Assembly (NCBI RefSeq): GCF_014237875.1
Contig: NZ_JACJVJ010000003.1
Coordinates: forward strand, 62,001-126,000
DNA: 64,000 nucleotides
Source of the DNA: Parasphingopyxis marina
GTDB lineage: Bacteria > Pseudomonadota > Alphaproteobacteria > Sphingomonadales > Sphingomonadaceae
Reading direction: 5' to 3'
The notes beneath the pieces are model-generated. The model ran no database searches and had not been told where the DNA came from. It saw only the letters and a list, made by a program, of their open reading frames with translations. This document shows, piece by piece, positions 1-64,000 of the stretch; positions within the stretch are counted from its first letter, which is position 1, and each line of letters opens with the position of its first letter. The translations under genes and the position numbers were made by a program.

Positions 1-533
1 ACCGCTACTGGTATCCTCTCTACGAGAAGCTCTGCGAACTCGACGTGCCGGCGCATATTCACTCAGCCGGTTCGCGGGCTGCGCGGGCGCCCTACACGCT
101 TAATTTCCTGCTCGAGGAAACGATGGCGGCCTATGGCCTCATCAATTCGGACGTCTTCAGAGATTTCCCGCAGCTCAAGATAGTAGTGAGCCATGGCGGA
201 GGCGCAGTGCCCTATCACGTCGGGCGGTTCCACGCGAGCCATCTGCGCAAGGGCCGCGATTTCTACGAGGAAATGCGCAATCTTTACTACGATACGGTGC
301 TCTATTCCGAAGAGGCGCTGAGGCTTCTTATCAAGACGGTCGGTGCCGACAGATGTCTGTTCGGCGCCGAATGCCCTGGCGTGGGCTCGTCTGTCGATCC
401 TGCAACCGGCCGGACGCTCGATGACATCGCGCCCTTCATCCTGGGTTTCGACTGGCTCGGCGATGCGGAAAAAAGGATGATCCTCGAGGATAACGCCCGC
501 GCGCTCTTCAATCTCGGCGAAGGAGCCGCCTGA
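1..533 (+). CDS. 4-oxalomesaconate hydratase-like amidohydrolase (LigJ type), 5' truncated
   Basis: The reading frame is open from base 3, so the gene begins to the left of the window and only the C-terminal ~177 residues are seen. The product is an amidohydrolase-2 (ACMSD/LigJ) family TIM barrel. Visible motifs are HIHSAGS near the start, VVSHGGGA in the middle and LFGAECPGVGS towards the end; the last, followed by a DPATGR-type stretch, is what I recall for LigJ-type 4-oxalomesaconate hydratases. Such enzymes hydrate 4-oxalomesaconate to 4-carboxy-4-hydroxy-2-oxoadipate in the cytoplasm. The stop lies 2 bases before the next ATG, and the two following genes (ring-cleavage dioxygenase, aldolase) are the pathway partners expected for this step. 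It could instead be another amidohydrolase-2 decarboxylase or hydrolase; the missing N-terminus prevents checking the first metal ligands. Confidence 0.78.
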   Translation, partial: RYWYPLYEKLCELDVPAHIHSAGSRAARAPYTLNFLLEETMAAYGLINSDVFRDFPQLKIVVSHGGGAVPYHVGRFHASHLRKGRDFYEEMRNLYYDTVLYSEEALRLLIKTVGADRCLFGAECPGVGSSVDPATGRTLDDIAPFILGFDWLGDAEKRMILEDNARALFNLGEGAA

Positions 534-535
534 CC

Positions 536-1531
536 ATGGCCGAAATAGTACTCGGTATCGGCACGAGCCACGGTCCCATGCTGGTTACTGACACCGAACT
601 TTGGGGCACGAGGATACCGGCAGACAAGGCGGCGCGGCATCCCTGGCGTGGGAAGCTCTGGAGTTTTGACGAGTTGGTCGAAGCGCGCAAGGACGAGCGG
701 TTGGACCTGCAGATCTCGAAAGCCGTGCTCGACGAACGCCAGGCACGCAGCCAGGCGGCGATCGAGACGCTTGCCGATGTCTTCGCCGAAGCCGAGATCG
801 ATGTGGCGGTCATCCTCGGCAACGACCAGATGGAAATTTTCGACGAGCGGCTGATCCCGGCTTTCTCGGTCTATTATGGCGAGACGATCTCGAATACCGA
901 ATTCACCGACGAACGGATCGCGCAGCTCCCGCCCGGGATCGCCGAATCCATTGCCGGTTATATCCCGCCCGGCGGCGCCGATTATAGCGGCCATCCCGAG
1001 CTCGGACTGGCGATTATCGAGGGCGCAATGGCCGACGGATTCGACGTTGCCACGATGAAGGCGCTGCCCAAGCCCGAAACGCCGCACGCATTCGGCTTCG
1101 TTTACCGGCGGATCATGCGCGACGACCCGGTGCCGAGCGTGCCGGTGCTGGTCAACACCTTCTACCCGCCCAACCAGCCGAGTGTTTCGCGCTGCTATGA
1201 TTTCGGCAAGTCGGTGCTCGCAGCGATACAGGGTTGGGAAAGCGATGCCCGCGTTGCCGTTATCGCGTCGGGCGGACTCACGCATTTCGTGATCGACGAG
1301 AAGGTCGACCAGCTTTTCTTCGATGCGCTGCGCGATCGCGATATCGGTCGCGTGGCCGAACTCGGCGAGGCGGTGTTCCAGGACGGCACTTCCGAAATCA
1401 AAAACTGGGTGCCGGTTGCCGGTGCGATGGCCGAGCTGGGTCTCGATCCCACGGTGGTGGATTATGTGCCCTGCTATCGAAGCGAGGCAGGGACCGGAAA
1501 CGCCATGGGCTTCGTCCATTGGCGCGCCTGA
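536..1531 (+). CDS. LigB-superfamily type II extradiol ring-cleavage dioxygenase
   Basis: A 331-residue protein of the LigB superfamily, which uses non-heme Fe(II) to cleave catecholic rings. It shows SHGP with His12 near the N-terminus, PHAFGFVYRR around 183-192, NTFYPPNQPS around 208-216, and SGGLTHFVIDE around 245-255, whose Glu is the expected iron ligand. The length and the PPNQP block fit single-polypeptide gallate or 3-O-methylgallate dioxygenases better than LigB of the LigAB protocatechuate enzyme, and no LigA-like small subunit is nearby. A segment around 96-100 reads NDQME where LigB, as I recall it, has an NDH block, so the substrate may differ. ATG 536 has an AGGAG site about 12 bases upstream and follows the hydratase by 2 bases. 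The substrate is inferred only from context. Confidence 0.85.
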   Translation: MAEIVLGIGTSHGPMLVTDTELWGTRIPADKAARHPWRGKLWSFDELVEARKDERLDLQISKAVLDERQARSQAAIETLADVFAEAEIDVAVILGNDQMEIFDERLIPAFSVYYGETISNTEFTDERIAQLPPGIAESIAGYIPPGGADYSGHPELGLAIIEGAMADGFDVATMKALPKPETPHAFGFVYRRIMRDDPVPSVPVLVNTFYPPNQPSVSRCYDFGKSVLAAIQGWESDARVAVIASGGLTHFVIDEKVDQLFFDALRDRDIGRVAELGEAVFQDGTSEIKNWVPVAGAMAELGLDPTVVDYVPCYRSEAGTGNAMGFVHWRA

Positions 1532-1542
1532 AAGGATAAGCG

Positions 1543-2214
1543 GTGATTGACGATGCCGGTTTAGTAGAGCGCCTGAAAAGCCTCGATTGCTGCGCGCTTT
1601 CTGACGCGCTCGATAAGCTGGAACTGCAAGGGGCGGTAACGGGTCTGCGCCAGGAATCCGGTGCGGGGCGCATTGCGGGCCGCGCGGTGACCGTGAAGCT
1701 CGACACGGGCTATCCGCCGCCAGGTCCGCCACGTCATCTCGGCACGACGGCCATCGAGATGGCTGGCCCCGATGACGTGATCGTGATCGAACAACGGACC
1801 GGCGTAGAAGCCGGCTGCTGGGGCGGGTTGTTGACGCTTGGCGCTAAGGTGCGGGGCATCGCAGGCGTCGTTGCCGATGGCCCAGTGCGCGATATAGACG
1901 AGGCGAGAAGCCACGGCTTCCCGATCTTCACCAACAAGACGACCTGTCTGACCGCGCGCAGCCGCGTCGTCGAAAAGGCGACCAACGAGCCCATCGAGAT
2001 CGGCAATGTGAAAGTCTCGCCCGGCGACTATGTCGCCGCCGACAACAGCGCCGTCATTTTCATCGGTTCGGAAAATATTGAGCATGTACTGGACACGGCG
2101 GAAGCGATTGCGGCGCGGGAGGCGGCGATGGCGGGCGCGATCGAAGCTGGCACACCGATCAGCGAGGTGATGGGCGGCAATTACGAGCATATGCTTGATG
2201 AGAAGGACGGATGA
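1543..2214 (+). CDS. RraA/LigK-like 4-carboxy-4-hydroxy-2-oxoadipate (HMG-type) aldolase
   Basis: This is a 223-residue RraA-family protein starting at GTG 1543 after a GGATAAGC stretch, 11 bases downstream of the dioxygenase. The class II pyruvate aldolase signature is present: GGLL around 87-90 and then, after the conserved spacing, DGPVRD around 106-111, giving the Arg and Asp that bind substrate and divalent metal. Bacterial family members split 4-carboxy-4-hydroxy-2-oxoadipate into pyruvate and oxaloacetate, the last step of gallate and protocatechuate 4,5-cleavage. With the hydratase and dioxygenase upstream, this gives dioxygenase, hydratase and aldolase in one transcription unit. The gene ends in an ATGA overlap with a second RraA gene. 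RraA-type regulators of RNase E lack the catalytic residues, so an enzyme is more likely here. Confidence 0.82.
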   Translation: MIDDAGLVERLKSLDCCALSDALDKLELQGAVTGLRQESGAGRIAGRAVTVKLDTGYPPPGPPRHLGTTAIEMAGPDDVIVIEQRTGVEAGCWGGLLTLGAKVRGIAGVVADGPVRDIDEARSHGFPIFTNKTTCLTARSRVVEKATNEPIEIGNVKVSPGDYVAADNSAVIFIGSENIEHVLDTAEAIAAREAAMAGAIEAGTPISEVMGGNYEHMLDEKDG

Positions 2215-2864
2215 GCGGCGACGGTAACGTCGTGCGCGCGGCCGCCCTCGACACGGCGAGCCTCAGCGACGCGCTCGATCGCTACGGGATAATCGGCCAA
2301 TGCTACAGGATCGCGAGCCGGCATCCTTCCTTTGGGATGGCAGGTCGCGCCTTTACCATGATCTGCGGCCCCGCCGCGACGCCGCCCGGCACGGTCGGTG
2401 ATTATATCGACGACGTTCCCGAGGGGCATGTCGTTGTCATCGACAATGGCGGGCGCGAGGATGCGACGATCTGGGGCGATATCCTGACCGAGATCGCCCA
2501 CCGCCGCGGGCTTGCCGGCACAGTGATCGACGGCATCAGTCGCGACGTTTCGCTATGCCGCGAGCTTGGCTATCCGGTATTCAGCCGCGGCCACTGGATG
2601 CGCACCGGCAAGGACCGGGTGCAGGTCGAGCGGCTGGATTGTATCGTCACCATCGGCGGCGCGCGCGTCGCGCCCGGCGACATATTGCGCGGCGACGCCG
2701 ACGGCGTACTCGTCATCCCGCAGAACCATGAAGACGCTGTCCTCGACGCGGCCGAAGAAATCGCGGGAGCGGAGAAGAAAATCCGCGATGCGGTGCGGGA
2801 CGGCATGCGGCTGGACGAGGCGCGTAAACAGCTTGGCTATCACAAGTTGCAGAGCCGCTCCTGA
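2211..2864 (+). CDS. Second RraA-family aldolase paralogue
   Basis: A 217-residue RraA-family protein that starts inside the stop codon of its paralogue (ATGA overlap at 2211-2214), so translation is probably coupled. It keeps the GDIL block around 85-88 and DGISRD around 104-109, so the metal- and substrate-binding Arg/Asp pair is retained. A C-terminal helical tail rich in Lys and Glu follows. The two copies are clearly diverged, which suggests a heteromeric aldolase or two different 4-hydroxy-2-oxo acid substrates. The family is certain; the precise reaction is not. The next gene starts 3 bases after its stop. Confidence 0.78.
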   Translation: MSGDGNVVRAAALDTASLSDALDRYGIIGQCYRIASRHPSFGMAGRAFTMICGPAATPPGTVGDYIDDVPEGHVVVIDNGGREDATIWGDILTEIAHRRGLAGTVIDGISRDVSLCRELGYPVFSRGHWMRTGKDRVQVERLDCIVTIGGARVAPGDILRGDADGVLVIPQNHEDAVLDAAEEIAGAEKKIRDAVRDGMRLDEARKQLGYHKLQSRS

Positions 2865-2867
2865 GCC

Positions 2868-3410
2868 ATGACCGCCGATATCGACAGCTTCAAGGCGGGC
2901 ATGCGAAGGCTTGCCGCGAGCGTTGCGATTCTCACGGTCGATGCCGAGGGGCAGGGGCAGGGCATGACGGCGACGGCCGTCTGCTCTGTATCCGCAGAAC
3001 CTCCGGCGCTGCTATGTTGCATCAACCGGGCGAGCGCCACGCGAGAGGCTTTCATGCAGGCCGATGCCTTCGCAGTGAATCTGCTGGCCGCCAGAGATCG
3101 AACGCTCGCCGACCGGTTTGCCCGGCCGATGCCCGCCGATGAACGGTTCGCGCTGGGGCGGTGGACGCGGGCGGTTACCGGCGCGCCGATATTGGAGTCG
3201 GCAATCGCGAGCTTCGATTGCCGTCGCAGCGAGACCGCCGAGATCGGCAGCCACACGATTTTTTTCGGGGAAGTCGAAGCGGTGCGCCTGAGCGAGCACC
3301 ACATCGCGCCGCTCGTCTATGCCGATGGCTGTTACGGCAAATTCGCGGCCACGCGGGAGGTGCCGCATAGCGAAATTTTCTGGATGTCGGGCTGGCAGGA
3401 GGAGGGTTGA
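2868..3410 (+). CDS. Flavin reductase (HpaC-like)
   Basis: A 180-residue flavin reductase of the HpaC/flavin-reductase-like domain family. The typical early pattern is seen: FKAGMRRLAASVAILT, then MTATAVCSVSAEPPALLCC, where FMN phosphate and isoalloxazine contacts lie in family members. It reduces FMN or FAD with NAD(P)H and hands the reduced flavin to a two-component monooxygenase. A suitable partner in this window is the HsaA/HpaB-like oxygenase at 17652. The gene follows the second aldolase by 3 bases and belongs to the same operon. Nothing suggests a fused oxygenase domain. Confidence 0.85.
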   Translation: MTADIDSFKAGMRRLAASVAILTVDAEGQGQGMTATAVCSVSAEPPALLCCINRASATREAFMQADAFAVNLLAARDRTLADRFARPMPADERFALGRWTRAVTGAPILESAIASFDCRRSETAEIGSHTIFFGEVEAVRLSEHHIAPLVYADGCYGKFAATREVPHSEIFWMSGWQEEG

Positions 3411-3412
3411 AA

Positions 3413-3703
3413 ATGAGTCATTATCTCGTCGAATATGCGGAGCTGGGAAATGCCGAAGCGCGCGAGGCGTTACGGCCCGACCATATCGGCTACCGCAAGG
3501 GGCTTGGCGGCGGAATGGCGCTAGCCGGGCCGCTCCTCGACGATGCGGGCAGCCCGGTGGGGAGTGTGGTTATCCTGGAAGCGGAAGATCGCGCCGAAGC
3601 CGAGCGAATCGCGTCGGCCGATCCCTATGTCGCGGCCGAAGTGCTCGAGCTCGTCTCGGTCAGGGCCTACCGCATCGTGGCGATGAACCCGCCGCAAGGC
3701 TGA
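3413..3703 (+). CDS. YCII-domain protein
   Basis: A 96-residue YCII-related protein (ferredoxin-like fold). It shows a family-like arrangement: an early HYLVEYAE strand, DHIGYRKGL, a LAGPLLDD motif around residue 40, and a SADPYV segment before the last strand. YciI-like proteins are putative small enzymes or accessory proteins, and some act on aromatic intermediates. ATG 3413 is chosen over an in-frame TTG at 3407 because the AGGAGG element around 3398 is better spaced from the ATG. It is the last gene of the ring-cleavage operon. The exact function is unknown. Confidence 0.75.
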   Translation: MSHYLVEYAELGNAEAREALRPDHIGYRKGLGGGMALAGPLLDDAGSPVGSVVILEAEDRAEAERIASADPYVAAEVLELVSVRAYRIVAMNPPQG

Positions 3704-3845
3704 CTCCTTGCTCGTACAGGGCGAGGCAATGCCAATGACGAGGGGCGGGCGCCCGCTGCAGGCATGGTCCGGCGGAAGTCCGTCCATCACAGAAACGGCA
3801 ACCGCCGATCATACTGGCGCACTGCACATTCGACGCGCAAAAGCA

Positions 3846-3875
3846 TTGAATAGAATTCATAATCGTTATACGATT
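3846..3875 (+). promoter_or_regulatory. Putative promoter with overlapping inverted-repeat operator
   Basis: TTGAAT (3846-3851) and TACGAT (3869-3874) are separated by 17 bases, a plausible sigma70-type promoter for the Rieske gene at 3902. A perfect inverted repeat AATCGT-TAT-ACGATT covers 3861-3875 and overlaps the -10 element, and a second small repeat TGAAT-AGA-ATTCA lies at 3847-3859. The AT-rich patch stands out in this GC-rich DNA. A related sequence lies upstream of the Rieske gene at 6138. The likely ligand is the GntR product of 5072, by inference only. Confidence 0.5.
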
Positions 3876-3901
3876 TTTCCTAACTCGAAAGGTCGATGCG
3901 C

Positions 3902-4942
3902 ATGCCCTATCTGATGAACGGCTGGTACATGGCCGCGTTTTCCGACGAGGTCGGGGAGCGCCCTATCGAGCGAACGCTTCTCGATATACCGGTCGTCCTT
4001 TATCGTTTGCCCAACGGCAAGGCTGTCGCTCTGCACGATCGCTGCCCGCATCGCTTTGCGCCGCTTTCCGAGGGGCTTTTGGTCGGAAGCGAGCTGCAAT
4101 GCCCCTATCATGGTCTCCGGTTCGGTGCTGATGGTGCTTGCGTGCACAACCCGCACGGACCGGTGCCCAAATCCGCACGTGTGCGCAGTTTTCCGATACA
4201 CGAGCAATATGGACTCATCTGGTTTTGGCCGGGCGATCCCGAAAAGGCCGATCCCGACATGCTTCCGGACCTGCTGTTTCTCGAGGAAAATGGCGGAAAT
4301 TCAGTAGTTTTCGGACATTTGCACGTCGACGGCAACTATCAGCTCGTCGTCGATAATTTGCTGGATCTGACCCACGCTCCCTATCTCCACCCGCAATTCG
4401 CGGTACCGGGCGTGTCGACCGAAGAGCGGCTGAACCAGACGAAAACCAAACTCATACGCGACGGCGATCGCGTATCGGCAATGCGCTGGCGACCGGACAG
4501 CGAACCCAATGCGCCGACCCGGACGATCTTCGGTTTTACCGACGAGCGCATGGATTCGCGCTCGCACATGCATTGGTATCCGCCGTCGCTTATCCATTTC
4601 GATCTCGGTGCGGCGCCGGTTGGCGGGTCCGAACACGCCGGGCTTTGTATTCCCGCGCTCCACGCCATCACGCCGGAAAGCGAGCTGAGCTGTCACTATT
4701 TCTTTGCCCAGGCGCGCAACGTGAAGCCCGGCGATCCCGACGTGGATCGTGCGCTGCTCGAACTGCTCGACACTGCCTTTCGGGACCAGGACGAGCCCAT
4801 GATCGAACGCCAGCAGCGCCGTATGGGTAGCGTTTCCGATCTGGCCGAACTCGATCCGATTTTGCTGAAGACCGACGCGGCACCTGTCGAGGCACGCCGC
4901 GTTCTTGCGCGCCTTATCGCCGAGGAAAAGGCGGAAGCATAA
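3902..4942 (+). CDS. VanA-like Rieske oxygenase, alpha subunit
   Basis: A 346-residue Rieske non-heme iron oxygenase alpha subunit of the vanillate O-demethylase (VanA) type. The Rieske [2Fe-2S] ligands are Cys48-Pro-His50 and Cys67-x2-His70. The mononuclear iron motif is in DNLLDLTHAPYLH, with Asp155, His158 and His163. Family members demethylate aryl ethers or hydroxylate aromatic acids, using electrons from a separate reductase that is not seen nearby. The start is set at ATG 3902 because AAAGG at 3888-3892 is 9 bases away; the in-frame ATG at 3896 is too close. It is monocistronic or cotranscribed with the GntR gene. VanA-type demethylation is an inference; the Rieske family itself is certain. 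Confidence 0.88.
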   Translation: MPYLMNGWYMAAFSDEVGERPIERTLLDIPVVLYRLPNGKAVALHDRCPHRFAPLSEGLLVGSELQCPYHGLRFGADGACVHNPHGPVPKSARVRSFPIHEQYGLIWFWPGDPEKADPDMLPDLLFLEENGGNSVVFGHLHVDGNYQLVVDNLLDLTHAPYLHPQFAVPGVSTEERLNQTKTKLIRDGDRVSAMRWRPDSEPNAPTRTIFGFTDERMDSRSHMHWYPPSLIHFDLGAAPVGGSEHAGLCIPALHAITPESELSCHYFFAQARNVKPGDPDVDRALLELLDTAFRDQDEPMIERQQRRMGSVSDLAELDPILLKTDAAPVEARRVLARLIAEEKAEA

Positions 4943-5071
4943 CAAGCCGCCGGTCAATAGGTGCGATGATCATTTCTTCGTGAAGTTTCGCCTCGCCGTT
5001 GCAAGGCGGGCCACCCTCGTGCATTCGACGAGTTTGCTATACATCATGTCCTACTGTTCGCGGGGTGAATT

Positions 5072-5740
5072 TTGTCGACCGAGAAAAAGCAGGCATATTC
5101 CGGCGTTCCAGCGAAGATCGCCGATGAATTGAGGGCCCGGATTGCACGCGGTGCACTGGGCCCGGGCATGCGGCTTGGCCAGACCGAGCTGGCCGCGCAA
5201 TTCGAGGCCAGCCGTGTTCCGGTGCGCGAGGCACTGAAGCTGCTCAGTTCCGAAGGTCTGATCGAACATGATCCCAATCGCGGTTTTTTCGTCGCCCAAT
5301 TGTCGAGCGACGAAGCTCGCCAGCTCTTCCGGATGCGCGATCTGATCGAGGATGAATTGCTGAAGACGGTGGTATGGCCCGAAGCGCGCGCGCTGAAAGC
5401 GCTGACGCAGCATGCGGCCAAGCTCGATACCCTGCTCGACAAGGGGGAACGGCTCAATTGGTGGTCGGAGAACCGGGAGTTTCACAATCTCGTTTTCGAG
5501 CTTTCGCCCAACAAGATAATGGTGCGCGAAGCGATGCGGCTCTGGGCGCTGACCGACCGGTTCAGGGCGATATTGCCGCTGCCGCGCCGGCCGGGCGCTG
5601 CGCGGGATGTCGTTGAAAAAAACTACCTCGTCGATGCCCTGTCAAAACGCGACATGAAGCAGTTGCTCGCCGTTCGCCGGGAGCGGCGGCGGGCGTTCGA
5701 GCAGATGGTACTCGAAACCCTTGAGGATCGCGGGCTTTAG
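5072..5740 (+). CDS. GntR-family regulator, FCD-like, paralogue of 18935
   Basis: A 222-residue GntR regulator. The N-terminal winged helix includes LAAQFEASRVPVREALKLL (about 46-64) and ends in DPNRGFFV; a helical FCD-type effector domain follows. FCD domains normally bind metal through an Asp and three His, but here only the early FH is visible and the later helices lack the expected His, so the pocket probably works without metal. It is very similar to the regulator at 18935, sharing SRVPVREALKLL, HDPNRGFF and ELLK. The TTG start at 5072 follows GGGGTGAAT. It probably controls adjacent Rieske genes in response to an aromatic acid. Its stop overlaps by 4 bases the stop of the convergent gene. 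Confidence 0.85.
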   Translation: MSTEKKQAYSGVPAKIADELRARIARGALGPGMRLGQTELAAQFEASRVPVREALKLLSSEGLIEHDPNRGFFVAQLSSDEARQLFRMRDLIEDELLKTVVWPEARALKALTQHAAKLDTLLDKGERLNWWSENREFHNLVFELSPNKIMVREAMRLWALTDRFRAILPLPRRPGAARDVVEKNYLVDALSKRDMKQLLAVRRERRRAFEQMVLETLEDRGL

Positions 5741-6057
5741 GCAGTTTTTCCTTCAGGCTCGGCGAGGTCGGCGAGAATCGCCTCCTCAAGGCGCACCGCG
5801 GCCGCGAGCGGGCGATGGTCGACGCCGACGAGATCATGGGCTTCCGCGATTGCGAGGCGCAGATCTTCCAGCCGCTTTCTGTCTCCGCCGCTATCGGGCG
5901 TTGCCAAAGCAAGGTCGATAAGCCGCCAGGCCTCGTCAAGTTCGGCCTCCCGATAGATGAAATGCTCAAAGCTGGACGAGCCGCGCAACCGCTCGGCCAG
6001 CATTTTCAGCGTCGCGCGATCGACGGCCGTGACTTCCATGATATCGTCGAGATCCAT
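5737..6057 (-). CDS. Small helical protein of unknown function
   Basis: A 106-residue, strongly charged, helix-predicted protein that I do not recognise. It begins MDLDDIMEVTAVDR and has heptad-like Leu/Ala spacing (ERLRGSSSFEHF, DEAWRLIDLAL), so a helical bundle is likely. There is no signal peptide, membrane segment or Cys. ATG 6057 is preceded by AAAGGAAAG on the minus strand, a good ribosome site; the frame stays open upstream but without such support. Its stop overlaps the stop of the GntR gene (5737-5740), and it is divergent from the Rieske gene at 6138. Neighbours suggest a link to aromatic metabolism or regulation, without proof. Confidence 0.65.
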   Translation of the reverse strand: MDLDDIMEVTAVDRATLKMLAERLRGSSSFEHFIYREAELDEAWRLIDLALATPDSGGDRKRLEDLRLAIAEAHDLVGVDHRPLAAAVRLEEAILADLAEPEGKTA

Positions 6058-6098
6058 ATTCTTTCCTTTTCGGGGCGTGACATCCTGCGTCAATCGCG

Positions 6099-6126
6099 AT
6101 ATTAAATACAAGATAGTATAACGATC
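6099..6126. promoter_or_regulatory. Putative GntR operator region between 6057(-) and 6138(+)
   Basis: ATATTAAATACAA (6099-6111) and ATAGTATAACGATC (6113-6126) form an AT-rich block between divergent genes. The second element matches 12 of 14 positions with the reverse complement of the inverted repeat at 3861-3875. The first, read on the other strand, starts TTGTATT and resembles the elements at 10948, 15801 and 17586. TATAAC at 6117-6122 could be a -10 hexamer for the Rieske gene, but no clear -35 is seen. Confidence 0.42.
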
Positions 6127-6137
6127 TGGAGAAGGCC

Positions 6138-7406
6138 ATGCTCTCCCACGAAGACAATGAACTGCTGGTCCGGGTTGGCCCGGACACGCCGATGGGGGCA
6201 TTGATCCGGCGCTACTGGATACCGGCGCTGCTCGAATCCGAACTGTCCGAAGCCGATGGCGCGCCCGTGCGAATCCGGCTGCTCGGCGAGGATCTCGTGG
6301 CATTCCGGGATAGCGAAGGCCGGATCGGGCTGCTCGACGAGCATTGCCCGCATCGCCGTGCCTCGCTGGCACTCGGAGTGAACGAGGAGTGCGGCTTGCG
6401 CTGTCTCTATCACGGCTGGAAGTTCGATGTCGAAGGCCAGTGCGTCGATACGCCGACCGAGCCCGAAGGGAGCAAGCTTGCCAAGCGGATGCGCACGACC
6501 GCCTATCCGACGCATAGCGCGGGCGGCATGATCTGGGCCTATATGGGGCCGGCGGAAGCCGTCCCGCCTTTTCCCGAATTCCCGTGGCTCGACATGGCTG
6601 AGGGGCATTCGGTGCCCTTCAAGATCATGGAAGACTGCAACTATGCGCAGGCCGTCGAGGGCACGGTCGATTCGGCGCATGCCGGCGTCCTCCACCGTGA
6701 AAGCCCGTGGACGCACGAAGCGAAATATCCGCACGAAAAAGATTTGCGGCCGAAACTCGAAGTGGAATTCACCAATTACGGACTGCGCTATTGCGCGACG
6801 CGCAAGCTCGACGAAGAGATGATGCACGGCCGCGTTACCCAGGTCGTGCTGCCTTTCTGGACGCTGATTCCGCCCGATGGCGGGCGAGCGCCCGAACATC
6901 GCCGCAACCGCCGCCTCGTCAACGCCTTCGTCCCGCGCGACGATGTGTCCACCTGGCATATCCAATGGTTCTTCGACGAGGGGCTCGAGATCGACGTTCC
7001 GGGCCGCATCGAGGAAGGCGGCATGTGGATGGACGAGAATTTCCGCAAGACCGTGAACATCGACAACTGGTATGAGCAGGATCGCGAGATGATGCGCACG
7101 ACGAATCTGTCGGGCATCAAGGGCATCCTGACCCAGGACCATGCGGTAAGCGAGACGCAGGGGCGGGTCCTCGATCGCACCAAGGAACATCTCGGTAGGT
7201 CCGACATGGCGGTCGTCGCCTGGCGGCGGCTGATGCTGCAGGCGGCGAAGGCCCTCGGGCAGGGCGAATCGCCGTGCGGGACGACTGCACCGATCGACTG
7301 GTCCAAGGTCGTCGCCGAAACCTTCGCCTTCCCCAACAGCTCGACCTGGAAGGACGAACTGCCGTTGCCCGAGGAACTGAAGCCCGAAATTTCGACCGCC
7401 GCCTGA
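6138..7406 (+). CDS. Phthalate 4,5-dioxygenase-like Rieske oxygenase
   Basis: A 422-residue Rieske oxygenase alpha subunit of the phthalate dioxygenase/LigX group. The N-terminus MLSHEDNELLVRVGPDTPMG followed by RRYWIPALL is characteristic of this group. Rieske ligands are Cys70-His72 and Cys89-His92; the mononuclear iron motif lies in VEGTVDSAHAGVLH with Asp178, His181 and His186. The same residue numbers recur in the homologue at 21505. The enzyme would hydroxylate or O-demethylate an aromatic carboxylate and needs an external reductase. ATG 6138 has GGAGAAGG just upstream. The amidohydrolase gene follows 4 bases later and is probably cotranscribed. The substrate cannot be told from sequence. 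Confidence 0.88.
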   Translation: MLSHEDNELLVRVGPDTPMGALIRRYWIPALLESELSEADGAPVRIRLLGEDLVAFRDSEGRIGLLDEHCPHRRASLALGVNEECGLRCLYHGWKFDVEGQCVDTPTEPEGSKLAKRMRTTAYPTHSAGGMIWAYMGPAEAVPPFPEFPWLDMAEGHSVPFKIMEDCNYAQAVEGTVDSAHAGVLHRESPWTHEAKYPHEKDLRPKLEVEFTNYGLRYCATRKLDEEMMHGRVTQVVLPFWTLIPPDGGRAPEHRRNRRLVNAFVPRDDVSTWHIQWFFDEGLEIDVPGRIEEGGMWMDENFRKTVNIDNWYEQDREMMRTTNLSGIKGILTQDHAVSETQGRVLDRTKEHLGRSDMAVVAWRRLMLQAAKALGQGESPCGTTAPIDWSKVVAETFAFPNSSTWKDELPLPEELKPEISTAA

Positions 7407-7410
7407 GCCG

Positions 7411-8196
7411 ATGATCGTCGACAGCCACTGCCACGTTTCGACGCGCTGGTACGAGCCTGTCGACACGCTGCTTTTCGAAATGGACCGGTGCGGCGTCGAC
7501 AAGGCGGTGCTGATCCAGCTGCTCGGCAGCTTCGACAATTCCGATATGGCCGATGCGCGGCGCAATCACCCCGGCCGGTTCGCCTTCGTGGCCGCCCTTC
7601 CGCCGGAGCAAGCGGATGCGGCGGCTGTGAAACGCGCGGCTGGGGAAGGCGCGGCCGGGCTGCGCCTGCGAGCTTCGTCGTCTTCTCCGGGTGAAGATCC
7701 TGACGCCCTATGGGCGGCGGCCGAGGAAGCGAAGTTGGCGGTAAGCTGTGTCGGCCCCGCTGAAAGTTTCGTCGATGGCCGTATCGCGGGCTTTGCCGAA
7801 AGCTTTCCCGGCCTGCCGATCGTGCTCGAGCATCTCGGCGGCCTGGCGCGGCCCGATGTCGGCGATCGCGGGGCGATGGTCGATCCTGTTCTCGGCCTGG
7901 CAGCGTATCCGAACATTTTCATCAAAATGCCGGGCCTAGGCCAGCTTGCGCCCCGCGTATCGCTCGACGGCGAGGGGGTCCCGCTCGATCTCGAAGGCGT
8001 TGCCGGATTGCTCGAAAGCGCCGTCGCCGCGTTCGGCCCGTCGCGGATCATGTGGGGCAGCGATTTCCCCCCGGTCGCGTCGCGCGAGGGTTATGGCCAC
8101 GCACTAGCCTGGCCTCGCGAGCTGTTGCACAGTCTCGACGACGAAGCGCTGGGCGCCATATTCGGCGGCACGGCAGCGCGCATTTTCGGGCTCTAA
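7411..8196 (+). CDS. Amidohydrolase-2 family hydrolase/decarboxylase
   Basis: A 261-residue TIM-barrel metal-dependent hydrolase. It has an N-terminal SHCH metal motif (HxH at about 6-8), LEHLGGLARPD in the middle and MWGSDFPPV near the C-terminus, where the catalytic Asp of the amidohydrolase-2 family sits. Members include 2-pyrone-4,6-dicarboxylate hydrolase (LigI), gamma-resorcylate decarboxylase and related enzymes. It lies 4 bases downstream of a Rieske oxygenase, so it likely acts on that oxygenase's product or on a lactone formed later. A LigI-like role is possible; decarboxylation is equally open. It converges on the MFS gene with 5 bases between the stops. Confidence 0.78.
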   Translation: MIVDSHCHVSTRWYEPVDTLLFEMDRCGVDKAVLIQLLGSFDNSDMADARRNHPGRFAFVAALPPEQADAAAVKRAAGEGAAGLRLRASSSSPGEDPDALWAAAEEAKLAVSCVGPAESFVDGRIAGFAESFPGLPIVLEHLGGLARPDVGDRGAMVDPVLGLAAYPNIFIKMPGLGQLAPRVSLDGEGVPLDLEGVAGLLESAVAAFGPSRIMWGSDFPPVASREGYGHALAWPRELLHSLDDEALGAIFGGTAARIFGL

Positions 8197-8201
8197 ACGG
8201 C

Positions 8202-9416
8202 CTAGGCGGCAACCGCGTCAGGCCGCGGCCGTAACGTCTGCATGAGCAGGACGACCAGCAGCGGGGGGATGGCGAACAGGATATAGAGCGGCGCGCGATC
8301 GACGCCGCTTGCCAGCGCATAGCCTGCGATAATCGGCCCGAGCGTGGCGCCAAATCGTCCGATACCGATGGCGAGCCCGGTTCCGCCGGCCCTGATCTCG
8401 GGCGGGAAAACGATCGGGGCGAGCGCGTACAGGCTCGTCATCGCGCCCGCCATGAAGATGCCTGCCAGTATTGCCACGACGAACAGCGGCGCGACGGCCG
8501 CGGGCAGCAATCCGAAAATGGCGATCAGAACGGCGAAGCTGGCGAAGTAGATCTGGCAGACCCGTTTCCAGCCGAGCCGGTCGGCCAGAACGCCGTAGCT
8601 GAGCCCGCCCGCGAGGCTGCCGAAATTGAGCAGCAATGTCGCGGTCACGCCGATCTCGCGCGACAGCCCCAGATTTTCGACAAGCTTGGGTGTCCAATTC
8701 AGGATGAAGAAGAAGCTCATCATGTTGAGGAAGAAGGCAAGGCAGATGATGATCGTTCCGCTGCGGACACCCGGCGCGACGAATGTCTTGAGCGGGAAGC
8801 GCGGCGCGCCGGCGGATCGCTGCTGGCGCGGCTCGGGCAGAAAGGCCCAGTTGAGCAGGAATACTATGAACGTGCCGATGCCGCCGGCGAAGAACACCCA
8901 TTGCCAGCCTTGGCCATCCATTACGGCAACGGCGACAAGGCCTCCGAGCATGGACCCTGCAGGATAGCCCATGGAGAAGACGCTGATCGCGAGGTTGCGG
9001 CGCGCCGGCGGGGCGGTTTCCGCGACGACAGTATTGAGCGTGGCGAGAATGCCGCCAATGCCGAGCCCGGTGAACAGCCGTAGCGCGAGGAGCTGCTCGA
9101 CCGATTGCGCGAGACCCGAGGCGAACATCCCGGCCGCCATCGCCGCCATGCAGGCCAATGCGACCCGTCGTCGCCCGAACATGTCGGCGAACGGCGAGAT
9201 GAAGAGCGAGCCGAGCATCATGCCCGCAAGGCCGGCGCTGAACAGATATCCGAGCATCGCGGGATCGAGAGACCATTCGCCCATTATCGCCCCGCCCGTA
9301 TAGGCGATCGCCATAACGTCGAAGCCGTCGACCATGTTGGCCAGGACGCAGACGCCGATAACGATGAGGCTGTTTCCGCTACCCGCCTTGCGGCCCGAGA
9401 GTTTCGCTTCGCTCAT
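8202..9416 (-). CDS. MFS transporter, aromatic acid:H+ symporter (AAHS) type
   Basis: A 404-residue inner-membrane carrier with about 12 hydrophobic segments. It has the AAHS pattern: DGFDVMAIAY in the first helix (an Asp needed for aromatic acid transport in PcaK) and a DMFGRRRVALA loop between helices 2 and 3. ATG 9416 (MSEAKLSG) is preceded by AAAAGGACAT, a good ribosome site; longer upstream frames lack one. It would import a benzoate-like acid across the cytoplasmic membrane by proton symport. It lies 46 bases downstream of another AAHS carrier in the same orientation, so the two form a transporter pair. Confidence 0.86.
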   Translation of the reverse strand: MSEAKLSGRKAGSGNSLIVIGVCVLANMVDGFDVMAIAYTGGAIMGEWSLDPAMLGYLFSAGLAGMMLGSLFISPFADMFGRRRVALACMAAMAAGMFASGLAQSVEQLLALRLFTGLGIGGILATLNTVVAETAPPARRNLAISVFSMGYPAGSMLGGLVAVAVMDGQGWQWVFFAGGIGTFIVFLLNWAFLPEPRQQRSAGAPRFPLKTFVAPGVRSGTIIICLAFFLNMMSFFFILNWTPKLVENLGLSREIGVTATLLLNFGSLAGGLSYGVLADRLGWKRVCQIYFASFAVLIAIFGLLPAAVAPLFVVAILAGIFMAGAMTSLYALAPIVFPPEIRAGGTGLAIGIGRFGATLGPIIAGYALASGVDRAPLYILFAIPPLLVVLLMQTLRPRPDAVAA

Positions 9417-9462
9417 CCTATGTCCTTTTCGGTCAAGACCTGTGGTGGGGCGCCTTGTTGTG

Positions 9463-10878
9463 TCAATCCGCGGTTCCCGACGCGCTGCAGGTCGTCCCTG
9501 TTCCCGGCGGGACGGCCGGACCATTTCCCGAGGCCGGTCGGATCGGTCGCGCTTCACCCACGACCTGTCGGCGGATCGCGCCGCCGCTGATCATGCAGAG
9601 GCCCAGGGTGATGGCCACGGTCACGAAGAAGCCGGTCGTCCCGAACATCTCGAGCGAATGAACGCCGGTATAGGAACTCAGCACGGCGCCCAGGCGGCCG
9701 AACGCCGATGCCGAACCGATCCCCGTGGCGCGCGCATCGGGGCCGTACAGGTTGGCGGCGAGCGTATAGAGCGAATTGTGCAGCCCTGCGACGAAGAAAC
9801 CTTCGACCATGATCAAGGCAAAGGTCAGGATCTGCAAATCGGCATTCTGGACCGTCACGGCAAGCAAAACAGCGACGATGCTCCCGCCGCCGCACATCCC
9901 GATGTGCGACCAGCGCGATCCGAAGCGGTCGATCAGCAAGCCGCAAGTCAGGCATCCGATGACGCCGCCCATATGGAAAGCGGTAATGCCCGTGCTCGCC
10001 AGGGTAAGGCTGAAATCCATTGATGAAAGCATCGTCGGTACCCAACTGAATATCGTGTAGCTGGCCAGGAGGCAGGTAAAGAACCCTGTCCATAGCAGCA
10101 GGGTGTCGCGCCAACGGCCGCGACCGAACAACGCGGATAGTGGAGCGCGCGCATGGTGCGCGTCCTCTGCATTGGCAGCGAATTGCGCTCCGGCCGGGGC
10201 CGAAATACCCATCCGCCCCATCAGCGCGACGAGCTGCCCTTGCCGCTTCGGATCGCGGGCCAGGATGCGCGGCGATTCCGGCAGCGTTTTTGCGAATATC
10301 AAGGCCAACATGATCGGCAGCGATCCGGCCACGAGGAACAATGTGCGCCAGCCCCAGTGCGGTAGAACCGAGGCTCCGGCAGCGCCGGCAATAATTCCGC
10401 CGATGGGTATGAATACCATGCCAATGGCTATCCCGCGGCTCCGCCGCCGCAGCGGCGTGAACTCGGTTATCAGTGCCGCGCCGTTGGGAACCGCCGCTCC
10501 GATGCCGAGGCCGTCAAGGAAGCGCACCGCCATCAGCATCTCGATATTCTGGACAAAGGCTCCGGCGGCGGTCATGATTCCGAAAAGCAGGATGGCCAGT
10601 ATCACGCCGATACGCCGCCCGAACCGATCCCCGAGCATGCCGCCCACCACCGTGCCGATTGCAACGCCGGCAAGATTGAGCGCCGCCACCGGAGCGAACG
10701 CCGATCGCGCTACACCCCAGTCCGCGATGAGCGCCGGAAGGGCGATACCGAGGCTTTGATTCGCCAATCCATCCATTGCAAACAGCAAAGCGAGCAGTCC
10801 GAGAACGCGTTTTTGATAGGATGACCAAGGCGCATCATCGACTGCCGTTCCCACGTCAAATTGCTGTTTTTCCGCCAT
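9463..10878 (-). CDS. MFS transporter, AAHS type
   Basis: A 471-residue MFS carrier with 12 predicted helices. Helix 1 carries FAMDGLANQSLGIALPAL, and the loop GDRFGRRIGVI between helices 2 and 3 is the MFS signature. Helix 5 is followed by PESPRIL, common in AAHS and sugar-porter-like members. The C-terminal 40 residues are hydrophilic and rich in Pro, Gly and Ala. GGGGAGAGG lies just before ATG 10878. It is divergent from the TonB receptor at 11027, and the operator-like element at 10948 could control both. Together they would form an outer/inner membrane uptake route for the same aromatic substrate. Confidence 0.85.
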   Translation of the reverse strand: MAEKQQFDVGTAVDDAPWSSYQKRVLGLLALLFAMDGLANQSLGIALPALIADWGVARSAFAPVAALNLAGVAIGTVVGGMLGDRFGRRIGVILAILLFGIMTAAGAFVQNIEMLMAVRFLDGLGIGAAVPNGAALITEFTPLRRRSRGIAIGMVFIPIGGIIAGAAGASVLPHWGWRTLFLVAGSLPIMLALIFAKTLPESPRILARDPKRQGQLVALMGRMGISAPAGAQFAANAEDAHHARAPLSALFGRGRWRDTLLLWTGFFTCLLASYTIFSWVPTMLSSMDFSLTLASTGITAFHMGGVIGCLTCGLLIDRFGSRWSHIGMCGGGSIVAVLLAVTVQNADLQILTFALIMVEGFFVAGLHNSLYTLAANLYGPDARATGIGSASAFGRLGAVLSSYTGVHSLEMFGTTGFFVTVAITLGLCMISGGAIRRQVVGEARPIRPASGNGPAVPPGTGTTCSASGTAD

Positions 10879-10947
10879 TTTGCCTCTCCCCTGCGGGCTT
10901 GTACTACTCGCCTCTATTCCACTTTGTTAGGCGTCCGTGCATTCAGG

Positions 10948-10990
10948 ATTGTATTCAAAATTGACATGCGGTTTGGAAAAGAGCAATAAT
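10948..10990 (+). promoter_or_regulatory. Sigma70-type promoter with overlapping operator-like element
   Basis: TTGACA (10961-10966), an 18-base spacer and AATAAT (10985-10990) form a good housekeeping promoter for the TonB receptor at 11027. ATTGTATTCAAAAT (10948-10961) directly abuts and overlaps the -35 box, a position that suits a repressor. The element matches ATTGTAT-type sequences at 15801 and 17586. It may also serve the divergent MFS gene. Confidence 0.6.
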
Positions 10991-11026
10991 CCTTGAAAAT
11001 AAAGGTAGAGGAAAGGGAGGGGGAGC

Positions 11027-13891
11027 ATGCAGGTTCCATCAGCTATTGCAGACCAGGTTTTCGTTGGACGCAGATTCTTGGCTTGCGCATCCGTGCTGGC
11101 CATTGCGGCAACGTCGTCGCCGGCGCTGGGCCAGGATATCGACACTGCCGGACTCGACGGAGAGGATCCGGTTGATCAATCTTCGAGCAATGAAACCATT
11201 ATCGTTACCGGCACACGGATTCCGGGCATCGCTCCGATTGGTGCCAACGTGCTGGGCCTCGATCGGCAGGCGATCGACGAGACCGGTATCCCAACGACCA
11301 ACGATCTGCTGAGATCTATCCCGCAGATATTCAATATCGGACTCGACGAGGCCCGCACCACCGGCGCGCAACGTGCGATCGCCAATCTTAACGGCAACAG
11401 TTCGGTCAACCTGCGCGGCCTCGGCGTCGAAGCTACATTGACCCTGGTCGATGGCCGGCGCGTGGTTCCCGGTGGCGGTGAAGGCCGCGGTTTCGATCCT
11501 AATACGATTCCGGCGATTGCACTCGAACGGATCGAGGTCCTAGCCGATGGCTCTTCCGCGATTTACGGCTCGGACGCGATGACCGGCGTGGTCAATCTCA
11601 TCACGCGGCACAATTATGATGGCGTTATGGTAAGGGGCAGGGTCGGCGTCGCCGATGGCGGGGTGGAACTCTATCAGGCGGAAGCCGTGGTCGGCACAAA
11701 CTGGACGACGGGCAACGTTGTCGTCGCCGGCGAATATTATTTCCGCGACCGTCTCCAAACCCTGTCGCGCGCCGATCTCTACGACGATTCCGACGCGCCT
11801 TCTTTCCGGACGTTTCCGACCAATATCGGTGGGAGCAATCCCTCAAGCGGGTTTGTCGATGCCAATGGCAACGGCTTTCTCGATCCGGGCGAAGACATGG
11901 GAAATCCGGTCTACACGCAGAGCAATTTCCTCGGCACAGACGCGCTTCCCGAGCAGGAACGCTATTCGGTCTACGGCTATCTGGAGCAGGAATTCAGCGA
12001 CAGGCTCACTTTCTTTGCGGAAGGCTTCTTCTCGCGTCGCAATCACGAACGGCTTTACCCGGCTTCGACGCTCAACAATGGCGTCGTGCCGGCGAACAAC
12101 CCCTACAATCTCACCGGCGTCCCGGTCACCGTCCAATATTCGTTCATCAACGATCTCGGACCGGACCTGCGCGCGGGCTCTGAGGAAGTGTGGGAGGTCA
12201 TCGCCGGTCTCGAATATGATCTGACCGATGATTGGCGCCTTTCTGGTTACGCCTCCTATGGCGAGACGACGAACCAGCGTATCCGCGATCGGATCAACAA
12301 TGGTGGGCTGACAGCAGCGCTCAATAGCTCGGACATCAACACCGCCTTCAATCCGTTCAGCAATGGTATCAGCGGCTATCCTTCGGCCACGGTCAAGCGT
12401 TCGGTGTTAGACAATATCGAGCAGTTCGAAAATCTCGATGCGACTATTGGCCAGTTCAACGCGCAAATGCAGGCTGACGGTACACTGTTCAGCATCGGCG
12501 GCGGCGATGTCCGCCTTGCCTTTGGCACCGAATATCAGGGCCTGTTCCGTGAACAGACGATCCAGACCGTCCGTCCGACCGGAGAGATTTTGCCGCCGAA
12601 TATCTCGCCGCGACAGGAACGCGAAGTCCTCTCGGCTTTCGGCGAACTGTTCGTACCGGTCATCAGCGACGAAAATGGCGGACCGGGGGCTCGCGAGCTC
12701 TCGATCTCTTTGGCGTTGCGATACGACCATTATCAGGACGAACAGATCGCCCCTGCGCTGACATTGCTCGACGCGGGGACGTGGAACCCGAAAATCGGCA
12801 TCCGATACCAGCCGTTTGAGGATTTGTCTTTCCGTGCCACCTGGGGCACGTCGTTCCGCGCGCCTGTGCTTGGCGATTATTCTCTCGGCGCCCCGACGGT
12901 ATCCTTGCCGACGGTGATCTCGCCGGGCGTCGCGGCGGCGAACGGCCTGCCGGCGGCTCCGGTCTATATTACGACGCTTATCCAGGGCGGCCATACGCTG
13001 GGCCTCTCCCCAGAAGAGGCCGAGACCTGGACTGCCGGGATGGAATTCACACCGGATTGGCTGCCAGGTTTGGTGGGATCAATAACCTATTATAACATCG
13101 AATTCACAAATCAGATCCAGCCGCCGGCGAGCCAGAGCTCGCTGAACGATCCGGACTATGTGGCGGCGCTCGTCAGTTCGTCTGAGAATCTCATCATTCC
13201 GGGCACCGGTCTTGTGATTTTCAATCCGACGACGGACCAGCTTCAGCAGTTCCTGGCCTTTGGTGGGGCAGCGACCGCTCATGTCGGCGTACCCGACCCC
13301 TTCCTGTACGGTTCGGGCAGCGCTCCGGTGGGTCCGCAGAACACCGCAGTCTACGCCCTGATTGACGGGCTAAGCCACAACACCGGAATTGTGCAGACCG
13401 ACGGTATCGACGTGTCGCTCCAATATAGCTTCGATACGGATATCGGTACTTTCTCGATCGGCGACACATTTTCATATGTGTTCAATTATGATCAGTCGCT
13501 GCTGAGCTCGGCCCCGTTGCAGGATTTTCTCAACCAAGTCGATTTTCCCTTGCGCTTCGTGAACCGGGCCCAGCTCGGTTATGCGGTCGAGGGGTTCGCG
13601 GCAAACGTCTTCGTGAATTACCAAAATGGGTATGACAACACGACGGTTACTCCGGCCGCCAGGGTCGAATCCTATACGACATTCGATTTGACGGTGACCT
13701 TCGACACCGGCGACCGGCCCGATATGAGGGCGCTGCGCAACATGCGTTTTGCTTTCAGCGCGCAAAATCTGTTCGACGCCGATCCGCCGTTCGCGCGCGT
13801 CGTTCAGGGCGCGGCCGTGCAAAACTACGACAGTCAGAATGCGAGCCCGCTCGGCCGGTTGTTGAGCTTCCAGATCACGAAGAGCTTCTGA
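11027..13891 (+). CDS. TonB-dependent outer-membrane receptor
   Basis: A 954-residue TonB-dependent receptor. The N-terminal signal peptide is ~35 residues (hydrophobic LACASVLAIAATSS, cleavage near ALGQ). A TonB-box-like TIIVTGTRIPG follows, then the plug domain with VNLRGLGVEATLTLVDGRR and IERIEVLADGSSAIYGSDAMTGVVNL, then a large beta-barrel ending in a terminal Phe (FQITKSF) as required for outer-membrane assembly. It brings a substrate or chelate across the outer membrane using TonB energy. Siderophore import cannot be excluded, but its place among aromatic genes and opposite an AAHS carrier suggests catabolic substrate uptake. ATG 11027 follows a GAGGGGGAG site. Confidence 0.92.
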   Translation: MQVPSAIADQVFVGRRFLACASVLAIAATSSPALGQDIDTAGLDGEDPVDQSSSNETIIVTGTRIPGIAPIGANVLGLDRQAIDETGIPTTNDLLRSIPQIFNIGLDEARTTGAQRAIANLNGNSSVNLRGLGVEATLTLVDGRRVVPGGGEGRGFDPNTIPAIALERIEVLADGSSAIYGSDAMTGVVNLITRHNYDGVMVRGRVGVADGGVELYQAEAVVGTNWTTGNVVVAGEYYFRDRLQTLSRADLYDDSDAPSFRTFPTNIGGSNPSSGFVDANGNGFLDPGEDMGNPVYTQSNFLGTDALPEQERYSVYGYLEQEFSDRLTFFAEGFFSRRNHERLYPASTLNNGVVPANNPYNLTGVPVTVQYSFINDLGPDLRAGSEEVWEVIAGLEYDLTDDWRLSGYASYGETTNQRIRDRINNGGLTAALNSSDINTAFNPFSNGISGYPSATVKRSVLDNIEQFENLDATIGQFNAQMQADGTLFSIGGGDVRLAFGTEYQGLFREQTIQTVRPTGEILPPNISPRQEREVLSAFGELFVPVISDENGGPGARELSISLALRYDHYQDEQIAPALTLLDAGTWNPKIGIRYQPFEDLSFRATWGTSFRAPVLGDYSLGAPTVSLPTVISPGVAAANGLPAAPVYITTLIQGGHTLGLSPEEAETWTAGMEFTPDWLPGLVGSITYYNIEFTNQIQPPASQSSLNDPDYVAALVSSSENLIIPGTGLVIFNPTTDQLQQFLAFGGAATAHVGVPDPFLYGSGSAPVGPQNTAVYALIDGLSHNTGIVQTDGIDVSLQYSFDTDIGTFSIGDTFSYVFNYDQSLLSSAPLQDFLNQVDFPLRFVNRAQLGYAVEGFAANVFVNYQNGYDNTTVTPAARVESYTTFDLTVTFDTGDRPDMRALRNMRFAFSAQNLFDADPPFARVVQGAAVQNYDSQNASPLGRLLSFQITKSF

Positions 13892-13905
13892 CGGCTGGGG
13901 CCGTT

Positions 13906-14316
13906 ATGAGGCAGGCAAGGAGCGGCGGCGATCCATACGGGTTGCCGCCGCTCTTTCTTTTCGGCGCGCGGTTGCTGCTCGCTGCACAGTTTCTTGCGTT
14001 CGGCGCGCTGAAAATTCGCAATTCGACGACCATGCACAGCTATATAGAGAGCTTCGGCCTGCCGGGCGAACTGGTCTGGCCGGCGGCCATATTCCAGCTC
14101 GTGGCGGGTTTGATGATTGTGCTGGGTTTCTGCACGCGGCTGGCGGCGCTCGCGCTCGCCGGATTCTGCCTGCTCGCGACTGGGATCTTCCATTGGGATC
14201 TAGGCGATCTGGGAGAGCTTGCCTTTTTCTTCAAGGATCTGGGCGCGGCCGGCGGCTTTCTGTTGCTCTATCATTGCGGCCCGGGCGGCTGGTCGTTCGA
14301 CGCACGGCGCGGTTAA
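13906..14316 (+). CDS. DoxX-family membrane protein
   Basis: A 136-residue integral membrane protein with four hydrophobic helices (LFLFGARLLLAAQFLAFGALK; WPAAIFQLVAGLMIVLGF; RLAALALAGFCLLA; AFFFKDLGAAGGFLLLY). The FGALKI start, the acidic end of helix 3 and FFFKDLGAAGGFLLL near the end are typical of DoxX/DoxD-like proteins, some of which couple to quinone or thiol oxidation. It starts 14 bases after the receptor stop. Oddly, its first codons encode a strong terminator-like hairpin (13920-13961). There is no clear ribosome site for ATG 13906; a TTG around 13942 inside the hairpin's right side would be an alternative. Confidence 0.8.
   Translation: MRQARSGGDPYGLPPLFLFGARLLLAAQFLAFGALKIRNSTTMHSYIESFGLPGELVWPAAIFQLVAGLMIVLGFCTRLAALALAGFCLLATGIFHWDLGDLGELAFFFKDLGAAGGFLLLYHCGPGGWSFDARRG
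13920..13961 (+). terminator. Rho-independent terminator-like hairpin within the DoxX 5' coding region
   Basis: A perfect 10-bp stem pairs GAGCGGCGGC (13920-13929) with GCCGCCGCTC (13944-13953), with a 14-base loop, followed by TTTCTTTT (13954-13961). It is placed as a terminator for the TonB receptor transcript ending at 13891 but lies inside the DoxX reading frame, so it may limit DoxX expression or act as an attenuator. Confidence 0.6.
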
Positions 14317-14321
14317 ACTCG

Positions 14322-15737
14322 CTACGCGGAGTTCGAGGGACGTCCGCTGGATTCGGCGCCCGCATTGGCGGAGAGCCGCATTAGCGAAAGGCCGGCGAGC
14401 GTTGCGATGCCGCCGAACACCAGAAAGGTCATGTGGAAATCGCCGATGGAAGCGGCCTGGCTGCTGTCGCCGCGTAACGCCGGGCCGAGCGCAAGCAAAA
14501 GCGCCGAGAGCGATACCGCGAGCGCGCTCGTAACCTGCTGGTTCATGTTCATCAGGACGTTGGCCGGGCTTATCAGCCGTTCTTCGAGATCGTCATAGGC
14601 GAGTACGGTTATGCCCGTGAACAGTAGCGAGCGGGCCATGCCGCTCAATGCGAGAATAGTGATAATCACCCAGAGGGAGGTCCCGGGCCCAAAGGTGGTG
14701 AGCGCGAACACTGTCGCCGCGCCCGCCAGCGCTGAACCGGTGAGAACGGTGCGGAAACCCCAAGTGCGATAGGCGAAGCGGGCCGCGGGTTTGAGGATGA
14801 GGTCGCCGAAGTTAAGCACGAGCAGCAGAAGGCCGGCCGTAAAAGCGTTCATGCCGAAATGGATCTGGAAAAAGATCGGCAGGAGGAAGGGCAGGGCCCT
14901 GAGTGGCAGCCGAATCAAGGCCCCACCGCTAACGGTGCAAATGCGGAAGGTGTGATTGGCGATCGGTTCGAGCGATATGATCGGTGCGGCATCTCGCCGC
15001 AAATGCCGGATCGCGACGACCATCAAAACGCATCCCGCCGCCAGCAAGGTGATGCCGATGACCACGGATTCGGGGTTCCGCACCTGATCCAGCCCGAAAA
15101 GCAGCGCGCCGAGCGAACAGCTGACGACCACAAGGCCGAAAAGATCGAGCCTGCCGCGTTCTTCCGGTTCGAGCGTCGGGATAAGCCGGACGGCGATGAA
15201 GAAGGTGGCGAGCGCGATCGGCACGTTGAGCAGGAATATCCAGGGCCAGCTCGCATAGGTGACGAGAAAGCCGCCGATCGGCGGGCCGAAAGTCGGCGCC
15301 ATCAACATTGGCATGGTGGTGATGGTGATAGCGCTCACCAGCTGGTCTTTGGGCGTTGTGCGCAAAAGCACGAGCCTGCCCACCGGGGTCATCAGCGATG
15401 CGCCGATGCCCTGGACGACCCGGGCCGCGATGAACGGCCAGAAGCCCGTGCTGAATGCGCAGAGTATCGATGCCGCGCCGAACAGCAGGATGGCGCCGGT
15501 AAATATCCGCCGGGCGCCGTAATTGTCGGCCAGCCATCCGCTCGCCGGCAGGAAGGCCACCAGGCTGGCGAGATAGACGGTGATTGCAAGGCTGAGATCG
15601 ACCGGCGTGACGCCGAAATCCAGCGCCATGCGCGGCAGCGCCGTGGCGAGCACAGCCCCGTCCAGTTGCGCCATGAACATCGTTGCGGCGACGACGAGCG
15701 CAATGGTGCGTGTTTTCGGGTCGGCTTTCGCGCTCAT
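14322..15737 (-). CDS. MFS transporter, DHA2 (EmrB/QacA) family
   Basis: A 471-residue inner-membrane protein with about 14 hydrophobic segments, typical of the 14-TMS DHA2 drug:H+ antiporters. Signatures are MFMAQLDGAVLATALPRMA (the family's LDxTIVNVALP-like motif in helix 1), GWLADNYGARRIF (motif A) and FGPPIGGFLV (motif C in helix 5, antiporter-specific). It most likely exports toxic aromatics, pathway intermediates or drugs. No membrane-fusion protein gene is adjacent, so it would act alone. Its stop is 5 bases from the convergent DoxX stop, and its start is divergent from the propeller gene at 15870 across an operator-like AT-rich block. Confidence 0.86.
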   Translation of the reverse strand: MSAKADPKTRTIALVVAATMFMAQLDGAVLATALPRMALDFGVTPVDLSLAITVYLASLVAFLPASGWLADNYGARRIFTGAILLFGAASILCAFSTGFWPFIAARVVQGIGASLMTPVGRLVLLRTTPKDQLVSAITITTMPMLMAPTFGPPIGGFLVTYASWPWIFLLNVPIALATFFIAVRLIPTLEPEERGRLDLFGLVVVSCSLGALLFGLDQVRNPESVVIGITLLAAGCVLMVVAIRHLRRDAAPIISLEPIANHTFRICTVSGGALIRLPLRALPFLLPIFFQIHFGMNAFTAGLLLLVLNFGDLILKPAARFAYRTWGFRTVLTGSALAGAATVFALTTFGPGTSLWVIITILALSGMARSLLFTGITVLAYDDLEERLISPANVLMNMNQQVTSALAVSLSALLLALGPALRGDSSQAASIGDFHMTFLVFGGIATLAGLSLMRLSANAGAESSGRPSNSA

Positions 15738-15800
15738 TTCGCTCCCGCTGGATTTCGTGTCATGCGTATCGAGGGTCGCACGTCATAATTTTTAGATCAA

Positions 15801-15814
15801 ATTGTATATTTTAT
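15801..15814. promoter_or_regulatory. Operator-like ATTGTAT element
   Basis: ATTGTATATTTTAT lies in the 132-base gap between the divergent DHA2 transporter and the propeller gene. It shares ATTGTAT and the following A/T-rich half with 10948-10961 and 17586-17599. AATTCTAT also follows at about 15818, as it does near 17579. The GntR product of 18935 is the nearest candidate ligand. Confidence 0.4.
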
Positions 15815-15869
15815 GGAATTCTATCTATCGGCCTGCTACTGATTAGACAAAGAATGATGGAGACGGATA

Positions 15870-17024
15870 GTGCCAATTTGCCTCTCGCCTAACGGTAAGA
15901 CCGAATATGCAGGAAGCGCGCCGCCGGACGAGCTGATCGTCGGCACTCTGCGCGGTATCCATTTTTTTGAACGAACCGGCGGCACATGGGAATGCCGGCG
16001 CACGGCGCTTGACCATCTGCACATCAGCGCGCTGTTGCACGAGCCGGAAAGCGGAAAACTGTTCGCGGGCTGCCATGGCTATGGTGAAGCCGGGGGGCTT
16101 TTCGTCAGCGACGATGGCGGCGCCCATTGGGACAAATGCGTCGAGGGGCTGGTGCATGAACATATCTACACGATCGCTGCGCAAAAGCGCCCCGACGGCA
16201 TAGTCCTTTATGCCGGAACCGAGCCGCCGGGACTTTTCCGGAGCGTCGATCTCGGGGCAAGCTGGGAAGAGTTACCGGGAATATTAAAGGTGCCGGGTAC
16301 CGACAAATGGACATTTCCGCCGCCGCCGCACATCGCCCATGTCAAGCAGGTCGCATTTCATCCCAATCACCCCGACACCGTTTATGTTCTCATCGAACAG
16401 GGCGCGGTGCTCAAATCCGAGGATAGGGGAGAAAGCTGGCGCGAACTCGATAGCTATGCCTCGGACGCGGACAGCTTCTATCGGGACGTCCATCGTCTCG
16501 CCTTCGCGCAGAACGACCCTGCGCGGTTGCATCTCGCCACTGGTGACGGGCTTTATCGCAGCGAGGATGCAGGCGAGACCTGGGAGCATCTGCAAGGAAG
16601 GACGGACAGGGTCGGGTATCCCGACGCGTTGTTCGTCGATCCGGACGATGACGATATCGTCTATCTGGGCGGTGCGGGCGATGCGCCGGAAACCTGGCGG
16701 ACGGAAGGCGGGGCCTTTGCCGGTTTCATCGTCAGCGTCGATGCCGGGGATAGCTGGCAGGAAAGAATGGCCGGGCTCCCCGATCCGATCGAAGGCAATG
16801 TCGAGGCCATGGCCATGTTTCACTGGCCCGGCGGCGCCGCGTTTTTCGCGGGCACCGCTGTCGGCGACGTTTTCATTTCCGAGGATCGCGGCGCGCATTG
16901 GGCGTTGTTGACCGGCGGCCTGCCGCCGATCTCCAAGGCGCGTCACTATCGGCATTTCCTCAGCGCAGACGAAAAGGCGCGAATCGAAGGAGAGGCGCGT
17001 TCGGAGGCGGGGAACGCCGCCTGA
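15870..17024 (+). CDS. BNR/Asp-box beta-propeller protein
   Basis: A 384-residue beta-propeller with at least six Asp-box repeats of the S-x-D-x-G-x-x-W type: SDDGGAHW, SVDLGASW, SEDRGESW, SEDAGETW, SVDAGDSW and SEDRGAHW. No signal peptide is seen, so it is probably cytoplasmic, unlike most sialidases. Related proteins are annotated as WD40/YVTN/BNR-like, VPS10-like or photosystem-stability-like; few have known roles. GTG 15870 has GGAGACGG upstream. Clustering with Rieske and flavin oxygenases suggests a hydrolytic, isomerising or scaffolding role in the aromatic pathway, but catalytic residues cannot be assigned. A second, unrelated propeller (NHL type) sits at 22825. Confidence 0.75.
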   Translation: MPICLSPNGKTEYAGSAPPDELIVGTLRGIHFFERTGGTWECRRTALDHLHISALLHEPESGKLFAGCHGYGEAGGLFVSDDGGAHWDKCVEGLVHEHIYTIAAQKRPDGIVLYAGTEPPGLFRSVDLGASWEELPGILKVPGTDKWTFPPPPHIAHVKQVAFHPNHPDTVYVLIEQGAVLKSEDRGESWRELDSYASDADSFYRDVHRLAFAQNDPARLHLATGDGLYRSEDAGETWEHLQGRTDRVGYPDALFVDPDDDDIVYLGGAGDAPETWRTEGGAFAGFIVSVDAGDSWQERMAGLPDPIEGNVEAMAMFHWPGGAAFFAGTAVGDVFISEDRGAHWALLTGGLPPISKARHYRHFLSADEKARIEGEARSEAGNAA

Positions 17025-17043
17025 ACGGCATCCGGCAGAACCC

Positions 17044-17529
17044 ATGGCCAGAAAAGCGGACACACTCGAAATCGATCTGGGCGCGAAATCCACGCGCCTC
17101 GCGCTTGTCGATGGAAATGGGAGTATCGCCGAAACGGAGATCGATCTCGGCTTCGATCACCTCTCCTATGATGTTGCAGGGCGCGTGATGGACGTCGCCG
17201 CCGCGCCGGGCGCGATGATCGCCGATCTCGGTCTCGCGATTACGCAAGGGACTATACCCGATCAGGGAGTGCGCTTGCGCGCGGCCGGTGCCCTGGCGCG
17301 TGAAGCGTTGCGGTGCGCGGCGGTTATCGATGAGCCTATGCGGCGGCCCGAACATCTCGGGGCAACGCCGTTCGCGTCCGGCATGGGCGCGGGCGTGAAG
17401 GCCGTGGTCATCAGGGGCGAGGGACGGAAATTTTTCGATCGGGATGACAGCGCGAAAAGCCAGTTCGGTATCGATCTTGCCGAAGCGTTCGAAACGGAAT
17501 TTACCAATTTGGGCATCGAGTTCCGTTAA
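17044..17529 (+). CDS. Protein of unknown function following the propeller gene
   Basis: A 161-residue protein that I do not recognise. The N-terminus EIDLGAKSTRLALVDGNGSI looks like the first phosphate-binding strand-turn of actin/ROK-type ATPases, but the rest is too short for that fold. The middle has AITQGTIPDQGVRLRAAGALAREALRC, suggesting an amphipathic helix; the C-terminus is acidic. There is no signal peptide or membrane segment. It starts 19 bases after the propeller stop without a strong ribosome site, so it is likely read as part of that transcript. Codon use matches the neighbours, which supports a real gene. Confidence 0.6.
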   Translation: MARKADTLEIDLGAKSTRLALVDGNGSIAETEIDLGFDHLSYDVAGRVMDVAAAPGAMIADLGLAITQGTIPDQGVRLRAAGALAREALRCAAVIDEPMRRPEHLGATPFASGMGAGVKAVVIRGEGRKFFDRDDSAKSQFGIDLAEAFETEFTNLGIEFR

Positions 17530-17585
17530 GCGAAATGGTTGCGAAATAACCGGATCTCAAAGGACTCGACAAAATATAATTCTAT

Positions 17586-17599
17586 ATTGTATACATTTT
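17586..17599 (+). promoter_or_regulatory. Operator-like ATTGTATACATTTT element upstream of the hydroxylase gene
   Basis: ATTGTATACATTTT lies 52 bases upstream of ATG 17652, in a 122-base AT-rich gap. TTGTATACA is close to the palindromic core bound by many GntR/FCD regulators. It matches elements at 10948 and 15801, and AATTCTAT precedes it at 17579. TATTAT at 17617-17622 is a possible -10 hexamer. The regulator is probably the GntR gene two positions downstream. Confidence 0.48.
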
Positions 17600-17651
17600 T
17601 GAGATACGAGCTACAGTATTATACGCGAAGGCCGCAGAGGAGAGCAAAAAT

Positions 17652-18875
17652 ATGGCGCAAGTTGCAGCGGCCGAAACGACTCAGACCGATGCGGTGCAGG
17701 CGGCGGGGATTCGCACATGCGGCGAAGCGGTCGAAGCGGCACGCGGCATCGCGGAGGCGGCAGGAGAGCGCGCCGCGGATACGGAAGCGCAGCGGATGCT
17801 TCCCGTCGAAATCATAGGCAGGCTGAAAGAGAGCGGTCTTTTCGGTGTTATGCGGCCGGCGCGTTTCGGCGGCTCCGAACTCGGTTATGAAGCGCTTGTG
17901 AAATCCTCTGCCGCGCTTGCCGAACGGTGTGGTTCGACGGGATGGGTGTTCGGCGTACTTTGCGGCCATGACTGGTTTCTCACGCAATTCGACGAACAAG
18001 CGCAACGCGACGTGTGGGAAGGTAAGCCCGACGCACTCGTATCGACCGTATTCCGCCTTGGCGGCGAGGCCATCGAAACCGAGGGTGGTTTCAGATTGAC
18101 GAACGGTGAAGGGCGGTTTTGCAGCGGCGTGGATTTTGCCGACTGGGTTATCGTCGGTGGTGCCATCCAACGTGAAGGTGCCTTGCCCGAGCCTTCCTTC
18201 TTTCTGGTGTCGCGCGACGACATCGAGATCGTCGACGATTGGTATACCGCGGGATTGCGGGGTACGGGCAGCCGCACGATCCGGATCGCCGATGCTTTAG
18301 TGCCGGCGCATCGCCGGGTATCGGTTGCCGATCTTCAAAATGGGACGACGCCGGCGCCGGCGGATCGACCGCCGCTCTTCCACGTCCCTTTCGTGATTTC
18401 GCAGCCCTTTTCCCTGATCGGGACGAGCTTGGGCCTGACGGCTGCCGCACTGGACGGCTATGCAACGGCATTGGGCAGAAGGGGCGCGGGTGCCGATGCC
18501 GAGGCACTTGCCGAGTTGTCGCCGTCCTTTGCCCGCTATGCGCAGATGCGGCTCGAATATGACAATGCCCGGGCGATGGTGATCGCCAACTGCCAGCGGC
18601 TCGATCAATTCGAAATTGGCGGACTGATCGAGGACAGCGAGCGCGCTCAGATCCTGTTCGAGCTGGCACACGCCGCGCAGGCCAGCCGCAGGATCGTCAA
18701 CAGCGTCTACGAACTGAGCGGCGGCAGCGGTATTTACGATACTTCGCCGATCCAGCGGATCTGGCGAGACGTCAATGCATCGGCGGCGCATGCGGCTTTT
18801 GTCGAAGACCCGGCCGCCGCGGCTGCGGGCCGGGCAATGCTTGGTCTACGACCGTCCCAATCGGCACGGAGATAG
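17652..18875 (+). CDS. Two-component flavin-dependent monooxygenase, HsaA/HpaB-like (acyl-CoA dehydrogenase fold)
   Basis: A 407-residue group D flavin monooxygenase with the acyl-CoA-dehydrogenase fold. It shows the helical N-terminal half, ERCGSTGWVFGVLCGHDWF (helix near the flavin), GRFCSGVDFADWVIVGG and DDWYTAGLRGTGSRTIRI, a block that family members (HsaA, C2-type HpaH) share, and a C-terminal ELSGGSGIYDTSPIQRIWRD. It would ortho-hydroxylate a phenolic acid using reduced flavin from a separate reductase, for which the gene at 2868 is the best local candidate. It has an AGAGGAGAG ribosome site. Dehydrogenation of an acyl-CoA is unlikely because the catalytic pattern is that of the oxygenases. 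Confidence 0.83.
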   Translation: MAQVAAAETTQTDAVQAAGIRTCGEAVEAARGIAEAAGERAADTEAQRMLPVEIIGRLKESGLFGVMRPARFGGSELGYEALVKSSAALAERCGSTGWVFGVLCGHDWFLTQFDEQAQRDVWEGKPDALVSTVFRLGGEAIETEGGFRLTNGEGRFCSGVDFADWVIVGGAIQREGALPEPSFFLVSRDDIEIVDDWYTAGLRGTGSRTIRIADALVPAHRRVSVADLQNGTTPAPADRPPLFHVPFVISQPFSLIGTSLGLTAAALDGYATALGRRGAGADAEALAELSPSFARYAQMRLEYDNARAMVIANCQRLDQFEIGGLIEDSERAQILFELAHAAQASRRIVNSVYELSGGSGIYDTSPIQRIWRDVNASAAHAAFVEDPAAAAAGRAMLGLRPSQSARR

Positions 18876-18934
18876 ACAAGCGACATGAGAGGCGTAAGAT
18901 TCGATTCCGCATGCTGGAAAAGGGGAGTGCACCC

Positions 18935-19636
18935 GTGCTGCTGAATCTTGCCGACGATAATATTACGAAGAAACGCAACAAGGCGAAGTCGACGAACATG
19001 CCGTTGCTGATTGCGGATCGCATCCGGTCCGCGATCGTAAAAGGCCAGCTGGCGCCCGGCGTGCATCTGGGACAGATGCAGATCGCCGAACAGTTTACGG
19101 CGAGCAGAGTTCCCGTTCGCGAAGCGCTCAAGCTGCTCGCGGCCGAAGGTATCATCGTTCACGATCCCAATCGCGGCTTCTTCGTGGCCGCGATTTCCGC
19201 GAGCGAAGCACAGCAGCTCTACCGGCTGCGCCATCTGCTTGAGGGCGAATTGCTGAAATCGATTCCCTGGCCGGACAAGACGCAGCTCGCGGCACTGGAA
19301 ACCCGGATCGAGGAGCTTGAGCAGCTGCTGAAGAAGGGCGACCGGCCGAGCTGGGTCTTGCGGCACCGTGAATTTCACAAGGCGCTGTTCGAGCTGTCCG
19401 ACCGCGACGTCATCGTCCGTGAATGTCTGCGCATGTGGATGTTGACCGATCGATACCGGTCCCTGCTTCCCGGTCCGCAAGCGAGCGGCGACGAGCGGCG
19501 CGGGCCGACCGACGAACGCAAGATTCTCGCTGCCTTGAAGGCGAAGGATCGTGCCAAGCTGCTTGAGGTCGTCGAACGCGACCGGCAGCGCGTGGAACAA
19601 CTCATTCTCGAGGTGTTCGCCAACCGGGATTCCTGA
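18935..19636 (+). CDS. GntR-family regulator, FCD-like, paralogue of 5072
   Basis: A 233-residue GntR regulator with an N-terminal winged helix (IAEQFTASRVPVREALKLL, then HDPNRGFFV) and a helical ligand domain. GTG 18935 is preferred over ATG 18911 because AGGGGAG at 18921-18927 sits 7 bases before it. Like its paralogue at 5072, it keeps an early EFHK but lacks the later His residues of metal-binding FCD domains. It follows the hydroxylase gene in the same direction, 59 bases on. It is the best candidate to bind the ATTGTAT-type elements at 10948, 15801 and 17586, on the basis of position only. Its ligand is probably an aromatic acid intermediate. Confidence 0.84.
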   Translation: MLLNLADDNITKKRNKAKSTNMPLLIADRIRSAIVKGQLAPGVHLGQMQIAEQFTASRVPVREALKLLAAEGIIVHDPNRGFFVAAISASEAQQLYRLRHLLEGELLKSIPWPDKTQLAALETRIEELEQLLKKGDRPSWVLRHREFHKALFELSDRDVIVRECLRMWMLTDRYRSLLPGPQASGDERRGPTDERKILAALKAKDRAKLLEVVERDRQRVEQLILEVFANRDS

Positions 19637-19678
19637 TCCGCGGCCACTTTCGGGCGCGGATCATCATGCGAGGAGTGC

Positions 19679-20554
19679 ATGTTCGATAGCCACGCCCATA
19701 TTACGAGCGCCGATTGCGCGCGCTATCCGGCTGCGGGGCTGACCGAGCCGCCTGCGCCGGAAACCTTCGACGATCCACTGACCGCGGAGCGGCTGCTCGC
19801 GCTGATGGATGCCGCCGGGGTCGCGCGCGCGATGGTGGTCCAGAAGATGCACACCTATGGCTTCGATAACAGCTATGTCGTCGATGCCGCGGCGGCGCAT
19901 CCCAAGCGGTTGCGCGCTGTGTGCGGCGTCGATGGACTCTCGGACCGGGTCGGCGACGATGTTCGCCATTGGGTCGGTGAGCGCGGTGCCGTCGGTGTGC
20001 GCATGGCGGCGCCCTGGTCGCGCGGCGAGCCTGTTCCCAAAGGCGATCTGCGTTGGCTGGCGAGCGAAAGCGCGCACCGGGCTTTCGCTGCCGCCGAAGA
20101 TCTGGGCGCTTTCCTCGTCCTCCATTTCTATGCCTGGAACCGCGAAGACGGGCTCGTCGTCCTGCTTGAGCGGCTGAGCGAATTCCGGGAGCTTCCGGTG
20201 GTCATCGACCATATGTCAAATTTCGTGCCCGGCCTCGGGCAGACGCCGGTTGACGATCCCTTGCTGGTCCGGCTGGCCGAGTTTCCCAACGCGGTTCTCA
20301 AATTTTCGACGATCAACCTTTTGCGGTGGCGGGACGCCGGGCACGACGCCGGCGCTCTGATGCAGGCCTTTGTCGGGCTATTCGGCGCAGGCCGGATCTG
20401 CTGGGGATCGGATATCAGCAATTCGCCGGGCAGCTATGACGAGATGATCGCCAGCGCGCAGGCGGCGCTTGCCGCGCTCGATGCGGAAAATCGCGACGCG
20501 ATCCTGTCGGGAACCGCGGCCGGGCTTTGCGGCCGAGCGCCTGCGCGCGCATGA
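19679..20554 (+). CDS. Amidohydrolase-2 family protein
   Basis: A 291-residue TIM-barrel hydrolase. The N-terminus MFDSHAHI gives the HxH metal pair, VVIDHMSNF around 180 the third His, and ICWGSDISNSPGSY near 240-253 the catalytic Asp. The central VGVRMAAPW segment matches the family strand that usually carries substrate contacts. Family reactions include lactone hydrolysis, non-oxidative decarboxylation and hydration. ATG 19679 has GAGGAG upstream. It is the first gene of an operon with a decarboxylase-like protein (ATGA overlap), a Rieske oxygenase and an NHL propeller. The homologue at 7411 is likewise paired with a Rieske gene, which suggests parallel functions. Confidence 0.78.
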   Translation: MFDSHAHITSADCARYPAAGLTEPPAPETFDDPLTAERLLALMDAAGVARAMVVQKMHTYGFDNSYVVDAAAAHPKRLRAVCGVDGLSDRVGDDVRHWVGERGAVGVRMAAPWSRGEPVPKGDLRWLASESAHRAFAAAEDLGAFLVLHFYAWNREDGLVVLLERLSEFRELPVVIDHMSNFVPGLGQTPVDDPLLVRLAEFPNAVLKFSTINLLRWRDAGHDAGALMQAFVGLFGAGRICWGSDISNSPGSYDEMIASAQAALAALDAENRDAILSGTAAGLCGRAPARA

Positions 20555-21486
20555 CCGGCCTGCCACTCACCGTCGCATTGTCCGCCAATGCGTACACCCG
20601 GCCTGTGGTCGGCGGAGAGGTTGCTATCCGCGGAGCCGCGCCCGAGTTCACGGTGCTCCATCCTTCGGAAATGTTCTACCGCCAGCTCCATTTCGCGGAA
20701 TTCGACGTTTCGGAGATGTCGGTTGCCTCGCTTATCATCGCCCATGCGAGCGGCGATCGGCAATGGCTCGCGCTGCCGATCTTTACGATGCGGCAGGTTT
20801 TTCACACCGGCATCCTCGTCCATCGCGATTCCGGAATCGCTGTGCCGAAGGATCTTGAGGGCAAGCGGGTCGCCGTTCCCGAATATCAGCAGACCTCCGC
20901 GATCTGGTCGCGCGGCATCCTTGCCGAGGATCTCGGCGTCGACCTGACCAGTATCGACTGGTTCATGGAGCGCGGCCCTGAGCGCAGCCATGGCTCGGCC
21001 ACCGGCTTCGCGCCGCCGCCCGGCATTCGCCTCCAGACGATCGCGCCGGAAACCAATATCGGCGAGATGCTGGTCGCCGGCGAGCTCGATGCGACGCTGC
21101 TCTACCTTAACGCGCCCAATCTCGTCGATCGCAGCAGCATCGACGTGTCGGAGGTCGCGCGCCCCCTCTTCCCCGATCCCGAGGCCGAAAGCCGCCGTTA
21201 TGTCGCCGAAACCGGCATCATGCCGCTCAATCATTGCCTCGTTGTGCGCCGCAGCCTCGCCGAAACCCGTGCCTGGCTGCCCGGCGTGCTGACCGATGCA
21301 TTTCTGGAGGCCCGGCTACGTGCAAAGGGCGATCCGATCGCGCCCTATGGCCTTGCCCCCAACCGCGCGGTCCTGGAACGGCTGGCCCGCTATATTCACG
21401 GCCAAGGACTGATCGAGCGCCCGGTCGATATCGAAGACATTTTTGCCGCGGAGCCCGCGCTTGCGAGCGCGCCCGGCGCCGCCTGA
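20551..21486 (+). CDS. 4,5-dihydroxyphthalate decarboxylase-like protein (PBP fold)
   Basis: A 311-residue protein with the NMT1/periplasmic-binding-protein-like fold, without a signal peptide, so cytoplasmic. The layout matches 4,5-dihydroxyphthalate decarboxylase (Pht5): FYRQLHFAEFDVSEMSVAS early, then LPIFTMRQVFHTGILVH, DLEGKRVAVPEYQQTSAIWSRGIL, and MPLNHCLVVRRSL late. Pht5 removes one carboxyl from 4,5-dihydroxyphthalate to give protocatechuate. The start ATG overlaps the preceding stop (ATGA at 20551-20554). The phthalate-dioxygenase-like gene 18 bases downstream supports a phthalate-type route, but no cis-diol dehydrogenase is seen in the operon, so a related polycarboxylate is possible. 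Confidence 0.8.
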   Translation: MTGLPLTVALSANAYTRPVVGGEVAIRGAAPEFTVLHPSEMFYRQLHFAEFDVSEMSVASLIIAHASGDRQWLALPIFTMRQVFHTGILVHRDSGIAVPKDLEGKRVAVPEYQQTSAIWSRGILAEDLGVDLTSIDWFMERGPERSHGSATGFAPPPGIRLQTIAPETNIGEMLVAGELDATLLYLNAPNLVDRSSIDVSEVARPLFPDPEAESRRYVAETGIMPLNHCLVVRRSLAETRAWLPGVLTDAFLEARLRAKGDPIAPYGLAPNRAVLERLARYIHGQGLIERPVDIEDIFAAEPALASAPGAA

Positions 21487-21504
21487 AACGAAGGAGAACA
21501 GACC

Positions 21505-22812
21505 ATGCTTCGCGCCGAAGAAAATGAACGCGTCACGCGCACCGGCCCCGGCACGCCGCTGGGCGAGGTGATGCGCCGCTACTGGGTGCCGGCCCTGCTT
21601 TCCGCCGAGCTCCCCGAGCCCGATTGTCCGCCGGTTCGCGTGGGCCTACTCGGCGAACAGCTCATCGCCTTTCGCGATAGCGAGGGCCGGGTCGGCCTGC
21701 TCGATCAGCGTTGCCCGCATCGCGGCGCCTCGCTCTTTTTCGGTCGCAATGAGGAATGCGGTATCCGCTGCATCTTCCATGGCTGGAAATTCGATGTCGA
21801 CGGCAATTGCACAGATCTGCCCAACGAACCTGACGATTCCAAAATGAAGGACAAGGTAAAGGCGACGGCCTATCCAACCGCGGAGGCGGGCGGCGTGGTC
21901 TGGGCATATCTTGGGCCCAAGGAGAAGATGCCGCCGCTGGAGAAACAGGAATGGATGACGCTGCCCGAAGGCCATTTCTACTGCACGAAAAACCAGGCCG
22001 ATGCCAACTGGTTGCAGATGCTCGAAGGCGGCTTCGACAGCTCCCATTCCTCTTTCCTGCACCGTCAGCTCAAATGGGCCGAGGGTGAGGCCGGCACGAA
22101 GACGCAAGTGTTCCGCGCCCGATCGACCGCGCCCCGGCACGAGGTCGATGCCAATGATTATGGTTGCTCCTATGCAAGCCTCAGGGCGCTGCCGGACGGC
22201 GAGGACAATTATGTTCGCGTCACGCAGTTCGTCATGCCCTTCCACCAGCTCCGGCCGTTCGAGGGCAAGTACGAACGCCCGTTGATCAGCGGCCATATCT
22301 GGGTGCCGATCGACGACACCCATTGCTGGGTTTACAGCTGGATGCAGGCGAAGGACGGCGGCCCGCTGGATCGCGAATTCATCGAGGCCGAGGAGCGCGA
22401 TGCCGGCCGCAGCCCGGAATTCTTCATTCCAGGCACCTTTCGTTTCAAGCAGAACAAGGACAATGACTATCTGATCGACCGTGAGGCGCAGAGAACCGAA
22501 AGCTTCACCGGCATCACCGGCATTTCGACGCAGGATCAGGCTGCGCAGGAAAGCATGGGGCCGATCGCCGATCGCACGTTCGAACATCTCGGCACGGCCG
22601 ATCTCGCGATCGTCCGGATCCGTCAGCTGCTGCTCAAGGCCTGCCGCGATCTTGAAGAGGGCAGTGATCCGCTGGGTTCGCAAGCCGCGCTCGTGCCGGT
22701 TCGGCCGGCCGAGAAGGTGGTGCCGAAAGACGAAGACTGGCGCAGCGCCCTTGCCGGGGACCTTGAAATGCCCGGCACCGAAAAGGCTGGCGAACTCGCC
22801 GCCGCGAAATAG
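21505..22812 (+). CDS. Phthalate 4,5-dioxygenase-like Rieske oxygenase
   Basis: A 435-residue Rieske oxygenase alpha subunit, homologous along its length to the protein at 6138 (GPGTPLG and RRYWVPALL near the start). Rieske ligands are Cys70-His72 and Cys89-His92; mononuclear iron ligands Asp178, His181 and His186 lie in LEGGFDSSHSSFLH. ATG 21505 has GAAGGAGAA upstream. It sits between the decarboxylase-like gene and the NHL propeller in one operon. It probably dihydroxylates or demethylates an aromatic carboxylate in the cytoplasm. No reductase or ferredoxin partner is encoded nearby, so electrons must come from elsewhere in the genome. Confidence 0.88.
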   Translation: MLRAEENERVTRTGPGTPLGEVMRRYWVPALLSAELPEPDCPPVRVGLLGEQLIAFRDSEGRVGLLDQRCPHRGASLFFGRNEECGIRCIFHGWKFDVDGNCTDLPNEPDDSKMKDKVKATAYPTAEAGGVVWAYLGPKEKMPPLEKQEWMTLPEGHFYCTKNQADANWLQMLEGGFDSSHSSFLHRQLKWAEGEAGTKTQVFRARSTAPRHEVDANDYGCSYASLRALPDGEDNYVRVTQFVMPFHQLRPFEGKYERPLISGHIWVPIDDTHCWVYSWMQAKDGGPLDREFIEAEERDAGRSPEFFIPGTFRFKQNKDNDYLIDREAQRTESFTGITGISTQDQAAQESMGPIADRTFEHLGTADLAIVRIRQLLLKACRDLEEGSDPLGSQAALVPVRPAEKVVPKDEDWRSALAGDLEMPGTEKAGELAAAK

Positions 22813-22824
22813 GGGAGAGAAGCC

Positions 22825-23691
22825 ATGACGCTGCAATTTGGCGACGGCGAGTATCGTTACGAACTTGTCGAGGGATGGGGGCGACTGCCCGATGACTGGA
22901 GCTTCATGCAAGTCGCCGGCATCGCCGTGGATTCGCAGGACCGGGTTTACGCCTTCCATCGCGGCATGCATCCGTGCATCGTATTCGATCGCGAGGGCAA
23001 TGTGCTTTCCGGATGGGGCGACGGCCAGCTCGCCGAGGCGCACGGCCTGTATATCGACAGGGACGACAATGTCTTCTTCGTCGATCGCGGCGCGCACACG
23101 ATCGAGAAATTCTCGACCGAAGGCGAAAAGCTGCTGACCGTCGGCGAGCGCTGGCAGTGCGCGCCCAAGTTCAGCAACCTGCCTTTCAACCGGCCGCAGG
23201 GCGTCGCCACCGCGCCGAACGGGGATATTTATGTCGCCGACGGCAAGTGCAATAACGCGATCCACTGGTACAACCCTCAGGGCGAGCACATAAAATCCTG
23301 GGGCAAGGAGGGGACGGGCCCCGGCGAATTCAACGAGCCCCATGGCATGTGGATTAAGGAAGACGGCACGGTGATGGCTGTCGATCGTGGTAATGACCGG
23401 ATCCAGTTTTTCTCACCCGATGGCGAATATCTTTATTCATGGGACGGCCTGAGCCATCCCGATCATATCTATATCGGCCCGGACGGCACGATCTACATTA
23501 CCGAGATCGACTCCCACAGTGTCAGCATCTGGAACGATGCGGGCGAACTCCAAACGCGCTGGGGTGGGGAGCGCACCGACAAGCCCGGATTGTTCTGCGG
23601 CCCGCACGGCATCTGGGCCGATTCGCACGGCGATCTTTATGTCAGCGAGGTGCTGACCGGGCGGCGCGTGCAGAAATTCCGGCGCTTATAG
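22825..23691 (+). CDS. NHL-repeat beta-propeller protein
   Basis: A 288-residue protein built of about six NHL-type blades with repeated [IV]xVDxxDxVYV-like strands, e.g. AGIAVDSQDRVYAF, HGLYIDRDDNVFFVDRG, QGVATAPNGDIYVADG, HGMWIKEDGTVMAVDRG and HGIWADSHGDLYVSEV. No signal peptide is present, so it is cytoplasmic. Bacterial relatives include SMP-30-like lactonases and lyases as well as binding propellers; conserved His residues at HG starts and DRG turns could line a central metal site. It is the last gene of the amidohydrolase/decarboxylase/Rieske operon, 12 bases after the oxygenase, with GGGGAGAGAA before ATG. A lactonase or similar role is a guess. Confidence 0.75.
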   Translation: MTLQFGDGEYRYELVEGWGRLPDDWSFMQVAGIAVDSQDRVYAFHRGMHPCIVFDREGNVLSGWGDGQLAEAHGLYIDRDDNVFFVDRGAHTIEKFSTEGEKLLTVGERWQCAPKFSNLPFNRPQGVATAPNGDIYVADGKCNNAIHWYNPQGEHIKSWGKEGTGPGEFNEPHGMWIKEDGTVMAVDRGNDRIQFFSPDGEYLYSWDGLSHPDHIYIGPDGTIYITEIDSHSVSIWNDAGELQTRWGGERTDKPGLFCGPHGIWADSHGDLYVSEVLTGRRVQKFRRL

Positions 23692-23796
23692 AGACGGGCC
23701 GCCGCGCTTCGCCTTTCGCCGGTCGAGCCACCAGATGATCGCGGTTACGACGGTGGCGATTAGGATCGGTGTGCCGTCGGTCATCAGGTTAAACAT
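23686..23796 (-). CDS. Single-helix membrane microprotein downstream of DoxX
   Basis: A 36-residue open frame that begins MFNLMTDGTPILIATV, continues as one hydrophobic helix ending IIWWLDRRKAKRGG and stops at 23686. The layout (short polar start, ~16-residue hydrophobic stretch, Trp-Trp and then an Arg/Lys-rich tail) is that of a single-pass inner-membrane protein with a cytoplasmic C-terminus. GAGGAGAAG lies just before its ATG at a good distance, and it overlaps the DoxX stop by 8 bases, suggesting coupled translation. Its own stop overlaps the end of the convergent NHL gene. A similar micro-gene follows the DoxX-like gene at 28181. Confidence 0.6.
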   Translation of the reverse strand: MFNLMTDGTPILIATVVTAIIWWLDRRKAKRGGPSL

Positions 23797-24232
23797 CGGC
23801 TTCTCCTCTCCGCCAGGCGGGTGCGGGCTGCGCGCGCGCGACGAGCATCGGCCGGAAATAGCCGAAATAGCAAAGCAGCAGCGCGATATTGACGCCGAGC
23901 TCGAGCGGCCCGCTGACCAGTTGGCGCGGCGTGCCGACGATCAGCGTGTTGAGGTAGAAAATCATGGCCGATACCGGCATTTCGAGAACGAGCAGCATTG
24001 GAACGAGCCGGTTTGCCAGCAGGCCTGCGCCAACGACGATTTCCAGAACCTTGATAATCGGGAACAGACCCATGGCGTATAGCGAGTCGATGAACGGACC
24101 GCCGATCGGGTGCGGCACCTGCGGCTGCGCTTGGAACTCCACGAAATAGCGCACGCCCGAATAGAAAAGATGGACGCCGAACCATAGTCGCAGCCACATA
24201 ATCGCGTAGTGGTCCCAGCCTTTCCTCTCCAT
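23789..24232 (-). CDS. DoxX-family membrane protein
   Basis: A 147-residue membrane protein with four predicted helices. It begins with an amphipathic DHYAIMWLRLWFGVHLFYSGVRYF helix; later helices are FPIIKVLEIVVGAGLLANR, MLLVLEMPVSAMIFYLNTL and ELGVNIALLLCYFGYFRPM. The LEIVVGAGLL and GYFRPM segments are shared with the protein at 28181 (AEIVVGLSLLAGR, CYFDHYRPL), so the two are paralogues of the DoxX type. ATG 24232 has AGGGAGAG before it. It is divergent from the TAXI-esterase gene at 24355 and is followed by a membrane microprotein. Role unknown; a redox or transport accessory function is possible. Confidence 0.75.
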   Translation of the reverse strand: MERKGWDHYAIMWLRLWFGVHLFYSGVRYFVEFQAQPQVPHPIGGPFIDSLYAMGLFPIIKVLEIVVGAGLLANRLVPMLLVLEMPVSAMIFYLNTLIVGTPRQLVSGPLELGVNIALLLCYFGYFRPMLVARAQPAPAWRRGEADV

Positions 24233-24354
24233 TTTTCTCTCTCCCTTGTCTCTCCCCTTTCCCTGCTAACCAATTGCCGATAGATTGTCTCGCAAAATAA
24301 GCTAACAATAATGAAAGGCCATTCGATAAGGCCGCAAAGGAGAGGACAAAACCG

Positions 24355-27006
24355 ATGATGAGCATGGTCCGATTGCTGCCATTGGCGTTCGCCCTGTTAT
24401 GGCTGGGCGGTCTTTCTCCCGCAATTGCGCAGGAGCAGCCCGCAGAAGGCGAATTGGGCCGCACCATCGATGTCGGCGAGACCGGTTACGATGTGCGGCG
24501 GCTGGTAATGGCGTCGGCCTGTCCGCATGCCTGCCCGTGGGGCGAGCTTGGCGAGTTCGTCCGCGATGCGATGGCGCCGCTCGATTACGAGATCGTGTTG
24601 TGCCGCAACTGCAACCGGATTTACGGCCCGCCGCTGGTCGCGCGCGGCGAAAGGCCGCCGCCGCTCGACCGGATCAACCTTGCGACCGGCACCACCGAAC
24701 GCGTCGATGCCCCGGTCGATTTCGGTGTCACCGAAAGCGGGATGCTCGACCAGGCCTATCTGGGGGAAGGGATTTATGCCGAGGAAGGGCGGTTTCCCAA
24801 CCTTCGCCTGATTGCGAAGCTGGAGGACCCGACCTATCTGCTCGTCGCGGTACGGGCGGATTCCGGCATTACGGACCTTGCACAGCTCGCGGCGCTGGAC
24901 AGGCCGCTGCGCATCCTTTCCGATTTTCAGGGAGCCGCCGATGCGGTGCTCGCGCATTACGGGCTCGACCGCGAAAGCGTCGAAAGCCGTGGCGGGTCCA
25001 TCGAGTTTTTCATGCGGGCCGATGCGGATACGCCTTTCGATCTTGTCGTCAGCGCGCTTGGCAGTTCGGCCAACAATCTCGAATCGCGGCCCTGGACGGC
25101 ATTGAGCGAAGCGCATGATTTGCGGTTTCTCGATTTGCCCGAAGAGCTGATCGCGAACATTATCGCGGACGGTCGCGCGCAGCCGGTTACCATGCGCTGG
25201 GGCTATTTGCGCGGTGTCGACCATCCGGTGCGCACGGTGGGGCGGTCCGGTGAGGCGATCTTCGCGCGCGCGGATATGCCCGATGACATCGCCTATGATC
25301 TTGCCCGCGCGATTGACGGCGCGCGCACCGATCTGCGCTGGTTCGTCCGGCCCTATTCCTATGATCCGCAAACCGCGTGGCGGAATTTCAGCGTACCGCT
25401 CCATCCCGGCGCGGCGCGTTACTATCAGGAGCTGGGCTATATGGACGAGAGCGAACCGCCTGCCGCCGCGAATATCGAGGTCGAAACGAGCCTCGGCAGG
25501 GTTTCGGGAGTGGGCGAAGAAGGACTAGCGGTTTTCCGCGGCATTCCCTTCGCCGCGCCGCCGGTCGGGTCGAATCGCTGGCGCGCGCCGCAGCCCGCTC
25601 AGCCTTGGCCGGGCGTGCGTGTGGCCACCGAATTCGCGCCCGCCTGTCCGCAGCCCGATCAGCGCGAAAGTGCCGTCTTCGAGCGGCACTCCCTCCGGCA
25701 GAGCGAGGATTGCCTGTACCTTAACATCTGGACCCCGGCCGAGGCGCCCGATGCACGCCTCCCCGTGATGGTCTGGATCTACGGCGGCGGTTTCAACAAC
25801 GGCGCGACGTCCCTTCCGACCTATTCGGGCGAAAACCTTGCGGCGCGCGATGTGATCGTCGTTTCGATCGCCTATCGGATCGGCGCCTTCGGCTTCCTGG
25901 CGCATCCCGCTCTCACCACCGAGGCATCGGATGGCAGCTCGGGAAATTACGGCCTGCTCGACATGATCGCGGCGCTCCAATGGGTGAATGAGAATATCGC
26001 TGGTTTCGGCGGCGATCCAAATAACGTTACGATCTTTGGCGAATCGGCGGGCGGTATCGCTGTTTCGATACTCGCTGCCTCGCCGCCGGCGCGTGGACTT
26101 TTCCAGCGTGCAATCAGCCAGAGCGGAGGCTCCTTTGCGCCACCGCGCACGGCCAATGAGGGCGGCAGCAACGTCCCGACCTTGGTCGTTGCAGAAGCCC
26201 ATGGAGAACGTTTGTTCGAGACCCTTGGCGTGGATACTCTCGCCGAAGCGCGGGCCGTTCCGGTCGAGGCAATTCTCGATGCCGTTGGCCCGGCGATACC
26301 CGGCAACCTCTTCTGGCCGGTTCTCGACGGCGTGGTAATTCCCGACGACCAGTACGAACTGTACGCGGACGGTGCCTTTAACGACACGCCCATCCTCGTC
26401 GGGACGAACGATGACGAGGGGGCGCTCTTTGTGCCGCAGGGCCCGCCGGCCGAACGCTATATCGGGGGCGTGCGCGCGGGCTTTGGCGAGCATGCCGACG
26501 CGGTCCTCGAGACGTATTCCGGCGGAACCGATGCCGAGGCGCTGCGCTCGAGCCGTGATCTCTTTCGCGATACCGCGTTCGCCTGGCACACATGGACATG
26601 GGCGAGACTGCAAGCCGAAGCGGGAGGTAGCCCGGCCTTTGTCTATTATTTCGAGCAGCGCCCACCCTATCCCGACATTCCGATGCTCGCCGACTGGGGC
26701 GCTGCCCATGCGATGGAATTGCCCTATGTTTTTGGCACGTTACGGCCTGGACGAATGGACTGGCGTGACGGCGACAGACACGTTTCCGATCTTATGATCG
26801 GCTATTGGACGAACTTCGCCAAGACCGGCGATCCCAATGGCGAGGGCCTTCCCGAATGGCCGCGTTTTACACCAGACGCGCAACAGGTCCTGTATATCGA
26901 CGAAACGCCGCACGCCGGATCCGTGCCCAATTCCGAACAGCTCGAAACGCTCGACAGCTACTATCGTTGGCGGCGTGAGCAGCGGGCCCACGAGCAATCC
27001 CGATAA
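24355..27006 (+). CDS. Exported fusion: TAXI-type solute-receptor domain plus type-B carboxylesterase
   Basis: An 883-residue protein in one unbroken frame with an AAGGAGAGG ribosome site. Residues 1-25 are a signal peptide (cleavage near AIAQ). Residues ~40-365 resemble a TAXI-family TRAP solute receptor: DFGVTESGMLDQAY, LVAVRADSGITDLAQL, and a C-terminal AIFARADMPDDIAYDLARAID then PLHPGAARYYQELGYM. A Cys pattern C56-x3-C60 and C83-x2-C86 is unusual for the family. Residues ~372-875 are a type-B carboxylesterase: FRGIPFAAPPVG, EDCLYLNIW, an oxyanion YGGGF, GESAGG with nucleophile Ser564, DDEG with Glu688 and AAH with His785. A periplasmic enzyme that binds and hydrolyses an ester is inferred. 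No TRAP permease genes are nearby. Confidence 0.85.
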   Translation: MMSMVRLLPLAFALLWLGGLSPAIAQEQPAEGELGRTIDVGETGYDVRRLVMASACPHACPWGELGEFVRDAMAPLDYEIVLCRNCNRIYGPPLVARGERPPPLDRINLATGTTERVDAPVDFGVTESGMLDQAYLGEGIYAEEGRFPNLRLIAKLEDPTYLLVAVRADSGITDLAQLAALDRPLRILSDFQGAADAVLAHYGLDRESVESRGGSIEFFMRADADTPFDLVVSALGSSANNLESRPWTALSEAHDLRFLDLPEELIANIIADGRAQPVTMRWGYLRGVDHPVRTVGRSGEAIFARADMPDDIAYDLARAIDGARTDLRWFVRPYSYDPQTAWRNFSVPLHPGAARYYQELGYMDESEPPAAANIEVETSLGRVSGVGEEGLAVFRGIPFAAPPVGSNRWRAPQPAQPWPGVRVATEFAPACPQPDQRESAVFERHSLRQSEDCLYLNIWTPAEAPDARLPVMVWIYGGGFNNGATSLPTYSGENLAARDVIVVSIAYRIGAFGFLAHPALTTEASDGSSGNYGLLDMIAALQWVNENIAGFGGDPNNVTIFGESAGGIAVSILAASPPARGLFQRAISQSGGSFAPPRTANEGGSNVPTLVVAEAHGERLFETLGVDTLAEARAVPVEAILDAVGPAIPGNLFWPVLDGVVIPDDQYELYADGAFNDTPILVGTNDDEGALFVPQGPPAERYIGGVRAGFGEHADAVLETYSGGTDAEALRSSRDLFRDTAFAWHTWTWARLQAEAGGSPAFVYYFEQRPPYPDIPMLADWGAAHAMELPYVFGTLRPGRMDWRDGDRHVSDLMIGYWTNFAKTGDPNGEGLPEWPRFTPDAQQVLYIDETPHAGSVPNSEQLETLDSYYRWRREQRAHEQSR

Positions 27007-27034
27007 CTCCATTCCTGCCATAGAGGATCATCGA

Positions 27035-28141
27035 ATGTCGAAAACGCCTCCGTTCCACGCCGATCATGTCGGCAGTCTTTTGCGCTCTACCGCCGTACAT
27101 CAAGCCCGTGAGAAGTATGCGGCGGGCGAAATCGACTATGCGGCACTCCAGGCGGCCGAGGATGCGCATATCCGCGATCTCATCGCCAAGCAGGAAGAGA
27201 TTGGGCTCAAAAGTGTAACCGACGGCGAAACCCGCCGGGCCGTGTGGTCGACTGATTTTCTTCAGGAATTGGAGGGCATGTCCTTTGCCGAGGAGCAGGC
27301 AAGCTTCGGCGACAAGACGCTGCACCCGATCCGCCATCTCAAGGTTACCGGTAAGCTGGGCTTCTCCGGTCATCCGATGATTGAGCATTTTCGCTTCCTG
27401 GACGCGAATACCAACGCGACGGCAAAAATGACCATCCCCTCGCCGGCGATGTTGGTTTCGCCGCGCAGAAACTGGCGAGAGGTCGTCGATCGGGCAGCTT
27501 ATGACCGGCTCGACACGCTCTATGAAGATCTCGCCGAGGCCTATCGTCAGGCGGTGCAGGCTTTTTACGACGCCGGCTGCCGGTATCTCCAGTTCGACGA
27601 TTGCGCCTTCGCCTTCCTTTGCGACGAGGGAATCCGCGAGGAGGTCACGTCGCGCGGCGATGATCCCAGGGCGCTGATGGAAGGCTGGACCGAACTTATC
27701 AATTCGGTCCTCGCCGCGAAACCGGCCGACATGACGATCACGACCCATATGTGCCGCGGCAATTTCCGTTCCAAATGGTTGGCGCAGGGCGGTTACGAGA
27801 CGATCGCCGACCTCCTGTTCGAGCGGCTCGGCTATGACGGCTTCTTTCTCGAATATGACAGCGACCGCGCCGGTGGATTCGAGCCGCTTCGGCGGTTGCG
27901 AGAGAGCGGAGACCAGGTTGTTGTGCTTGGCCTCCTCACGACCAAGGTCGGCACGCTCGAGGCCAAGGACGACATCAAACGCCGTATCGAGCAGGCGACG
28001 GAATATGTTCCGCTCGATCGGCTGCGCCTCAGCCCGCAATGCGGGTTCGCCAGCACCGAGGCAGGCAATGAGCTTGCCCAGGACGAGCAATGGGCCAAGC
28101 TGAAAATGGTTGTCGATATCGCGGATGAGGTCTGGTCCTAG
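27035..28141 (+). CDS. MetE-like (cobalamin-independent methionine synthase II family) methyltransferase
   Basis: A 368-residue protein of the MetE C-terminal/UROD-like barrel family. It shows HADHVGSLLR at the start, TDGETRR near 62-68, YLQFDDCAF in the middle, THMCRGN with His238 and Cys240, LEYDSDRAG with a Glu near 273, and LSPQCGFAS with Cys336. His/Cys/Glu/Cys are the zinc ligands that activate thiol substrates in this family, and all seem present. Relatives include methionine synthases, epoxyalkane:CoM transferases and uncharacterised methyltransferases. ATG 27035 is chosen because GAGGA precedes it; the frame extends upstream into the esterase gene without support. In a cluster with Rieske demethylase-like genes it may move methyl groups, by inference. 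Confidence 0.82.
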   Translation: MSKTPPFHADHVGSLLRSTAVHQAREKYAAGEIDYAALQAAEDAHIRDLIAKQEEIGLKSVTDGETRRAVWSTDFLQELEGMSFAEEQASFGDKTLHPIRHLKVTGKLGFSGHPMIEHFRFLDANTNATAKMTIPSPAMLVSPRRNWREVVDRAAYDRLDTLYEDLAEAYRQAVQAFYDAGCRYLQFDDCAFAFLCDEGIREEVTSRGDDPRALMEGWTELINSVLAAKPADMTITTHMCRGNFRSKWLAQGGYETIADLLFERLGYDGFFLEYDSDRAGGFEPLRRLRESGDQVVVLGLLTTKVGTLEAKDDIKRRIEQATEYVPLDRLRLSPQCGFASTEAGNELAQDEQWAKLKMVVDIADEVWS

Positions 28142-28180
28142 GTCAGGCCGCATCCGTTGCGGAGAGGCGGAGAAACACCG

Positions 28181-28666
28181 ATGGGCTACCAGAGAATGAT
28201 CTTCATCGCCCGGATGATCCTGGGTATCTTCTATCTCATCAGCGGCCTGAATTGGTATTTCGGGTTCATGCCGCTGCCGAGCATCTACATGCCCGTCGAC
28301 GCGCCCATGAAGCATGCCGTAGTTACCGAGATGATCCGGACCGGCTGGATGTTCCAGTTCGCCAAGACAGCTGAAATCGTGGTGGGGCTATCGCTACTGG
28401 CGGGGCGGGCCGTTCCGCTGACATTGGCTCTGACGGTGCCGCTGGCATTCATCACCTTCATGCTCGACGCGATGATATTCGACGAAATCTGGGGCTGGGT
28501 GTCGGGTTCGACCGACACGGAAACCTTACGGGCGGCCATTGCCGACATGATCATAGGCGGACTGTGCGTCTTGTCGCTCCATGTCTGGCTGATGCTCTGC
28601 TATTTCGATCACTATCGCCCGCTATTCGTGTGGCAGGCGAAGGCAACCGACTGGGGTGGGGCATGA
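28181..28666 (+). CDS. DoxX-like membrane protein
   Basis: A 161-residue integral membrane protein with four helices: MIFIARMILGIFYLISGLNWYFGF, FAKTAEIVVGLSLLAG, PLTLALTVPLAFITFMLDAMIFDEIW, and DMIIGGLCVLSLHVWLMLCYFDHYRPLF. AEIVVGLSLLAGR and CYFDHYRPL align with the DoxX protein at 23789. ATG 28181 follows GGAGAGGCGGAGAA. It lies 39 bases after the MetE-like gene, so it is likely in its operon. Its stop overlaps the ATG of a small membrane protein (ATGA at 28663-28666). Function unknown. Confidence 0.72.
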   Translation: MGYQRMIFIARMILGIFYLISGLNWYFGFMPLPSIYMPVDAPMKHAVVTEMIRTGWMFQFAKTAEIVVGLSLLAGRAVPLTLALTVPLAFITFMLDAMIFDEIWGWVSGSTDTETLRAAIADMIIGGLCVLSLHVWLMLCYFDHYRPLFVWQAKATDWGGA

Positions 28667-28794
28667 ACGCGGCGCAGCCGAAAACGGCCAGGCGCGGTGG
28701 GAAATTGCGAACGGCGTTCCTGGTCTGGGGCTGGGTGGCGATTGTTATGCAACTTTGGAATCTGTATCTTTTTGTCGGCCTGATTGGAAAATAG
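28663..28794 (+). CDS. Single-helix membrane microprotein downstream of DoxX-like gene
   Basis: A 43-residue protein starting in an ATGA overlap with the DoxX-like gene. It has a basic N-terminus (KTARRGGKLR) followed by one hydrophobic helix (TAFLVWGWVAIVMQLWNLYL, then FVGLIGK). The positive-inside pattern predicts a single-pass inner-membrane protein. The same arrangement, DoxX followed by an overlapping one-helix protein, occurs at 23686-24232, although the micro-sequences are not obviously alike apart from Trp-rich helices. A subunit or stabiliser of the DoxX protein is the natural guess. Confidence 0.62.
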   Translation: MNAAQPKTARRGGKLRTAFLVWGWVAIVMQLWNLYLFVGLIGK

Positions 28795-29314
28795 GGGTTC
28801 GACAACATGCTGCCGCTGATGCAGATTCTCTCGCTATCTGCTGGAGTGGGCGTTCCGTGGCGGACGCCCAAGTGCCATGATTGCGATTTGCAGCCGCGCG
28901 ATGCGGCAAATGGCCGAAATTTCGCGTAAAATCGCGCTGAGAATCTCGGTGCCGGAGAGATTGGAAAAAGCGGGAAAAAAGTGGTGCACCGTGCAGTCCG
29001 TGGCGAACCGGTCGCTGGTCGGATTTCCCGTTTTTTTGAAAAGGGGGGGGGGACGTTTGCGGTTTCGGCAAATTCTTCGTGTCTTCCATGCCGAGAGCTA
29101 AGCGTTGCGGCAGTAGGGGATCGAGCTCGCCGAGTCATAGGCTAGGGAATTTTATCGGTGGAGCAGGGTAAGGCCGTACGCGAAACAAGGACGCGCGCTT
29201 TCACCTCAATTCAATGCACGCGTATCGACCATTGAGCGGCGGTGACAGTGACGATCGGCGTACCGACCCGGTTCGTGCCGGTTGCCGTTTGATGGTTCGT
29301 GCACGGGCATCGAA
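28795..29314. other. 520-base region without recognisable gene
   Basis: No frame here has a plausible start, ribosome site and protein-like composition. It contains AT-rich stretches, a GGGAAA/TTTCCC pair around 28981 and 29026, a T7 run followed by A-rich bases, and a run of ten G at 29043-29052. It separates the plus-strand aromatic island from the end of the minus-strand CoA operon. It may hold transcription termination signals for both convergent units. Confidence 0.5.
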
Positions 29315-30937
29315 TTAAAGGGACAATGGCCGATCGGTAGCGATCGCCCGAGCGATTTCGGAACGGAGCACGTCCTTGCGCACCTTTCCCGTCGCGGTCT
29401 TGGGCAGTTGATCGACCAGCTCTATTCGCTCAGGCCATTTCTGCTTTGCCAGGCCCGATTGCGAAATGAACTCGGCGAGGTTCGCCCTGCTCAGTTCCGC
29501 GTCGGGCCGGAGGACGACGACGGCGCAGACGCCTTCGCCCAAGCGCGCGTGCGGCATCGCGACGACCGCGGCATCCTCGATAGCCGGATGCCGGTACAAG
29601 AGGTCCTCGATTTCCTTGGCGCTGATATTTTCGCCGCCGCGGATGATAAGATCCTTTTTGCGGCCCGTAATCAGCACGGCATTTTCCGGCGTGAGGATGC
29701 CCAGATCGCCGGTTTTGTAGAAGCCGTCATCGGTAATGGCCTCTTCGGTCTGAAGCGGATCGAAATAGCCAAGCAGCATGGCTGGCCCGCGGGCCAGAAT
29801 CTCGCCTTCTTCGCCCGCCGCCAGCTCATTGCCATCCTCGTCGACGATCCGGACTTTATAATCCTCGATCTTGCCGTCGGTGGTGGCGGCAAGCTCGTGC
29901 TCATCGGCCCCATGAAAGCCCATCGTGATAAGCGGGGCTTCCGTACAGCCGAAGACCCTGAATGCCGGCGCGCGGTCCAGTACGGTATTGGCGTGCCGGA
30001 TGATCGACGGCGGGACCGCTGCGCCGCCACAGGCGAAGAAGCGCAGCGAGGGCAGGCCGGTTCCGCGGCGTTCGGCGCAATCGGCAAGCTCTTTCAGAAA
30101 TGGCGTCGCCGAGATCGTGCCGACGACATCATATTTCTCGATCAGGTCCGCCGCTTCCTCGGCATTCCATTGTTCCATGAGCAGGGTTTTGGCGCCCGTC
30201 AGAAGCGGCATTTCGAGATAGCCATAGCCGGTCAGATGGGTGACCGGCGAGGGCATGAGCAAGACTTCGCCCTCCTGGATGCGCCATTGCCGGATGCACA
30301 TGTCGAGCGCGTTGTTGAGCGTGTTCTGGCTGTGAAGGACGCCCTTGGGCGTGCCGGTTGTGCCGGACGTATAGAGGATGATTTTCACGGCGTTCGGGCT
30401 GGCCGCCCATCCGCCCAGGGAGCGCCCGCGGCCGCACTCTACCAGAGCCTCGTAGCTGCGCGCCGGATCCGATCCGCGAACGAAAATGACCGTTTCCAGC
30501 GAAGGCAGGTCGGGCTGGATGCGTTCGGCCATCGCCGCATAGTCGAAGCCGCGGAACTGCTCGGCAAGAAACAATAACCGGCAACCGGAATCGGCCAACA
30601 TCTGCCGCATTTCGGCATCCCGATAGATCGGTACGATGGGAACGACCACCAGCCCGGCCATCGCCGCGGCGAGATTGATCGCCGCCGCCTCATGCCAGTT
30701 GGGGATCTGGAAGCTGATCCGGTCGCCGGCGTGCAGCCCCAGATCGCCGAACGACACAGCAAGCGCCTCGGCGTCTTCGAAGAGCGCGCCGAATGTTACG
30801 CGCGGTTCGTTGCCGATAAATATCTCGGCATTCGGCGTTGCCATCGCCCTGTCATAGGCCAGTTCCGGCAACGTACGGTCGCGCCAGGCTCCGGTGGCCT
30901 GATAGGCCTGCAAATGCGCTGGCACGGCGTTCGACAA
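29315..30937 (-). CDS. AMP-forming acyl-CoA synthetase (CHC-CoA-ligase-like)
   Basis: A 540-residue ANL-superfamily ligase. The P-loop-like YTSGTTGTPKG, the AMP-binding FGCTEA, DGFYKTGDLGIL, the hinge-region GRKKDLIIRGGENIS and the catalytic Lys motif PKTATGKVRK near the C-terminus are all intact. It activates a carboxylic acid as an adenylate and transfers it to CoA. The overall pattern resembles cyclohexanecarboxylate or medium-chain ligases rather than FadD. The start is uncertain: TTG at 30937 lacks a clear ribosome site, and a nearby GTG four codons on is an alternative. It is the last gene of the minus-strand beta-oxidation operon. Confidence 0.86.
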   Translation of the reverse strand: MSNAVPAHLQAYQATGAWRDRTLPELAYDRAMATPNAEIFIGNEPRVTFGALFEDAEALAVSFGDLGLHAGDRISFQIPNWHEAAAINLAAAMAGLVVVPIVPIYRDAEMRQMLADSGCRLLFLAEQFRGFDYAAMAERIQPDLPSLETVIFVRGSDPARSYEALVECGRGRSLGGWAASPNAVKIILYTSGTTGTPKGVLHSQNTLNNALDMCIRQWRIQEGEVLLMPSPVTHLTGYGYLEMPLLTGAKTLLMEQWNAEEAADLIEKYDVVGTISATPFLKELADCAERRGTGLPSLRFFACGGAAVPPSIIRHANTVLDRAPAFRVFGCTEAPLITMGFHGADEHELAATTDGKIEDYKVRIVDEDGNELAAGEEGEILARGPAMLLGYFDPLQTEEAITDDGFYKTGDLGILTPENAVLITGRKKDLIIRGGENISAKEIEDLLYRHPAIEDAAVVAMPHARLGEGVCAVVVLRPDAELSRANLAEFISQSGLAKQKWPERIELVDQLPKTATGKVRKDVLRSEIARAIATDRPLSL

Positions 30938-30994
30938 ATCGGCTGAAGCTTGATCCGTCAGTGTCCTGTCTCCTTGGCCTATATGATCCGCTGG

Positions 30995-31789
30995 TCAGCG
31001 GCGCTTGCCGATAAAGTTACGGACGCCGGCCCGGAAATTCTCGGTATCCATGCAGATGAGGAGCCGGTTCAGTTCGGCCTCAAGCTGCTCGCTGACCGAT
31101 GTCCTTGTCGATTGATAAATCAGCGATTTGGTGGCGGCGATGACTTCGCTGCCGTTTCCCGCAAGCTTGCGCGCAAGGGCCATGGTGCGGTCCGCGATTG
31201 CGGCTTCCGGCACGACATGCGTGACAAGGCCGAAAGCAAAAGCCTGATCGGCGGAAAGCTCTTCCTCGGCGAGAAATATCTGCAGCGCGCGCCTTGCACC
31301 GACCGTTTCGACAAGGCCGATCGTTCCCCCGCCATCGGGCGAGACGCCAAGCTGCGCATAGGATGGGCGGAACCGGGCGCTTTGCGAAGCGACGCACATG
31401 TCGCCCATGAAGCTGAGGGAAAAGCCCGCGCCGGCTGCGGCGCCCTGAACGCTGGTTATGACGAGCTTCGGCATCCGCCTGAGACAGCACAGGAACCGAT
31501 GCAGTTCGGTGAGCAATTCACGGATAGGCGCAGCAAGCGCATCGAGGTTGGATGCGAAAAGGCCGATATCGCCGCCGGAACAAAAAGCCCGACCCGCGCC
31601 GCGGATAACAAGGACCTTTATGTCCTCATTGCGTTCGACCTGGCTGCCCAATACCGCCAGGCAGCGGGCCATTTCTATGTCGATCGTGTTGAGTGTCTCG
31701 GCGCGGTCGAGTGTGATCGATGCGACGGCCCCGTCGATTTCGAGCGATGCCGGCGCGCATCTTACGGGTGTCTCTTGCAGCGTCGCCAT
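30995..31789 (-). CDS. Enoyl-CoA hydratase/isomerase family protein
   Basis: A 264-residue crotonase-fold protein. The oxyanion-hole segments are RGAGRAFCSGGDIG (about 70-83) and SVQGAAAGAGFSLSFMGDMCVAS; the second GAAAGAG loop carries the peptide NH that polarises the thioester. The Glu pair of hydratases is not clearly present (SPDGGGTIGL where hydratases have a GIxPxxG-type region), so isomerase or hydrolase activity is possible. The start is ATG 31789, in an ATGA overlap with the SDR gene. The protein would act on an enoyl-CoA made by one of the acyl-CoA dehydrogenases of the island. Confidence 0.83.
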   Translation of the reverse strand: MATLQETPVRCAPASLEIDGAVASITLDRAETLNTIDIEMARCLAVLGSQVERNEDIKVLVIRGAGRAFCSGGDIGLFASNLDALAAPIRELLTELHRFLCCLRRMPKLVITSVQGAAAGAGFSLSFMGDMCVASQSARFRPSYAQLGVSPDGGGTIGLVETVGARRALQIFLAEEELSADQAFAFGLVTHVVPEAAIADRTMALARKLAGNGSEVIAATKSLIYQSTRTSVSEQLEAELNRLLICMDTENFRAGVRNFIGKRR

Positions 31790-32616
31790 CAGACGAGAAG
31801 TCCTCCGGCACACACCAGCATCTGGCCGCTTATATAGTCGGATTCCGGAGCGCAAAGCAGGAAAACAGCGTCGGCGGCTTCTTCCGGCGTTCCGGCCCGC
31901 CCCAACGGGATCATGCGGGCCCAGCTGTCGAGCATCTCCGATCGGATACCGACCTTGATTTCGCGGCCTTCCATGTTGATCGTCGCCTGTTCGGCAGCGA
32001 TGGCCTGGGTCAACCGGGTTTCGATCAGTCCGAACGCGACGGCGTTGACGTTGACATTGTAGCGCCCCCATTCTTTGGCGAGGGTACGGGTCAGCCCGCC
32101 AATCCCGGCCTTGGCGGACGCATAGCCGGACTGACCGGCATTACCGAACAAACCCGCGATCGACGAAATATTGACAACCTTGCGATGGATCGGCCGGCCT
32201 TCTTCTTTCTCCCGCCGGGCAGCCTCCCGAATGGGACCCGCCGCGGCGCGGAGGATCCGAAAGGGTGCGCCGAGATGGACATCCAGCATTTCCTGAAACT
32301 GCTCGTCCCGGGTGTTCTGGATCGTTGCGTCCCATGTGTAGCCGGCATTGTTGACGATGATGTCGATGCCGCCAAAGCCTTCAAGCGCAGTATCGATGAA
32401 CCGGTCGGCAAAGTCCGGCTCGGTCACGCTGCCGTTCACCGCCATGGCCTGGCCGCCGCGGTCGCGGAGTTCGGATGCGACGGCATCGCCATGTTGGGCG
32501 TCGATATCGTTGACGACCAGCTTAGCGCCTTCCGATGCGAGCTTGAGCGCGACGGCCCTTCCAATGCCCCGTCCGGAGCCGGAAACCAGTGCCACGCGAT
32601 CGTTCAATCTGGTCAT
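31789..32616 (-). CDS. Short-chain dehydrogenase/reductase (3-hydroxyacyl-CoA dehydrogenase-like)
   Basis: A 275-residue classical SDR. It has the nucleotide-binding SGSGRGIG near residue 11, VNDIDAQ (an Asp after strand 2, favouring NAD), NNAGYT, SSIAGLFGNAGQSGYASAKAG with the Tyr-x3-Lys pair, and a C-terminal GQMLVCAGG. The insertion after the NNAG strand (EAARREKEEGRPIHRKVVNIS) is longer than usual. ATG 32616 (MTRLNDRVAL) is preferred to upstream starts. The gene overlaps the following hydratase (ATGA) and is one base from the preceding MaoC gene. It probably oxidises a 3-hydroxyacyl-CoA. Confidence 0.85.
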   Translation of the reverse strand: MTRLNDRVALVSGSGRGIGRAVALKLASEGAKLVVNDIDAQHGDAVASELRDRGGQAMAVNGSVTEPDFADRFIDTALEGFGGIDIIVNNAGYTWDATIQNTRDEQFQEMLDVHLGAPFRILRAAAGPIREAARREKEEGRPIHRKVVNISSIAGLFGNAGQSGYASAKAGIGGLTRTLAKEWGRYNVNVNAVAFGLIETRLTQAIAAEQATINMEGREIKVGIRSEMLDSWARMIPLGRAGTPEEAADAVFLLCAPESDYISGQMLVCAGGLLV

Positions 32617-32617
32617 G

Positions 32618-33016
32618 CTAGCTCCGCGCACCGACGGCCACGACCGCATGTCCGGTGAGTTTGGTTTCGCCAAACTGATCGGTCATTTCGAGGTTGATCG
32701 CGATGCGTTCCTCGCCCTCTTCTTCATACTTGCGGACTGGCCGGCCCGTGCAGCTGAGCCGCGCGCCGAGTTGCGTGATGGCCACGAAGCGGGCCGAGAA
32801 GCATCTGATCCGCTCAGGCGGCACCGTGTCGCTGATCGTCTGCCCCATATAGGCCATGCCGAGCATGCCCTGGCCGAAGACATCGCTGAAGCCGGCGGCT
32901 TTTGCGGCATCGCTGTCGATATGGGCAGCGTTGTGATCGCCGGATGCCCCTGCGTAGAGCGCCAGTGTCGCGCGCGTTATCGGCGGAAAATCCTTCTGCC
33001 AAACCCCGGATACCAT
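32618..33016 (-). CDS. MaoC-like acyl dehydratase (hot-dog fold)
   Basis: A 132-residue hot-dog-fold protein of the MaoC type. The catalytic hydratase-2 pattern is present: YAGASGDHNAAHIDSDAAKAAGF, where the Asp/His pair hydrates trans-2-enoyl-CoA to the (R)-3-hydroxy product, and GQGMLGMAYMG for the central helix. It pairs with the neighbouring hot-dog protein at 33050, and such adjacent small MaoC genes often make a heteromeric hydratase. The gene lies between the SDR and the second MaoC gene in a tight minus-strand operon. Confidence 0.82.
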   Translation of the reverse strand: MVSGVWQKDFPPITRATLALYAGASGDHNAAHIDSDAAKAAGFSDVFGQGMLGMAYMGQTISDTVPPERIRCFSARFVAITQLGARLSCTGRPVRKYEEEGEERIAINLEMTDQFGETKLTGHAVVAVGARS

Positions 33017-33049
33017 GCGCCGCTCGGCTCCTCTTATGCGGGGCGATGC

Positions 33050-33496
33050 TCAGGCCCCGTTCCGTATGACAAGCGTGCGTTCGATTTCCGCCACCTCGAC
33101 GCCATTTTGATTGGTCACATCCACCCGCTGGGTCAGGAATGTCAGCGCGCCGCCTTTTTTGTGCGCGACATTTTCGAGCCTCGCCAGGAAATCGAGCCTG
33201 TCCCCGCTTTTGACGGGATGGCGATAGGTGAAGCTCTGCTCGGCATGCAGGATCGTCTCGATCGGCACGCCAAGCTCTTCGGTGAAGGCGAAGGGGTTTT
33301 CCGCGTCGAGCATCTCGAGGCAGAAAAGATAGGTCGGCGGGATCGGAAGGCGCCCCTGTTCGTCCGGCTTTGTCAGCGCGGGATTGGTTTCACCGATCGC
33401 CTTGTGAAAGAAACGGAGCCTGCCCGCTTCGACCATCGCCGTAACGGGCACGAAACGATGGCCGATATAGCTGTCCAGCCTGTCAGCTTCGCTCAT
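33050..33496 (-). CDS. N-terminal MaoC/FAS1-type dehydratase-like protein
   Basis: A 148-residue hot-dog protein resembling the non-catalytic N-terminal MaoC half: IGHRFVPVTAMVEAGRLRFFHKAIGETNPALT, PIPPTYLFCLEMLD, and HAEQSFTYRHPVKSGDRL. It lacks the Asp/His catalytic loop present in its neighbour, so it is probably the substrate-binding partner of that subunit. ATG 33496 is chosen; an in-frame TTG at 33502 overlaps the thiolase stop. The MaoC pair next to an SCP-x-like thiolase recalls actinobacterial steroid side-chain degradation, although the OB-fold DUF35 partner is missing here. Confidence 0.78.
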   Translation of the reverse strand: MSEADRLDSYIGHRFVPVTAMVEAGRLRFFHKAIGETNPALTKPDEQGRLPIPPTYLFCLEMLDAENPFAFTEELGVPIETILHAEQSFTYRHPVKSGDRLDFLARLENVAHKKGGALTFLTQRVDVTNQNGVEVAEIERTLVIRNGA

Positions 33497-33498
33497 CG

Positions 33499-34680
33499 TC
33501 AAACCCGCTCATACAGGGTGACGACGCATGCGCCGCCAAGGCCGAGATTGTGCTGCAGGGCGAGCCGCGCGCCCTCGACCTGACGGACGCCGGCCCGATC
33601 GCGCAGCTGCCAGGTGAGTTCGGCGCATTGGGCAAGGCCGGTCGCGCCGAGCGGATGGCCCTTGGATAGCAACCCGCCGGACGGGTTGGTGACGACCTTT
33701 CCGCCATAGCTGTTATCATTGTCGCTGACGAACTTCGCGGCGCTTCCCTCCGGCGTCAGCCTCAGTCCTTCATAGGAAAGGATCTCGTTTGCGGTGAAGC
33801 AGTCGTGGAGCTCGACAACGTCCAGATCGTCCGGCCCGACGCCCGATCGTTCATAGACCTGATCCGCCGCATTGCGTGTCAGATCATAGCCGACCGCCTT
33901 GATCGGGCTCGCGCCGTCGAAGCTCGTTGCGGTGTCCGTCGTCATCGCTTGGGCCCGGATCGCGACTCCGGGCGAGAGCCCGTGCTTGTCGGCGAACCGC
34001 TTGGATACGAGGATCGCGGCAGCACCGCCGCAGGTGGGGGGGCAGCATTGCAGCCGGGTGAGGGGCCCCAGCATATGCGGCGAGGCCAGTATTTCCTCGA
34101 CGCTGAGAGGGGTGCGAAAGATCGCCCTGTCATTATGTTCGGCGTGCCGCCGCGCTTTTTCGGTGACTTTGGCAAACGTCGCGTTGTCGGCACCGTAGCG
34201 TTGCTGATATTCCAGCCCGGCGGCCCCGAACAGCTTGATCGCCATGGGTGCCGACTGCGCGCCTTCCACCTGATCCGCGACCGCGGTGAAGCGGGAGAGC
34301 GGGGTGGGGCGATCGGGATAGAGTTCCTGGAGCGCGCCTGGCGCCATCTGTTCGAAGCCCAGCGCCAATACGCAATCCGCGGATCCGGAAGCGATGGCCT
34401 GCCGGGCGAGGAACAGCGCGGTCGATCCGGTCGCGCAATTATTGTTTACGTTCACGATGGGAATGCCGGTCAGGCCAACTTCGTAAAGCGCCGCTTGCCC
34501 ACTCGTCGAGTCGCCATAGACGTAGCCGGTATAGGCTTGCTCGATGTCGCGATAGTCGATCGATGCGTCCGCCAGTGCCGCGCGTGCCGCCGCGCTGCCC
34601 AGTTCGTTATAGGATGGAGATGTGCCGGGTTTGACGAACGCCGTCATGCCAACACCCGCTACAAGGACGTCCGTTACCAT
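33499..34680 (-). CDS. SCP-x-type thiolase / lipid-transfer protein
   Basis: A 393-residue thiolase-superfamily protein of the SCP-x/Ltp group. The nucleophile lies in NVNNNCATGS (Cys82), the first His in LHDCFTANE and the second in SKGHPLGATG; the usual second thiolase Cys region reads LGLGGACVVTLY. ATG 34680 has AGGGGAGGCG before it; a longer frame upstream is not supported. It is the first gene of the minus-strand operon, and a half-operator like that of the TetR/ECF palindrome lies in its leader at 34722. It would cleave a 3-ketoacyl-CoA, or perform retro-aldol cleavage like Ltp2; the sequence does not decide which. Confidence 0.85.
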   Translation of the reverse strand: MVTDVLVAGVGMTAFVKPGTSPSYNELGSAAARAALADASIDYRDIEQAYTGYVYGDSTSGQAALYEVGLTGIPIVNVNNNCATGSTALFLARQAIASGSADCVLALGFEQMAPGALQELYPDRPTPLSRFTAVADQVEGAQSAPMAIKLFGAAGLEYQQRYGADNATFAKVTEKARRHAEHNDRAIFRTPLSVEEILASPHMLGPLTRLQCCPPTCGGAAAILVSKRFADKHGLSPGVAIRAQAMTTDTATSFDGASPIKAVGYDLTRNAADQVYERSGVGPDDLDVVELHDCFTANEILSYEGLRLTPEGSAAKFVSDNDNSYGGKVVTNPSGGLLSKGHPLGATGLAQCAELTWQLRDRAGVRQVEGARLALQHNLGLGGACVVTLYERV

Positions 34681-34721
34681 TTTTGCGCCTCCCCTTACCA
34701 ATGGGTCGGGGCTGCTACCAG

Positions 34722-34734
34722 TGAGTCGAATATT
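34722..34734. promoter_or_regulatory. Half-operator for TetR-type regulator upstream of thiolase
   Basis: TGAGTCGAATATT matches the right half (TGAGTCGAATA) of the perfect palindrome at 35510-35531 exactly over 11 bases. The mirror half is poorly conserved here. Its place, 42 bases before the thiolase ATG and just downstream of the TetR stop, suggests that the same regulator controls the beta-oxidation operon. Confidence 0.5.
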
Positions 34735-34761
34735 TGGCAAGGGGCGGTTTGGCTCGTCCCG

Positions 34762-35412
34762 CTAGCTATCCGGAGATAGGCTTCCGCTCGTCTCAATACC
34801 GGCCATTACGAAGCCGATAAGCTGCGCGGTGACCTCTTCGACGCCGAGAGAACCATCGCTGTGATACCATTGGGGGAGCCAGTTCATCGCGCCGAAGATG
34901 AACATCGCGGTCACCTTGGGGCTGTCGCACTGGAGCGTTCCGTCTTTGCGGCCGTCCTCGAGAATATCGACAAGGGCATCGTTGATCCGGCGTCGGCCCT
35001 CGACCACCGTGCCCTGATTTTCGGGTTCAAGCGCGCTGACACCGGTCATCACGAGACAGGTGCCGAAATCGTCGACAACCATTCGGACATAGCGTTTCAG
35101 AAACTCTTCCAGCCGCTCGCGTCCGTTTGCCTCGTCTGGTCCGGGCAGCGGGGTCGCGTCGTCGGTAATCGCTTCGATGGCGATGCGATGGCACTCGAAC
35201 AGGATGTCGTCCTTGCTGCGGAAATAATAATATAGCGTGGGTTTGGAGATGTTCAGCTCTTCGGCGATTTCGGCGAGCGTGGTCTCATGGAACCCGCGCT
35301 TGCTGTATGTGCGCGCCGCCGTCCGCAGGACCACTTGCCGCTTCATCTCGAACTGTTCGTCGCGATTCTGAATCGCGGTTCCCCAGGCGCGCTTCGGTGC
35401 GTTTTTCGTCAT
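34762..35412 (-). CDS. TetR-family regulator
   Basis: A 216-residue TetR regulator. The DNA-binding domain is clear: VVLRTAARTYSKRGFHETTLAEIAEELNISKPTLYYYFRSKDDIL, with an acyl-CoA-regulator-like C-terminal domain (ERLEEFLKRYVRMVVDDF). ATG 35412 is preferred; the frame continues upstream but composition worsens. It is divergent from an ECF sigma gene over a gap containing a perfect 22-bp palindrome and two further TCGACCA repeats. It likely represses the beta-oxidation operons until an acyl-CoA intermediate binds, as FadR-like and KstR2-like TetR proteins do. Confidence 0.87.
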   Translation of the reverse strand: MTKNAPKRAWGTAIQNRDEQFEMKRQVVLRTAARTYSKRGFHETTLAEIAEELNISKPTLYYYFRSKDDILFECHRIAIEAITDDATPLPGPDEANGRERLEEFLKRYVRMVVDDFGTCLVMTGVSALEPENQGTVVEGRRRINDALVDILEDGRKDGTLQCDSPKVTAMFIFGAMNWLPQWYHSDGSLGVEEVTAQLIGFVMAGIETSGSLSPDS

Positions 35413-35470
35413 TTCCAACCCTTTTGACGCCAAGCCGAATCTCGACGGGCCACTGGTAGCCCTTGACTTT

Positions 35471-35531
35471 AATTCGACCAAGAGGATTATTAATCGACCA
35501 CAAGATGAATATTCGACTCATGAGTCGAATA
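35471..35531. promoter_or_regulatory. TetR operator region: perfect palindrome plus two upstream repeats
   Basis: A perfect 22-bp palindrome with half-site TATTCGACTCA covers 35510-35531, 24 bases before ATG 35555 of the sigma factor. TCGACCA repeats at 35474 and 35494 lie 20 and 19-20 bases apart from each other and from the TCGACTCA of the palindrome, i.e. about two helical turns each. TTGACT at 35463 could be a -35 box. The arrangement fits cooperative binding of the divergent TetR product. Confidence 0.7.
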
Positions 35532-35554
35532 CGAGGATGCAAGAGGGGCGAGCT

Positions 35555-36175
35555 ATGCCGGAGACGAACGGAAGGGCCGAGGCAAAAGGCGCGCTGATCG
35601 CGGCAAAAGGCGGAAGCGCGCGCGATAAAGAACGGGTGGTCACCGATCTCTATCGCGAGAATTGCGACAAGCTTCGCAGCTATGTTTTGCGCATGCTGAA
35701 ATCACCGGCCGATGCCGATGACGTCGTCCATGACGCGTTCGTCCGGTTTTATAGGAGCGACGTCTTCGCCTATGACAATCCGCGGGCGGTGCTGTTCAAA
35801 ACCGCATGGCGGCTTGCTCTGAACCGTATTCGCTCCCGGCGCAGCAACCCGGTGGACCGTGCGGATACCCTGATTGACGAACTGACCCAATATCCTTGCG
35901 CGGCGGTTTCAGCCGAAGAGGACATCATCTCGAGGGAGAAGGAGAGCGTGTTTCGCGCGGCTATTGCGAGCCTGCCGCCGCGCTGCCGTCAGGTTATCGA
36001 ATTGCGCACGATGCAGGAACTGTCCTTTCGGGAGATGTCCGATCGGCTGGGGATCTCTGTCAGCACGCTCGAAAAGCATATGGCCCGGGGGAAGCGGGCA
36101 TGCATCGAGGCCGTGTCGGTGGGGTATGACCATGAAAGCCGCGCTTACGCTACGCCCTCAGCTGTCGCCGCTTGA
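35555..36175 (+). CDS. ECF-type RNA polymerase sigma factor (FecI-like)
   Basis: A 206-residue extracytoplasmic-function sigma factor. Region 2 has LYRENCDKLRSYVLRML, DADDVVHDAFVRFYR and NPRAVLFKTAWRLALNRIRS (-10 recognition); region 4 has LPPRCRQVIELRTMQELSFREMSDRLGISVSTLEKHMARG (-35 recognition helix). No anti-sigma or FecR gene follows, which is unusual for FecI-like factors. ATG 35555 is chosen because GAGGGGCG lies 5 bases before; ATG 35537 has no room for a ribosome site. It starts 24 bases after the palindrome, so it is probably under TetR control, and may relay that signal to other promoters. Confidence 0.87.
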   Translation: MPETNGRAEAKGALIAAKGGSARDKERVVTDLYRENCDKLRSYVLRMLKSPADADDVVHDAFVRFYRSDVFAYDNPRAVLFKTAWRLALNRIRSRRSNPVDRADTLIDELTQYPCAAVSAEEDIISREKESVFRAAIASLPPRCRQVIELRTMQELSFREMSDRLGISVSTLEKHMARGKRACIEAVSVGYDHESRAYATPSAVAA

Positions 36176-36231
36176 AAGAGCGCGGCAGAATGGCTCCATC
36201 CGCTGAAGGTCGAAGCCAACCGGGCCTGGCA

Positions 36232-37872
36232 ATGCCCGGCGCGATGCAGGATATTCCCCTGCAGGTTTCATCCATGCTGCGTCATGCGGCTGCCATCAAC
36301 GCCCGTCACGAGATTGTGTCGCGCGGGTCGTCGGGGGACCTTCTTCGCTACGACTATCGGACAGCGGAAAGGCGTTCGCGCCAGCTGGCCAAGGGGCTGC
36401 GGGGCCTCGGCATTGGAACGGGGGACCGGGTCGCTAGCCTCGCCTGGAACACCCACCGGCATTTCGAACTATTCTATGGCGTGCCCGGAATGGGCGCAGT
36501 CCTGCACACGGTGAATCCGCGGTTCCGCGACGACCAGATAATCTATGTCATCAACCATGCCGGCAACCGGGCGCTGTTTTTCGATGCCGATCTTGCCGAG
36601 CTGGTCGCGCGGATCGCGCCGCAGCTGACGAGCGTGGAGCATTATGTGTTGCTGGGCGACGACGCGGAGCTTCCGGCCAACGTTCAAGTGCCAATGACAA
36701 GCTATGAAAGCCTGCTTGCCGACGAGGATTTTCGCTGGCCCGAGCTCGACGAACGGTCGGCGTGCATGCTGTGCTATACTTCGGGCACGACGGGCAATCC
36801 CAAAGGGGTGATGACATCCCACCGGTCGACGGTGCTCCATGCGCTGGCCGCGCAATCCGCGGTCGCATTCGGCCTGACGCCGATGGAGAGCGTGCTGCTT
36901 GTCGTGCCGATGTTTCACGCTTTCGGCTGGGCAATCCCGTTTGTCGCGGCGATTTCGGGGGCGAAGCTGATATTGCCGGGCCCGGCTCCGGATTCCGCGA
37001 CGCTGGTTGATCTGATCCGCAGCGAAGAGGCAACGCTGGCCATGGGCGTGCCGACGGTGTGGAGCGGCATTCTCGATCATGTTGCTAAGGACGGGGTGGG
37101 GCTTGCGCCGCTGCGCCGTGCATTGATCGGCGGTTCGGCAGTGCCGTCCCATATCAGCTCCAGCCTAAGGCAGGACCATGGCGTCGATGTCATTACAGGC
37201 TGGGGAATGACGGAGCTCAGTCCGCTCGGATCGTTCACGAGCACGACGCCGGAGATCGAAGCGCTTCCGACGAAGGAGGGCGAAGCGGCGAAATATGGGC
37301 GCGCCGGACGGATGCTCTATCCAGTCGAGCTGCGGATCGTGGACACCCGAGGCGAGCCGGTGGCCGCCGACGGCGCGGCGGTGGGCGATATCTGGGTCAG
37401 GGGGCCCAGCATCGCCGCGGGGTATTTCGGGGACGAAGGGGAAAATGTTCTCGACAAGAATGGCTGGTTTCCGACCGGCGATATCGGCACGATCGATCGC
37501 CACGGTTCGATCGCCATCACCGATCGCTTCAAGGATCTGATCAAGTCCGGCGGCGAATGGATCAGTTCCACCGAGCTGGAAAGTGCCGCCGCGCTTGCGC
37601 CGGGGGTGGCGCAGGTGGCGGCGATTTCCGCCCGTCATCCCAAATGGCAGGAACGCCCGTTGCTGATCGTCGTACCGGCGTCTGGCGCCTCGCCGGACGC
37701 CGAGGCGATCACCGATGTGATGGCGACGACCTTGCCGCGCTGGCAGCTGCCCGATGCGATACTCTTCGTCAATGGGTTGCCGCTGACGGCCACCGGAAAG
37801 GTCGACAAAAAAGCGCTGCGTGCGCTTTATGGCGATCATCTGATCGACAATTCCTCCGACAAGCGGGGCTGA
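36232..37872 (+). CDS. Fatty-acid-type acyl-CoA synthetase (AMP-forming)
   Basis: A ~546-residue ANL-superfamily ligase of the medium-/long-chain FadD type. The start is uncertain: ATG 36232 (MPGAMQDIPLQVSSMLRHA) gives the N-terminus typical of the family; ATG 36190 or TTG 36172 would add 14-20 residues overlapping the sigma gene. Motifs are CYTSGTTGNPKGV, MFHAFGWAIPF, GWGMTELSPLGSF, GWFPTGDIGTID, DRFKDLIKSGGEWIS and the catalytic PLTATGKVDKK. It activates a fatty or alicyclic acid with ATP and CoA. It is the first enzyme after the ECF gene and is probably cotranscribed with the second ligase 8 bases downstream. Confidence 0.86.
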   Translation: MPGAMQDIPLQVSSMLRHAAAINARHEIVSRGSSGDLLRYDYRTAERRSRQLAKGLRGLGIGTGDRVASLAWNTHRHFELFYGVPGMGAVLHTVNPRFRDDQIIYVINHAGNRALFFDADLAELVARIAPQLTSVEHYVLLGDDAELPANVQVPMTSYESLLADEDFRWPELDERSACMLCYTSGTTGNPKGVMTSHRSTVLHALAAQSAVAFGLTPMESVLLVVPMFHAFGWAIPFVAAISGAKLILPGPAPDSATLVDLIRSEEATLAMGVPTVWSGILDHVAKDGVGLAPLRRALIGGSAVPSHISSSLRQDHGVDVITGWGMTELSPLGSFTSTTPEIEALPTKEGEAAKYGRAGRMLYPVELRIVDTRGEPVAADGAAVGDIWVRGPSIAAGYFGDEGENVLDKNGWFPTGDIGTIDRHGSIAITDRFKDLIKSGGEWISSTELESAAALAPGVAQVAAISARHPKWQERPLLIVVPASGASPDAEAITDVMATTLPRWQLPDAILFVNGLPLTATGKVDKKALRALYGDHLIDNSSDKRG

Positions 37873-37880
37873 GACGGGGC

Positions 37881-39539
37881 ATGGAAGATCCGAACATGAT
37901 TACGGCAACGGCCACCCCGCCCGCAGGCAAGACCGCTGCCGCTACCTATCATCCTGAGATCCGCACGCTCGGCGATGCGCCCCGGTTTCACGGGCAGTCA
38001 CGCGGCGATGCCACGGCCTTCATCTTTGGGGACAGGCATACCAGCTATGCCGATTTCGATAGACATACGGCCCGGGTGGCGAACGGTCTTGCCGCCCAGG
38101 GTCTGGGTCCGCGCTCGCGGATTGCCTATCTTGGCAAGAATTCGGATTTCTATTTCGAGCTGCTATTCGGCGCGTTCCGGCTGGGGGCGGTAATGGTGCC
38201 CGTCAACTGGCGGCTCGCCAAGCCCGAGATCGTGCATATCATCGCCGATGCCGAGGCCGAAATCCTGTTTACCGACGATTTCTGCGCGCCGTCTGTCCAC
38301 GATATCGCCGATCAGCTGACGGGCATACGCTTGATCATCGCGACCGGAGAGGGTGCAAACGGCTGGATACAATATGAAACGTGGCGCGACGGGCAAAGCG
38401 CAGAAGACCGCCCGAGCGCGATTGATCCGGGCGATGTGGCCGTCCAGCTCTACACGAGCGGAACGACTGGCCTGCCCAAGGGCGTGCAGCTGAGCCATCA
38501 AGCCTTTTATGCCTTCAACGAGATGGCGGCCTCCGAGCCGTCGTCCTTCGGGGCTGATATGGATTGGAATATGTGGACCGCGGACGACATGAGCATGGTC
38601 GCGCTGCCGGCCTTCCATATCAGCGGAACCGGCTGGGGCGTGGTTGGCGTCTATGTCGGCGCGACGAACGTCGTCCTTCCGGAATTTGTGAATGCCGACG
38701 TCATCGACGCCATTCGCCGGTTCAAGGTGACCAAGACGGCGCTGGTCCCGGCCACCATCGACATGATCGTGAACCACCCCGATTTGCGGCCCGAAGACTT
38801 CGGATCGATGAAACAATTCCTCTATGGCGCGGCGCCCATTCCGTTGCCGCTGCTCGAACAGGCGCTTGCGGTATTCGACTGCGGTTTCGTCCAGATGTAC
38901 GGCCTTACCGAAACCTGCGGCGCGGTGACCTATCTTCCGCCGGAGGACCATGTGCCGGGAAATCCCAACCTAGCGTCGGCGGGCAAGCCCTTGCCTGGCG
39001 TAGACGTGAAGATTGTCGGTCCCGATAGCGACACGCCGCTGCCGACCGGCGAGATTGGCGAGATATGCTTGCGAACGCCGGCGATCATGCGGGGATATTG
39101 GAAACAGGAATCCGAGACGGGGCGGGTGATGGACGATGACGGCTGGTTTCGCAGCGGCGACGCCGGTAGTCTCTCGGAAGATGGATATCTCTTCATTCGG
39201 GACCGGGTGAAGGACATGATCGTGTCGGGCGGCGAAAATGTCTATCCTGCCGAAGTCGAAGCCGCATTGCGCGGCCATCCGGATATCGCCGATGTTTCGG
39301 TGATCGGCATACCAGACCCGAAATGGGGCGAGGCCGTGAAGGCGGTCGTCGTTCTCACGCTAGGCGCAAAGCCCGATCCTGCCGGCATCATCGCTTATGC
39401 GCGCGAGAGGATCGCCGGCTACAAGCTCCCCAAATCGGTAGATTTTCTCGATGCCTTGCCACGCAATGCTTCGGGCAAGGTTCTGAAGCGCGAATTGCGC
39501 GCTGCCTATTGGGCCGGACGGGACAGGCAGGTGAATTGA
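37881..39539 (+). CDS. Acyl-CoA synthetase (AMP-forming), FadD3/FadD17-like
   Basis: A 552-residue ANL ligase, the third CoA ligase of this island. Motifs are LYTSGTTGLPKGVQLSH, PAFHISGTGWGVVG, QMYGLTETCGAVTYLP, GWFRSGDAGSLSEDGYLFI, DRVKDMIVSGGENVYPAEVE and the C-terminal LPRNASGKVLKREL with the adenylating Lys. FHISG with GTNVVLP-like sequence after it resembles actinobacterial steroid-acid ligases such as FadD3, though this is from memory. ATG 37881 lies 8 bases after the previous stop. Its stop overlaps the next gene's ATG by one base (TGATG). Confidence 0.86.
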   Translation: MEDPNMITATATPPAGKTAAATYHPEIRTLGDAPRFHGQSRGDATAFIFGDRHTSYADFDRHTARVANGLAAQGLGPRSRIAYLGKNSDFYFELLFGAFRLGAVMVPVNWRLAKPEIVHIIADAEAEILFTDDFCAPSVHDIADQLTGIRLIIATGEGANGWIQYETWRDGQSAEDRPSAIDPGDVAVQLYTSGTTGLPKGVQLSHQAFYAFNEMAASEPSSFGADMDWNMWTADDMSMVALPAFHISGTGWGVVGVYVGATNVVLPEFVNADVIDAIRRFKVTKTALVPATIDMIVNHPDLRPEDFGSMKQFLYGAAPIPLPLLEQALAVFDCGFVQMYGLTETCGAVTYLPPEDHVPGNPNLASAGKPLPGVDVKIVGPDSDTPLPTGEIGEICLRTPAIMRGYWKQESETGRVMDDDGWFRSGDAGSLSEDGYLFIRDRVKDMIVSGGENVYPAEVEAALRGHPDIADVSVIGIPDPKWGEAVKAVVVLTLGAKPDPAGIIAYARERIAGYKLPKSVDFLDALPRNASGKVLKRELRAAYWAGRDRQVN

Positions 39540-39985
39540 TGGGGGATCAGGCGATGCACCCGGCGGAAAGGCTTTTGATCGAGCGTAGCTGCGAACGATT
39601 GCAGGCGCGCTATGCCCAGACCGCGGACAATGGAGACATAGAAGGATTTGTGGAGTTGTTCGTCGAGAACGGAAGCGTGGAAGTGCCCGAACATCGAGCT
39701 TTTGTCGGTCATGCCTCGATCCGCGAGTCGATCCGCGCACTGGCTGCCACGGGCCTCACCATGCGACATGTCATTACCAACCGGCTGGTGACCGTCATCG
39801 ACGAAACTCATGCCCAGGGCTCCTGTTATCTCACGGTGTATAATAGCGATGCGGAGCCGGACGCTTCGGGGATAAGGCCAGCTGGCCTGCCGGCCACTAT
39901 TGGCGAATATGCCGACCGGTTTACGAAGACCGATGCCGGTTGGCGTTTCCAGTCGCGAGTGTTGAAGCGCGTGTTTCGGGGATAG
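39539..39985 (+). CDS. NTF2/SnoaL-like protein
   Basis: A 148-residue protein with the cone-shaped SnoaL/NTF2 fold: LIERSCERLQARYAQTADNGDIEGFVELF (two N-terminal helices), VEVPEHRAFVGHASIRESIRAL, MRHVITNRLVTVID and a C-terminal DRFTKTDAGWRFQSRVLKRVF strand pair. Family members are isomerases, dehydratases or binding proteins; SnoaL-like proteins are common in terpene and steroid gene sets. It overlaps the ligase stop by one base and is probably translated with it; MHPAERL at 39554 is an alternative start. No catalytic residues can be assigned with confidence. Confidence 0.75.
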   Translation: MGDQAMHPAERLLIERSCERLQARYAQTADNGDIEGFVELFVENGSVEVPEHRAFVGHASIRESIRALAATGLTMRHVITNRLVTVIDETHAQGSCYLTVYNSDAEPDASGIRPAGLPATIGEYADRFTKTDAGWRFQSRVLKRVFRG

Positions 39986-39990
39986 CGCAA

Positions 39991-40007
39991 GGGCCGGGAT
40001 ACGGCCC
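39991..40007 (+). terminator. Possible weak terminator hairpin after the NTF2-like gene
   Basis: GGGCCG (39991-39996) and CGGCCC (40002-40007) form a 6-bp GC stem with a 5-base loop, six bases after the stop. No T-run follows, so it may pause or protect the transcript rather than terminate it. The rest of the 215-base gap to 40201 holds only an ATTGTATGCAA element at 40066. Confidence 0.3.
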
Positions 40008-40200
40008 CGACGCGCGATTTGCCGGAGCAGAGACTAGCGGGTTGGTGCGCCTCATGTGTCCTGACATTGTATGCAACCATGGCGAACAGGGAGAGATCGG
40101 GCCCGGGAAAGGGACAGGTTGATAGAAGCGAAAGCCCAATCTGAAAGAACCGATCTGGCCGGGACTGCGTATGAAACCCAGGATGGATGAGGAGAGCGCA

Positions 40201-40623
40201 ATGGCAGAGCGCATCGAGTTCGCAAGCGACGCATGGTTGGAAAAACTTTGCGAACTGCTGGAGAAATACACGGCTCTTGCGGGGCCGGAACTGGAACTCA
40301 GCATCTGTGAGGTTTTCACAGGCGTGCCGAAACATCTCGATAAGAACGGCAATGGCGTGATCGCCTGGCATTGCCATATTGTCGGCGGTGAAGTTGTATT
40401 CGAAGATGGGGAAATCGAGAGCGCGGACCTCAAGACCGTGGCCGACTATGATTTCGTACTGCCCCTAGCGCGCCTGACGATCGACGACACGACGCAGGAG
40501 GAATATCTCCGGCTCCAAAAGCTGGGAGCGGAAACGGGCAAGCTTAGCGGCAGCGGCGACAAGTCGAAGGTCCCGCAGTCCTTTTACGCTATGCACAATG
40601 AAATGGCGGAAATGACCGCCTGA
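40201..40623 (+). CDS. Protein of unknown function in the beta-oxidation island
   Basis: A 140-residue soluble protein that I do not recognise with confidence. It contains WLEKLCELLEKYTALAGPELELS, a strand-rich centre (GVIAWHCHIVGGEVVFEDGE) and ADYDFVLPLARLTIDDTTQEEYLRLQKLG. The strand-helix pattern with the ESADLKTVADYDF segment is reminiscent of SCP2-type lipid-binding proteins, whose family members often accompany CoA-dependent lipid or steroid degradation. GAGGAGAGCGCA lies right before ATG 40201. It is followed 18 bases later by an enoyl-CoA hydratase and is presumably its operon partner. Confidence 0.6.
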   Translation: MAERIEFASDAWLEKLCELLEKYTALAGPELELSICEVFTGVPKHLDKNGNGVIAWHCHIVGGEVVFEDGEIESADLKTVADYDFVLPLARLTIDDTTQEEYLRLQKLGAETGKLSGSGDKSKVPQSFYAMHNEMAEMTA

Positions 40624-40641
40624 ATTCGGAGACGAGATACG

Positions 40642-41532
40642 ATGACGCCCGAACATATTCGCTACGAGACCCCGGAACCCGGTATCGCCCGGATCATCAT
40701 GGATCGGCCGCAGGCGGCGAACGCCCAGGACACCCAGTTTCTCTACGAGCTGAATGACGCCTTCGATCGCGCGGCTGCCGATGACGATATTCAGGTCATC
40801 ATCCTGGCGGCGACGGGGAAGCATTTCTCGGCCGGGCACGACATCCGGGAGCGCGATCACCATGACAATCAGGACCGCTACAGGCCCGTCACGCCATTCC
40901 AGCAGCACCGGCGCCCGGGCGCCGAAGGGCGCATGTCGCGTGAAGAGGAACTGTATACGGGCTTCTGCGAACGCTGGCGCAATCTGCCCAAGATAACGAT
41001 TGCCGCTGTCCAGGGAAAATGCGTGTCGGGCGGGTTGCTTCTGTGCTGGCCATGCGACCTGATCGTGGCGGCCGACGATGCGCAATTCCAGGAAGTGACG
41101 GTCGCGATGGGGATCGCGGGTGTGGAATGGTTCGCCCATCCCTGGGAGATGAACGCGCGCAAAGCCAAGGAAATGCTGCTGACCGGCGAGCCCATTGGCG
41201 CGGACGAGGCGCGGCAATTGGGCATGATCAACCGGGTTGTCCCGGCTGACCGGCTGGAGGCCGAAACGCTGGATCTTGCGATGCAGATCGCGCGCCAGCC
41301 CGGATTTGCAACCCGGATGGTCAAGCAGGCCGTCAATGCCGCGCAAGATGCCCAGGGCCGGCATTCGGCATTTCAGACAGCCTTCGCCCTGCACCAGCTG
41401 GCGCACAGCCATGCGATGGAGGTTCACGGCCTGCCGATTGATCCCACCGGGATTCATGAAAGCGTCTCCCGCCATTATGGCGACGGCGAAGAGCCGTTCC
41501 GGACGAAGGGCGCATCTGCATCGGCCAAATAG
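40642..41532 (+). CDS. Enoyl-CoA hydratase/isomerase family protein
   Basis: A 296-residue crotonase-fold protein. Oxyanion segments are ATGKHFSAGHDIRERD (about 57-72) and VQGKCVSGGLLLCWPCDLIVAADDAQF. A 30-residue insertion rich in His and Arg (DHHDNQDRYRPVTPFQQHRR) follows the first loop, which in relatives forms a lid over the substrate pocket. The C-terminal tail with HESVSRHYGDGEEPFRTK is longer than in typical hydratases. The catalytic Glu pair is not clear (EVTVAMGIAGVEW), so the reaction could be isomerisation, hydrolysis or ring opening. It lies 18 bases after the unknown gene and 211 bases before the acyl-CoA dehydrogenases. Confidence 0.83.
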   Translation: MTPEHIRYETPEPGIARIIMDRPQAANAQDTQFLYELNDAFDRAAADDDIQVIILAATGKHFSAGHDIRERDHHDNQDRYRPVTPFQQHRRPGAEGRMSREEELYTGFCERWRNLPKITIAAVQGKCVSGGLLLCWPCDLIVAADDAQFQEVTVAMGIAGVEWFAHPWEMNARKAKEMLLTGEPIGADEARQLGMINRVVPADRLEAETLDLAMQIARQPGFATRMVKQAVNAAQDAQGRHSAFQTAFALHQLAHSHAMEVHGLPIDPTGIHESVSRHYGDGEEPFRTKGASASAK

Positions 41533-41743
41533 CGCGATCGACCGCGCGTGCCGTTGGCGGGTTTCCAACTGACCAGTGTCCCCATCAAGGGAGAGCAGGG
41601 TGAACACGGCATTGCCGAAACGGGAAACGGGATGGGGCGGAACAAGATGATCGTTGCCATTCGGGGCCCGGCTGCATCCGCCGACCGGAGCTCGGGCTCC
41701 GATTTAGGCAGCGGTTCGCCGTCAGCCGCTGAATCCAGGAGAA

Positions 41744-42916
41744 ATGACGTCCCGTGTTAGATCGGCCTTCCCCATGATAGAATCGCGCCATTACACGCCC
41801 GAGCACGAGATATTCCGGGAAAGTGTCCGCCGCTTCATAAACCGCGAATGCATGCCCCATCGCGAGGCATGGCAGGAGCAATGCATGGTTTCGCGCGATA
41901 TTTGGCGTAAGGCCGGCGAACTGGGCATGCTCTGCACCAAGGTCGATGTGGCCTATGGCGGTGGCGGGGGAGACCTGTTTCACTGCCTGATCGTACTCGA
42001 GGAGCAGACGCGGGCGGGCTTTGGCGAGCTCGCTTTCTATCTCCATAGCGACATCATTGCGCCCTATATCGAGCTCTACGGCACCGAGGAGCAGCGGCAG
42101 CGTTATCTTCCCAAATTGGCGTCCGGGGAAATGATCACGGCGATCGCAATGACCGAACCGGGCGCCGGGAGCGACCTGCAGAACATTTCCACCAATGCCC
42201 GGCGCGACGGGAATGGCTATCTGCTCAACGGCCGCAAGACGTTCATCAGCAACGCGCAGCTCGCCGACCTGATCGTCGTTGCCGCCAAGACCGACCCCGC
42301 GGGCGCGGCCAAGGGCATGAGCCTGTTCCTTCTGGAGACGAAGGATGCCGACGGGTTCGCGCTCGGACGCAATCTCCGCAAGGTCGGCTGCAAGGCCCAG
42401 GATACGTCCGAGCTTTTCTTCGACGATGTCCGCTTGCCTGCCGACGCGCTGCTCGGCGGGGTCGAGGGGCAGGGATTTTATCAGCTGATGGAGCGGTTGC
42501 CGGAGGAACGGCTGATCATGGCGATGTCGGCCGTCGCCAATATGGAATCGGCGCTCGACGAGACCATCGTCCATGCCAAGGAGCGCGAAATGTTCGGCCA
42601 GCGTCTCATCGACTTTCAGAACACCCGCTTCACCCTTGCCGAGTGCAAGACGATGACCACGGTTGCCCGGGCCTATCTTGAACATTCGATCGACCAATTC
42701 GTCGAGGGGCAATTCGATGCGCGCGACGGGGCGATGGCCAAATGGTGGACGACCGACAAATGCTGCGAGGTCATCGACGAGTGCCTGCAGCTCTTTGGCG
42801 GTTATGGCTATATCCGCGAAACGCCGATTGCGCGGCGCTATGCCGATGCCCGGCTCGGCCGCATCGCCGGCGGCACGAACGAGATCATGAAAGATCTGAT
42901 CGGACGCTCGCTATGA
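41744..42916 (+). CDS. Acyl-CoA dehydrogenase (first of an overlapping pair)
   Basis: A ~390-residue acyl-CoA dehydrogenase. Motifs are AIAMTEPGAGSDLQ (FAD-binding), NGRKTFISNAQLADLIVVAAKT, FDDVRLPADALLGGVEGQGFYQLM, and the C-terminal CLQLFGGYGYIRETPIARRYADARLGRIAGGTNEI. The position of the MCAD-type catalytic Glu reads AGG instead of YEG; an EERL segment around 250 offers the alternative Glu used in isovaleryl- and long-chain enzymes. AGGAGAA precedes ATG 41744 closely; ATG 41774 (MIESRHYT) is also possible. It overlaps the next gene by ATGA, so the two probably form a complex. Confidence 0.87.
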   Translation: MTSRVRSAFPMIESRHYTPEHEIFRESVRRFINRECMPHREAWQEQCMVSRDIWRKAGELGMLCTKVDVAYGGGGGDLFHCLIVLEEQTRAGFGELAFYLHSDIIAPYIELYGTEEQRQRYLPKLASGEMITAIAMTEPGAGSDLQNISTNARRDGNGYLLNGRKTFISNAQLADLIVVAAKTDPAGAAKGMSLFLLETKDADGFALGRNLRKVGCKAQDTSELFFDDVRLPADALLGGVEGQGFYQLMERLPEERLIMAMSAVANMESALDETIVHAKEREMFGQRLIDFQNTRFTLAECKTMTTVARAYLEHSIDQFVEGQFDARDGAMAKWWTTDKCCEVIDECLQLFGGYGYIRETPIARRYADARLGRIAGGTNEIMKDLIGRSL

Positions 42917-44052
42917 CCGCCGCGCCTGTCACGATGTTGCCTTACGGCGATGAGCATGAGCTGATCCGCGCGACGGCGAAGCGCTTCTTCGAAAGCGAAT
43001 GCGCGCCGCATCAGGAAGCGTGGGAGAGCGCGCGCATGGCGCCGCCCGAGATCTGGCGGCGCGCCGGCGAACTCGGCCTGCTCTGCCCGCGTATTGCCGA
43101 GACCTATGGCGGCTCGGGAGGCGATTTCCTGTTCGCCGTCGTCCTGATCGAGGAACAGGTGCGTGCCGGCGCCACCGCACCTGTCATGTCGCTCCATAGC
43201 GATGTCGTCGCGCCGTATCTCGCGCATTACGGGACCGACGCGCAAAAGACGGAAATTCTGCCGAAAATGATCTCGGGCGAAACCGTGGGTGCCATCGCGA
43301 TGACCGAGCCGGGCGCCGGCAGCGATCTGCGCGGCATGCGGATGACTGCAAAGCGCGATGGCGACGCTTATGTCCTTAGTGGACAGAAAACCTTCATTTC
43401 CAACGGTGCCTCGGCCGGTGTCGTCGTCACCGCCGCGAAGACCGGGGAAGCCATTAGCCTGTTCATCGTCGAGACCGCCGACCTTCCCGGCTTCAGCCAT
43501 GGCGCACCGCTCAAGAAGCTGGGGCAAGGCCCCGCGGATATCGCCGAGCTTTTCTTCGACGACGTCCGCGTTCCGGCCAACCGGCTGTTGGGCGAAGTCG
43601 AGGGTCAGGGCTTTCGCCAGATGGTCGAACGTCTCGCCGAGGAGCGGCTGCTGACGGGGATCGTCGCAGTCGCGATGATGGAACGCGCGATCGATCATGC
43701 CGTTGCCTATACCAAGGAGCGCACGGCCTTCGGAAAGCGCATCATCGATTTTCAGAATTCGCGGTTCAAACTCGCCGAGGCCGAGACCGAAGCGCGCGTT
43801 GCGCGTATTTTCCTTGAGCGCTGCATCCTCAAATTCGTCGACGGCCGGCTTGGCGAAGACGAAGCCGCGATGCTGAAATGGTGGACGACCGACCTCCAGG
43901 GCAAAATCGTCGATGAGTGCCTGCAGTTCTTCGGCGGTTATGGCTATATGCTCGAATATCCCATCTCGCACATGTGGCTCGATAGCCGCGTCGCGCGGAT
44001 CTACGGCGGCGCCAACGAGATCATGAAGGAAATCGTGGGCCGGACGCTTTGA
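42913..44052 (+). CDS. Acyl-CoA dehydrogenase (second of an overlapping pair)
   Basis: A 379-residue acyl-CoA dehydrogenase homologous to the preceding protein. It shows AIAMTEPGAGSDLRG, SGQKTFISNGASAGVVVTAAKT, FDDVRVPANRLLGEVEGQGF, and CLQFFGGYGYMLEYPISHMWLDSRVARIYGGANEI. As in its partner, the MCAD Glu site is replaced (YGG) while EERL near 245 could supply the base. The start lies in the ATGA overlap at 42913-42916. Paired dehydrogenase genes in steroid degraders encode alpha2beta2 enzymes with shared FAD sites; the same is possible here. It converges on the GntR gene with 23 bases between. Confidence 0.87.
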   Translation: MTAAPVTMLPYGDEHELIRATAKRFFESECAPHQEAWESARMAPPEIWRRAGELGLLCPRIAETYGGSGGDFLFAVVLIEEQVRAGATAPVMSLHSDVVAPYLAHYGTDAQKTEILPKMISGETVGAIAMTEPGAGSDLRGMRMTAKRDGDAYVLSGQKTFISNGASAGVVVTAAKTGEAISLFIVETADLPGFSHGAPLKKLGQGPADIAELFFDDVRVPANRLLGEVEGQGFRQMVERLAEERLLTGIVAVAMMERAIDHAVAYTKERTAFGKRIIDFQNSRFKLAEAETEARVARIFLERCILKFVDGRLGEDEAAMLKWWTTDLQGKIVDECLQFFGGYGYMLEYPISHMWLDSRVARIYGGANEIMKEIVGRTL

Positions 44053-44075
44053 GGGTGATGTCGAAACCCGCGCGC

Positions 44076-44837
44076 TTAAGCCGGGGTCTCGCTCAGGCTG
44101 TTGAGTTCCTTCAGCACACTGACTGACAGGCTCGAATCACGGAGCAGGCCGGCCAGCATATGGCTGCAAGAAACGCCCATGTCGCCGATGATGGCGCTCA
44201 GGGCCGCGGACGGATCCCGCTCCTGAAGGGCGTCTATCAACTTGATATGGTTCTCGAAGCCGGACTGGAGCACTTCCTTGCCCTGGGCATATTCCTCGGC
44301 AAGGTGAAGATTCAGCGAGGGGCCGATGAGCAGCCAGAGCCGCTCGATATTCTCGACGAGATAGGCCGATCGCGATGCCCTGTAGACTGCGAAATGGAAG
44401 CGCTGGTTATCGCGCATGGCTTTGCGCAGATTACCGGCCAGGGCATATTGCATCAGGCCGTCGTTGATCTCGACGATCTGTTCGACTTCGCTGTCGGTAA
44501 TTCTTTCGGCGGCTCTGGCGGCGGCATGGCCTTCCAGCAAGCGGCGCAATTCGAGCATCTCGACATAAGCTTCGGCGGAGAGTTTCGACACCTCGATATG
44601 CCGTTTGGGATGGACCCGAAGGGCGCCCAGTGCGGCCAATGTCGACACGGCTTCCCGGACCGGTGTCACACTGACTCCCAAAGCCTCGGCGAGCGAGCGG
44701 AAGGTCAATTTCTGCCCGGGCGAGAATTCGCCGCGCATTAATGCTTCGCATAATCGGTCATAGGCCCGCTTATGAAGCTGCGCCTCTCCGGGGGACGCAT
44801 CGATATCGAGATCGGGATAGAGTCGGGCAACCGCCAT
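44076..44837 (-). CDS. GntR-family regulator with intact FCD metal site
   Basis: A 253-residue GntR/FCD regulator. The winged helix contains AYDRLCEALMRGEFSPGQKLTFRSLAEALGVSVTPVREAVSTL. The FCD domain has ELRRLLEGHAA, the NQRFHFAVYRAS helix, FENHIKLIDALQERD and VSCSHMLAG, so the three His expected for metal binding are present, unlike the two other GntR proteins of the window. No ribosome site is visible before ATG 44837; instead a TTGGCATAACAGA sequence covers the leader, suggesting autoregulation. The same motif appears upstream of the TonB receptor at 45009 and the operon starting at 53698. It is thus the likely regulator of the module from 45 to 54 kb. Confidence 0.86.
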   Translation of the reverse strand: MAVARLYPDLDIDASPGEAQLHKRAYDRLCEALMRGEFSPGQKLTFRSLAEALGVSVTPVREAVSTLAALGALRVHPKRHIEVSKLSAEAYVEMLELRRLLEGHAAARAAERITDSEVEQIVEINDGLMQYALAGNLRKAMRDNQRFHFAVYRASRSAYLVENIERLWLLIGPSLNLHLAEEYAQGKEVLQSGFENHIKLIDALQERDPSAALSAIIGDMGVSCSHMLAGLLRDSSLSVSVLKELNSLSETPA

Positions 44838-44840
44838 TTA

Positions 44841-44853
44841 TCTGTTATGCCAA
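44841..44853 (-). promoter_or_regulatory. Operator-like site in the GntR leader
   Basis: On the minus strand the sequence reads TTGGCATAACAGA and ends 3 bases before the gntR start codon. It matches the CTGRYATAACA-type elements at 44982, 53831 and 53852. Its place over the ribosome-binding region suits negative autoregulation. Confidence 0.5.
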
Positions 44854-44960
44854 ACGCCTTCCCGACAGGCAAGCCTGCCCGCTAGCATATGGCCAGATAG
44901 GCCCTGAAATGCGCGATGTTTCGGCCCCAAGATTTTTTCCTTTACTCGGTCCCGATTCAT

Positions 44961-44993
44961 CTGATATCACAGTTTCATATACTGACATAACAC
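44961..44993 (+). promoter_or_regulatory. Tandem operator-like repeats before the TonB receptor
   Basis: CTGATATCACAG (44961-44972) and CTGACATAACAC (44982-44993) match at 9 of 12 positions and start exactly 21 bases apart. A possible -10 TATACT (44978-44983) is overlapped by the second copy. The same 21-base phasing of the same motif occurs at 53831/53852. Confidence 0.52.
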
Positions 44994-45008
44994 AAGAGGG
45001 GGTCGGTA

Positions 45009-47378
45009 ATGATTTTGGGGAATGACAAAGGCTCGGGGCGCCGCGACCGTATTCGGCAAACGCGCAAATGGCTGCTGCTCGGTACTTCGGCGGCGCTAAT
45101 TCTGGGCACGGGCTCGCCGCTCGTGGCGCAAACAGGGGGTACGACCGAGGCGGCGGGATCGACGCCGATCGTCGTCACCGCCACCCGGCGCGAGGCGAAT
45201 CTGCAGGACGTGCCGATCGCGATAACGGCCTTCTCGCAGGACGATTTGCGCGAAGTCGGCGCCGACCAGCTTCAGGACCTGATCCGCGTCGTTCCCAATG
45301 CGACATTGTACGACGATCGCGGGGCCGGTCAGCCGACCTGGGTGATCCGCGGCGTGGCGCTCGCCGATTTCAATCCCAACAACACGCCGACCGCAGCGAT
45401 CTTCTACGATGAATTCTATCTTCCCTCGAACGCGCTTTCCGGTCTTGCGCTCTACGACGTCGATCGCGTCGAAATCCTGAAAGGTCCGCAAGGCGGGCTC
45501 TACGGGCGCAATACGACGGGCGGCGCGGTCCGCCTGATTTCGAGGCAGCCCGATACCAGCGAGTTCGGCGGTTATATCGATGCGAGCTATGGGAGCTGGG
45601 GCCGCATTCAAGCGCAGGGGGCGCTCAACGTTCCTCTGTCCGACAGCCTGGCCATACGGATTTCAGCAAGAACGGACCAGGATGGCGGTTGGCAGGACAG
45701 CCTTGCAACGCCCGGAGACGACAATCACGGCGACCGGGATATCTTTTCCCTGCGCGGGCAGATTCTGTTCGAACCGAGCGATTTCGTGCGGCTGCGCGTC
45801 AAGATCGAAACGGGTAGCGACAATTCCGAAACGCTACTCGGTCGCGCTACCGCGAGCGAGGATCTTGCCGTTCCTTTCGCCTTTTGCGCGCCGGTGATCG
45901 CCGGCCGGCAGAACGAGGCGCTATGCGGTACCTGGGCCGACCGCAACTTGCTGGCCATGGGCCAGCCTCTGGGTTTTTCGGCGAGGGATCAGTCGGACAA
46001 TGCGCGCGTCGTGCTCTCCAATCCGATCAACCAGCTCGACAATGACTGGATGAACTACAACTTCCAGGCCGATTTCGAACTCGGTTTCGCCACGCTGACC
46101 TCGATCACCAATCGGCTGACCTATGACTATCGGCAAGTGTTCGACTATGACGGGTCGCAGTTGGCGCTGGGCCATGAAGACAGCGACGTCCATTTCTCGG
46201 TCTGGTCACAGGAGCTCAGGCTCACCTCGACCACGGACTCGAATTTCGACTGGCTGATCGGCGGGGTCTATAATTACGATCGTATCGACGACAGCCGCGA
46301 TTTCGCGCTGACCGACAACGTCATCGCCGCGCCGCCGCCGGTCAATTCGCTTACCCGCAGTTATAACCAGAAGACCGAGGCCTGGGCGGTCTATGCCAAT
46401 CTCGGCTACGATTTTTCGGATCGGGTCCGTCTCCATGGTTCGCTCCGTTACACGGACGAGAGCCGGCGGATATACAATGCGACGCTTTTCGTCCCGGCGC
46501 TCAACTTCAACCTGTTCGAAGGCTATAGCGACGAGATCAATCTCCAGACGCACTGGACTGGCCATATCGGTCTGGACTTCCATCCTTCCGATGATGTGCT
46601 GCTCTATGCGACCGCGACGCGCGGGTATAAATCGGGCGGCTTTTTCGGGGGCGTGGCGACCGATACGTCCGTGCTTCTTCCCTATCTGGAAGAAACAATC
46701 TGGGCCTATGAACTTGGTTTCAAAACCGAATGGCCGGGTGGCCTCCGCGTCAACGGTGCCGCTTTCTATTACGACTATCAGGATCGGCAGGGCTATCTCA
46801 ATCAGGTCAACCCCGCCAACAATCTGACGGCGGTCCGGCTCGGCAATCTGGGCGATGTCGAACTGTACGGGGCCGAGCTTGAACTGGCATGGACTCCGCC
46901 GGAGGTCGATGGCCTGACGCTAATGGCCAATGTCGCCTATCTTGAAGGGTCGATAACCGATTCAAACGCCACTTCGGTAACGCTGACCGGCCAACCATAT
47001 GCGCTCGAAGGTCTGCCGGTGAGCGCTCCGCGCTGGAGCATGTTCGCCCTGGCACGGTACGAATTTCCGCTGTCGGCCGCGCTCAGGGGTGCGCTTCAGG
47101 TCAACTATGCCTGGCAGGCTTCGCCCAATCCCGATTCCTCCTATACCGCCGGTGGCAGCGATATCAGTTACGCGCTGTATCACATTCCCAGTCACGGTAC
47201 GCTCGACGCGCGGATATCCGTGGCGGGCGACGAAGGCCGCTGGGAGCTTTCGCTGGAAGGCCGCAACCTGACAGACGTCAGCCATCCGGCTGTCGCGACG
47301 CGCGACAGCGGTGGAAGCTATATGAGCTTCTATAACGCTCCCCGCACCTTCCGCGCGCGACTGGTCTACAATTTCTAG
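45009..47378 (+). CDS. TonB-dependent outer-membrane receptor
   Basis: A 789-residue TonB-dependent receptor. A basic N-terminus and hydrophobic WLLLGTSAALILGTGSPLVAQ form the signal peptide; PIVVTATRREANLQDVPIAITAF is the TonB box and plug start. Plug motifs WVIRGVALADFNPNN and VDRVEILKGPQGGLYGRNTTGGAVRL follow, then a barrel ending in RARLVYNF with terminal Phe. It probably imports the compound degraded by the following kinase/permease and amidase operons. ATG 45009 has AGAGGGGG upstream. Regulation by the neighbouring GntR is suggested by two operator-like sites in the leader. Confidence 0.92.
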   Translation: MILGNDKGSGRRDRIRQTRKWLLLGTSAALILGTGSPLVAQTGGTTEAAGSTPIVVTATRREANLQDVPIAITAFSQDDLREVGADQLQDLIRVVPNATLYDDRGAGQPTWVIRGVALADFNPNNTPTAAIFYDEFYLPSNALSGLALYDVDRVEILKGPQGGLYGRNTTGGAVRLISRQPDTSEFGGYIDASYGSWGRIQAQGALNVPLSDSLAIRISARTDQDGGWQDSLATPGDDNHGDRDIFSLRGQILFEPSDFVRLRVKIETGSDNSETLLGRATASEDLAVPFAFCAPVIAGRQNEALCGTWADRNLLAMGQPLGFSARDQSDNARVVLSNPINQLDNDWMNYNFQADFELGFATLTSITNRLTYDYRQVFDYDGSQLALGHEDSDVHFSVWSQELRLTSTTDSNFDWLIGGVYNYDRIDDSRDFALTDNVIAAPPPVNSLTRSYNQKTEAWAVYANLGYDFSDRVRLHGSLRYTDESRRIYNATLFVPALNFNLFEGYSDEINLQTHWTGHIGLDFHPSDDVLLYATATRGYKSGGFFGGVATDTSVLLPYLEETIWAYELGFKTEWPGGLRVNGAAFYYDYQDRQGYLNQVNPANNLTAVRLGNLGDVELYGAELELAWTPPEVDGLTLMANVAYLEGSITDSNATSVTLTGQPYALEGLPVSAPRWSMFALARYEFPLSAALRGALQVNYAWQASPNPDSSYTAGGSDISYALYHIPSHGTLDARISVAGDEGRWELSLEGRNLTDVSHPAVATRDSGGSYMSFYNAPRTFRARLVYNF

Positions 47379-47423
47379 TCGCCGGCTCGCCTTTCGTCTG
47401 CCCTACAATGCCAAGCGCGCCCG

Positions 47424-48503
47424 ATGAGCATCGCGGGTGCCAATGACGAAGTAAAAACGCTTATGGGTTCGTTATTGGGGCAGGGAACGGGACGAGTTTC
47501 GTCGGACGAAGCGGCTGAAATTGCCCGCGACATGTTCGACGTGGAAGGGGTGGCGCGTCCGCTGGGCGGCGAGCGCGACGAGAATTTCCGCATCGATGCC
47601 GCCGGCGGCGTCTCCTATGTCCTCAAGATATCCCATCCGGCGGAAGATCTCATCGATACCGAATTTCAGGTGGCGGCGCTTGCCCATCTGGCGCGTGACG
47701 GCGCCGGTCTCGTCGTCCCCCAACCCGTATCGAGGCCTGACGGTCGGCTATTTGGCCTGATCGAAAGTAAAGACGGGGAGCCGCGCGCCGTGCGGTTGTT
47801 GACCTATCTGTCGGGCGAACTTCTGCACACCGTCACCCCATCGCCTGAACTGATGCGCGAGATCGGAAATGTCACTGCGCGGCTGGATTCGGGCCTGAGC
47901 GGACTTGAGGTAACGCGGCCCGCGACCGGCCTTTTGTGGGATTTCGCCAATGTTACGCGACTGCGGCCGCTGCTCAAACATATCGAAGGCGACGATATCG
48001 CTAGCCCCGCGGCCGGCGCGATTTCTGCATTCGAGGAACATGTCGTCGAGACGGGACCTCTGCTGCGTTCGCAGATTCTCCATAATGACCTCAATCCCCA
48101 TAACATTCTGGTCAGCGCCGACGCGCCGCGACGGGTGAGCGGGATTCTGGATTTCGGCGACATGATCCACGGCCCGTTGATCGGGGATCTCGCCATCGCC
48201 TGCTGCTATCATCTGGAACCCGGGGACAATCCGCTCGCCGGCGTCGCAGCCTGCGTCGGGGGCTATCACCAATATCTGCCGCTGTGCGAAAAGGAGCTTG
48301 AGCTGCTTCCCTATTTCATGGCCGCCCGCCAGGCGATGACCGTATTGATCACCGAATGGCGTGCGCGAGAAAATCCCGAAAACCGCGACTATATCCTCCG
48401 CAACAACGCGTCAGCGCGGACCGGCTTGCAAGAGCTGGCACGGTTATCTCGCAATCAGGCACAGGATCTGCTTGTCTCCGCTTGCGAAGGAAGCGTGCAA
48501 TGA
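47424..48503 (+). CDS. APH-family kinase, hydroxylysine-kinase-like
   Basis: A 359-residue protein with the aminoglycoside phosphotransferase/choline kinase fold. A Gly-rich start (RPLGGERDENFRI) and VLKISHP with the ATP-binding Lys are followed by the catalytic ILHNDLNPHNILV and the metal-binding ILDFGDMIHGPLIGDLA. The order and the DFGD block followed by IACCYHL resemble hydroxylysine kinase and the kinase half of bacterial kinase-phospholyase fusions. It would phosphorylate an alcohol group of a small amine. It lies downstream of the TonB receptor and overlaps the GPH permease gene (ATGA). Antibiotic resistance is unlikely given the context. Confidence 0.78.
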   Translation: MSIAGANDEVKTLMGSLLGQGTGRVSSDEAAEIARDMFDVEGVARPLGGERDENFRIDAAGGVSYVLKISHPAEDLIDTEFQVAALAHLARDGAGLVVPQPVSRPDGRLFGLIESKDGEPRAVRLLTYLSGELLHTVTPSPELMREIGNVTARLDSGLSGLEVTRPATGLLWDFANVTRLRPLLKHIEGDDIASPAAGAISAFEEHVVETGPLLRSQILHNDLNPHNILVSADAPRRVSGILDFGDMIHGPLIGDLAIACCYHLEPGDNPLAGVAACVGGYHQYLPLCEKELELLPYFMAARQAMTVLITEWRARENPENRDYILRNNASARTGLQELARLSRNQAQDLLVSACEGSVQ

Positions 48504-49900
48504 GCGACGTAAAGGAAGCCCGGCGCCAATCCGGGCATGGCGAGGACATGGCGCTCTGGCGCATGGCTATGTACGGCCTGCCGGCGCTTCCGATGGCGTT
48601 TCTTTACATCCCGGTGCCGCTCATGGTGCCGGCGTTCTACGCAGAACAATTCGGGTTGAGCCTGTCGGTCGTCGGCGGCTTTCTTTTTGTTTCGCGCGCC
48701 TTCGACATGCTCATCGACCCCGCGCTGGGCCGCCTGTCGGACACGACCCGATCGCGATGGGGGCGGCGGCGGCCCTGGATGGTGATCGGCGCGCCGATCA
48801 TGATGCTGGGAACGGCGCTCATCTTCATGCCGCCGGACTGGGCAAATGGGCTCTATCTGATGGTCGCCTCGATGGTGATCTATTTCGGTGCCTCGATGCT
48901 GGGGTTGGCTTATTCCGCCTGGGGCGCGGAGGTCGTCGATACCTATCATGGACGATCGAAGCTCGCCGGTTTCCGCGAAACATTCAACATTATCGGCATC
49001 CTGCTCGCAGTCAGCATTCCCGCGATTACCGCGCTCTACGGCCATGGCCTCGATCGCTACACAATGTCGATCATGGGATGGGCCGCGATCCTGATGACGC
49101 CGCCCGCCATATGGGCGGCGATACGCTGGGTTCCCGAACCGCCATCCATGCCCAAGGCGCCCGCCGAGAAACCTTGGTGGCCGACCGTCAAGGACATCTT
49201 CGGTAACTTCGCCTTCCGCTATCTGTGCATAGGCTTCGTCGTGCTTAGCATCGGATCGAGCATCGCCAGCGCCACCCTGATTTTCTACGTGTCCTACTAT
49301 CTCGGCCAGCCAGAGCTGATCGGGCCGGTGTTGCTGGTGTCGTTCATTGCCGTGCTTCTCTTCGTGCCGGTCTGGGTAAAAATCAGCCGCCGGATCGGCA
49401 AACACAAGGCGGTCGCCTATTCGCTGTTCATCGCGATTATCTGTTCCAGCTGCGTAGCGTTTCAGCTGAGGCCCGGGGATGGCTGGCTGTTTGTCGGGCT
49501 GATGGGCGTGTTGGGCGGCGCCAGTTCGGCCTTTCTGACGCTGCCGGTGGGTATCATGGGCGATGTCATCGACTATGATGCGCTCAAGACCGGCGAACAG
49601 CGCGGCGGAATTTATTTCGGCATCTGGGCTTTCGCGCAGCAGATCGCGCCCGCCCTCGCTGTTGGCACGGCCTTGCCGATGCTCGACTGGCTGGGGTTCA
49701 GCGCGTCACAGGACAACAGCCCAGAAGCGCTCGACGCATTACGCTATGTCTATTGTCTCGCGCCGCTGCCTTTTTATGTAATCGCCGCGGTGCTCCTGCT
49801 CTGGTTCCCGCTCGACGATCGCCGGCATGGCATCATTCGCCGACGGCTCGAGAGGCGACGGCTGCGAAAGGCGCGGATCCAGGCATCGCCCGACTGGTAA
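48500..49900 (+). CDS. GPH-family (MelB-like) membrane transporter
   Basis: A 466-residue inner-membrane protein with 12 predicted helices. It belongs to the glycoside-pentoside-hexuronide:cation symporter family of the MFS: FDMLIDPALGRLSDTTRSRWGRRRPWMVIGAP is the family's DPxxGxxxDRTxxxxGRxRPWxL-like signature, and AWGAEVVDTYHGRSKLAGFRE the second conserved loop. The late GDVIDYDALKTGEQRGGIYFGIW is also diagnostic. It may import a glycoside, polyol or amide by cation symport. The start ATG 48500 overlaps the kinase stop, so kinase and permease are cotranslated. Confidence 0.88.
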   Translation: MSDVKEARRQSGHGEDMALWRMAMYGLPALPMAFLYIPVPLMVPAFYAEQFGLSLSVVGGFLFVSRAFDMLIDPALGRLSDTTRSRWGRRRPWMVIGAPIMMLGTALIFMPPDWANGLYLMVASMVIYFGASMLGLAYSAWGAEVVDTYHGRSKLAGFRETFNIIGILLAVSIPAITALYGHGLDRYTMSIMGWAAILMTPPAIWAAIRWVPEPPSMPKAPAEKPWWPTVKDIFGNFAFRYLCIGFVVLSIGSSIASATLIFYVSYYLGQPELIGPVLLVSFIAVLLFVPVWVKISRRIGKHKAVAYSLFIAIICSSCVAFQLRPGDGWLFVGLMGVLGGASSAFLTLPVGIMGDVIDYDALKTGEQRGGIYFGIWAFAQQIAPALAVGTALPMLDWLGFSASQDNSPEALDALRYVYCLAPLPFYVIAAVLLLWFPLDDRRHGIIRRRLERRRLRKARIQASPDW

Positions 49901-49941
49901 GGCCCGCGTCTATCCAGCTCCAGTCGTCCTGCCACCCGTTC

Positions 49942-50838
49942 CTAGCCATATTGGCTTTGATAGGTGCCGTGGACGAGCGCCATATTCTCGAGCTTGGGGC
50001 CTTCGGACCGATAGCCCTGCCAGTCCTGGCGGCCGATGATCCGCGCGAAATCCGGACCCTGCCCCGCGACAATCTCATCGGGGAGATCGTCGAACGATTC
50101 CGGCGGATAGACGAAATTGCGCGCGAAGCTCGTCGCAATATGGGCGCGCAGCACGTCATTCTTCTTGGGGAAGGTGCAGTGCCAGGTGTTGCCGGTGAAG
50201 ACGGCAAGCGAGCCGGGCGGCGCGATCAGCGGCGCGACCGTGTCGTCAGGTAGCGCGCCGCCAGCGAACTGCGGTTGCTCGGCTTGGGTGGGATGGCGGC
50301 GATAGCGGTGACTGCCCGGAACGAAGCCGAGGGTGCCGTTCTCGACCGTATAGTCGGTGAGGATCCAGCTGACATTGCAGACCGTGCTATAGGCAGGCAG
50401 CGGCGGAGGGACGCCGACGCTATCGCTGTGCATGGCCGTTGGCCGTGCTGGCCCGTCTTTGAGAAAAGCGACGAGACCGGCCAGGCGATAGCTCAGCCCC
50501 ATCGTATAACTCGCCATCAGCCGCACCACCGGGTTCATCATCGCATCAATGAACAGCTGGTCGCGGGCGAGAAGATGAAACAGCTGCCGGCCCGCTGCCG
50601 GCTTGGTGTCTTCATGCTTGTTGAGCTCGACGGTCAGTGCATCTTCGTCCGCGATGATCGCTTGCAGCTTGTCGAGCAACTGCTCGGCGAAACCGGCCGG
50701 CGCACCTGTTTTTTCGCGAGGAATGACCGTGAAACCGAAGGTCTCAAGCTCGGCGATATTCGTCTCGAGGCCGCGTCCGCGCACTTGCCGATAGACGTCG
50801 TCCATCCCCGCCATGGAACTCCAGTTGCCAATTTCCAT
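49942..50838 (-). CDS. PhyH (phytanoyl-CoA dioxygenase)-family Fe(II)/2-oxoglutarate oxygenase
   Basis: A 298-residue protein of the PhyH family. ATG 50838 has AAAGGAATAG just before it. Family features are ELETFGFTVIPRE at the start, the facial-triad His and Asp in AMHSDSVGVPPP (HxD), WILTDYTVENGTLGFVPGSHRYRR, and the distal His in TGNTWHCTFPKKNDVLRAHIA, whose Arg binds 2-oxoglutarate. It therefore should hydroxylate a C-H bond of a small molecule. It is the last gene of the minus-strand operon with the amidase and PLP enzyme. A hydroxylation preceding phosphorylation and phospho-lyase action is an attractive inference. Confidence 0.85.
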   Translation of the reverse strand: MEIGNWSSMAGMDDVYRQVRGRGLETNIAELETFGFTVIPREKTGAPAGFAEQLLDKLQAIIADEDALTVELNKHEDTKPAAGRQLFHLLARDQLFIDAMMNPVVRLMASYTMGLSYRLAGLVAFLKDGPARPTAMHSDSVGVPPPLPAYSTVCNVSWILTDYTVENGTLGFVPGSHRYRRHPTQAEQPQFAGGALPDDTVAPLIAPPGSLAVFTGNTWHCTFPKKNDVLRAHIATSFARNFVYPPESFDDLPDEIVAGQGPDFARIIGRQDWQGYRSEGPKLENMALVHGTYQSQYG

Positions 50839-50934
50839 TGCTATTCCTTTCGGTCTTGCGTGCGGCCTTGTTCGAAAGACACCTGTTTGGCGCATATCCG
50901 CCACTTCTCGTCCGATCGCGTGCCCGGCCCTTGG

Positions 50935-52368
50935 TCAAGGTCGAAACGGCTTGGCCGGAAAACGCTGCGCCCATGGCCGGGCGCTCTCAATTTGGCCCGC
51001 GAGCCGGAACAGCGTCGCCTCATCGCCAAAGCGGCCAGCGAACTGGACGCCGATCGGGAGGCCTTCCTCGCTCCATGTCAGCGGCATGTTCATCGCCGGT
51101 TGGCCGGTGACGTTGAATGGCTGGGTGTTGGGAATCCACGAGAAGAGACGCTCGGCATAGGTACTGAGATCTTCGGCGTTCGTGTCGAGATAGCCGACCG
51201 CCACGGGCGGCTGCGCGACGGTTGCCAACAGCAGCACGTCATAATCTTCGAAAAAAGCCGCCACCTTGCGCGAAATCTGGATAACCTTTGCCTGGGCAGC
51301 GAGATATTCGTGCGCCTTGGTTTCCTGTCCGTCCTGGTAGATCATCCAGGTCAGGTGCTCGAGCTCGCCTTTCTCGATAGGCGTCCCCCGTGTCGCAGCT
51401 TCGCTTTCGAGCATATCCACGACGGAAGTGGTCACGAGGACATTGGCAGCGATCGCCATCTCCACGAAATCGACCGGAGGCCGCGCTTCCTCGACATTAT
51501 GGCCTAGCTCCTCGCACAGCCGCGCCGCATCGAGCACGGCGTCCTTGCAGACCGGGTCGAGCGCGCCATGGATCAACGCATCGGTCGTGAATCCGATACG
51601 CAGCGGCCCCGGTTGCCGTCCGACTTCGTCGACAAAGGGCGATGGGCTCTTGGCGAGCCAATAGTGATCGCCGGGCCGCGGGCCGCTGGCGATATCGAGC
51701 AACATCGCGCTGTCGCGCACGGTTCGGGTCAGTGCGTGCTGGACCGCCAGGCCTCCCCAACCCTCGGTCGAGGGCGCGAGCGACACGCGGCCCCGTGTCG
51801 GCTTCATGCCGAATAGGCCGCAACAGGATGCCGGGATCCGGATCGATCCTCCCCCGTCGCTGGCATGGGCGGCAGGCACGATTCCGGAGGCGACGGCTGC
51901 GCTCGCCCCGCCCGAAGATCCGCCCGGTGTGCGGTCGAGATTCCAGGGGTTGCGTGTCGGGCCATGCAGCACTGGTTCGGTGACCGCGGCGAGCCCGAGT
52001 TCGGGCGCATTGGTCTTGGCGAACAGTGACAGCCCGGCCGCGCGATAGGACGTGACGATGGCGCTGTCCTGATCGGCAACCTTGTTTTCGAAGAGGCGTG
52101 ACCCGGCCGAAGTAACGGTACCCTCCATCTGCACGGTCAAATCCTTGATCGGAAAGGGAACGCCGCGCAGCGGCCCATCGGGCAGGCCGGCATCTATCGC
52201 CGCACGCGCTTGCTCTTCTAGGTCGACGGTAATCGCATTGATCACCGGATTGACGTCCGCCGTCCGCGCGAGTGCCGCGTCGAGCAGCTCGCCGGGCGTT
52301 GTCTCGCCGCTCGCGACGAGATCGGCGAGCCCCATCGCATCATAGCTACTATATTCTTCAAACTTCAT
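50935..52368 (-). CDS. Amidase-signature hydrolase
   Basis: A ~477-residue amidase-signature enzyme. The Ser-cisSer-Lys triad is Lys75 in GVPFPIKDL, Ser151 in TPGGSSGGASAA and Ser175 in SDGGGSIRIPAS, with the usual spacing. No signal peptide is seen, so it is cytoplasmic. It hydrolyses an amide, aryl-amide or cyclic amide; 6-aminohexanoate-cyclic-dimer hydrolase and aryl acylamidase are the nearest families by pattern. ATG 52368 (MKFEEYSSYDA) is preferred over ATG 52398 because it gives a short 11-base overlap with the preceding gene and the usual family start. It would free an amine for the PLP enzyme or kinase. Confidence 0.86.
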   Translation of the reverse strand: MKFEEYSSYDAMGLADLVASGETTPGELLDAALARTADVNPVINAITVDLEEQARAAIDAGLPDGPLRGVPFPIKDLTVQMEGTVTSAGSRLFENKVADQDSAIVTSYRAAGLSLFAKTNAPELGLAAVTEPVLHGPTRNPWNLDRTPGGSSGGASAAVASGIVPAAHASDGGGSIRIPASCCGLFGMKPTRGRVSLAPSTEGWGGLAVQHALTRTVRDSAMLLDIASGPRPGDHYWLAKSPSPFVDEVGRQPGPLRIGFTTDALIHGALDPVCKDAVLDAARLCEELGHNVEEARPPVDFVEMAIAANVLVTTSVVDMLESEAATRGTPIEKGELEHLTWMIYQDGQETKAHEYLAAQAKVIQISRKVAAFFEDYDVLLLATVAQPPVAVGYLDTNAEDLSTYAERLFSWIPNTQPFNVTGQPAMNMPLTWSEEGLPIGVQFAGRFGDEATLFRLAGQIESARPWAQRFPAKPFRP

Positions 52369-53698
52369 CGGTCGGGTTCTCGCCTGCTCTGATGTCATGG
52401 GTTGGGGTGCCGATTATGTCGCACAGGGCTTCGACAAGAATGTCGACATGACCGGTTTCGAAAATCAATGGCGGCCGGATTTTGAGCGTATGGCCTTCGC
52501 GCCCGGTCGCGCTGATCAATATGCGCTTGTCGCACATCGCATTGACGATCCGGTCCGCGCCTTGGGGGGCCGGCTTTTTGCCGGTTTCGGCTTCCACAAT
52601 GTCGATGGCGGCGAACAGGCCGACCGTCCGGATGGCACCGATCGCCGGGTGTCCGGTCAGGGCCCGGTGGAGCCTTTGGGCGAGATAGGCACCCACCGCG
52701 ACCGCATTGGCCGTCAGCTGTTCCCGCTCGATGACGTCCAGCACCGCATTTGCCGCCGCGCAGGAAACGGCGTTCCCTCCGAACGTATTGAAATAGCGGA
52801 CACTCTTGCCGAAGGGCGCGACCACCGCGGGCGCGGCGACAACGGCCGCGACCGGATGGCCGTTGCCCATCGGTTTGCCCATGGTAACGAGATCGGGAAC
52901 GATACCGTGCCGTTCGAACCCCCAGAAATGGCTACCCGTCCGCCCGAAGCCGGATTGCACTTCGTCGGCGATGAATACGCCGCCGGCTTCATGGACTTCG
53001 TCGATGGCAGGCCGAAGAAAGCCAGCGGGATCCGGTCTCAGGCCGTCGCTGGAGAATATCGGGTCGACAAGCAGGGCGGCGAGACCGACGCCTTCCTCTT
53101 CGAATCCCGCCGCGGCCTTCCGCACATCGTCGGCGAATTGCGCGCCCGCTTTTTGCCCTTCGCCCGGTAGAGGCACGGTCTTGATGCGCTTCCGGCCGGC
53201 TATGTCCGGACCGAGCGAGGGCGACGCGGCAGCGATGGATTCGGTTACGCCGTGATAGGCGTTTTCGGTAACGATCACGCCTTGCTTGCCGGTGAAGGCG
53301 CGGGCGATGCGCAGTGCCAGATCGTTCGCTTCGCTGCCCGTGCAAGTAAACATGACATGGCTCAGTTCGGGCGGAAAGGTCTTCAGAATGCGTGCCGCGT
53401 AATCGAGGATCGGTTGGCCGAGATAGCGCGTATGCGTGTTCAGCGTTTGCGATTGGGTGCAGATCGCGTCGACGACGTGCGGGTGGCAATGGCCGACCGA
53501 GGCGACATTGTTATAGGCATCGAGATAGCGGTTGCCGTCGGTATCGAAGAGCCACACGCCTTCGCCGCGCACGAAATGGACAGGCCGCTTGTAGAACAGC
53601 CGATAGGCGGGTCCGAGCAGGCGCGCGCGTTCTTCCACCATCGCGCGTTCGCGAGGTTCCAGGATATCCGCCGCGTTGCCGTCATAGGCGTTGACCAT
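52358..53698 (-). CDS. Class-III aminotransferase-fold PLP enzyme, phospho-lyase-like
   Basis: A 446-residue fold-type I PLP enzyme. Features are GVWLFDTDGNRYLDAYNNVASVGHCHP, CTGSEANDLALRIAR for the phosphate cup, FIADEVQSGFGRTG with Asp245, and the Schiff-base Lys275 in VTMGKPMGNGHPVA. The GKPMGNGHP wording and NNV-x3-GH start are what I associate with the ethanolamine-phosphate and 5-phosphohydroxylysine phospho-lyases, which release ammonia and phosphate to leave an aldehyde. The partner kinase-like protein at 47424 supports this. Ordinary omega-aminotransferase activity remains possible. The start is ATG 53698, with weak GGTGA before it; it leads the operon with the amidase and PhyH genes. 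Confidence 0.84.
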   Translation of the reverse strand: MVNAYDGNAADILEPRERAMVEERARLLGPAYRLFYKRPVHFVRGEGVWLFDTDGNRYLDAYNNVASVGHCHPHVVDAICTQSQTLNTHTRYLGQPILDYAARILKTFPPELSHVMFTCTGSEANDLALRIARAFTGKQGVIVTENAYHGVTESIAAASPSLGPDIAGRKRIKTVPLPGEGQKAGAQFADDVRKAAAGFEEEGVGLAALLVDPIFSSDGLRPDPAGFLRPAIDEVHEAGGVFIADEVQSGFGRTGSHFWGFERHGIVPDLVTMGKPMGNGHPVAAVVAAPAVVAPFGKSVRYFNTFGGNAVSCAAANAVLDVIEREQLTANAVAVGAYLAQRLHRALTGHPAIGAIRTVGLFAAIDIVEAETGKKPAPQGADRIVNAMCDKRILISATGREGHTLKIRPPLIFETGHVDILVEALCDIIGTPTHDIRAGENPTDEV

Positions 53699-54166
53699 CG
53701 TCACCGCAGGTAGGCTCCCCGGTTGGGCGAGCCCGGGACGGGAAATTTGTACGACGCATAGCGCGTTCTCAGACGCGCAAATCTGTTTGCTCGCATCCCT
53801 TCCTCCGGCATGGCGAGGCTATTGCCTAATCTGGTATAACAAAAAATGCAACTGGCATAACAATAGAATTGTTCTGGCTATTTGGATGATCCGTCGCGGC
53901 GGGTGTTCTCCTGCCAGAATGAACGTGGTGACATCGAGCGCCGGATAGCTAGGTTGAAACAACCCGCCAAAATACTCGCGTCCTTAGTCCGGTTATGGTC
54001 AAATGCAGCGGGGTCTGGATGCACATGGAAGTCAGCCGTATTTCACCAAGCGAAATGTAGAATTTGAAACATTGTACCGATCTTTGGCGGCACGTGGCGC
54101 TTGTGCTAGCAAGTGTTCTTAAGACATTCCGCCAAATCAAGCGGGTGCGAGGAGGGGATCTTGTCC
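53699..54166. other. 468-base regulatory gap between PLP enzyme and AraC genes
   Basis: No coding frame is supported here. The left part is AT-rich and carries the tandem operator-like repeats at 53831-53873. The right part (about 53900-54150) has AT-rich stretches and the AraC leader with AGGAGGGG at 54150. It separates divergent transcription units, so promoters for both should lie here. Confidence 0.6.
53831..53873. promoter_or_regulatory. Tandem operator-like repeats plus inverted repeat
   Basis: CTGGTATAACAA (53831-53842) and CTGGCATAACAA (53852-53863) differ at one position and start 21 bases apart. A perfect inverted repeat AACAAT-AGA-ATTGTT covers 53859-53873 and overlaps the second copy. 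The motif matches sites before the GntR gene (44841) and the TonB receptor (44961-44993). Its position, about 135 bases before ATG 53698, suits a promoter of the minus-strand operon or of the AraC gene. Confidence 0.58.
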
Positions 54167-55126
54167 ATGCTACTCGATCCAACGATCGACTACGAGCATT
54201 CGATTCAAGGCCGTATCTGCGGTAAAGCTTTGGAAAGCTGGAAAAATTTCCTTTCCGCTTCGGTCATGGAGATGGACATCGTCAGCCTGGATGCCGACCA
54301 GTTCGGCGCCAAAATGCGGCATTTCGGGCTCGGGCAGATCAGTCTCAACCAGTTTTATTCGACGCCTCAGCGTGTCGTGCGCTCTCACTCCATGGCGCGG
54401 CGTTCCAGCCAAGCAACGTATGAACTCGTATTCGTTCTCGAAAAGCCGGCATATTTTCAACATTGCGGACGAGAGCTGAAGGTGCCCGAAGGCAATTTCG
54501 TCCTGCTGGACAATAGCGAGGCATTCGAGTTGCGGTTCGACGAAGGCAGCCAGTGCCTCAGCACGCATATCGAAGACCGGTGGCTGCGCAGGTGGATCGC
54601 GCATCCCAAGGCGATTGTGGCTTCGCCATTCGACGGGACCCAGTCCTGGGGCGCCACGCTGGCTTCGTTGTTGCAGGCTGTTTCGTCACGCGGGCTGGTC
54701 GATGCGCCGCTTTCTCGCAATGTCATTGGCGATCAGATCGGCGCGACGCTTGCCTTGATGGCTGGCAACGGCGGCCAACCGGCGAGCCGCCATCAGGAGG
54801 AACTCTTCAGCCGCCTGATGAATATCCTGCGCGACCGTTTCGATGACACCGAACTTTCACCGGCCAAGGCGGCGCGGCTGGCGGGTATTTCCAAACGACA
54901 CCTCCATGGCGTGTTTGCATCCAATCACACGACTTACGGCGCGGAACTCATGGCAATAAGGCTTTCGCACGCCGCGATGATGCTGAAGGACAAACGCTAC
55001 GCGGCATACCGTATGGCGGATATTGCCTGGTCCAGTGGATTCTCCGATCCCAGCCATTTTGCGCGGCGTTTTAGAGAAGGGTGCGGGCAATCACCGACTG
55101 ACTACCGAAAATACGGGGCGCCCTAA
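54167..55126 (+). CDS. AraC-family regulator
   Basis: A 319-residue AraC/XylS-type regulator. The N-terminal ~190 residues look like the AraC_binding_2 domain (FGLGQISLNQFYSTPQRVVR, ELVFVLEKPAYFQHCGRELKV, NFVLLDNSEAFELRF). The C-terminal HTH pair has AARLAGISKRHLHGVFASN and YRMADIAWSSGFSDPSHFARRFREGCGQSPTDYR, the classical second helix-turn-helix. ATG 54167 is chosen because AGGAGGGG at 54150-54157 lies 9 bases upstream; TTG 54161 is closer than usual. It is divergent from the PLP enzyme operon and convergent with the MBL gene with 2 bases between. It may activate either neighbour. Confidence 0.87.
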   Translation: MLLDPTIDYEHSIQGRICGKALESWKNFLSASVMEMDIVSLDADQFGAKMRHFGLGQISLNQFYSTPQRVVRSHSMARRSSQATYELVFVLEKPAYFQHCGRELKVPEGNFVLLDNSEAFELRFDEGSQCLSTHIEDRWLRRWIAHPKAIVASPFDGTQSWGATLASLLQAVSSRGLVDAPLSRNVIGDQIGATLALMAGNGGQPASRHQEELFSRLMNILRDRFDDTELSPAKAARLAGISKRHLHGVFASNHTTYGAELMAIRLSHAAMMLKDKRYAAYRMADIAWSSGFSDPSHFARRFREGCGQSPTDYRKYGAP

Positions 55127-55128
55127 CC

Positions 55129-56022
55129 TTATTCCTCCCAGCGTGGCTCCTCGCCCATGCTGATCCGCGAACTGTTTCCCAAGATGAAATCGCCGAGTGC
55201 GTCTATGGCGTCGGGAAAACGCTGCTCAACCATCGCACGCAGCTCGGTGCTGTTTTCGGCCTGCTCCATCGCACCGAGCCAGAAGGCGATATAGTCGCGG
55301 CTGAAGATCAGGCTGGACGCATCGTTGGGGAGATCGGGACGGCTATGGCCGGCGACGACGATTTCCGCGTCGAGGGCTGTCAGATCTGCCACTGCTTCGC
55401 CCCAAGCGGCGATCTCCTCGCGGCCATGTTCGCCAAACCACATATACATGCCGTTATAAAGCAGGTCGCCCGCGAATAGCGCGTCGATATCGGGCGCATA
55501 GAGGGCAGTGGCATGGACGTGATCGCCTTGCATCGGCCCCAATATCCGGAGTTCATGGCCTTCGAGCATGATCGTGTTTCCATCGAGGGCGGTCGGGGCG
55601 CTCGGCATTCGGGGCCCATTGGGACCGAGCATTGGACTCCAGCGAAGGACCTTGAGCGGCAGCGAGCGCCAGATATCCGCGACGACCGTAGGATGAGCGA
55701 CAATGCGCACACCGGGGAAGGCCTCGGTGAGCACCTCCATCGCAAAGAAATGATCTGGATGATCGTGCGTGATGAAGACGGTTTCGAGTTCGCGGCCGCT
55801 GTCGAGCACCATTCCAACCACGCGGTGTGCATCGGCCATGGTGAAAGGCGCGTCGACGAGCACCGCTTTTTCCCGGCCCATGATCAACGCGATATTGGCG
55901 TTGAGCGAACCCTCGCTGGTGCGCAACACCTCTACAGTCAGCGGCTGTTGGCCGGCATTCTGCGCCAGGACGGGCAGCGGTGCGAGCGTCAAGAGCAGCG
56001 CGGCAAGTAATCGGAACACCAT
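55129..56022 (-). CDS. Exported metallo-beta-lactamase-fold hydrolase
   Basis: A 297-residue MBL-fold protein with a signal peptide (LLAALLLTLAPLPVLAQ, cleavage near residue 20). The metal motif THDHPDH (His86, His88, Asp90, His91) is intact; later GDHVHATALY, AGDLLYNG and VVAGHSRPD give the remaining His and Asp ligands. GAAGGGAGAGAG precedes ATG 56022. It resembles quinoprotein relay or lactonase-like periplasmic hydrolases rather than class B beta-lactamases. It is last in a minus-strand run after the VAO-type flavoprotein and the SDR, so it may hydrolyse a thioester, ester or lactone made there. The substrate is unknown. Confidence 0.82.
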   Translation of the reverse strand: MVFRLLAALLLTLAPLPVLAQNAGQQPLTVEVLRTSEGSLNANIALIMGREKAVLVDAPFTMADAHRVVGMVLDSGRELETVFITHDHPDHFFAMEVLTEAFPGVRIVAHPTVVADIWRSLPLKVLRWSPMLGPNGPRMPSAPTALDGNTIMLEGHELRILGPMQGDHVHATALYAPDIDALFAGDLLYNGMYMWFGEHGREEIAAWGEAVADLTALDAEIVVAGHSRPDLPNDASSLIFSRDYIAFWLGAMEQAENSTELRAMVEQRFPDAIDALGDFILGNSSRISMGEEPRWEE

Positions 56023-56035
56023 GTCTCTCTCCCTT

Positions 56036-56785
56036 CTAGATTGCGGTCTGTCCGCCATCCATCGTGATAACGGCGCCATTGGTGAAACTCGCTTCGTCCG
56101 AACACAGGTGCAACACCATGCCGGCTATTTCCGCCGGCTCCGCGGCACGCCCGATCGGCGAACTTTCGTAAAAACTATCGATGAAGGTTGCATCCTCGAA
56201 CCAGTCGGCAGTCATTGCTGTCCGAACAAGGCCAGGACAGATGGCGTTGGTTCGGATGCCGAGCCGGGCGTAGTCCAGCGCGGCTGTGCGGGTAAGGCCG
56301 ACGACCGCGTGCTTGGCGGCGATATAGGGGGCCATGCCGGGATTGGCGATAACGCCGCCGACGCTTGCCGTGTTGACGATGGCGCCGCCGCCATGCTCGA
56401 TCATCCAGCTGATCTCGGCGCGCATGGCATTGAACACGCCGCCGGCGTTTACGGCCATGACATGCGTATAATCCGCCGGGTCGGTGTCATGCAGCGGCGC
56501 GAAGGGCGTCAGGATACCGGCATTGTTGAAGGCCGCGTGGAGCCCGCCGAACCGCGTCGCGCAGTCTGCGATCAGAGCTTCGGTCTCTGAAAGGTCCGAA
56601 ACGTCGCAATGCCGCCACGCCGCGCGGCCGCCCATCTCTTCGATGGCCGTCACGGTTTGCGCCGCGCCTTCATCGAGATCGCCGATCATCACGGCGGCGC
56701 CCTCGCGGGCGAATGCGCTCGCTGTCGCCCTGCCGATGCCCGTCGCCGCGCCGGTGATCAGGACCGTCTTGTCGGTATACCGCAT
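56036..56785 (-). CDS. Short-chain dehydrogenase/reductase
   Basis: A 249-residue classical SDR. It has LITGAATGIGRAT for the dinucleotide, GDLDEG after strand 2 (Asp, favouring NAD), CDVSDL, NNAGILTPF, NTASVGGVIANPGMAPYIAAKHA with the Ser and Tyr-x3-Lys, and ICPGLVRTAMT. The end TNGAVITMDGGQT is standard. It probably oxidises an alcohol, for example the product of the neighbouring VAO/PCMH-like enzyme, to a ketone or aldehyde. It lies between the flavoprotein gene (141 bases upstream) and the MBL gene (13 bases downstream) on the minus strand. Confidence 0.86.
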   Translation of the reverse strand: MRYTDKTVLITGAATGIGRATASAFAREGAAVMIGDLDEGAAQTVTAIEEMGGRAAWRHCDVSDLSETEALIADCATRFGGLHAAFNNAGILTPFAPLHDTDPADYTHVMAVNAGGVFNAMRAEISWMIEHGGGAIVNTASVGGVIANPGMAPYIAAKHAVVGLTRTAALDYARLGIRTNAICPGLVRTAMTADWFEDATFIDSFYESSPIGRAAEPAEIAGMVLHLCSDEASFTNGAVITMDGGQTAI

Positions 56786-56925
56786 GGCAATCGTTCCTCT
56801 CCAGTCGCCTCGTTATCGTCTTATAGCATCATCGCCGCGCGTCTTCGGCATCCATCATTCGCTGGATCAGCTGACGTCTCTCGACGGCGGTGGCGTCCAT
56901 TTTGAGCATCGTTTCGGTCGGCCCG

Positions 56926-58554
56926 CTATGCGATGCCCGATTTTCCCGGTGCGATGATGCCGTTGGGGTCGATTGCGCGCTTGAGCTGCGCGTTGAAGGC
57001 GCGGTTCACATCGCCATATTGGCTGGCCACGAGATCCATCGATTGGACACCGGTGCGGTAGGATGCCCAGCCGCGCGTACCGAAGCCGGTGACCAGTTCC
57101 TCATAGCAGCGTTCCGCCCGCCGGTGCTGATCGGGGTCCGACCGGTCATAGAGCAGCGCGACGATATGGTGCAGTTCGCGAGAACCGATGGCGAAGGCGC
57201 TGGTGTAATCCATATTGTAGCGGCCGAGTATCTGCTTTGCCAATTCGACCTGTTCGATCGATTCCGATCCGCGGGCGGGGGCGACCGGCGCAAACCATGC
57301 GAGCCCGCCGCCTGCGCCCCGCCAGCGGACGATGCCGATTTCCTCGAGGCTGAGTCCGCCCCGCATCAGTGTCGCATGGTGGTGGAAATAGGGATTGTCG
57401 CCCATTTCGGCTTCGGTCAGCACCTCGCCGCCGATCGCTTCGAAGGCCTGGCGTACGATTTCCTCGTTAAGGGCGATCATCTCCGGCGTGCCGTACAGCG
57501 CAAAATAGGTATTCCACATACCGAGCCCGGCCGCTTCCGCCGCATCCGCGATCACGCCGTCGGGGATCGGGCCTTCGCCATCGAAAAAATCGGATCGGCG
57601 GTTGAACATCGCCAGCTGATAGGCAGCGGACATCATCAGTACGACATTCGGGATGATGTTGTTGATGCGCATAGGGCGCATGGCGTCGATGATCGCCTCG
57701 ACATCGCCGACATCGGGATGACGAACGACGAAAGGCTTGTAAGCGGGCGGCGCGGGCATCAGCCACATGCCGAGTTTGGTGACGATGCCGTAATTCGACT
57801 GCGTAAACAGGCCATCGAGATAGGGGCCGTAACCCCATTTGAACGCCTGCCAGGCGGATGGATTGCGCGTCGATCCCATGCCGGTCTTCAGCAGCTGGCC
57901 GTCCGGCAGCACGACCTCCATGCCGCACTGGACCATGAAATGCTCGCCATAGGGTGTGTAGCCGACGCCGCGGTCCAGCGTATTGCCGACCGGGCCGACG
58001 ATCGGCCCGACGGTGGGCACGTCCAGCCAGAGCGGCAGATCGTGTTCGGCGATATAGTCCGCCATCTGCTGATAGGTAACGCCGGGCTCGACGAGCGCGG
58101 TGCACAGCTCGGGATCGATATCGATGATCCGGTTCATGCGTTTGAGATCGAGGATCATCTGGCCGGTGGTCGCCGGACATGTCTGTCCGTACCCCATATT
58201 CTTGCCCGTCGAGACCGGCCAGAGCGGCAGGCGATAACGGTTGGCCACCGCGACGATGCGCTGGACCTCTTCGACCGATTGCGGCGCAACGGCGCCCGAA
58301 GGCCGATGCCTGTCCTCGACATCCGGGATGAAGCGCTTTTTATATGGCAGCACCGTGTCCGGCGCCGCGTAGACGAAATCGGCACCGACGATGGCGCGCA
58401 ATTCGTTCAGAGCGCGCGTAAAGCCATTGCGGTCCATGCCCGGCGGCAGCACGGTGATTTCCGGTGCCTGTCCCCATACGGATTGTGTCATCAGTCCCGC
58501 TGTCGCGACGCCCAGCGCGCCGAGCACTTCGCGGCGTTTGAGTCCATCGTCCAC
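56926..58554 (-). CDS. VAO/p-cresol methylhydroxylase-like FAD oxidoreductase with Tat-like leader
   Basis: A 542-residue FAD-dependent oxidoreductase of the vanillyl-alcohol-oxidase/PCMH flavoprotein group. GTG 58554 follows GGTGGAGGA. The first 30 residues contain KRREVLGALGVATAG, a Tat-like signal ending near VWGQ. FAD-binding features are RPSGAVAPQSVEEVQRIV, LWPVSTGKNMGYG, VEPGVTYQQMADYI, and GPIVGPVGNTLDRGVGY; the substrate half has SAWQAFKWGYGPYLDGLFTQSNYGIVTKLG. PCMH-type enzymes hydroxylate 4-alkylphenols, giving electrons to a cytochrome c subunit; a cytochrome gene is divergent at 58817. A Tat leader on this subunit is unusual. Alternatives are eugenol or 4-ethylphenol hydroxylase. 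Confidence 0.84.
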   Translation of the reverse strand: MDDGLKRREVLGALGVATAGLMTQSVWGQAPEITVLPPGMDRNGFTRALNELRAIVGADFVYAAPDTVLPYKKRFIPDVEDRHRPSGAVAPQSVEEVQRIVAVANRYRLPLWPVSTGKNMGYGQTCPATTGQMILDLKRMNRIIDIDPELCTALVEPGVTYQQMADYIAEHDLPLWLDVPTVGPIVGPVGNTLDRGVGYTPYGEHFMVQCGMEVVLPDGQLLKTGMGSTRNPSAWQAFKWGYGPYLDGLFTQSNYGIVTKLGMWLMPAPPAYKPFVVRHPDVGDVEAIIDAMRPMRINNIIPNVVLMMSAAYQLAMFNRRSDFFDGEGPIPDGVIADAAEAAGLGMWNTYFALYGTPEMIALNEEIVRQAFEAIGGEVLTEAEMGDNPYFHHHATLMRGGLSLEEIGIVRWRGAGGGLAWFAPVAPARGSESIEQVELAKQILGRYNMDYTSAFAIGSRELHHIVALLYDRSDPDQHRRAERCYEELVTGFGTRGWASYRTGVQSMDLVASQYGDVNRAFNAQLKRAIDPNGIIAPGKSGIA

Positions 58555-58816
58555 GCCATATCCTCCACCAATGCGCCTCTCAGGGCGGCCATCGGTTCCG
58601 GACTCTACATGCCGGACGGACGATTCTGGCGGATCGGGGTGCATGATATTTAGGACAAGAGTGCGAATCCCGCTTCCGATTGCACTCTCAAACCAGATTT
58701 TACGCGTTTTGGTCCGCGCTCGTTTCTGCATTGCCGCGCTATTGATGCGGGAAGTGGCATCTCCCTGTCCGTGGCCAGTTTTTTGGTCGCGGACTCTTTT
58801 TCGAAGGAGGGCGAGT

Positions 58817-59173
58817 TTGGGACGAGGATTGTGGTTGGCGCTTCCGGTGTTGGTCGCCGGATGCGGGAGCGGCGGGCCGGGAGTCGAGCGCGGTGACGGT
58901 GTCCTCGTGGGATCGACCGCGGCTCTCGATGCCGTCGCCTCCCAGGGGCCCGAGGGCATCTACGCTCGGGTGTGCGGCTATTGCCATGGCGCGAATGTCG
59001 GGCCGGTGCTCCTGGGCCGAGGCCTGCCCGCAGAGACGATCCACGCCATTGTCCGCAATGGAATGAACGCGATGCCGGCCTTTCGGGAGAGCGAAATCAC
59101 CGACGACGAACTTCAGGCGCTCGCGCAGTGGATCGAGCAGAGCGACGCCGATCCGCAAGAGCATGGGAATTGA
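58817..59173 (+). CDS. Lipoprotein c-type cytochrome (PCMH cytochrome-subunit-like)
   Basis: A 118-residue protein starting at TTG 58817, chosen because GGAGGG at 58806-58811 lies 5 bases before and because a lipoprotein signal then follows at once: LALPVLVAGC, with lipobox Cys16. After a short linker, EGIYARVCGYCHGAN gives the heme site Cys53-x2-Cys56-His57; the axial Met lies in GMNAMPAFRESEITDDELQALAQWI. It is a small mono-heme cytochrome c of the PchC-type, anchored to a membrane on the periplasmic side. It would take electrons from the divergent flavoprotein. A 262-base gap with AT-rich DNA separates the two genes. Confidence 0.8.
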   Translation: MGRGLWLALPVLVAGCGSGGPGVERGDGVLVGSTAALDAVASQGPEGIYARVCGYCHGANVGPVLLGRGLPAETIHAIVRNGMNAMPAFRESEITDDELQALAQWIEQSDADPQEHGN

Positions 59174-59183
59174 TTGAGAGACA

Positions 59184-59214
59184 GGGAGGCCCGGCCAGCG
59201 AGTGCCGGCTTCCC
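59184..59214. other. Imperfect hairpin between cytochrome and TonB receptor
   Basis: GGGAGGCCCGGC (59184-59195) can pair with GCCGGCTTCCC (59204-59214) around an 8-base loop with a bulge and a mismatch. No T-run follows, so termination is doubtful; it may stabilise the upstream RNA. The remainder of the 100-base gap carries the receptor ribosome site. Confidence 0.25.
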
Positions 59215-59273
59215 GAAGAATCGCACAATAATGGCCATCGCCAAAATCGAGGCCGCCATCCGGGAGGGAAGAA

Positions 59274-61856
<2,583 letters not shown>

Positions 61857-61955
61857 CGACCTCCCGGCCTCCGGGGTTCGCCGGGCGCGGACCCTGGTAT
61901 TTTCGCGGCCGCGCCAGCCCTGGCACCAGACCCTCAGACGAGGAGGAATGGACAG

Positions 61956-63023
61956 ATGACCAACCTGATCAGGAATTGCTGGTATGTGGCCGGCTGGTCT
62001 TGGGAATTTTCGGACAAGCCCGAGGCACGAATGATCGTCGGCGATCCGATTGTTCTCTTCCGGACATCGAAGGGCAAGATCGCTGCTCTGGAAGATCGCT
62101 GCGTGCACCGGATGGCACCGCTTTCTCTCGGACGCGTCGAAGGCGATTCCATACGATGCATGTATCATGGCCTCAAATTCGATGCCGGGGGGCAATGTAC
62201 GGAAATTCCCGGCCAGGACCTGATCCCCAAACAAGCGTGCGTTCGCCAATATCCGGTGGTCGAGAAAAGCAATTGGATATGGGTGTGGATGGGTGATCCG
62301 GAACGCGCAGACCCTGCCCGTATCGCCGATTCCAAGGCTCTCGACGATCCCGAATGGGTGCTGAAGACGGGCCAGCTCGAATATGACGCCAATTACGAAC
62401 TGATCAACGACAACCTGCTGGATTTGACCCATCTGGCTTACGTCCATGCCAACAGCTTCGGTGCCGACGAGGCCTGGTCGCTCAATCGTCCGAATCTCGA
62501 AGTCCTGCCGGACGGAGTTCGCTCATCGCGCTGGATCCGGAACACACCGCCGACGCCGCCGCTCGGTGAAGCCGCCGAGCATGAAAAAGTCGATATTTGG
62601 ACAAGCTACGATTTCATATTGCCGGGGGTTTTCCTGCTTTACACCGCAATCTTCGAGAAAGGCACGGCGGAGGCCTGCCATGATGAAGAACCGGACCCGA
62701 ATCGCCGCGTGCTGTTCTCCAATTTCACGAGCCAGGCCGTGACCGCCGTCTCCGAACGGAAGACCCGATATTATTATAGCTGGGGGCCTCATTCGAGCCA
62801 AGGCGACGCGGAGATGGCCCAGGCCATGATCGACGTGGCCCGCCAGGCCTTCAACGAAGACAAGGTCATGATAGAAGCTCAGCAGAAGGTGATCGATACG
62901 AATACCGATGTGAGACCGATGCCGACATCTGCCGACAAGTCGATCACGATTTTTCAGCGCCTCATGAGGAAGCAAGACGAGCCTCAGGACGCCGAGGGCG
63001 ACCTTGAAAGCGCGGCTTCCTAG
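61956..63023 (+). CDS. VanA-like Rieske oxygenase, alpha subunit
   Basis: A 355-residue Rieske oxygenase of the VanA type. It shows NCWYVAGWSWEF at the start, Rieske ligands Cys49-His51 and Cys68-His71, and the mononuclear site in NDNLLDLTHLAYVH with Asp156, His159 and His164. It is homologous to the protein at 3902. AGGAGG lies 10 bases before ATG 61956. A MarR gene starts in its stop codon (TAGTG), so oxygenase and regulator are coupled. It would O-demethylate or hydroxylate a phenolic acid; vanillate or a related methoxy-acid is likely but not provable here. The VanB-type reductase is missing from the window. Confidence 0.88.
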   Translation: MTNLIRNCWYVAGWSWEFSDKPEARMIVGDPIVLFRTSKGKIAALEDRCVHRMAPLSLGRVEGDSIRCMYHGLKFDAGGQCTEIPGQDLIPKQACVRQYPVVEKSNWIWVWMGDPERADPARIADSKALDDPEWVLKTGQLEYDANYELINDNLLDLTHLAYVHANSFGADEAWSLNRPNLEVLPDGVRSSRWIRNTPPTPPLGEAAEHEKVDIWTSYDFILPGVFLLYTAIFEKGTAEACHDEEPDPNRRVLFSNFTSQAVTAVSERKTRYYYSWGPHSSQGDAEMAQAMIDVARQAFNEDKVMIEAQQKVIDTNTDVRPMPTSADKSITIFQRLMRKQDEPQDAEGDLESAAS

Positions 63024-63523
63024 TGGCGGAAAGCCTGACAGAAGACCCGCCGACCCATGGCGACCGCATTGGCATCCTCAGCCGCCAGAGCGAAGTTCTT
63101 GCGGAACTTCAAGCGATCGTCGGGTTTCAGGTCAGCTTGGCGCACAATATGATCCGGCGGGATTTCGACAGGAACTGTTCGGAACTTGGATTGACGCAGA
63201 AGCAGATTGCGATCCTGTGGGTCGTCGAGCATTGCCCAAATACCGTTCAGACCGATCTTGTTGAGATGTTTCAATCTGACCGCTCAACCATTTCGAATCT
63301 GGTGCGGCGGTTGAAGAGCGCCGGCCATGTCGATTTTCGAGACAGCCGAGACGACGGGCGCGTCGTGCCGCTGAAAATCACCAGTGCCGGGGCATCGAAA
63401 CTTCGCGAAGCCAAGAAGTTGATCGAAGCGCATGAAGGCCGGGTTGCGTATCATTTGGCGCCGGCGGACAAAGACGTACTGGTTCGGGCGCTCGGGCGTA
63501 TTCATCGATTGAGAGCGAGTTAG
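63023..63523 (+). CDS. MarR-family regulator
   Basis: A 166-residue MarR-type regulator. The winged HTH is clear: LGLTQKQIAILWVVEHCPNTVQTDLVEMFQSDRSTISNLVRRLKSAGHVDFRDSRDDGRVVPLKITSAG cannot be given whole, but the core is QTDLVEMFQSDRSTISNLV, with the Arg-rich wing DSRDDGR. The GTG start at 63023 overlaps the Rieske stop (TAGTG), so translation is probably coupled. MarR proteins of vanillate- and ferulate-type operons usually repress until a phenolic acid or CoA ester binds, which fits the position after a VanA-like gene. Confidence 0.85.
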   Translation: MAESLTEDPPTHGDRIGILSRQSEVLAELQAIVGFQVSLAHNMIRRDFDRNCSELGLTQKQIAILWVVEHCPNTVQTDLVEMFQSDRSTISNLVRRLKSAGHVDFRDSRDDGRVVPLKITSAGASKLREAKKLIEAHEGRVAYHLAPADKDVLVRALGRIHRLRAS

Positions 63524-63786
63524 GCGGGCGGTTATCGGGTTTCATCCCGGTTTGCCAAATTTCAGGATTCCGGTGAGGGCGACGCCCTATTGGGATACGT
63601 TGGTTGCGGCATAAACCGTCCATCGGCGAGATTTACCAACTAGTCGAATAGCGGCCGTCGAGGCGCGGCGTCTTACGCTCTCCTGCGTGTCAGGCCTGCT
63701 GTGTTCCTGCAACAGTCGAGACGGATTCCGTCCTTTTCCCGTCCCGGGCGTAGCTGCGAATCGAAGTCTTCGGTTAAGATGGCGTT

Positions 63787-63960
63787 ATGACCGTCCGCTG
63801 CCTCTTCAAACGACACAAACCCTCGCAAGGATCCATCAGGAAGCGCGACGATATCTATGTCGCGCTTTGCGATACATGTACGCAACCGCTTGAACTGACT
63901 GAGAGCGGTCGTTGGAGGGAAGCACGGCCGTTGATGGATGAGTATCGCGAACCGGCCTGA
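63787..63960 (+). CDS. Small Cys-containing (zinc-ribbon-like) protein
   Basis: A 57-residue frame starting MTVRCLFKRHKPSQGS, with a single early Cys and His, then DDIYVALCDTCTQPL giving a C-x2-C pair, and ending in WREARPLMDEYREP. The C-x4-H ... C-x2-C pattern and the charged ends look like a small zinc-ribbon or rubredoxin-knuckle protein, similar in layout to short conserved proteins I recall from sphingomonads. The ribosome site is weak. The 263 bases before it (63524-63786) hold no supported gene. Confidence 0.55.
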   Translation: MTVRCLFKRHKPSQGSIRKRDDIYVALCDTCTQPLELTESGRWREARPLMDEYREPA

Positions 63961-64000
63961 TTTCGAAGCCGTTCGTCATCGGCACGGTGATGCAAGCCGC

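What the first reader, a model, noticed from the sequence alone, without database searches (positions are those of the whole stretch)
24355..27006. TAXI solute-receptor domain fused to a type-B carboxylesterase
Seen: one 883-residue frame with a signal peptide, a receptor-like half ending near residue 365 (PLHPGAARYYQELGYM is a typical TAXI C-terminus), then a full esterase with Ser564, Glu688 and His785. Known: TAXI proteins deliver ligands to TRAP permeases; type-B carboxylesterases act alone. Inference: a periplasmic enzyme in which a binding domain captures an aromatic ester for hydrolysis, or a receptor that senses and processes it. No TRAP permease gene is in the window. The C56/C60/C83/C86 cluster in the receptor half is another oddity that could bind metal or form disulfides.
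Basis: partly seen in the sequence, partly recalled or inferred. Interest (0 to 1): 0.78.

Follow-up and report, generated by a model that had tools for sequence, protein, structure and literature searches.

The report
Binding-protein domain fused to carboxylesterase
In one bacterium of the sphingomonad family a solute-binding domain with four conserved cysteines is fused in frame to an ester-cutting enzyme, and in relatives the same two proteins come from neighbouring genes, which suggests a capture-and-cut unit for aromatic esters that works without the usual TRAP transporter.

Summary
Window 24355-27006 (+) is one open 883-codon frame: signal peptide (by eye), a TAXI/NMT1-like domain (Pfam NMT1_3, E 2.8e-21; AlphaFold2 pLDDT 82, best PDB matches TAXI receptors), a linker of about nine residues, and a type-B carboxylesterase (E 8.6e-122) whose Ser564, Glu688 and His785 align with p-nitrobenzyl esterase's triad. 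A frameshift is unlikely: the join falls where stand-alone homologues end, and no intergenic stretch or second signal peptide fits. The TAXI half belongs to a rare subfamily with four invariant cysteines in loops that, by alignment, line the ligand pocket of TAXI receptors. I found five copies in four genomes, all near type-B esterases: fused once (here), overlapping the esterase gene by 4 nt once, two genes away three times; the esterases come from two clades. No TRAP (DctM) permease was found in the window's genome, so classical TRAP delivery is improbable. Nearby genes include a phthalate-4,5-dioxygenase-like Rieske protein and a 4,5-dihydroxyphthalate-decarboxylase-like protein, but these are not shared by the relatives' clusters. 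Best reading: a periplasmic unit in which the TAXI domain holds an aromatic ester or its acid product beside the esterase. Ligand and substrate are untested; a Cys4 metal or redox role remains open.

The parts
24355..27006 (+). Fusion gene, 883 aa: signal peptide (about residues 1-26), TAXI-like domain, linker, type-B carboxylesterase
   Evidence: Open frame; Pfam and NCBIfam; signal peptide by eye
24493..25446 (+). TAXI/NMT1-like domain, residues 47-364
   Evidence: NMT1_3, AlphaFold2 and Foldseek, stand-alone homologues ending at the same residue
24520..24612 (+). Cysteines 56, 60, 83 and 86, in the beta1-alpha1 loop and at and just after the end of beta2
   Evidence: Invariant in 5 of 5 copies; places in the model
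25447..25473 (+). Linker, about residues 365-373
   Evidence: Alignment with stand-alone homologues and COesterase start at 375
25477..26940 (+). Type-B carboxylesterase domain, residues 375-862
   Evidence: PF00135, E 8.6e-122
26044..26046 (+). Ser564, GESAG nucleophile
26416..26418 (+). Glu688 of the triad
26707..26709 (+). His785 of the triad
23789..24232 (-). Small protein gene that looks like a DoxX-type membrane protein, homologous to the gene beside the TAXI gene in MD-1, G270 and G1072
   Evidence: 54-59% identity; no Pfam match, so the name is by eye
21505..22812 (+). Rieske oxygenase of the phthalate 4,5-dioxygenase / LigXa kind
   Evidence: Pfam; PDB 7fhr 'Putative Phthalate 4,5-dioxygenase', 6e-96; best row 9ina, named only as a Rieske protein
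20527..21486 (+). Relative of 4,5-dihydroxyphthalate decarboxylase
   Evidence: PDB 9jp7, 4.5e-46
9463..10878 (-). MFS transporter, aromatic acid/H+ symport type, shared with the relatives' clusters
   Evidence: TIGR00895 287 bits, below cut-off 418.55; 55-57% identity
11027..13891 (+). TonB-dependent receptor, shared with the relatives' clusters
   Evidence: Pfam; 34-37% identity

Best explanation
A genuine in-frame fusion of two exported proteins that elsewhere are separate products of linked genes. A divergent four-cysteine TAXI-type binding domain is joined to an apparently intact type-B carboxylesterase. Probable mechanism: a TonB receptor brings an aromatic ester into the periplasm; the TAXI domain holds the ester, or the carboxylate released from it, close to the esterase; the esterase cuts the ester; the acid enters the cytoplasm, perhaps by the MFS symporter, and is handled by the Rieske, decarboxylase and ring-cleavage genes nearby. 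Shown by sequence: the fusion, the domain identities, the triad by alignment, the linkage of the pair in five of five copies, and no DctM found in the genome. Inferred: export, ligand, substrate, capture and hand-over.
For: Open frame and domains; TAXI fold; triad; clean join. Linkage: TAXI and type-B esterase in one gene row, two genes between, in MD-1 (G408), G270 and G1072, and overlapping by ATGA in a second G1072 locus. The fused esterase is of another clade than the esterases of those four loci, so the pairing was made or remade with different esterases. No DctM in G000. Neighbour genes. Papers: TAXI-TRAP uptake of o-phthalate (PMC13040137 and PMC6362003, passages).
Against: No binding or enzyme data exist here. 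The fusion was seen in one genome only. The decarboxylase-like gene next to the fusion has no homologue in the 20 kb compared around the relatives' TAXI genes, and no Gfo/Idh/MocA-type dihydrodiol dehydrogenase (the usual middle step; family name recalled) turned up among the window genes I profiled, so a phthalate-ester substrate is weakly supported. The key pocket residues of known TAXIs are changed, so retained binding is an assumption. Other transporter partners such as TctA or GltS were not searched for in the genome.
Confidence: 0.5

Rival explanations
1. The four-cysteine TAXI domain is a metal- or redox-active, perhaps catalytic, domain: four cysteines at the mouth of the ligand cleft bind a metal or cycle between thiols and disulfides and add a second chemical step beside ester hydrolysis.
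For: Cys56, 60, 83 and 86 are invariant in 5 of 5 copies down to 44% identity, with Trp62, Glu67, Asn85, Asn87 and Glu127. By alignment they lie in the loops that contact the ligand in TAXI receptors. Binding-protein folds have become enzymes: a Thi5 (HMP synthase) structure is rank 9 in the fold search, and the neighbour at 20527 is a decarboxylase relative that also matches binding-protein families weakly. TAXI-like genes with no visible signal peptide lie in two Rieske clusters.
Against: An exported protein may simply form two disulfides; VcGluP has one in each domain (PMC11574862, passage). In the second G1072 copy the first pair is spaced CxxC instead of CxxxC. The model gives the loop at 57-59 low confidence, and I had no coordinates to measure Cys-Cys distances. 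No known metal motif was matched.
Confidence: 0.25
2. The TAXI half is a true transport receptor that hands its ligand to a non-TRAP membrane carrier (the MFS symporter or the small conserved membrane-like protein), and the esterase is fused to it because it makes the ligand.
For: TAXI-GltS shows TAXI receptors outside TRAP, with TAXI-GltS fusions (PMC12344293, passages). The MFS gene and the small gene at 23789 accompany the TAXI gene in all three other cluster loci of the close copies.
Against: No MFS carrier that depends on a binding protein is known to me (recalled). In the window the MFS gene lies about 13.5 kb away. The small gene has no Pfam match. For the second G1072 copy no homologue of either gene was met in the 19 kb compared.
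Confidence: 0.15
3. A classical TRAP receptor that uses a permease encoded elsewhere.
For: It is a TAXI-like domain by profile and fold; MD-1 (G408) has one DctM gene, about 346 kb from its TAXI gene.
Against: No DctM match in G000, held as 100% complete, with positive controls; none in G270, though that genome is only 78% complete.
Confidence: 0.03
4. Assembly or sequencing artefact joining two genes.
For: Seen in one assembly only; none of the other nine genomes of the genus searched has the TAXI half (five of the nine are below 91% completeness).
Against: In-frame join with no intergenic stretch and no second signal peptide, which a base error cannot remove. Both halves keep their conserved residues.
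Confidence: 0.03

Closest known systems
TAXI solute-binding proteins of TRAP transporters (VcGluP, TtGluBP)
   Same: Profile match, two-lobed fold, export, typical C-terminus
   Different: Below the curated TAXI cut-off, four cysteines in the pocket loops, key Tyr45 and Gln93 replaced (by alignment), a roughly 21-residue insertion, no TRAP permease, an enzyme at the C-terminus
TAXI-GltS of Bordetella pertussis (BP0403/BP0402) and TAXI-GltS fusions
   Same: TAXI receptor outside TRAP, linked to and sometimes fused with its partner (PMC12344293, passages)
   Different: Partner there is a membrane symporter; here it is a secreted hydrolase
Type-B carboxylesterases (pNB esterase 1qe3, PU-degrading 8wdm, fumonisin esterase 8s6d)
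   Same: Whole domain, triad, GESAG motif
   Different: Normally alone with its own signal peptide; here preceded by a binding domain
TAXI-TRAP for o-phthalate (opaL/opaN of Pseudomonas sp. PTH10; denitrifiers)
   Same: TAXI protein beside Rieske oxygenase genes for aromatic acids (PMC6362003, PMC13040137, passages)
   Different: Here no TRAP permease, but TonB and MFS genes and a fused esterase
tctA_ar, a TTT permease gene beside esterase genes
   Same: Binding-protein-dependent transport gene beside esterases (PMC5812351, passages)
   Different: A permease of another family, not a TAXI domain, and not fused

Membership tests
TAXI solute-binding protein | Pfam NMT1_3 above gathering score | tested here: met
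   76.8 bits, cut-off 27
TAXI solute-binding protein | NCBIfam TIGR02122 above curated cut-off | tested here: not met
   63.3 bits for the fusion and 66.9 for the half alone, cut-off 84.35
TAXI solute-binding protein | TAXI fold | tested here: met
   Seven best PDB rows are TAXI-type, TM-score 0.52-0.63 over the query
TAXI solute-binding protein | Tyr45 and Gln93 (VcGluP) in the pocket; found in 78% and 54% of TAXIs in PMC11574862 | tested here: not met
   Pro61 and Glu127 by alignment through L020; VcGluP numbering placed by me on a related chain
TAXI solute-binding protein | TRAP membrane component (DctM) to serve | tested here: not met
   0 matches in G000
TAXI solute-binding protein | Binds a small ligand | not testable with these tools
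   No assay
Type-B carboxylesterase (PF00135) | Whole-domain profile match | tested here: met
   Profile positions 4-511 of 515, 408.1 bits
Type-B carboxylesterase (PF00135) | Ser/Glu/His triad | tested here: met
   S564, E688, H785 aligned with 1qe3
Type-B carboxylesterase (PF00135) | Esterase activity | not testable with these tools
   No assay
TAXI-GltS system | GltS gene adjoining or fused | tested here: inconclusive
   No GltS among the window genes profiled, which are not all of them; the genome was not searched for GltS
o-Phthalate 4,5-dioxygenase pathway (context) | Dioxygenase, dihydrodiol dehydrogenase and decarboxylase genes together | tested here: inconclusive
   Dioxygenase-like and decarboxylase-like found; no dehydrogenase met among the window genes profiled

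The most novel reading that the evidence does not exclude
The four-cysteine TAXI domain is a new kind of periplasmic module, a binding-protein fold with a Cys4 metal or redox centre in its cleft, that works as the standing partner of type-B carboxylesterases and has left membrane transport altogether.
Probability: 0.2. Interest if true: 0.8.

Novelty: new variant of a known kind. Interest (0 to 1): 0.56.

Why it matters
TAXI proteins are known as receptors that feed membrane transporters. A subfamily that stays with a secreted hydrolase (fused, overlapping, or in one gene row), here in a genome where no TRAP permease was found, would show such receptors serving an enzyme instead. The fusion is also a ready one-polypeptide construct for testing whether a binding domain speeds hydrolysis of scarce aromatic esters, which bears on the breakdown of plasticisers and polyesters.

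Tried and rejected
Frameshift or artefact: rejected on the clean in-frame join. Classical TRAP receptor: rejected. A second fusion in G138 (open frame 959 aa): rejected, since the esterase there begins with its own signal-peptide-like stretch and the frame upstream is merely open. Of the 34 matches listed (E <= 1e-100, 347 genomes) only that one and the window's own have an open frame of 850 aa or more. Of the ten loci printed, six were read in the right frame (L034-L039, each with a signal-peptide-like start by eye); four (L061, L046, L049, L044) were read on the wrong strand and not used. Of the 8 rows only the window's own frame (901 aa) exceeds 453 aa. Orthology of the fused esterase with the MD-1/G270/G1072 esterases: rejected by the trees (34 rows; 35 rows; the duplicate L049 dropped, two rows added). 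Viral contigs: no relative of the TAXI half, the esterase or L018's protein. Plasmids: 0 of 287 records with a match cover 80% of the fusion; the TAXI half matches 119 plasmid records, all under 60% identity. The full-length structure prediction failed for the esterase half (pLDDT mostly under 50; two esterase rows only), so only the TAXI half is used. Print: searches (1, 5, 10 of 58, 0 and 8 papers listed) showed no TAXI-esterase fusion in titles and abstract starts; of these papers I read passages of PMC5812351, PMC12344293, PMC11574862, PMC6362003 and PMC13040137. Most subscription journals are not held, so absence from print is not claimed. Novosphingobium sp. MD-1 appears in 4 papers (listing only).

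Full report
What is there. Window 24355-27006 (+) is one open frame of 883 codons. Pfam finds NMT1_3, the TAXI-like family, at residues 121-361 and COesterase at 375-862, both well above their cut-offs. NCBIfam's stricter TAXI model matches at E 1.7e-17 but below its curated score. The part before residue 121, which the profiles miss, belongs to the fold too: an AlphaFold2 model of residues 26-365 made from seven sequences has mean pLDDT 82.3 and pTM 0.80, and its seven best PDB rows are TAXI-type structures over 332-346 alignment columns. The esterase half could not be modelled well, but its sequence relation to pNB esterase is clear and Ser564, Glu688 and His785 align with the triad (pNB residue numbers recalled).

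Is the fusion real. Stand-alone homologues of the first half exist in Novosphingobium sp. MD-1 (L017; the unnamed G408, L031, carries the identical gene), G270 (L012/L030) and G1072 (L064), with frames of 361, 373 and 376 aa at 55-61% identity. They stop at the residue equivalent to Asp364; in the window the frame goes on through about nine residues into the esterase. No intergenic stretch and, by eye, no second signal peptide is present in any + frame. A base error cannot produce that, so I take the fusion as real, though it was seen in one genome: of the nine other genomes of the genus searched none has the TAXI half (five of them are below 91% completeness).

How rare it is. With the four-copy alignment, 4 of 397 genomes of a family sample have the four-cysteine TAXI, the own genome included, in five copies (E 1.1e-103 or better); 3 more have only weak TAXI-like matches (1.8e-26 to 3.6e-17) (up to five candidates scored per genome). 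Other samples, which overlap: 2 of 298 (family), 2 of 396 (order), 1 of 385 at E 1e-30 (class, the own genome), 1 of 149 (genus of G408), and 2 of 6 (genus of G270). In these I count strong matches only; searches also list 4, 4 and 1 weak ones. A pattern-based scan of GTDB contigs gave one close hit, MD-1, and five distant ones. Of the five copies one is fused.

The pair belongs together. In MD-1, G270 and the first G1072 locus the order on one strand is TAXI, a small gene (DoxX-like by eye, no Pfam match in the two members scanned), MFS, type-B esterase. A second, divergent TAXI copy in G1072 (44% identity) follows a type-B esterase directly, the esterase's TGA and the ATG that I read as the TAXI start overlapping as ATGA; another hydrolase and a second type-B esterase lie upstream. 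So five of five copies are fused to, overlap with, or lie within three genes of a type-B esterase; the window's genome has four near-full-length type-B esterase matches in 3.3 Mb, the fusion included. The esterase fused in the window groups with esterases of G138, G240, G066, G191 and G268 (7 rows, 99/99 and 100/98), while those of MD-1, G270 and both G1072 loci form another group (4 rows, 100/97). Either the pairing arose more than once or the esterase was replaced; both speak for a working link between the domains.

The four cysteines. C56, C60, C83 and C86 are invariant in the five copies, together with Trp62, Gly63, Leu65, Glu67, Phe68, Asn85, Asn87 and Glu127; in the second G1072 copy the first pair is spaced CxxC instead of CxxxC. 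In the model C56 and C60 lie in the beta1-alpha1 loop, C83 at the end of beta2 and C86 just after it; residues 57-59 have low confidence. By alignment through L020 these are the loops that contact glutamate in VcGluP (PMC11574862, passages): C56 falls on Ser40, C60 on Val44, Pro61 on the key Tyr45, Glu127 on the key Gln93, and C83/C86 just before Ser75. The VcGluP numbers were placed by me on related chains, not read from an alignment with VcGluP itself. The pocket thus differs from known glutamate TAXIs. I had no coordinates, so whether the four sulphurs meet is open; two disulfides are the plain alternative.

No TRAP. A DctM search of three genomes gave 0 in the window's genome (held as 100% complete), 0 in G270 (78% complete) and 1 in G408/MD-1, about 346 kb from its TAXI gene. 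TAXI receptors outside TRAP have a precedent in TAXI-GltS, with fusions (PMC12344293, passages). I did not search the genome for GltS or TctA.

Context. Upstream of the fusion lie a relative of 4,5-dihydroxyphthalate decarboxylase and a Rieske oxygenase close to a putative phthalate 4,5-dioxygenase. Further away are LigB and two RraA-like genes, three more Rieske oxygenases, amidohydrolases, two MFS genes of the aromatic-acid symporter kind (below that model's cut-off), and TonB receptors. The MFS, TonB and small genes are shared with the relatives' clusters, but homologues of the decarboxylase-like gene were not met in the 20 kb compared at L030, L031 and L064, and no dihydrodiol dehydrogenase turned up among the window genes profiled. 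TAXI-TRAP uptake of o-phthalate is reported (PMC13040137 and PMC6362003, passages). An aromatic ester is therefore the likely class of substrate; phthalate esters are one candidate, no more.

Mechanism and verdict. I favour a periplasmic capture-and-cut unit (0.5), with a Cys4 metal or redox domain as main rival (0.25) and a receptor for a non-TRAP carrier third (0.15). The parts are known kinds; I met no description of their combination, of the conserved pairing or of the cysteine pocket in the listings and passages named in Tried and rejected.

Noticed in passing
L065:6206-7186 (G560), L066:6193-7167 (G257), L018:7764-8747: TAXI-like proteins of 323-328 aa without a visible signal peptide; two lie beside Rieske oxygenase genes (LigX-like with a ferredoxin reductase; VanA-like with a dienelactone hydrolase and an XylR-type regulator), the third between a DctP/DctM TRAP operon and a GntR regulator. 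Possibly cytosolic enzymes with a binding-protein fold.
   Followed up: partly
L070:8118-14069 (G1072): Row of two type-B esterases, another hydrolase and a four-cysteine TAXI gene; the last esterase and the TAXI gene overlap by 4 nt.
   Followed up: yes
window 25425-25443: AGGAG, then ATG at 25441 (Met363) eight to nine bases on: a possible internal start that would give an esterase without signal peptide; may be chance.
   Followed up: no
window 3896-4942, 6138-7406, 21505-22812, 61956-63023: Four Rieske oxygenase genes in one window, with three TonB receptors at 11027, 45009 and 59274.
   Followed up: partly
window 1543-2214 and 2211-2864: Two RraA/LigK-like genes that overlap by 4 nt, behind a LigB-type dioxygenase at 536-1531.
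   Followed up: no
window 27035-28141: Methionine-synthase-like (Meth_synt_2) gene directly downstream of the fusion, followed by a weak DoxX match at 28157-28666.
   Followed up: no
window 15870-17024 and 22825-23691: Two predicted repeat/propeller proteins (BNR/sortilin-like and NHL) inside the catabolic cluster.
   Followed up: no
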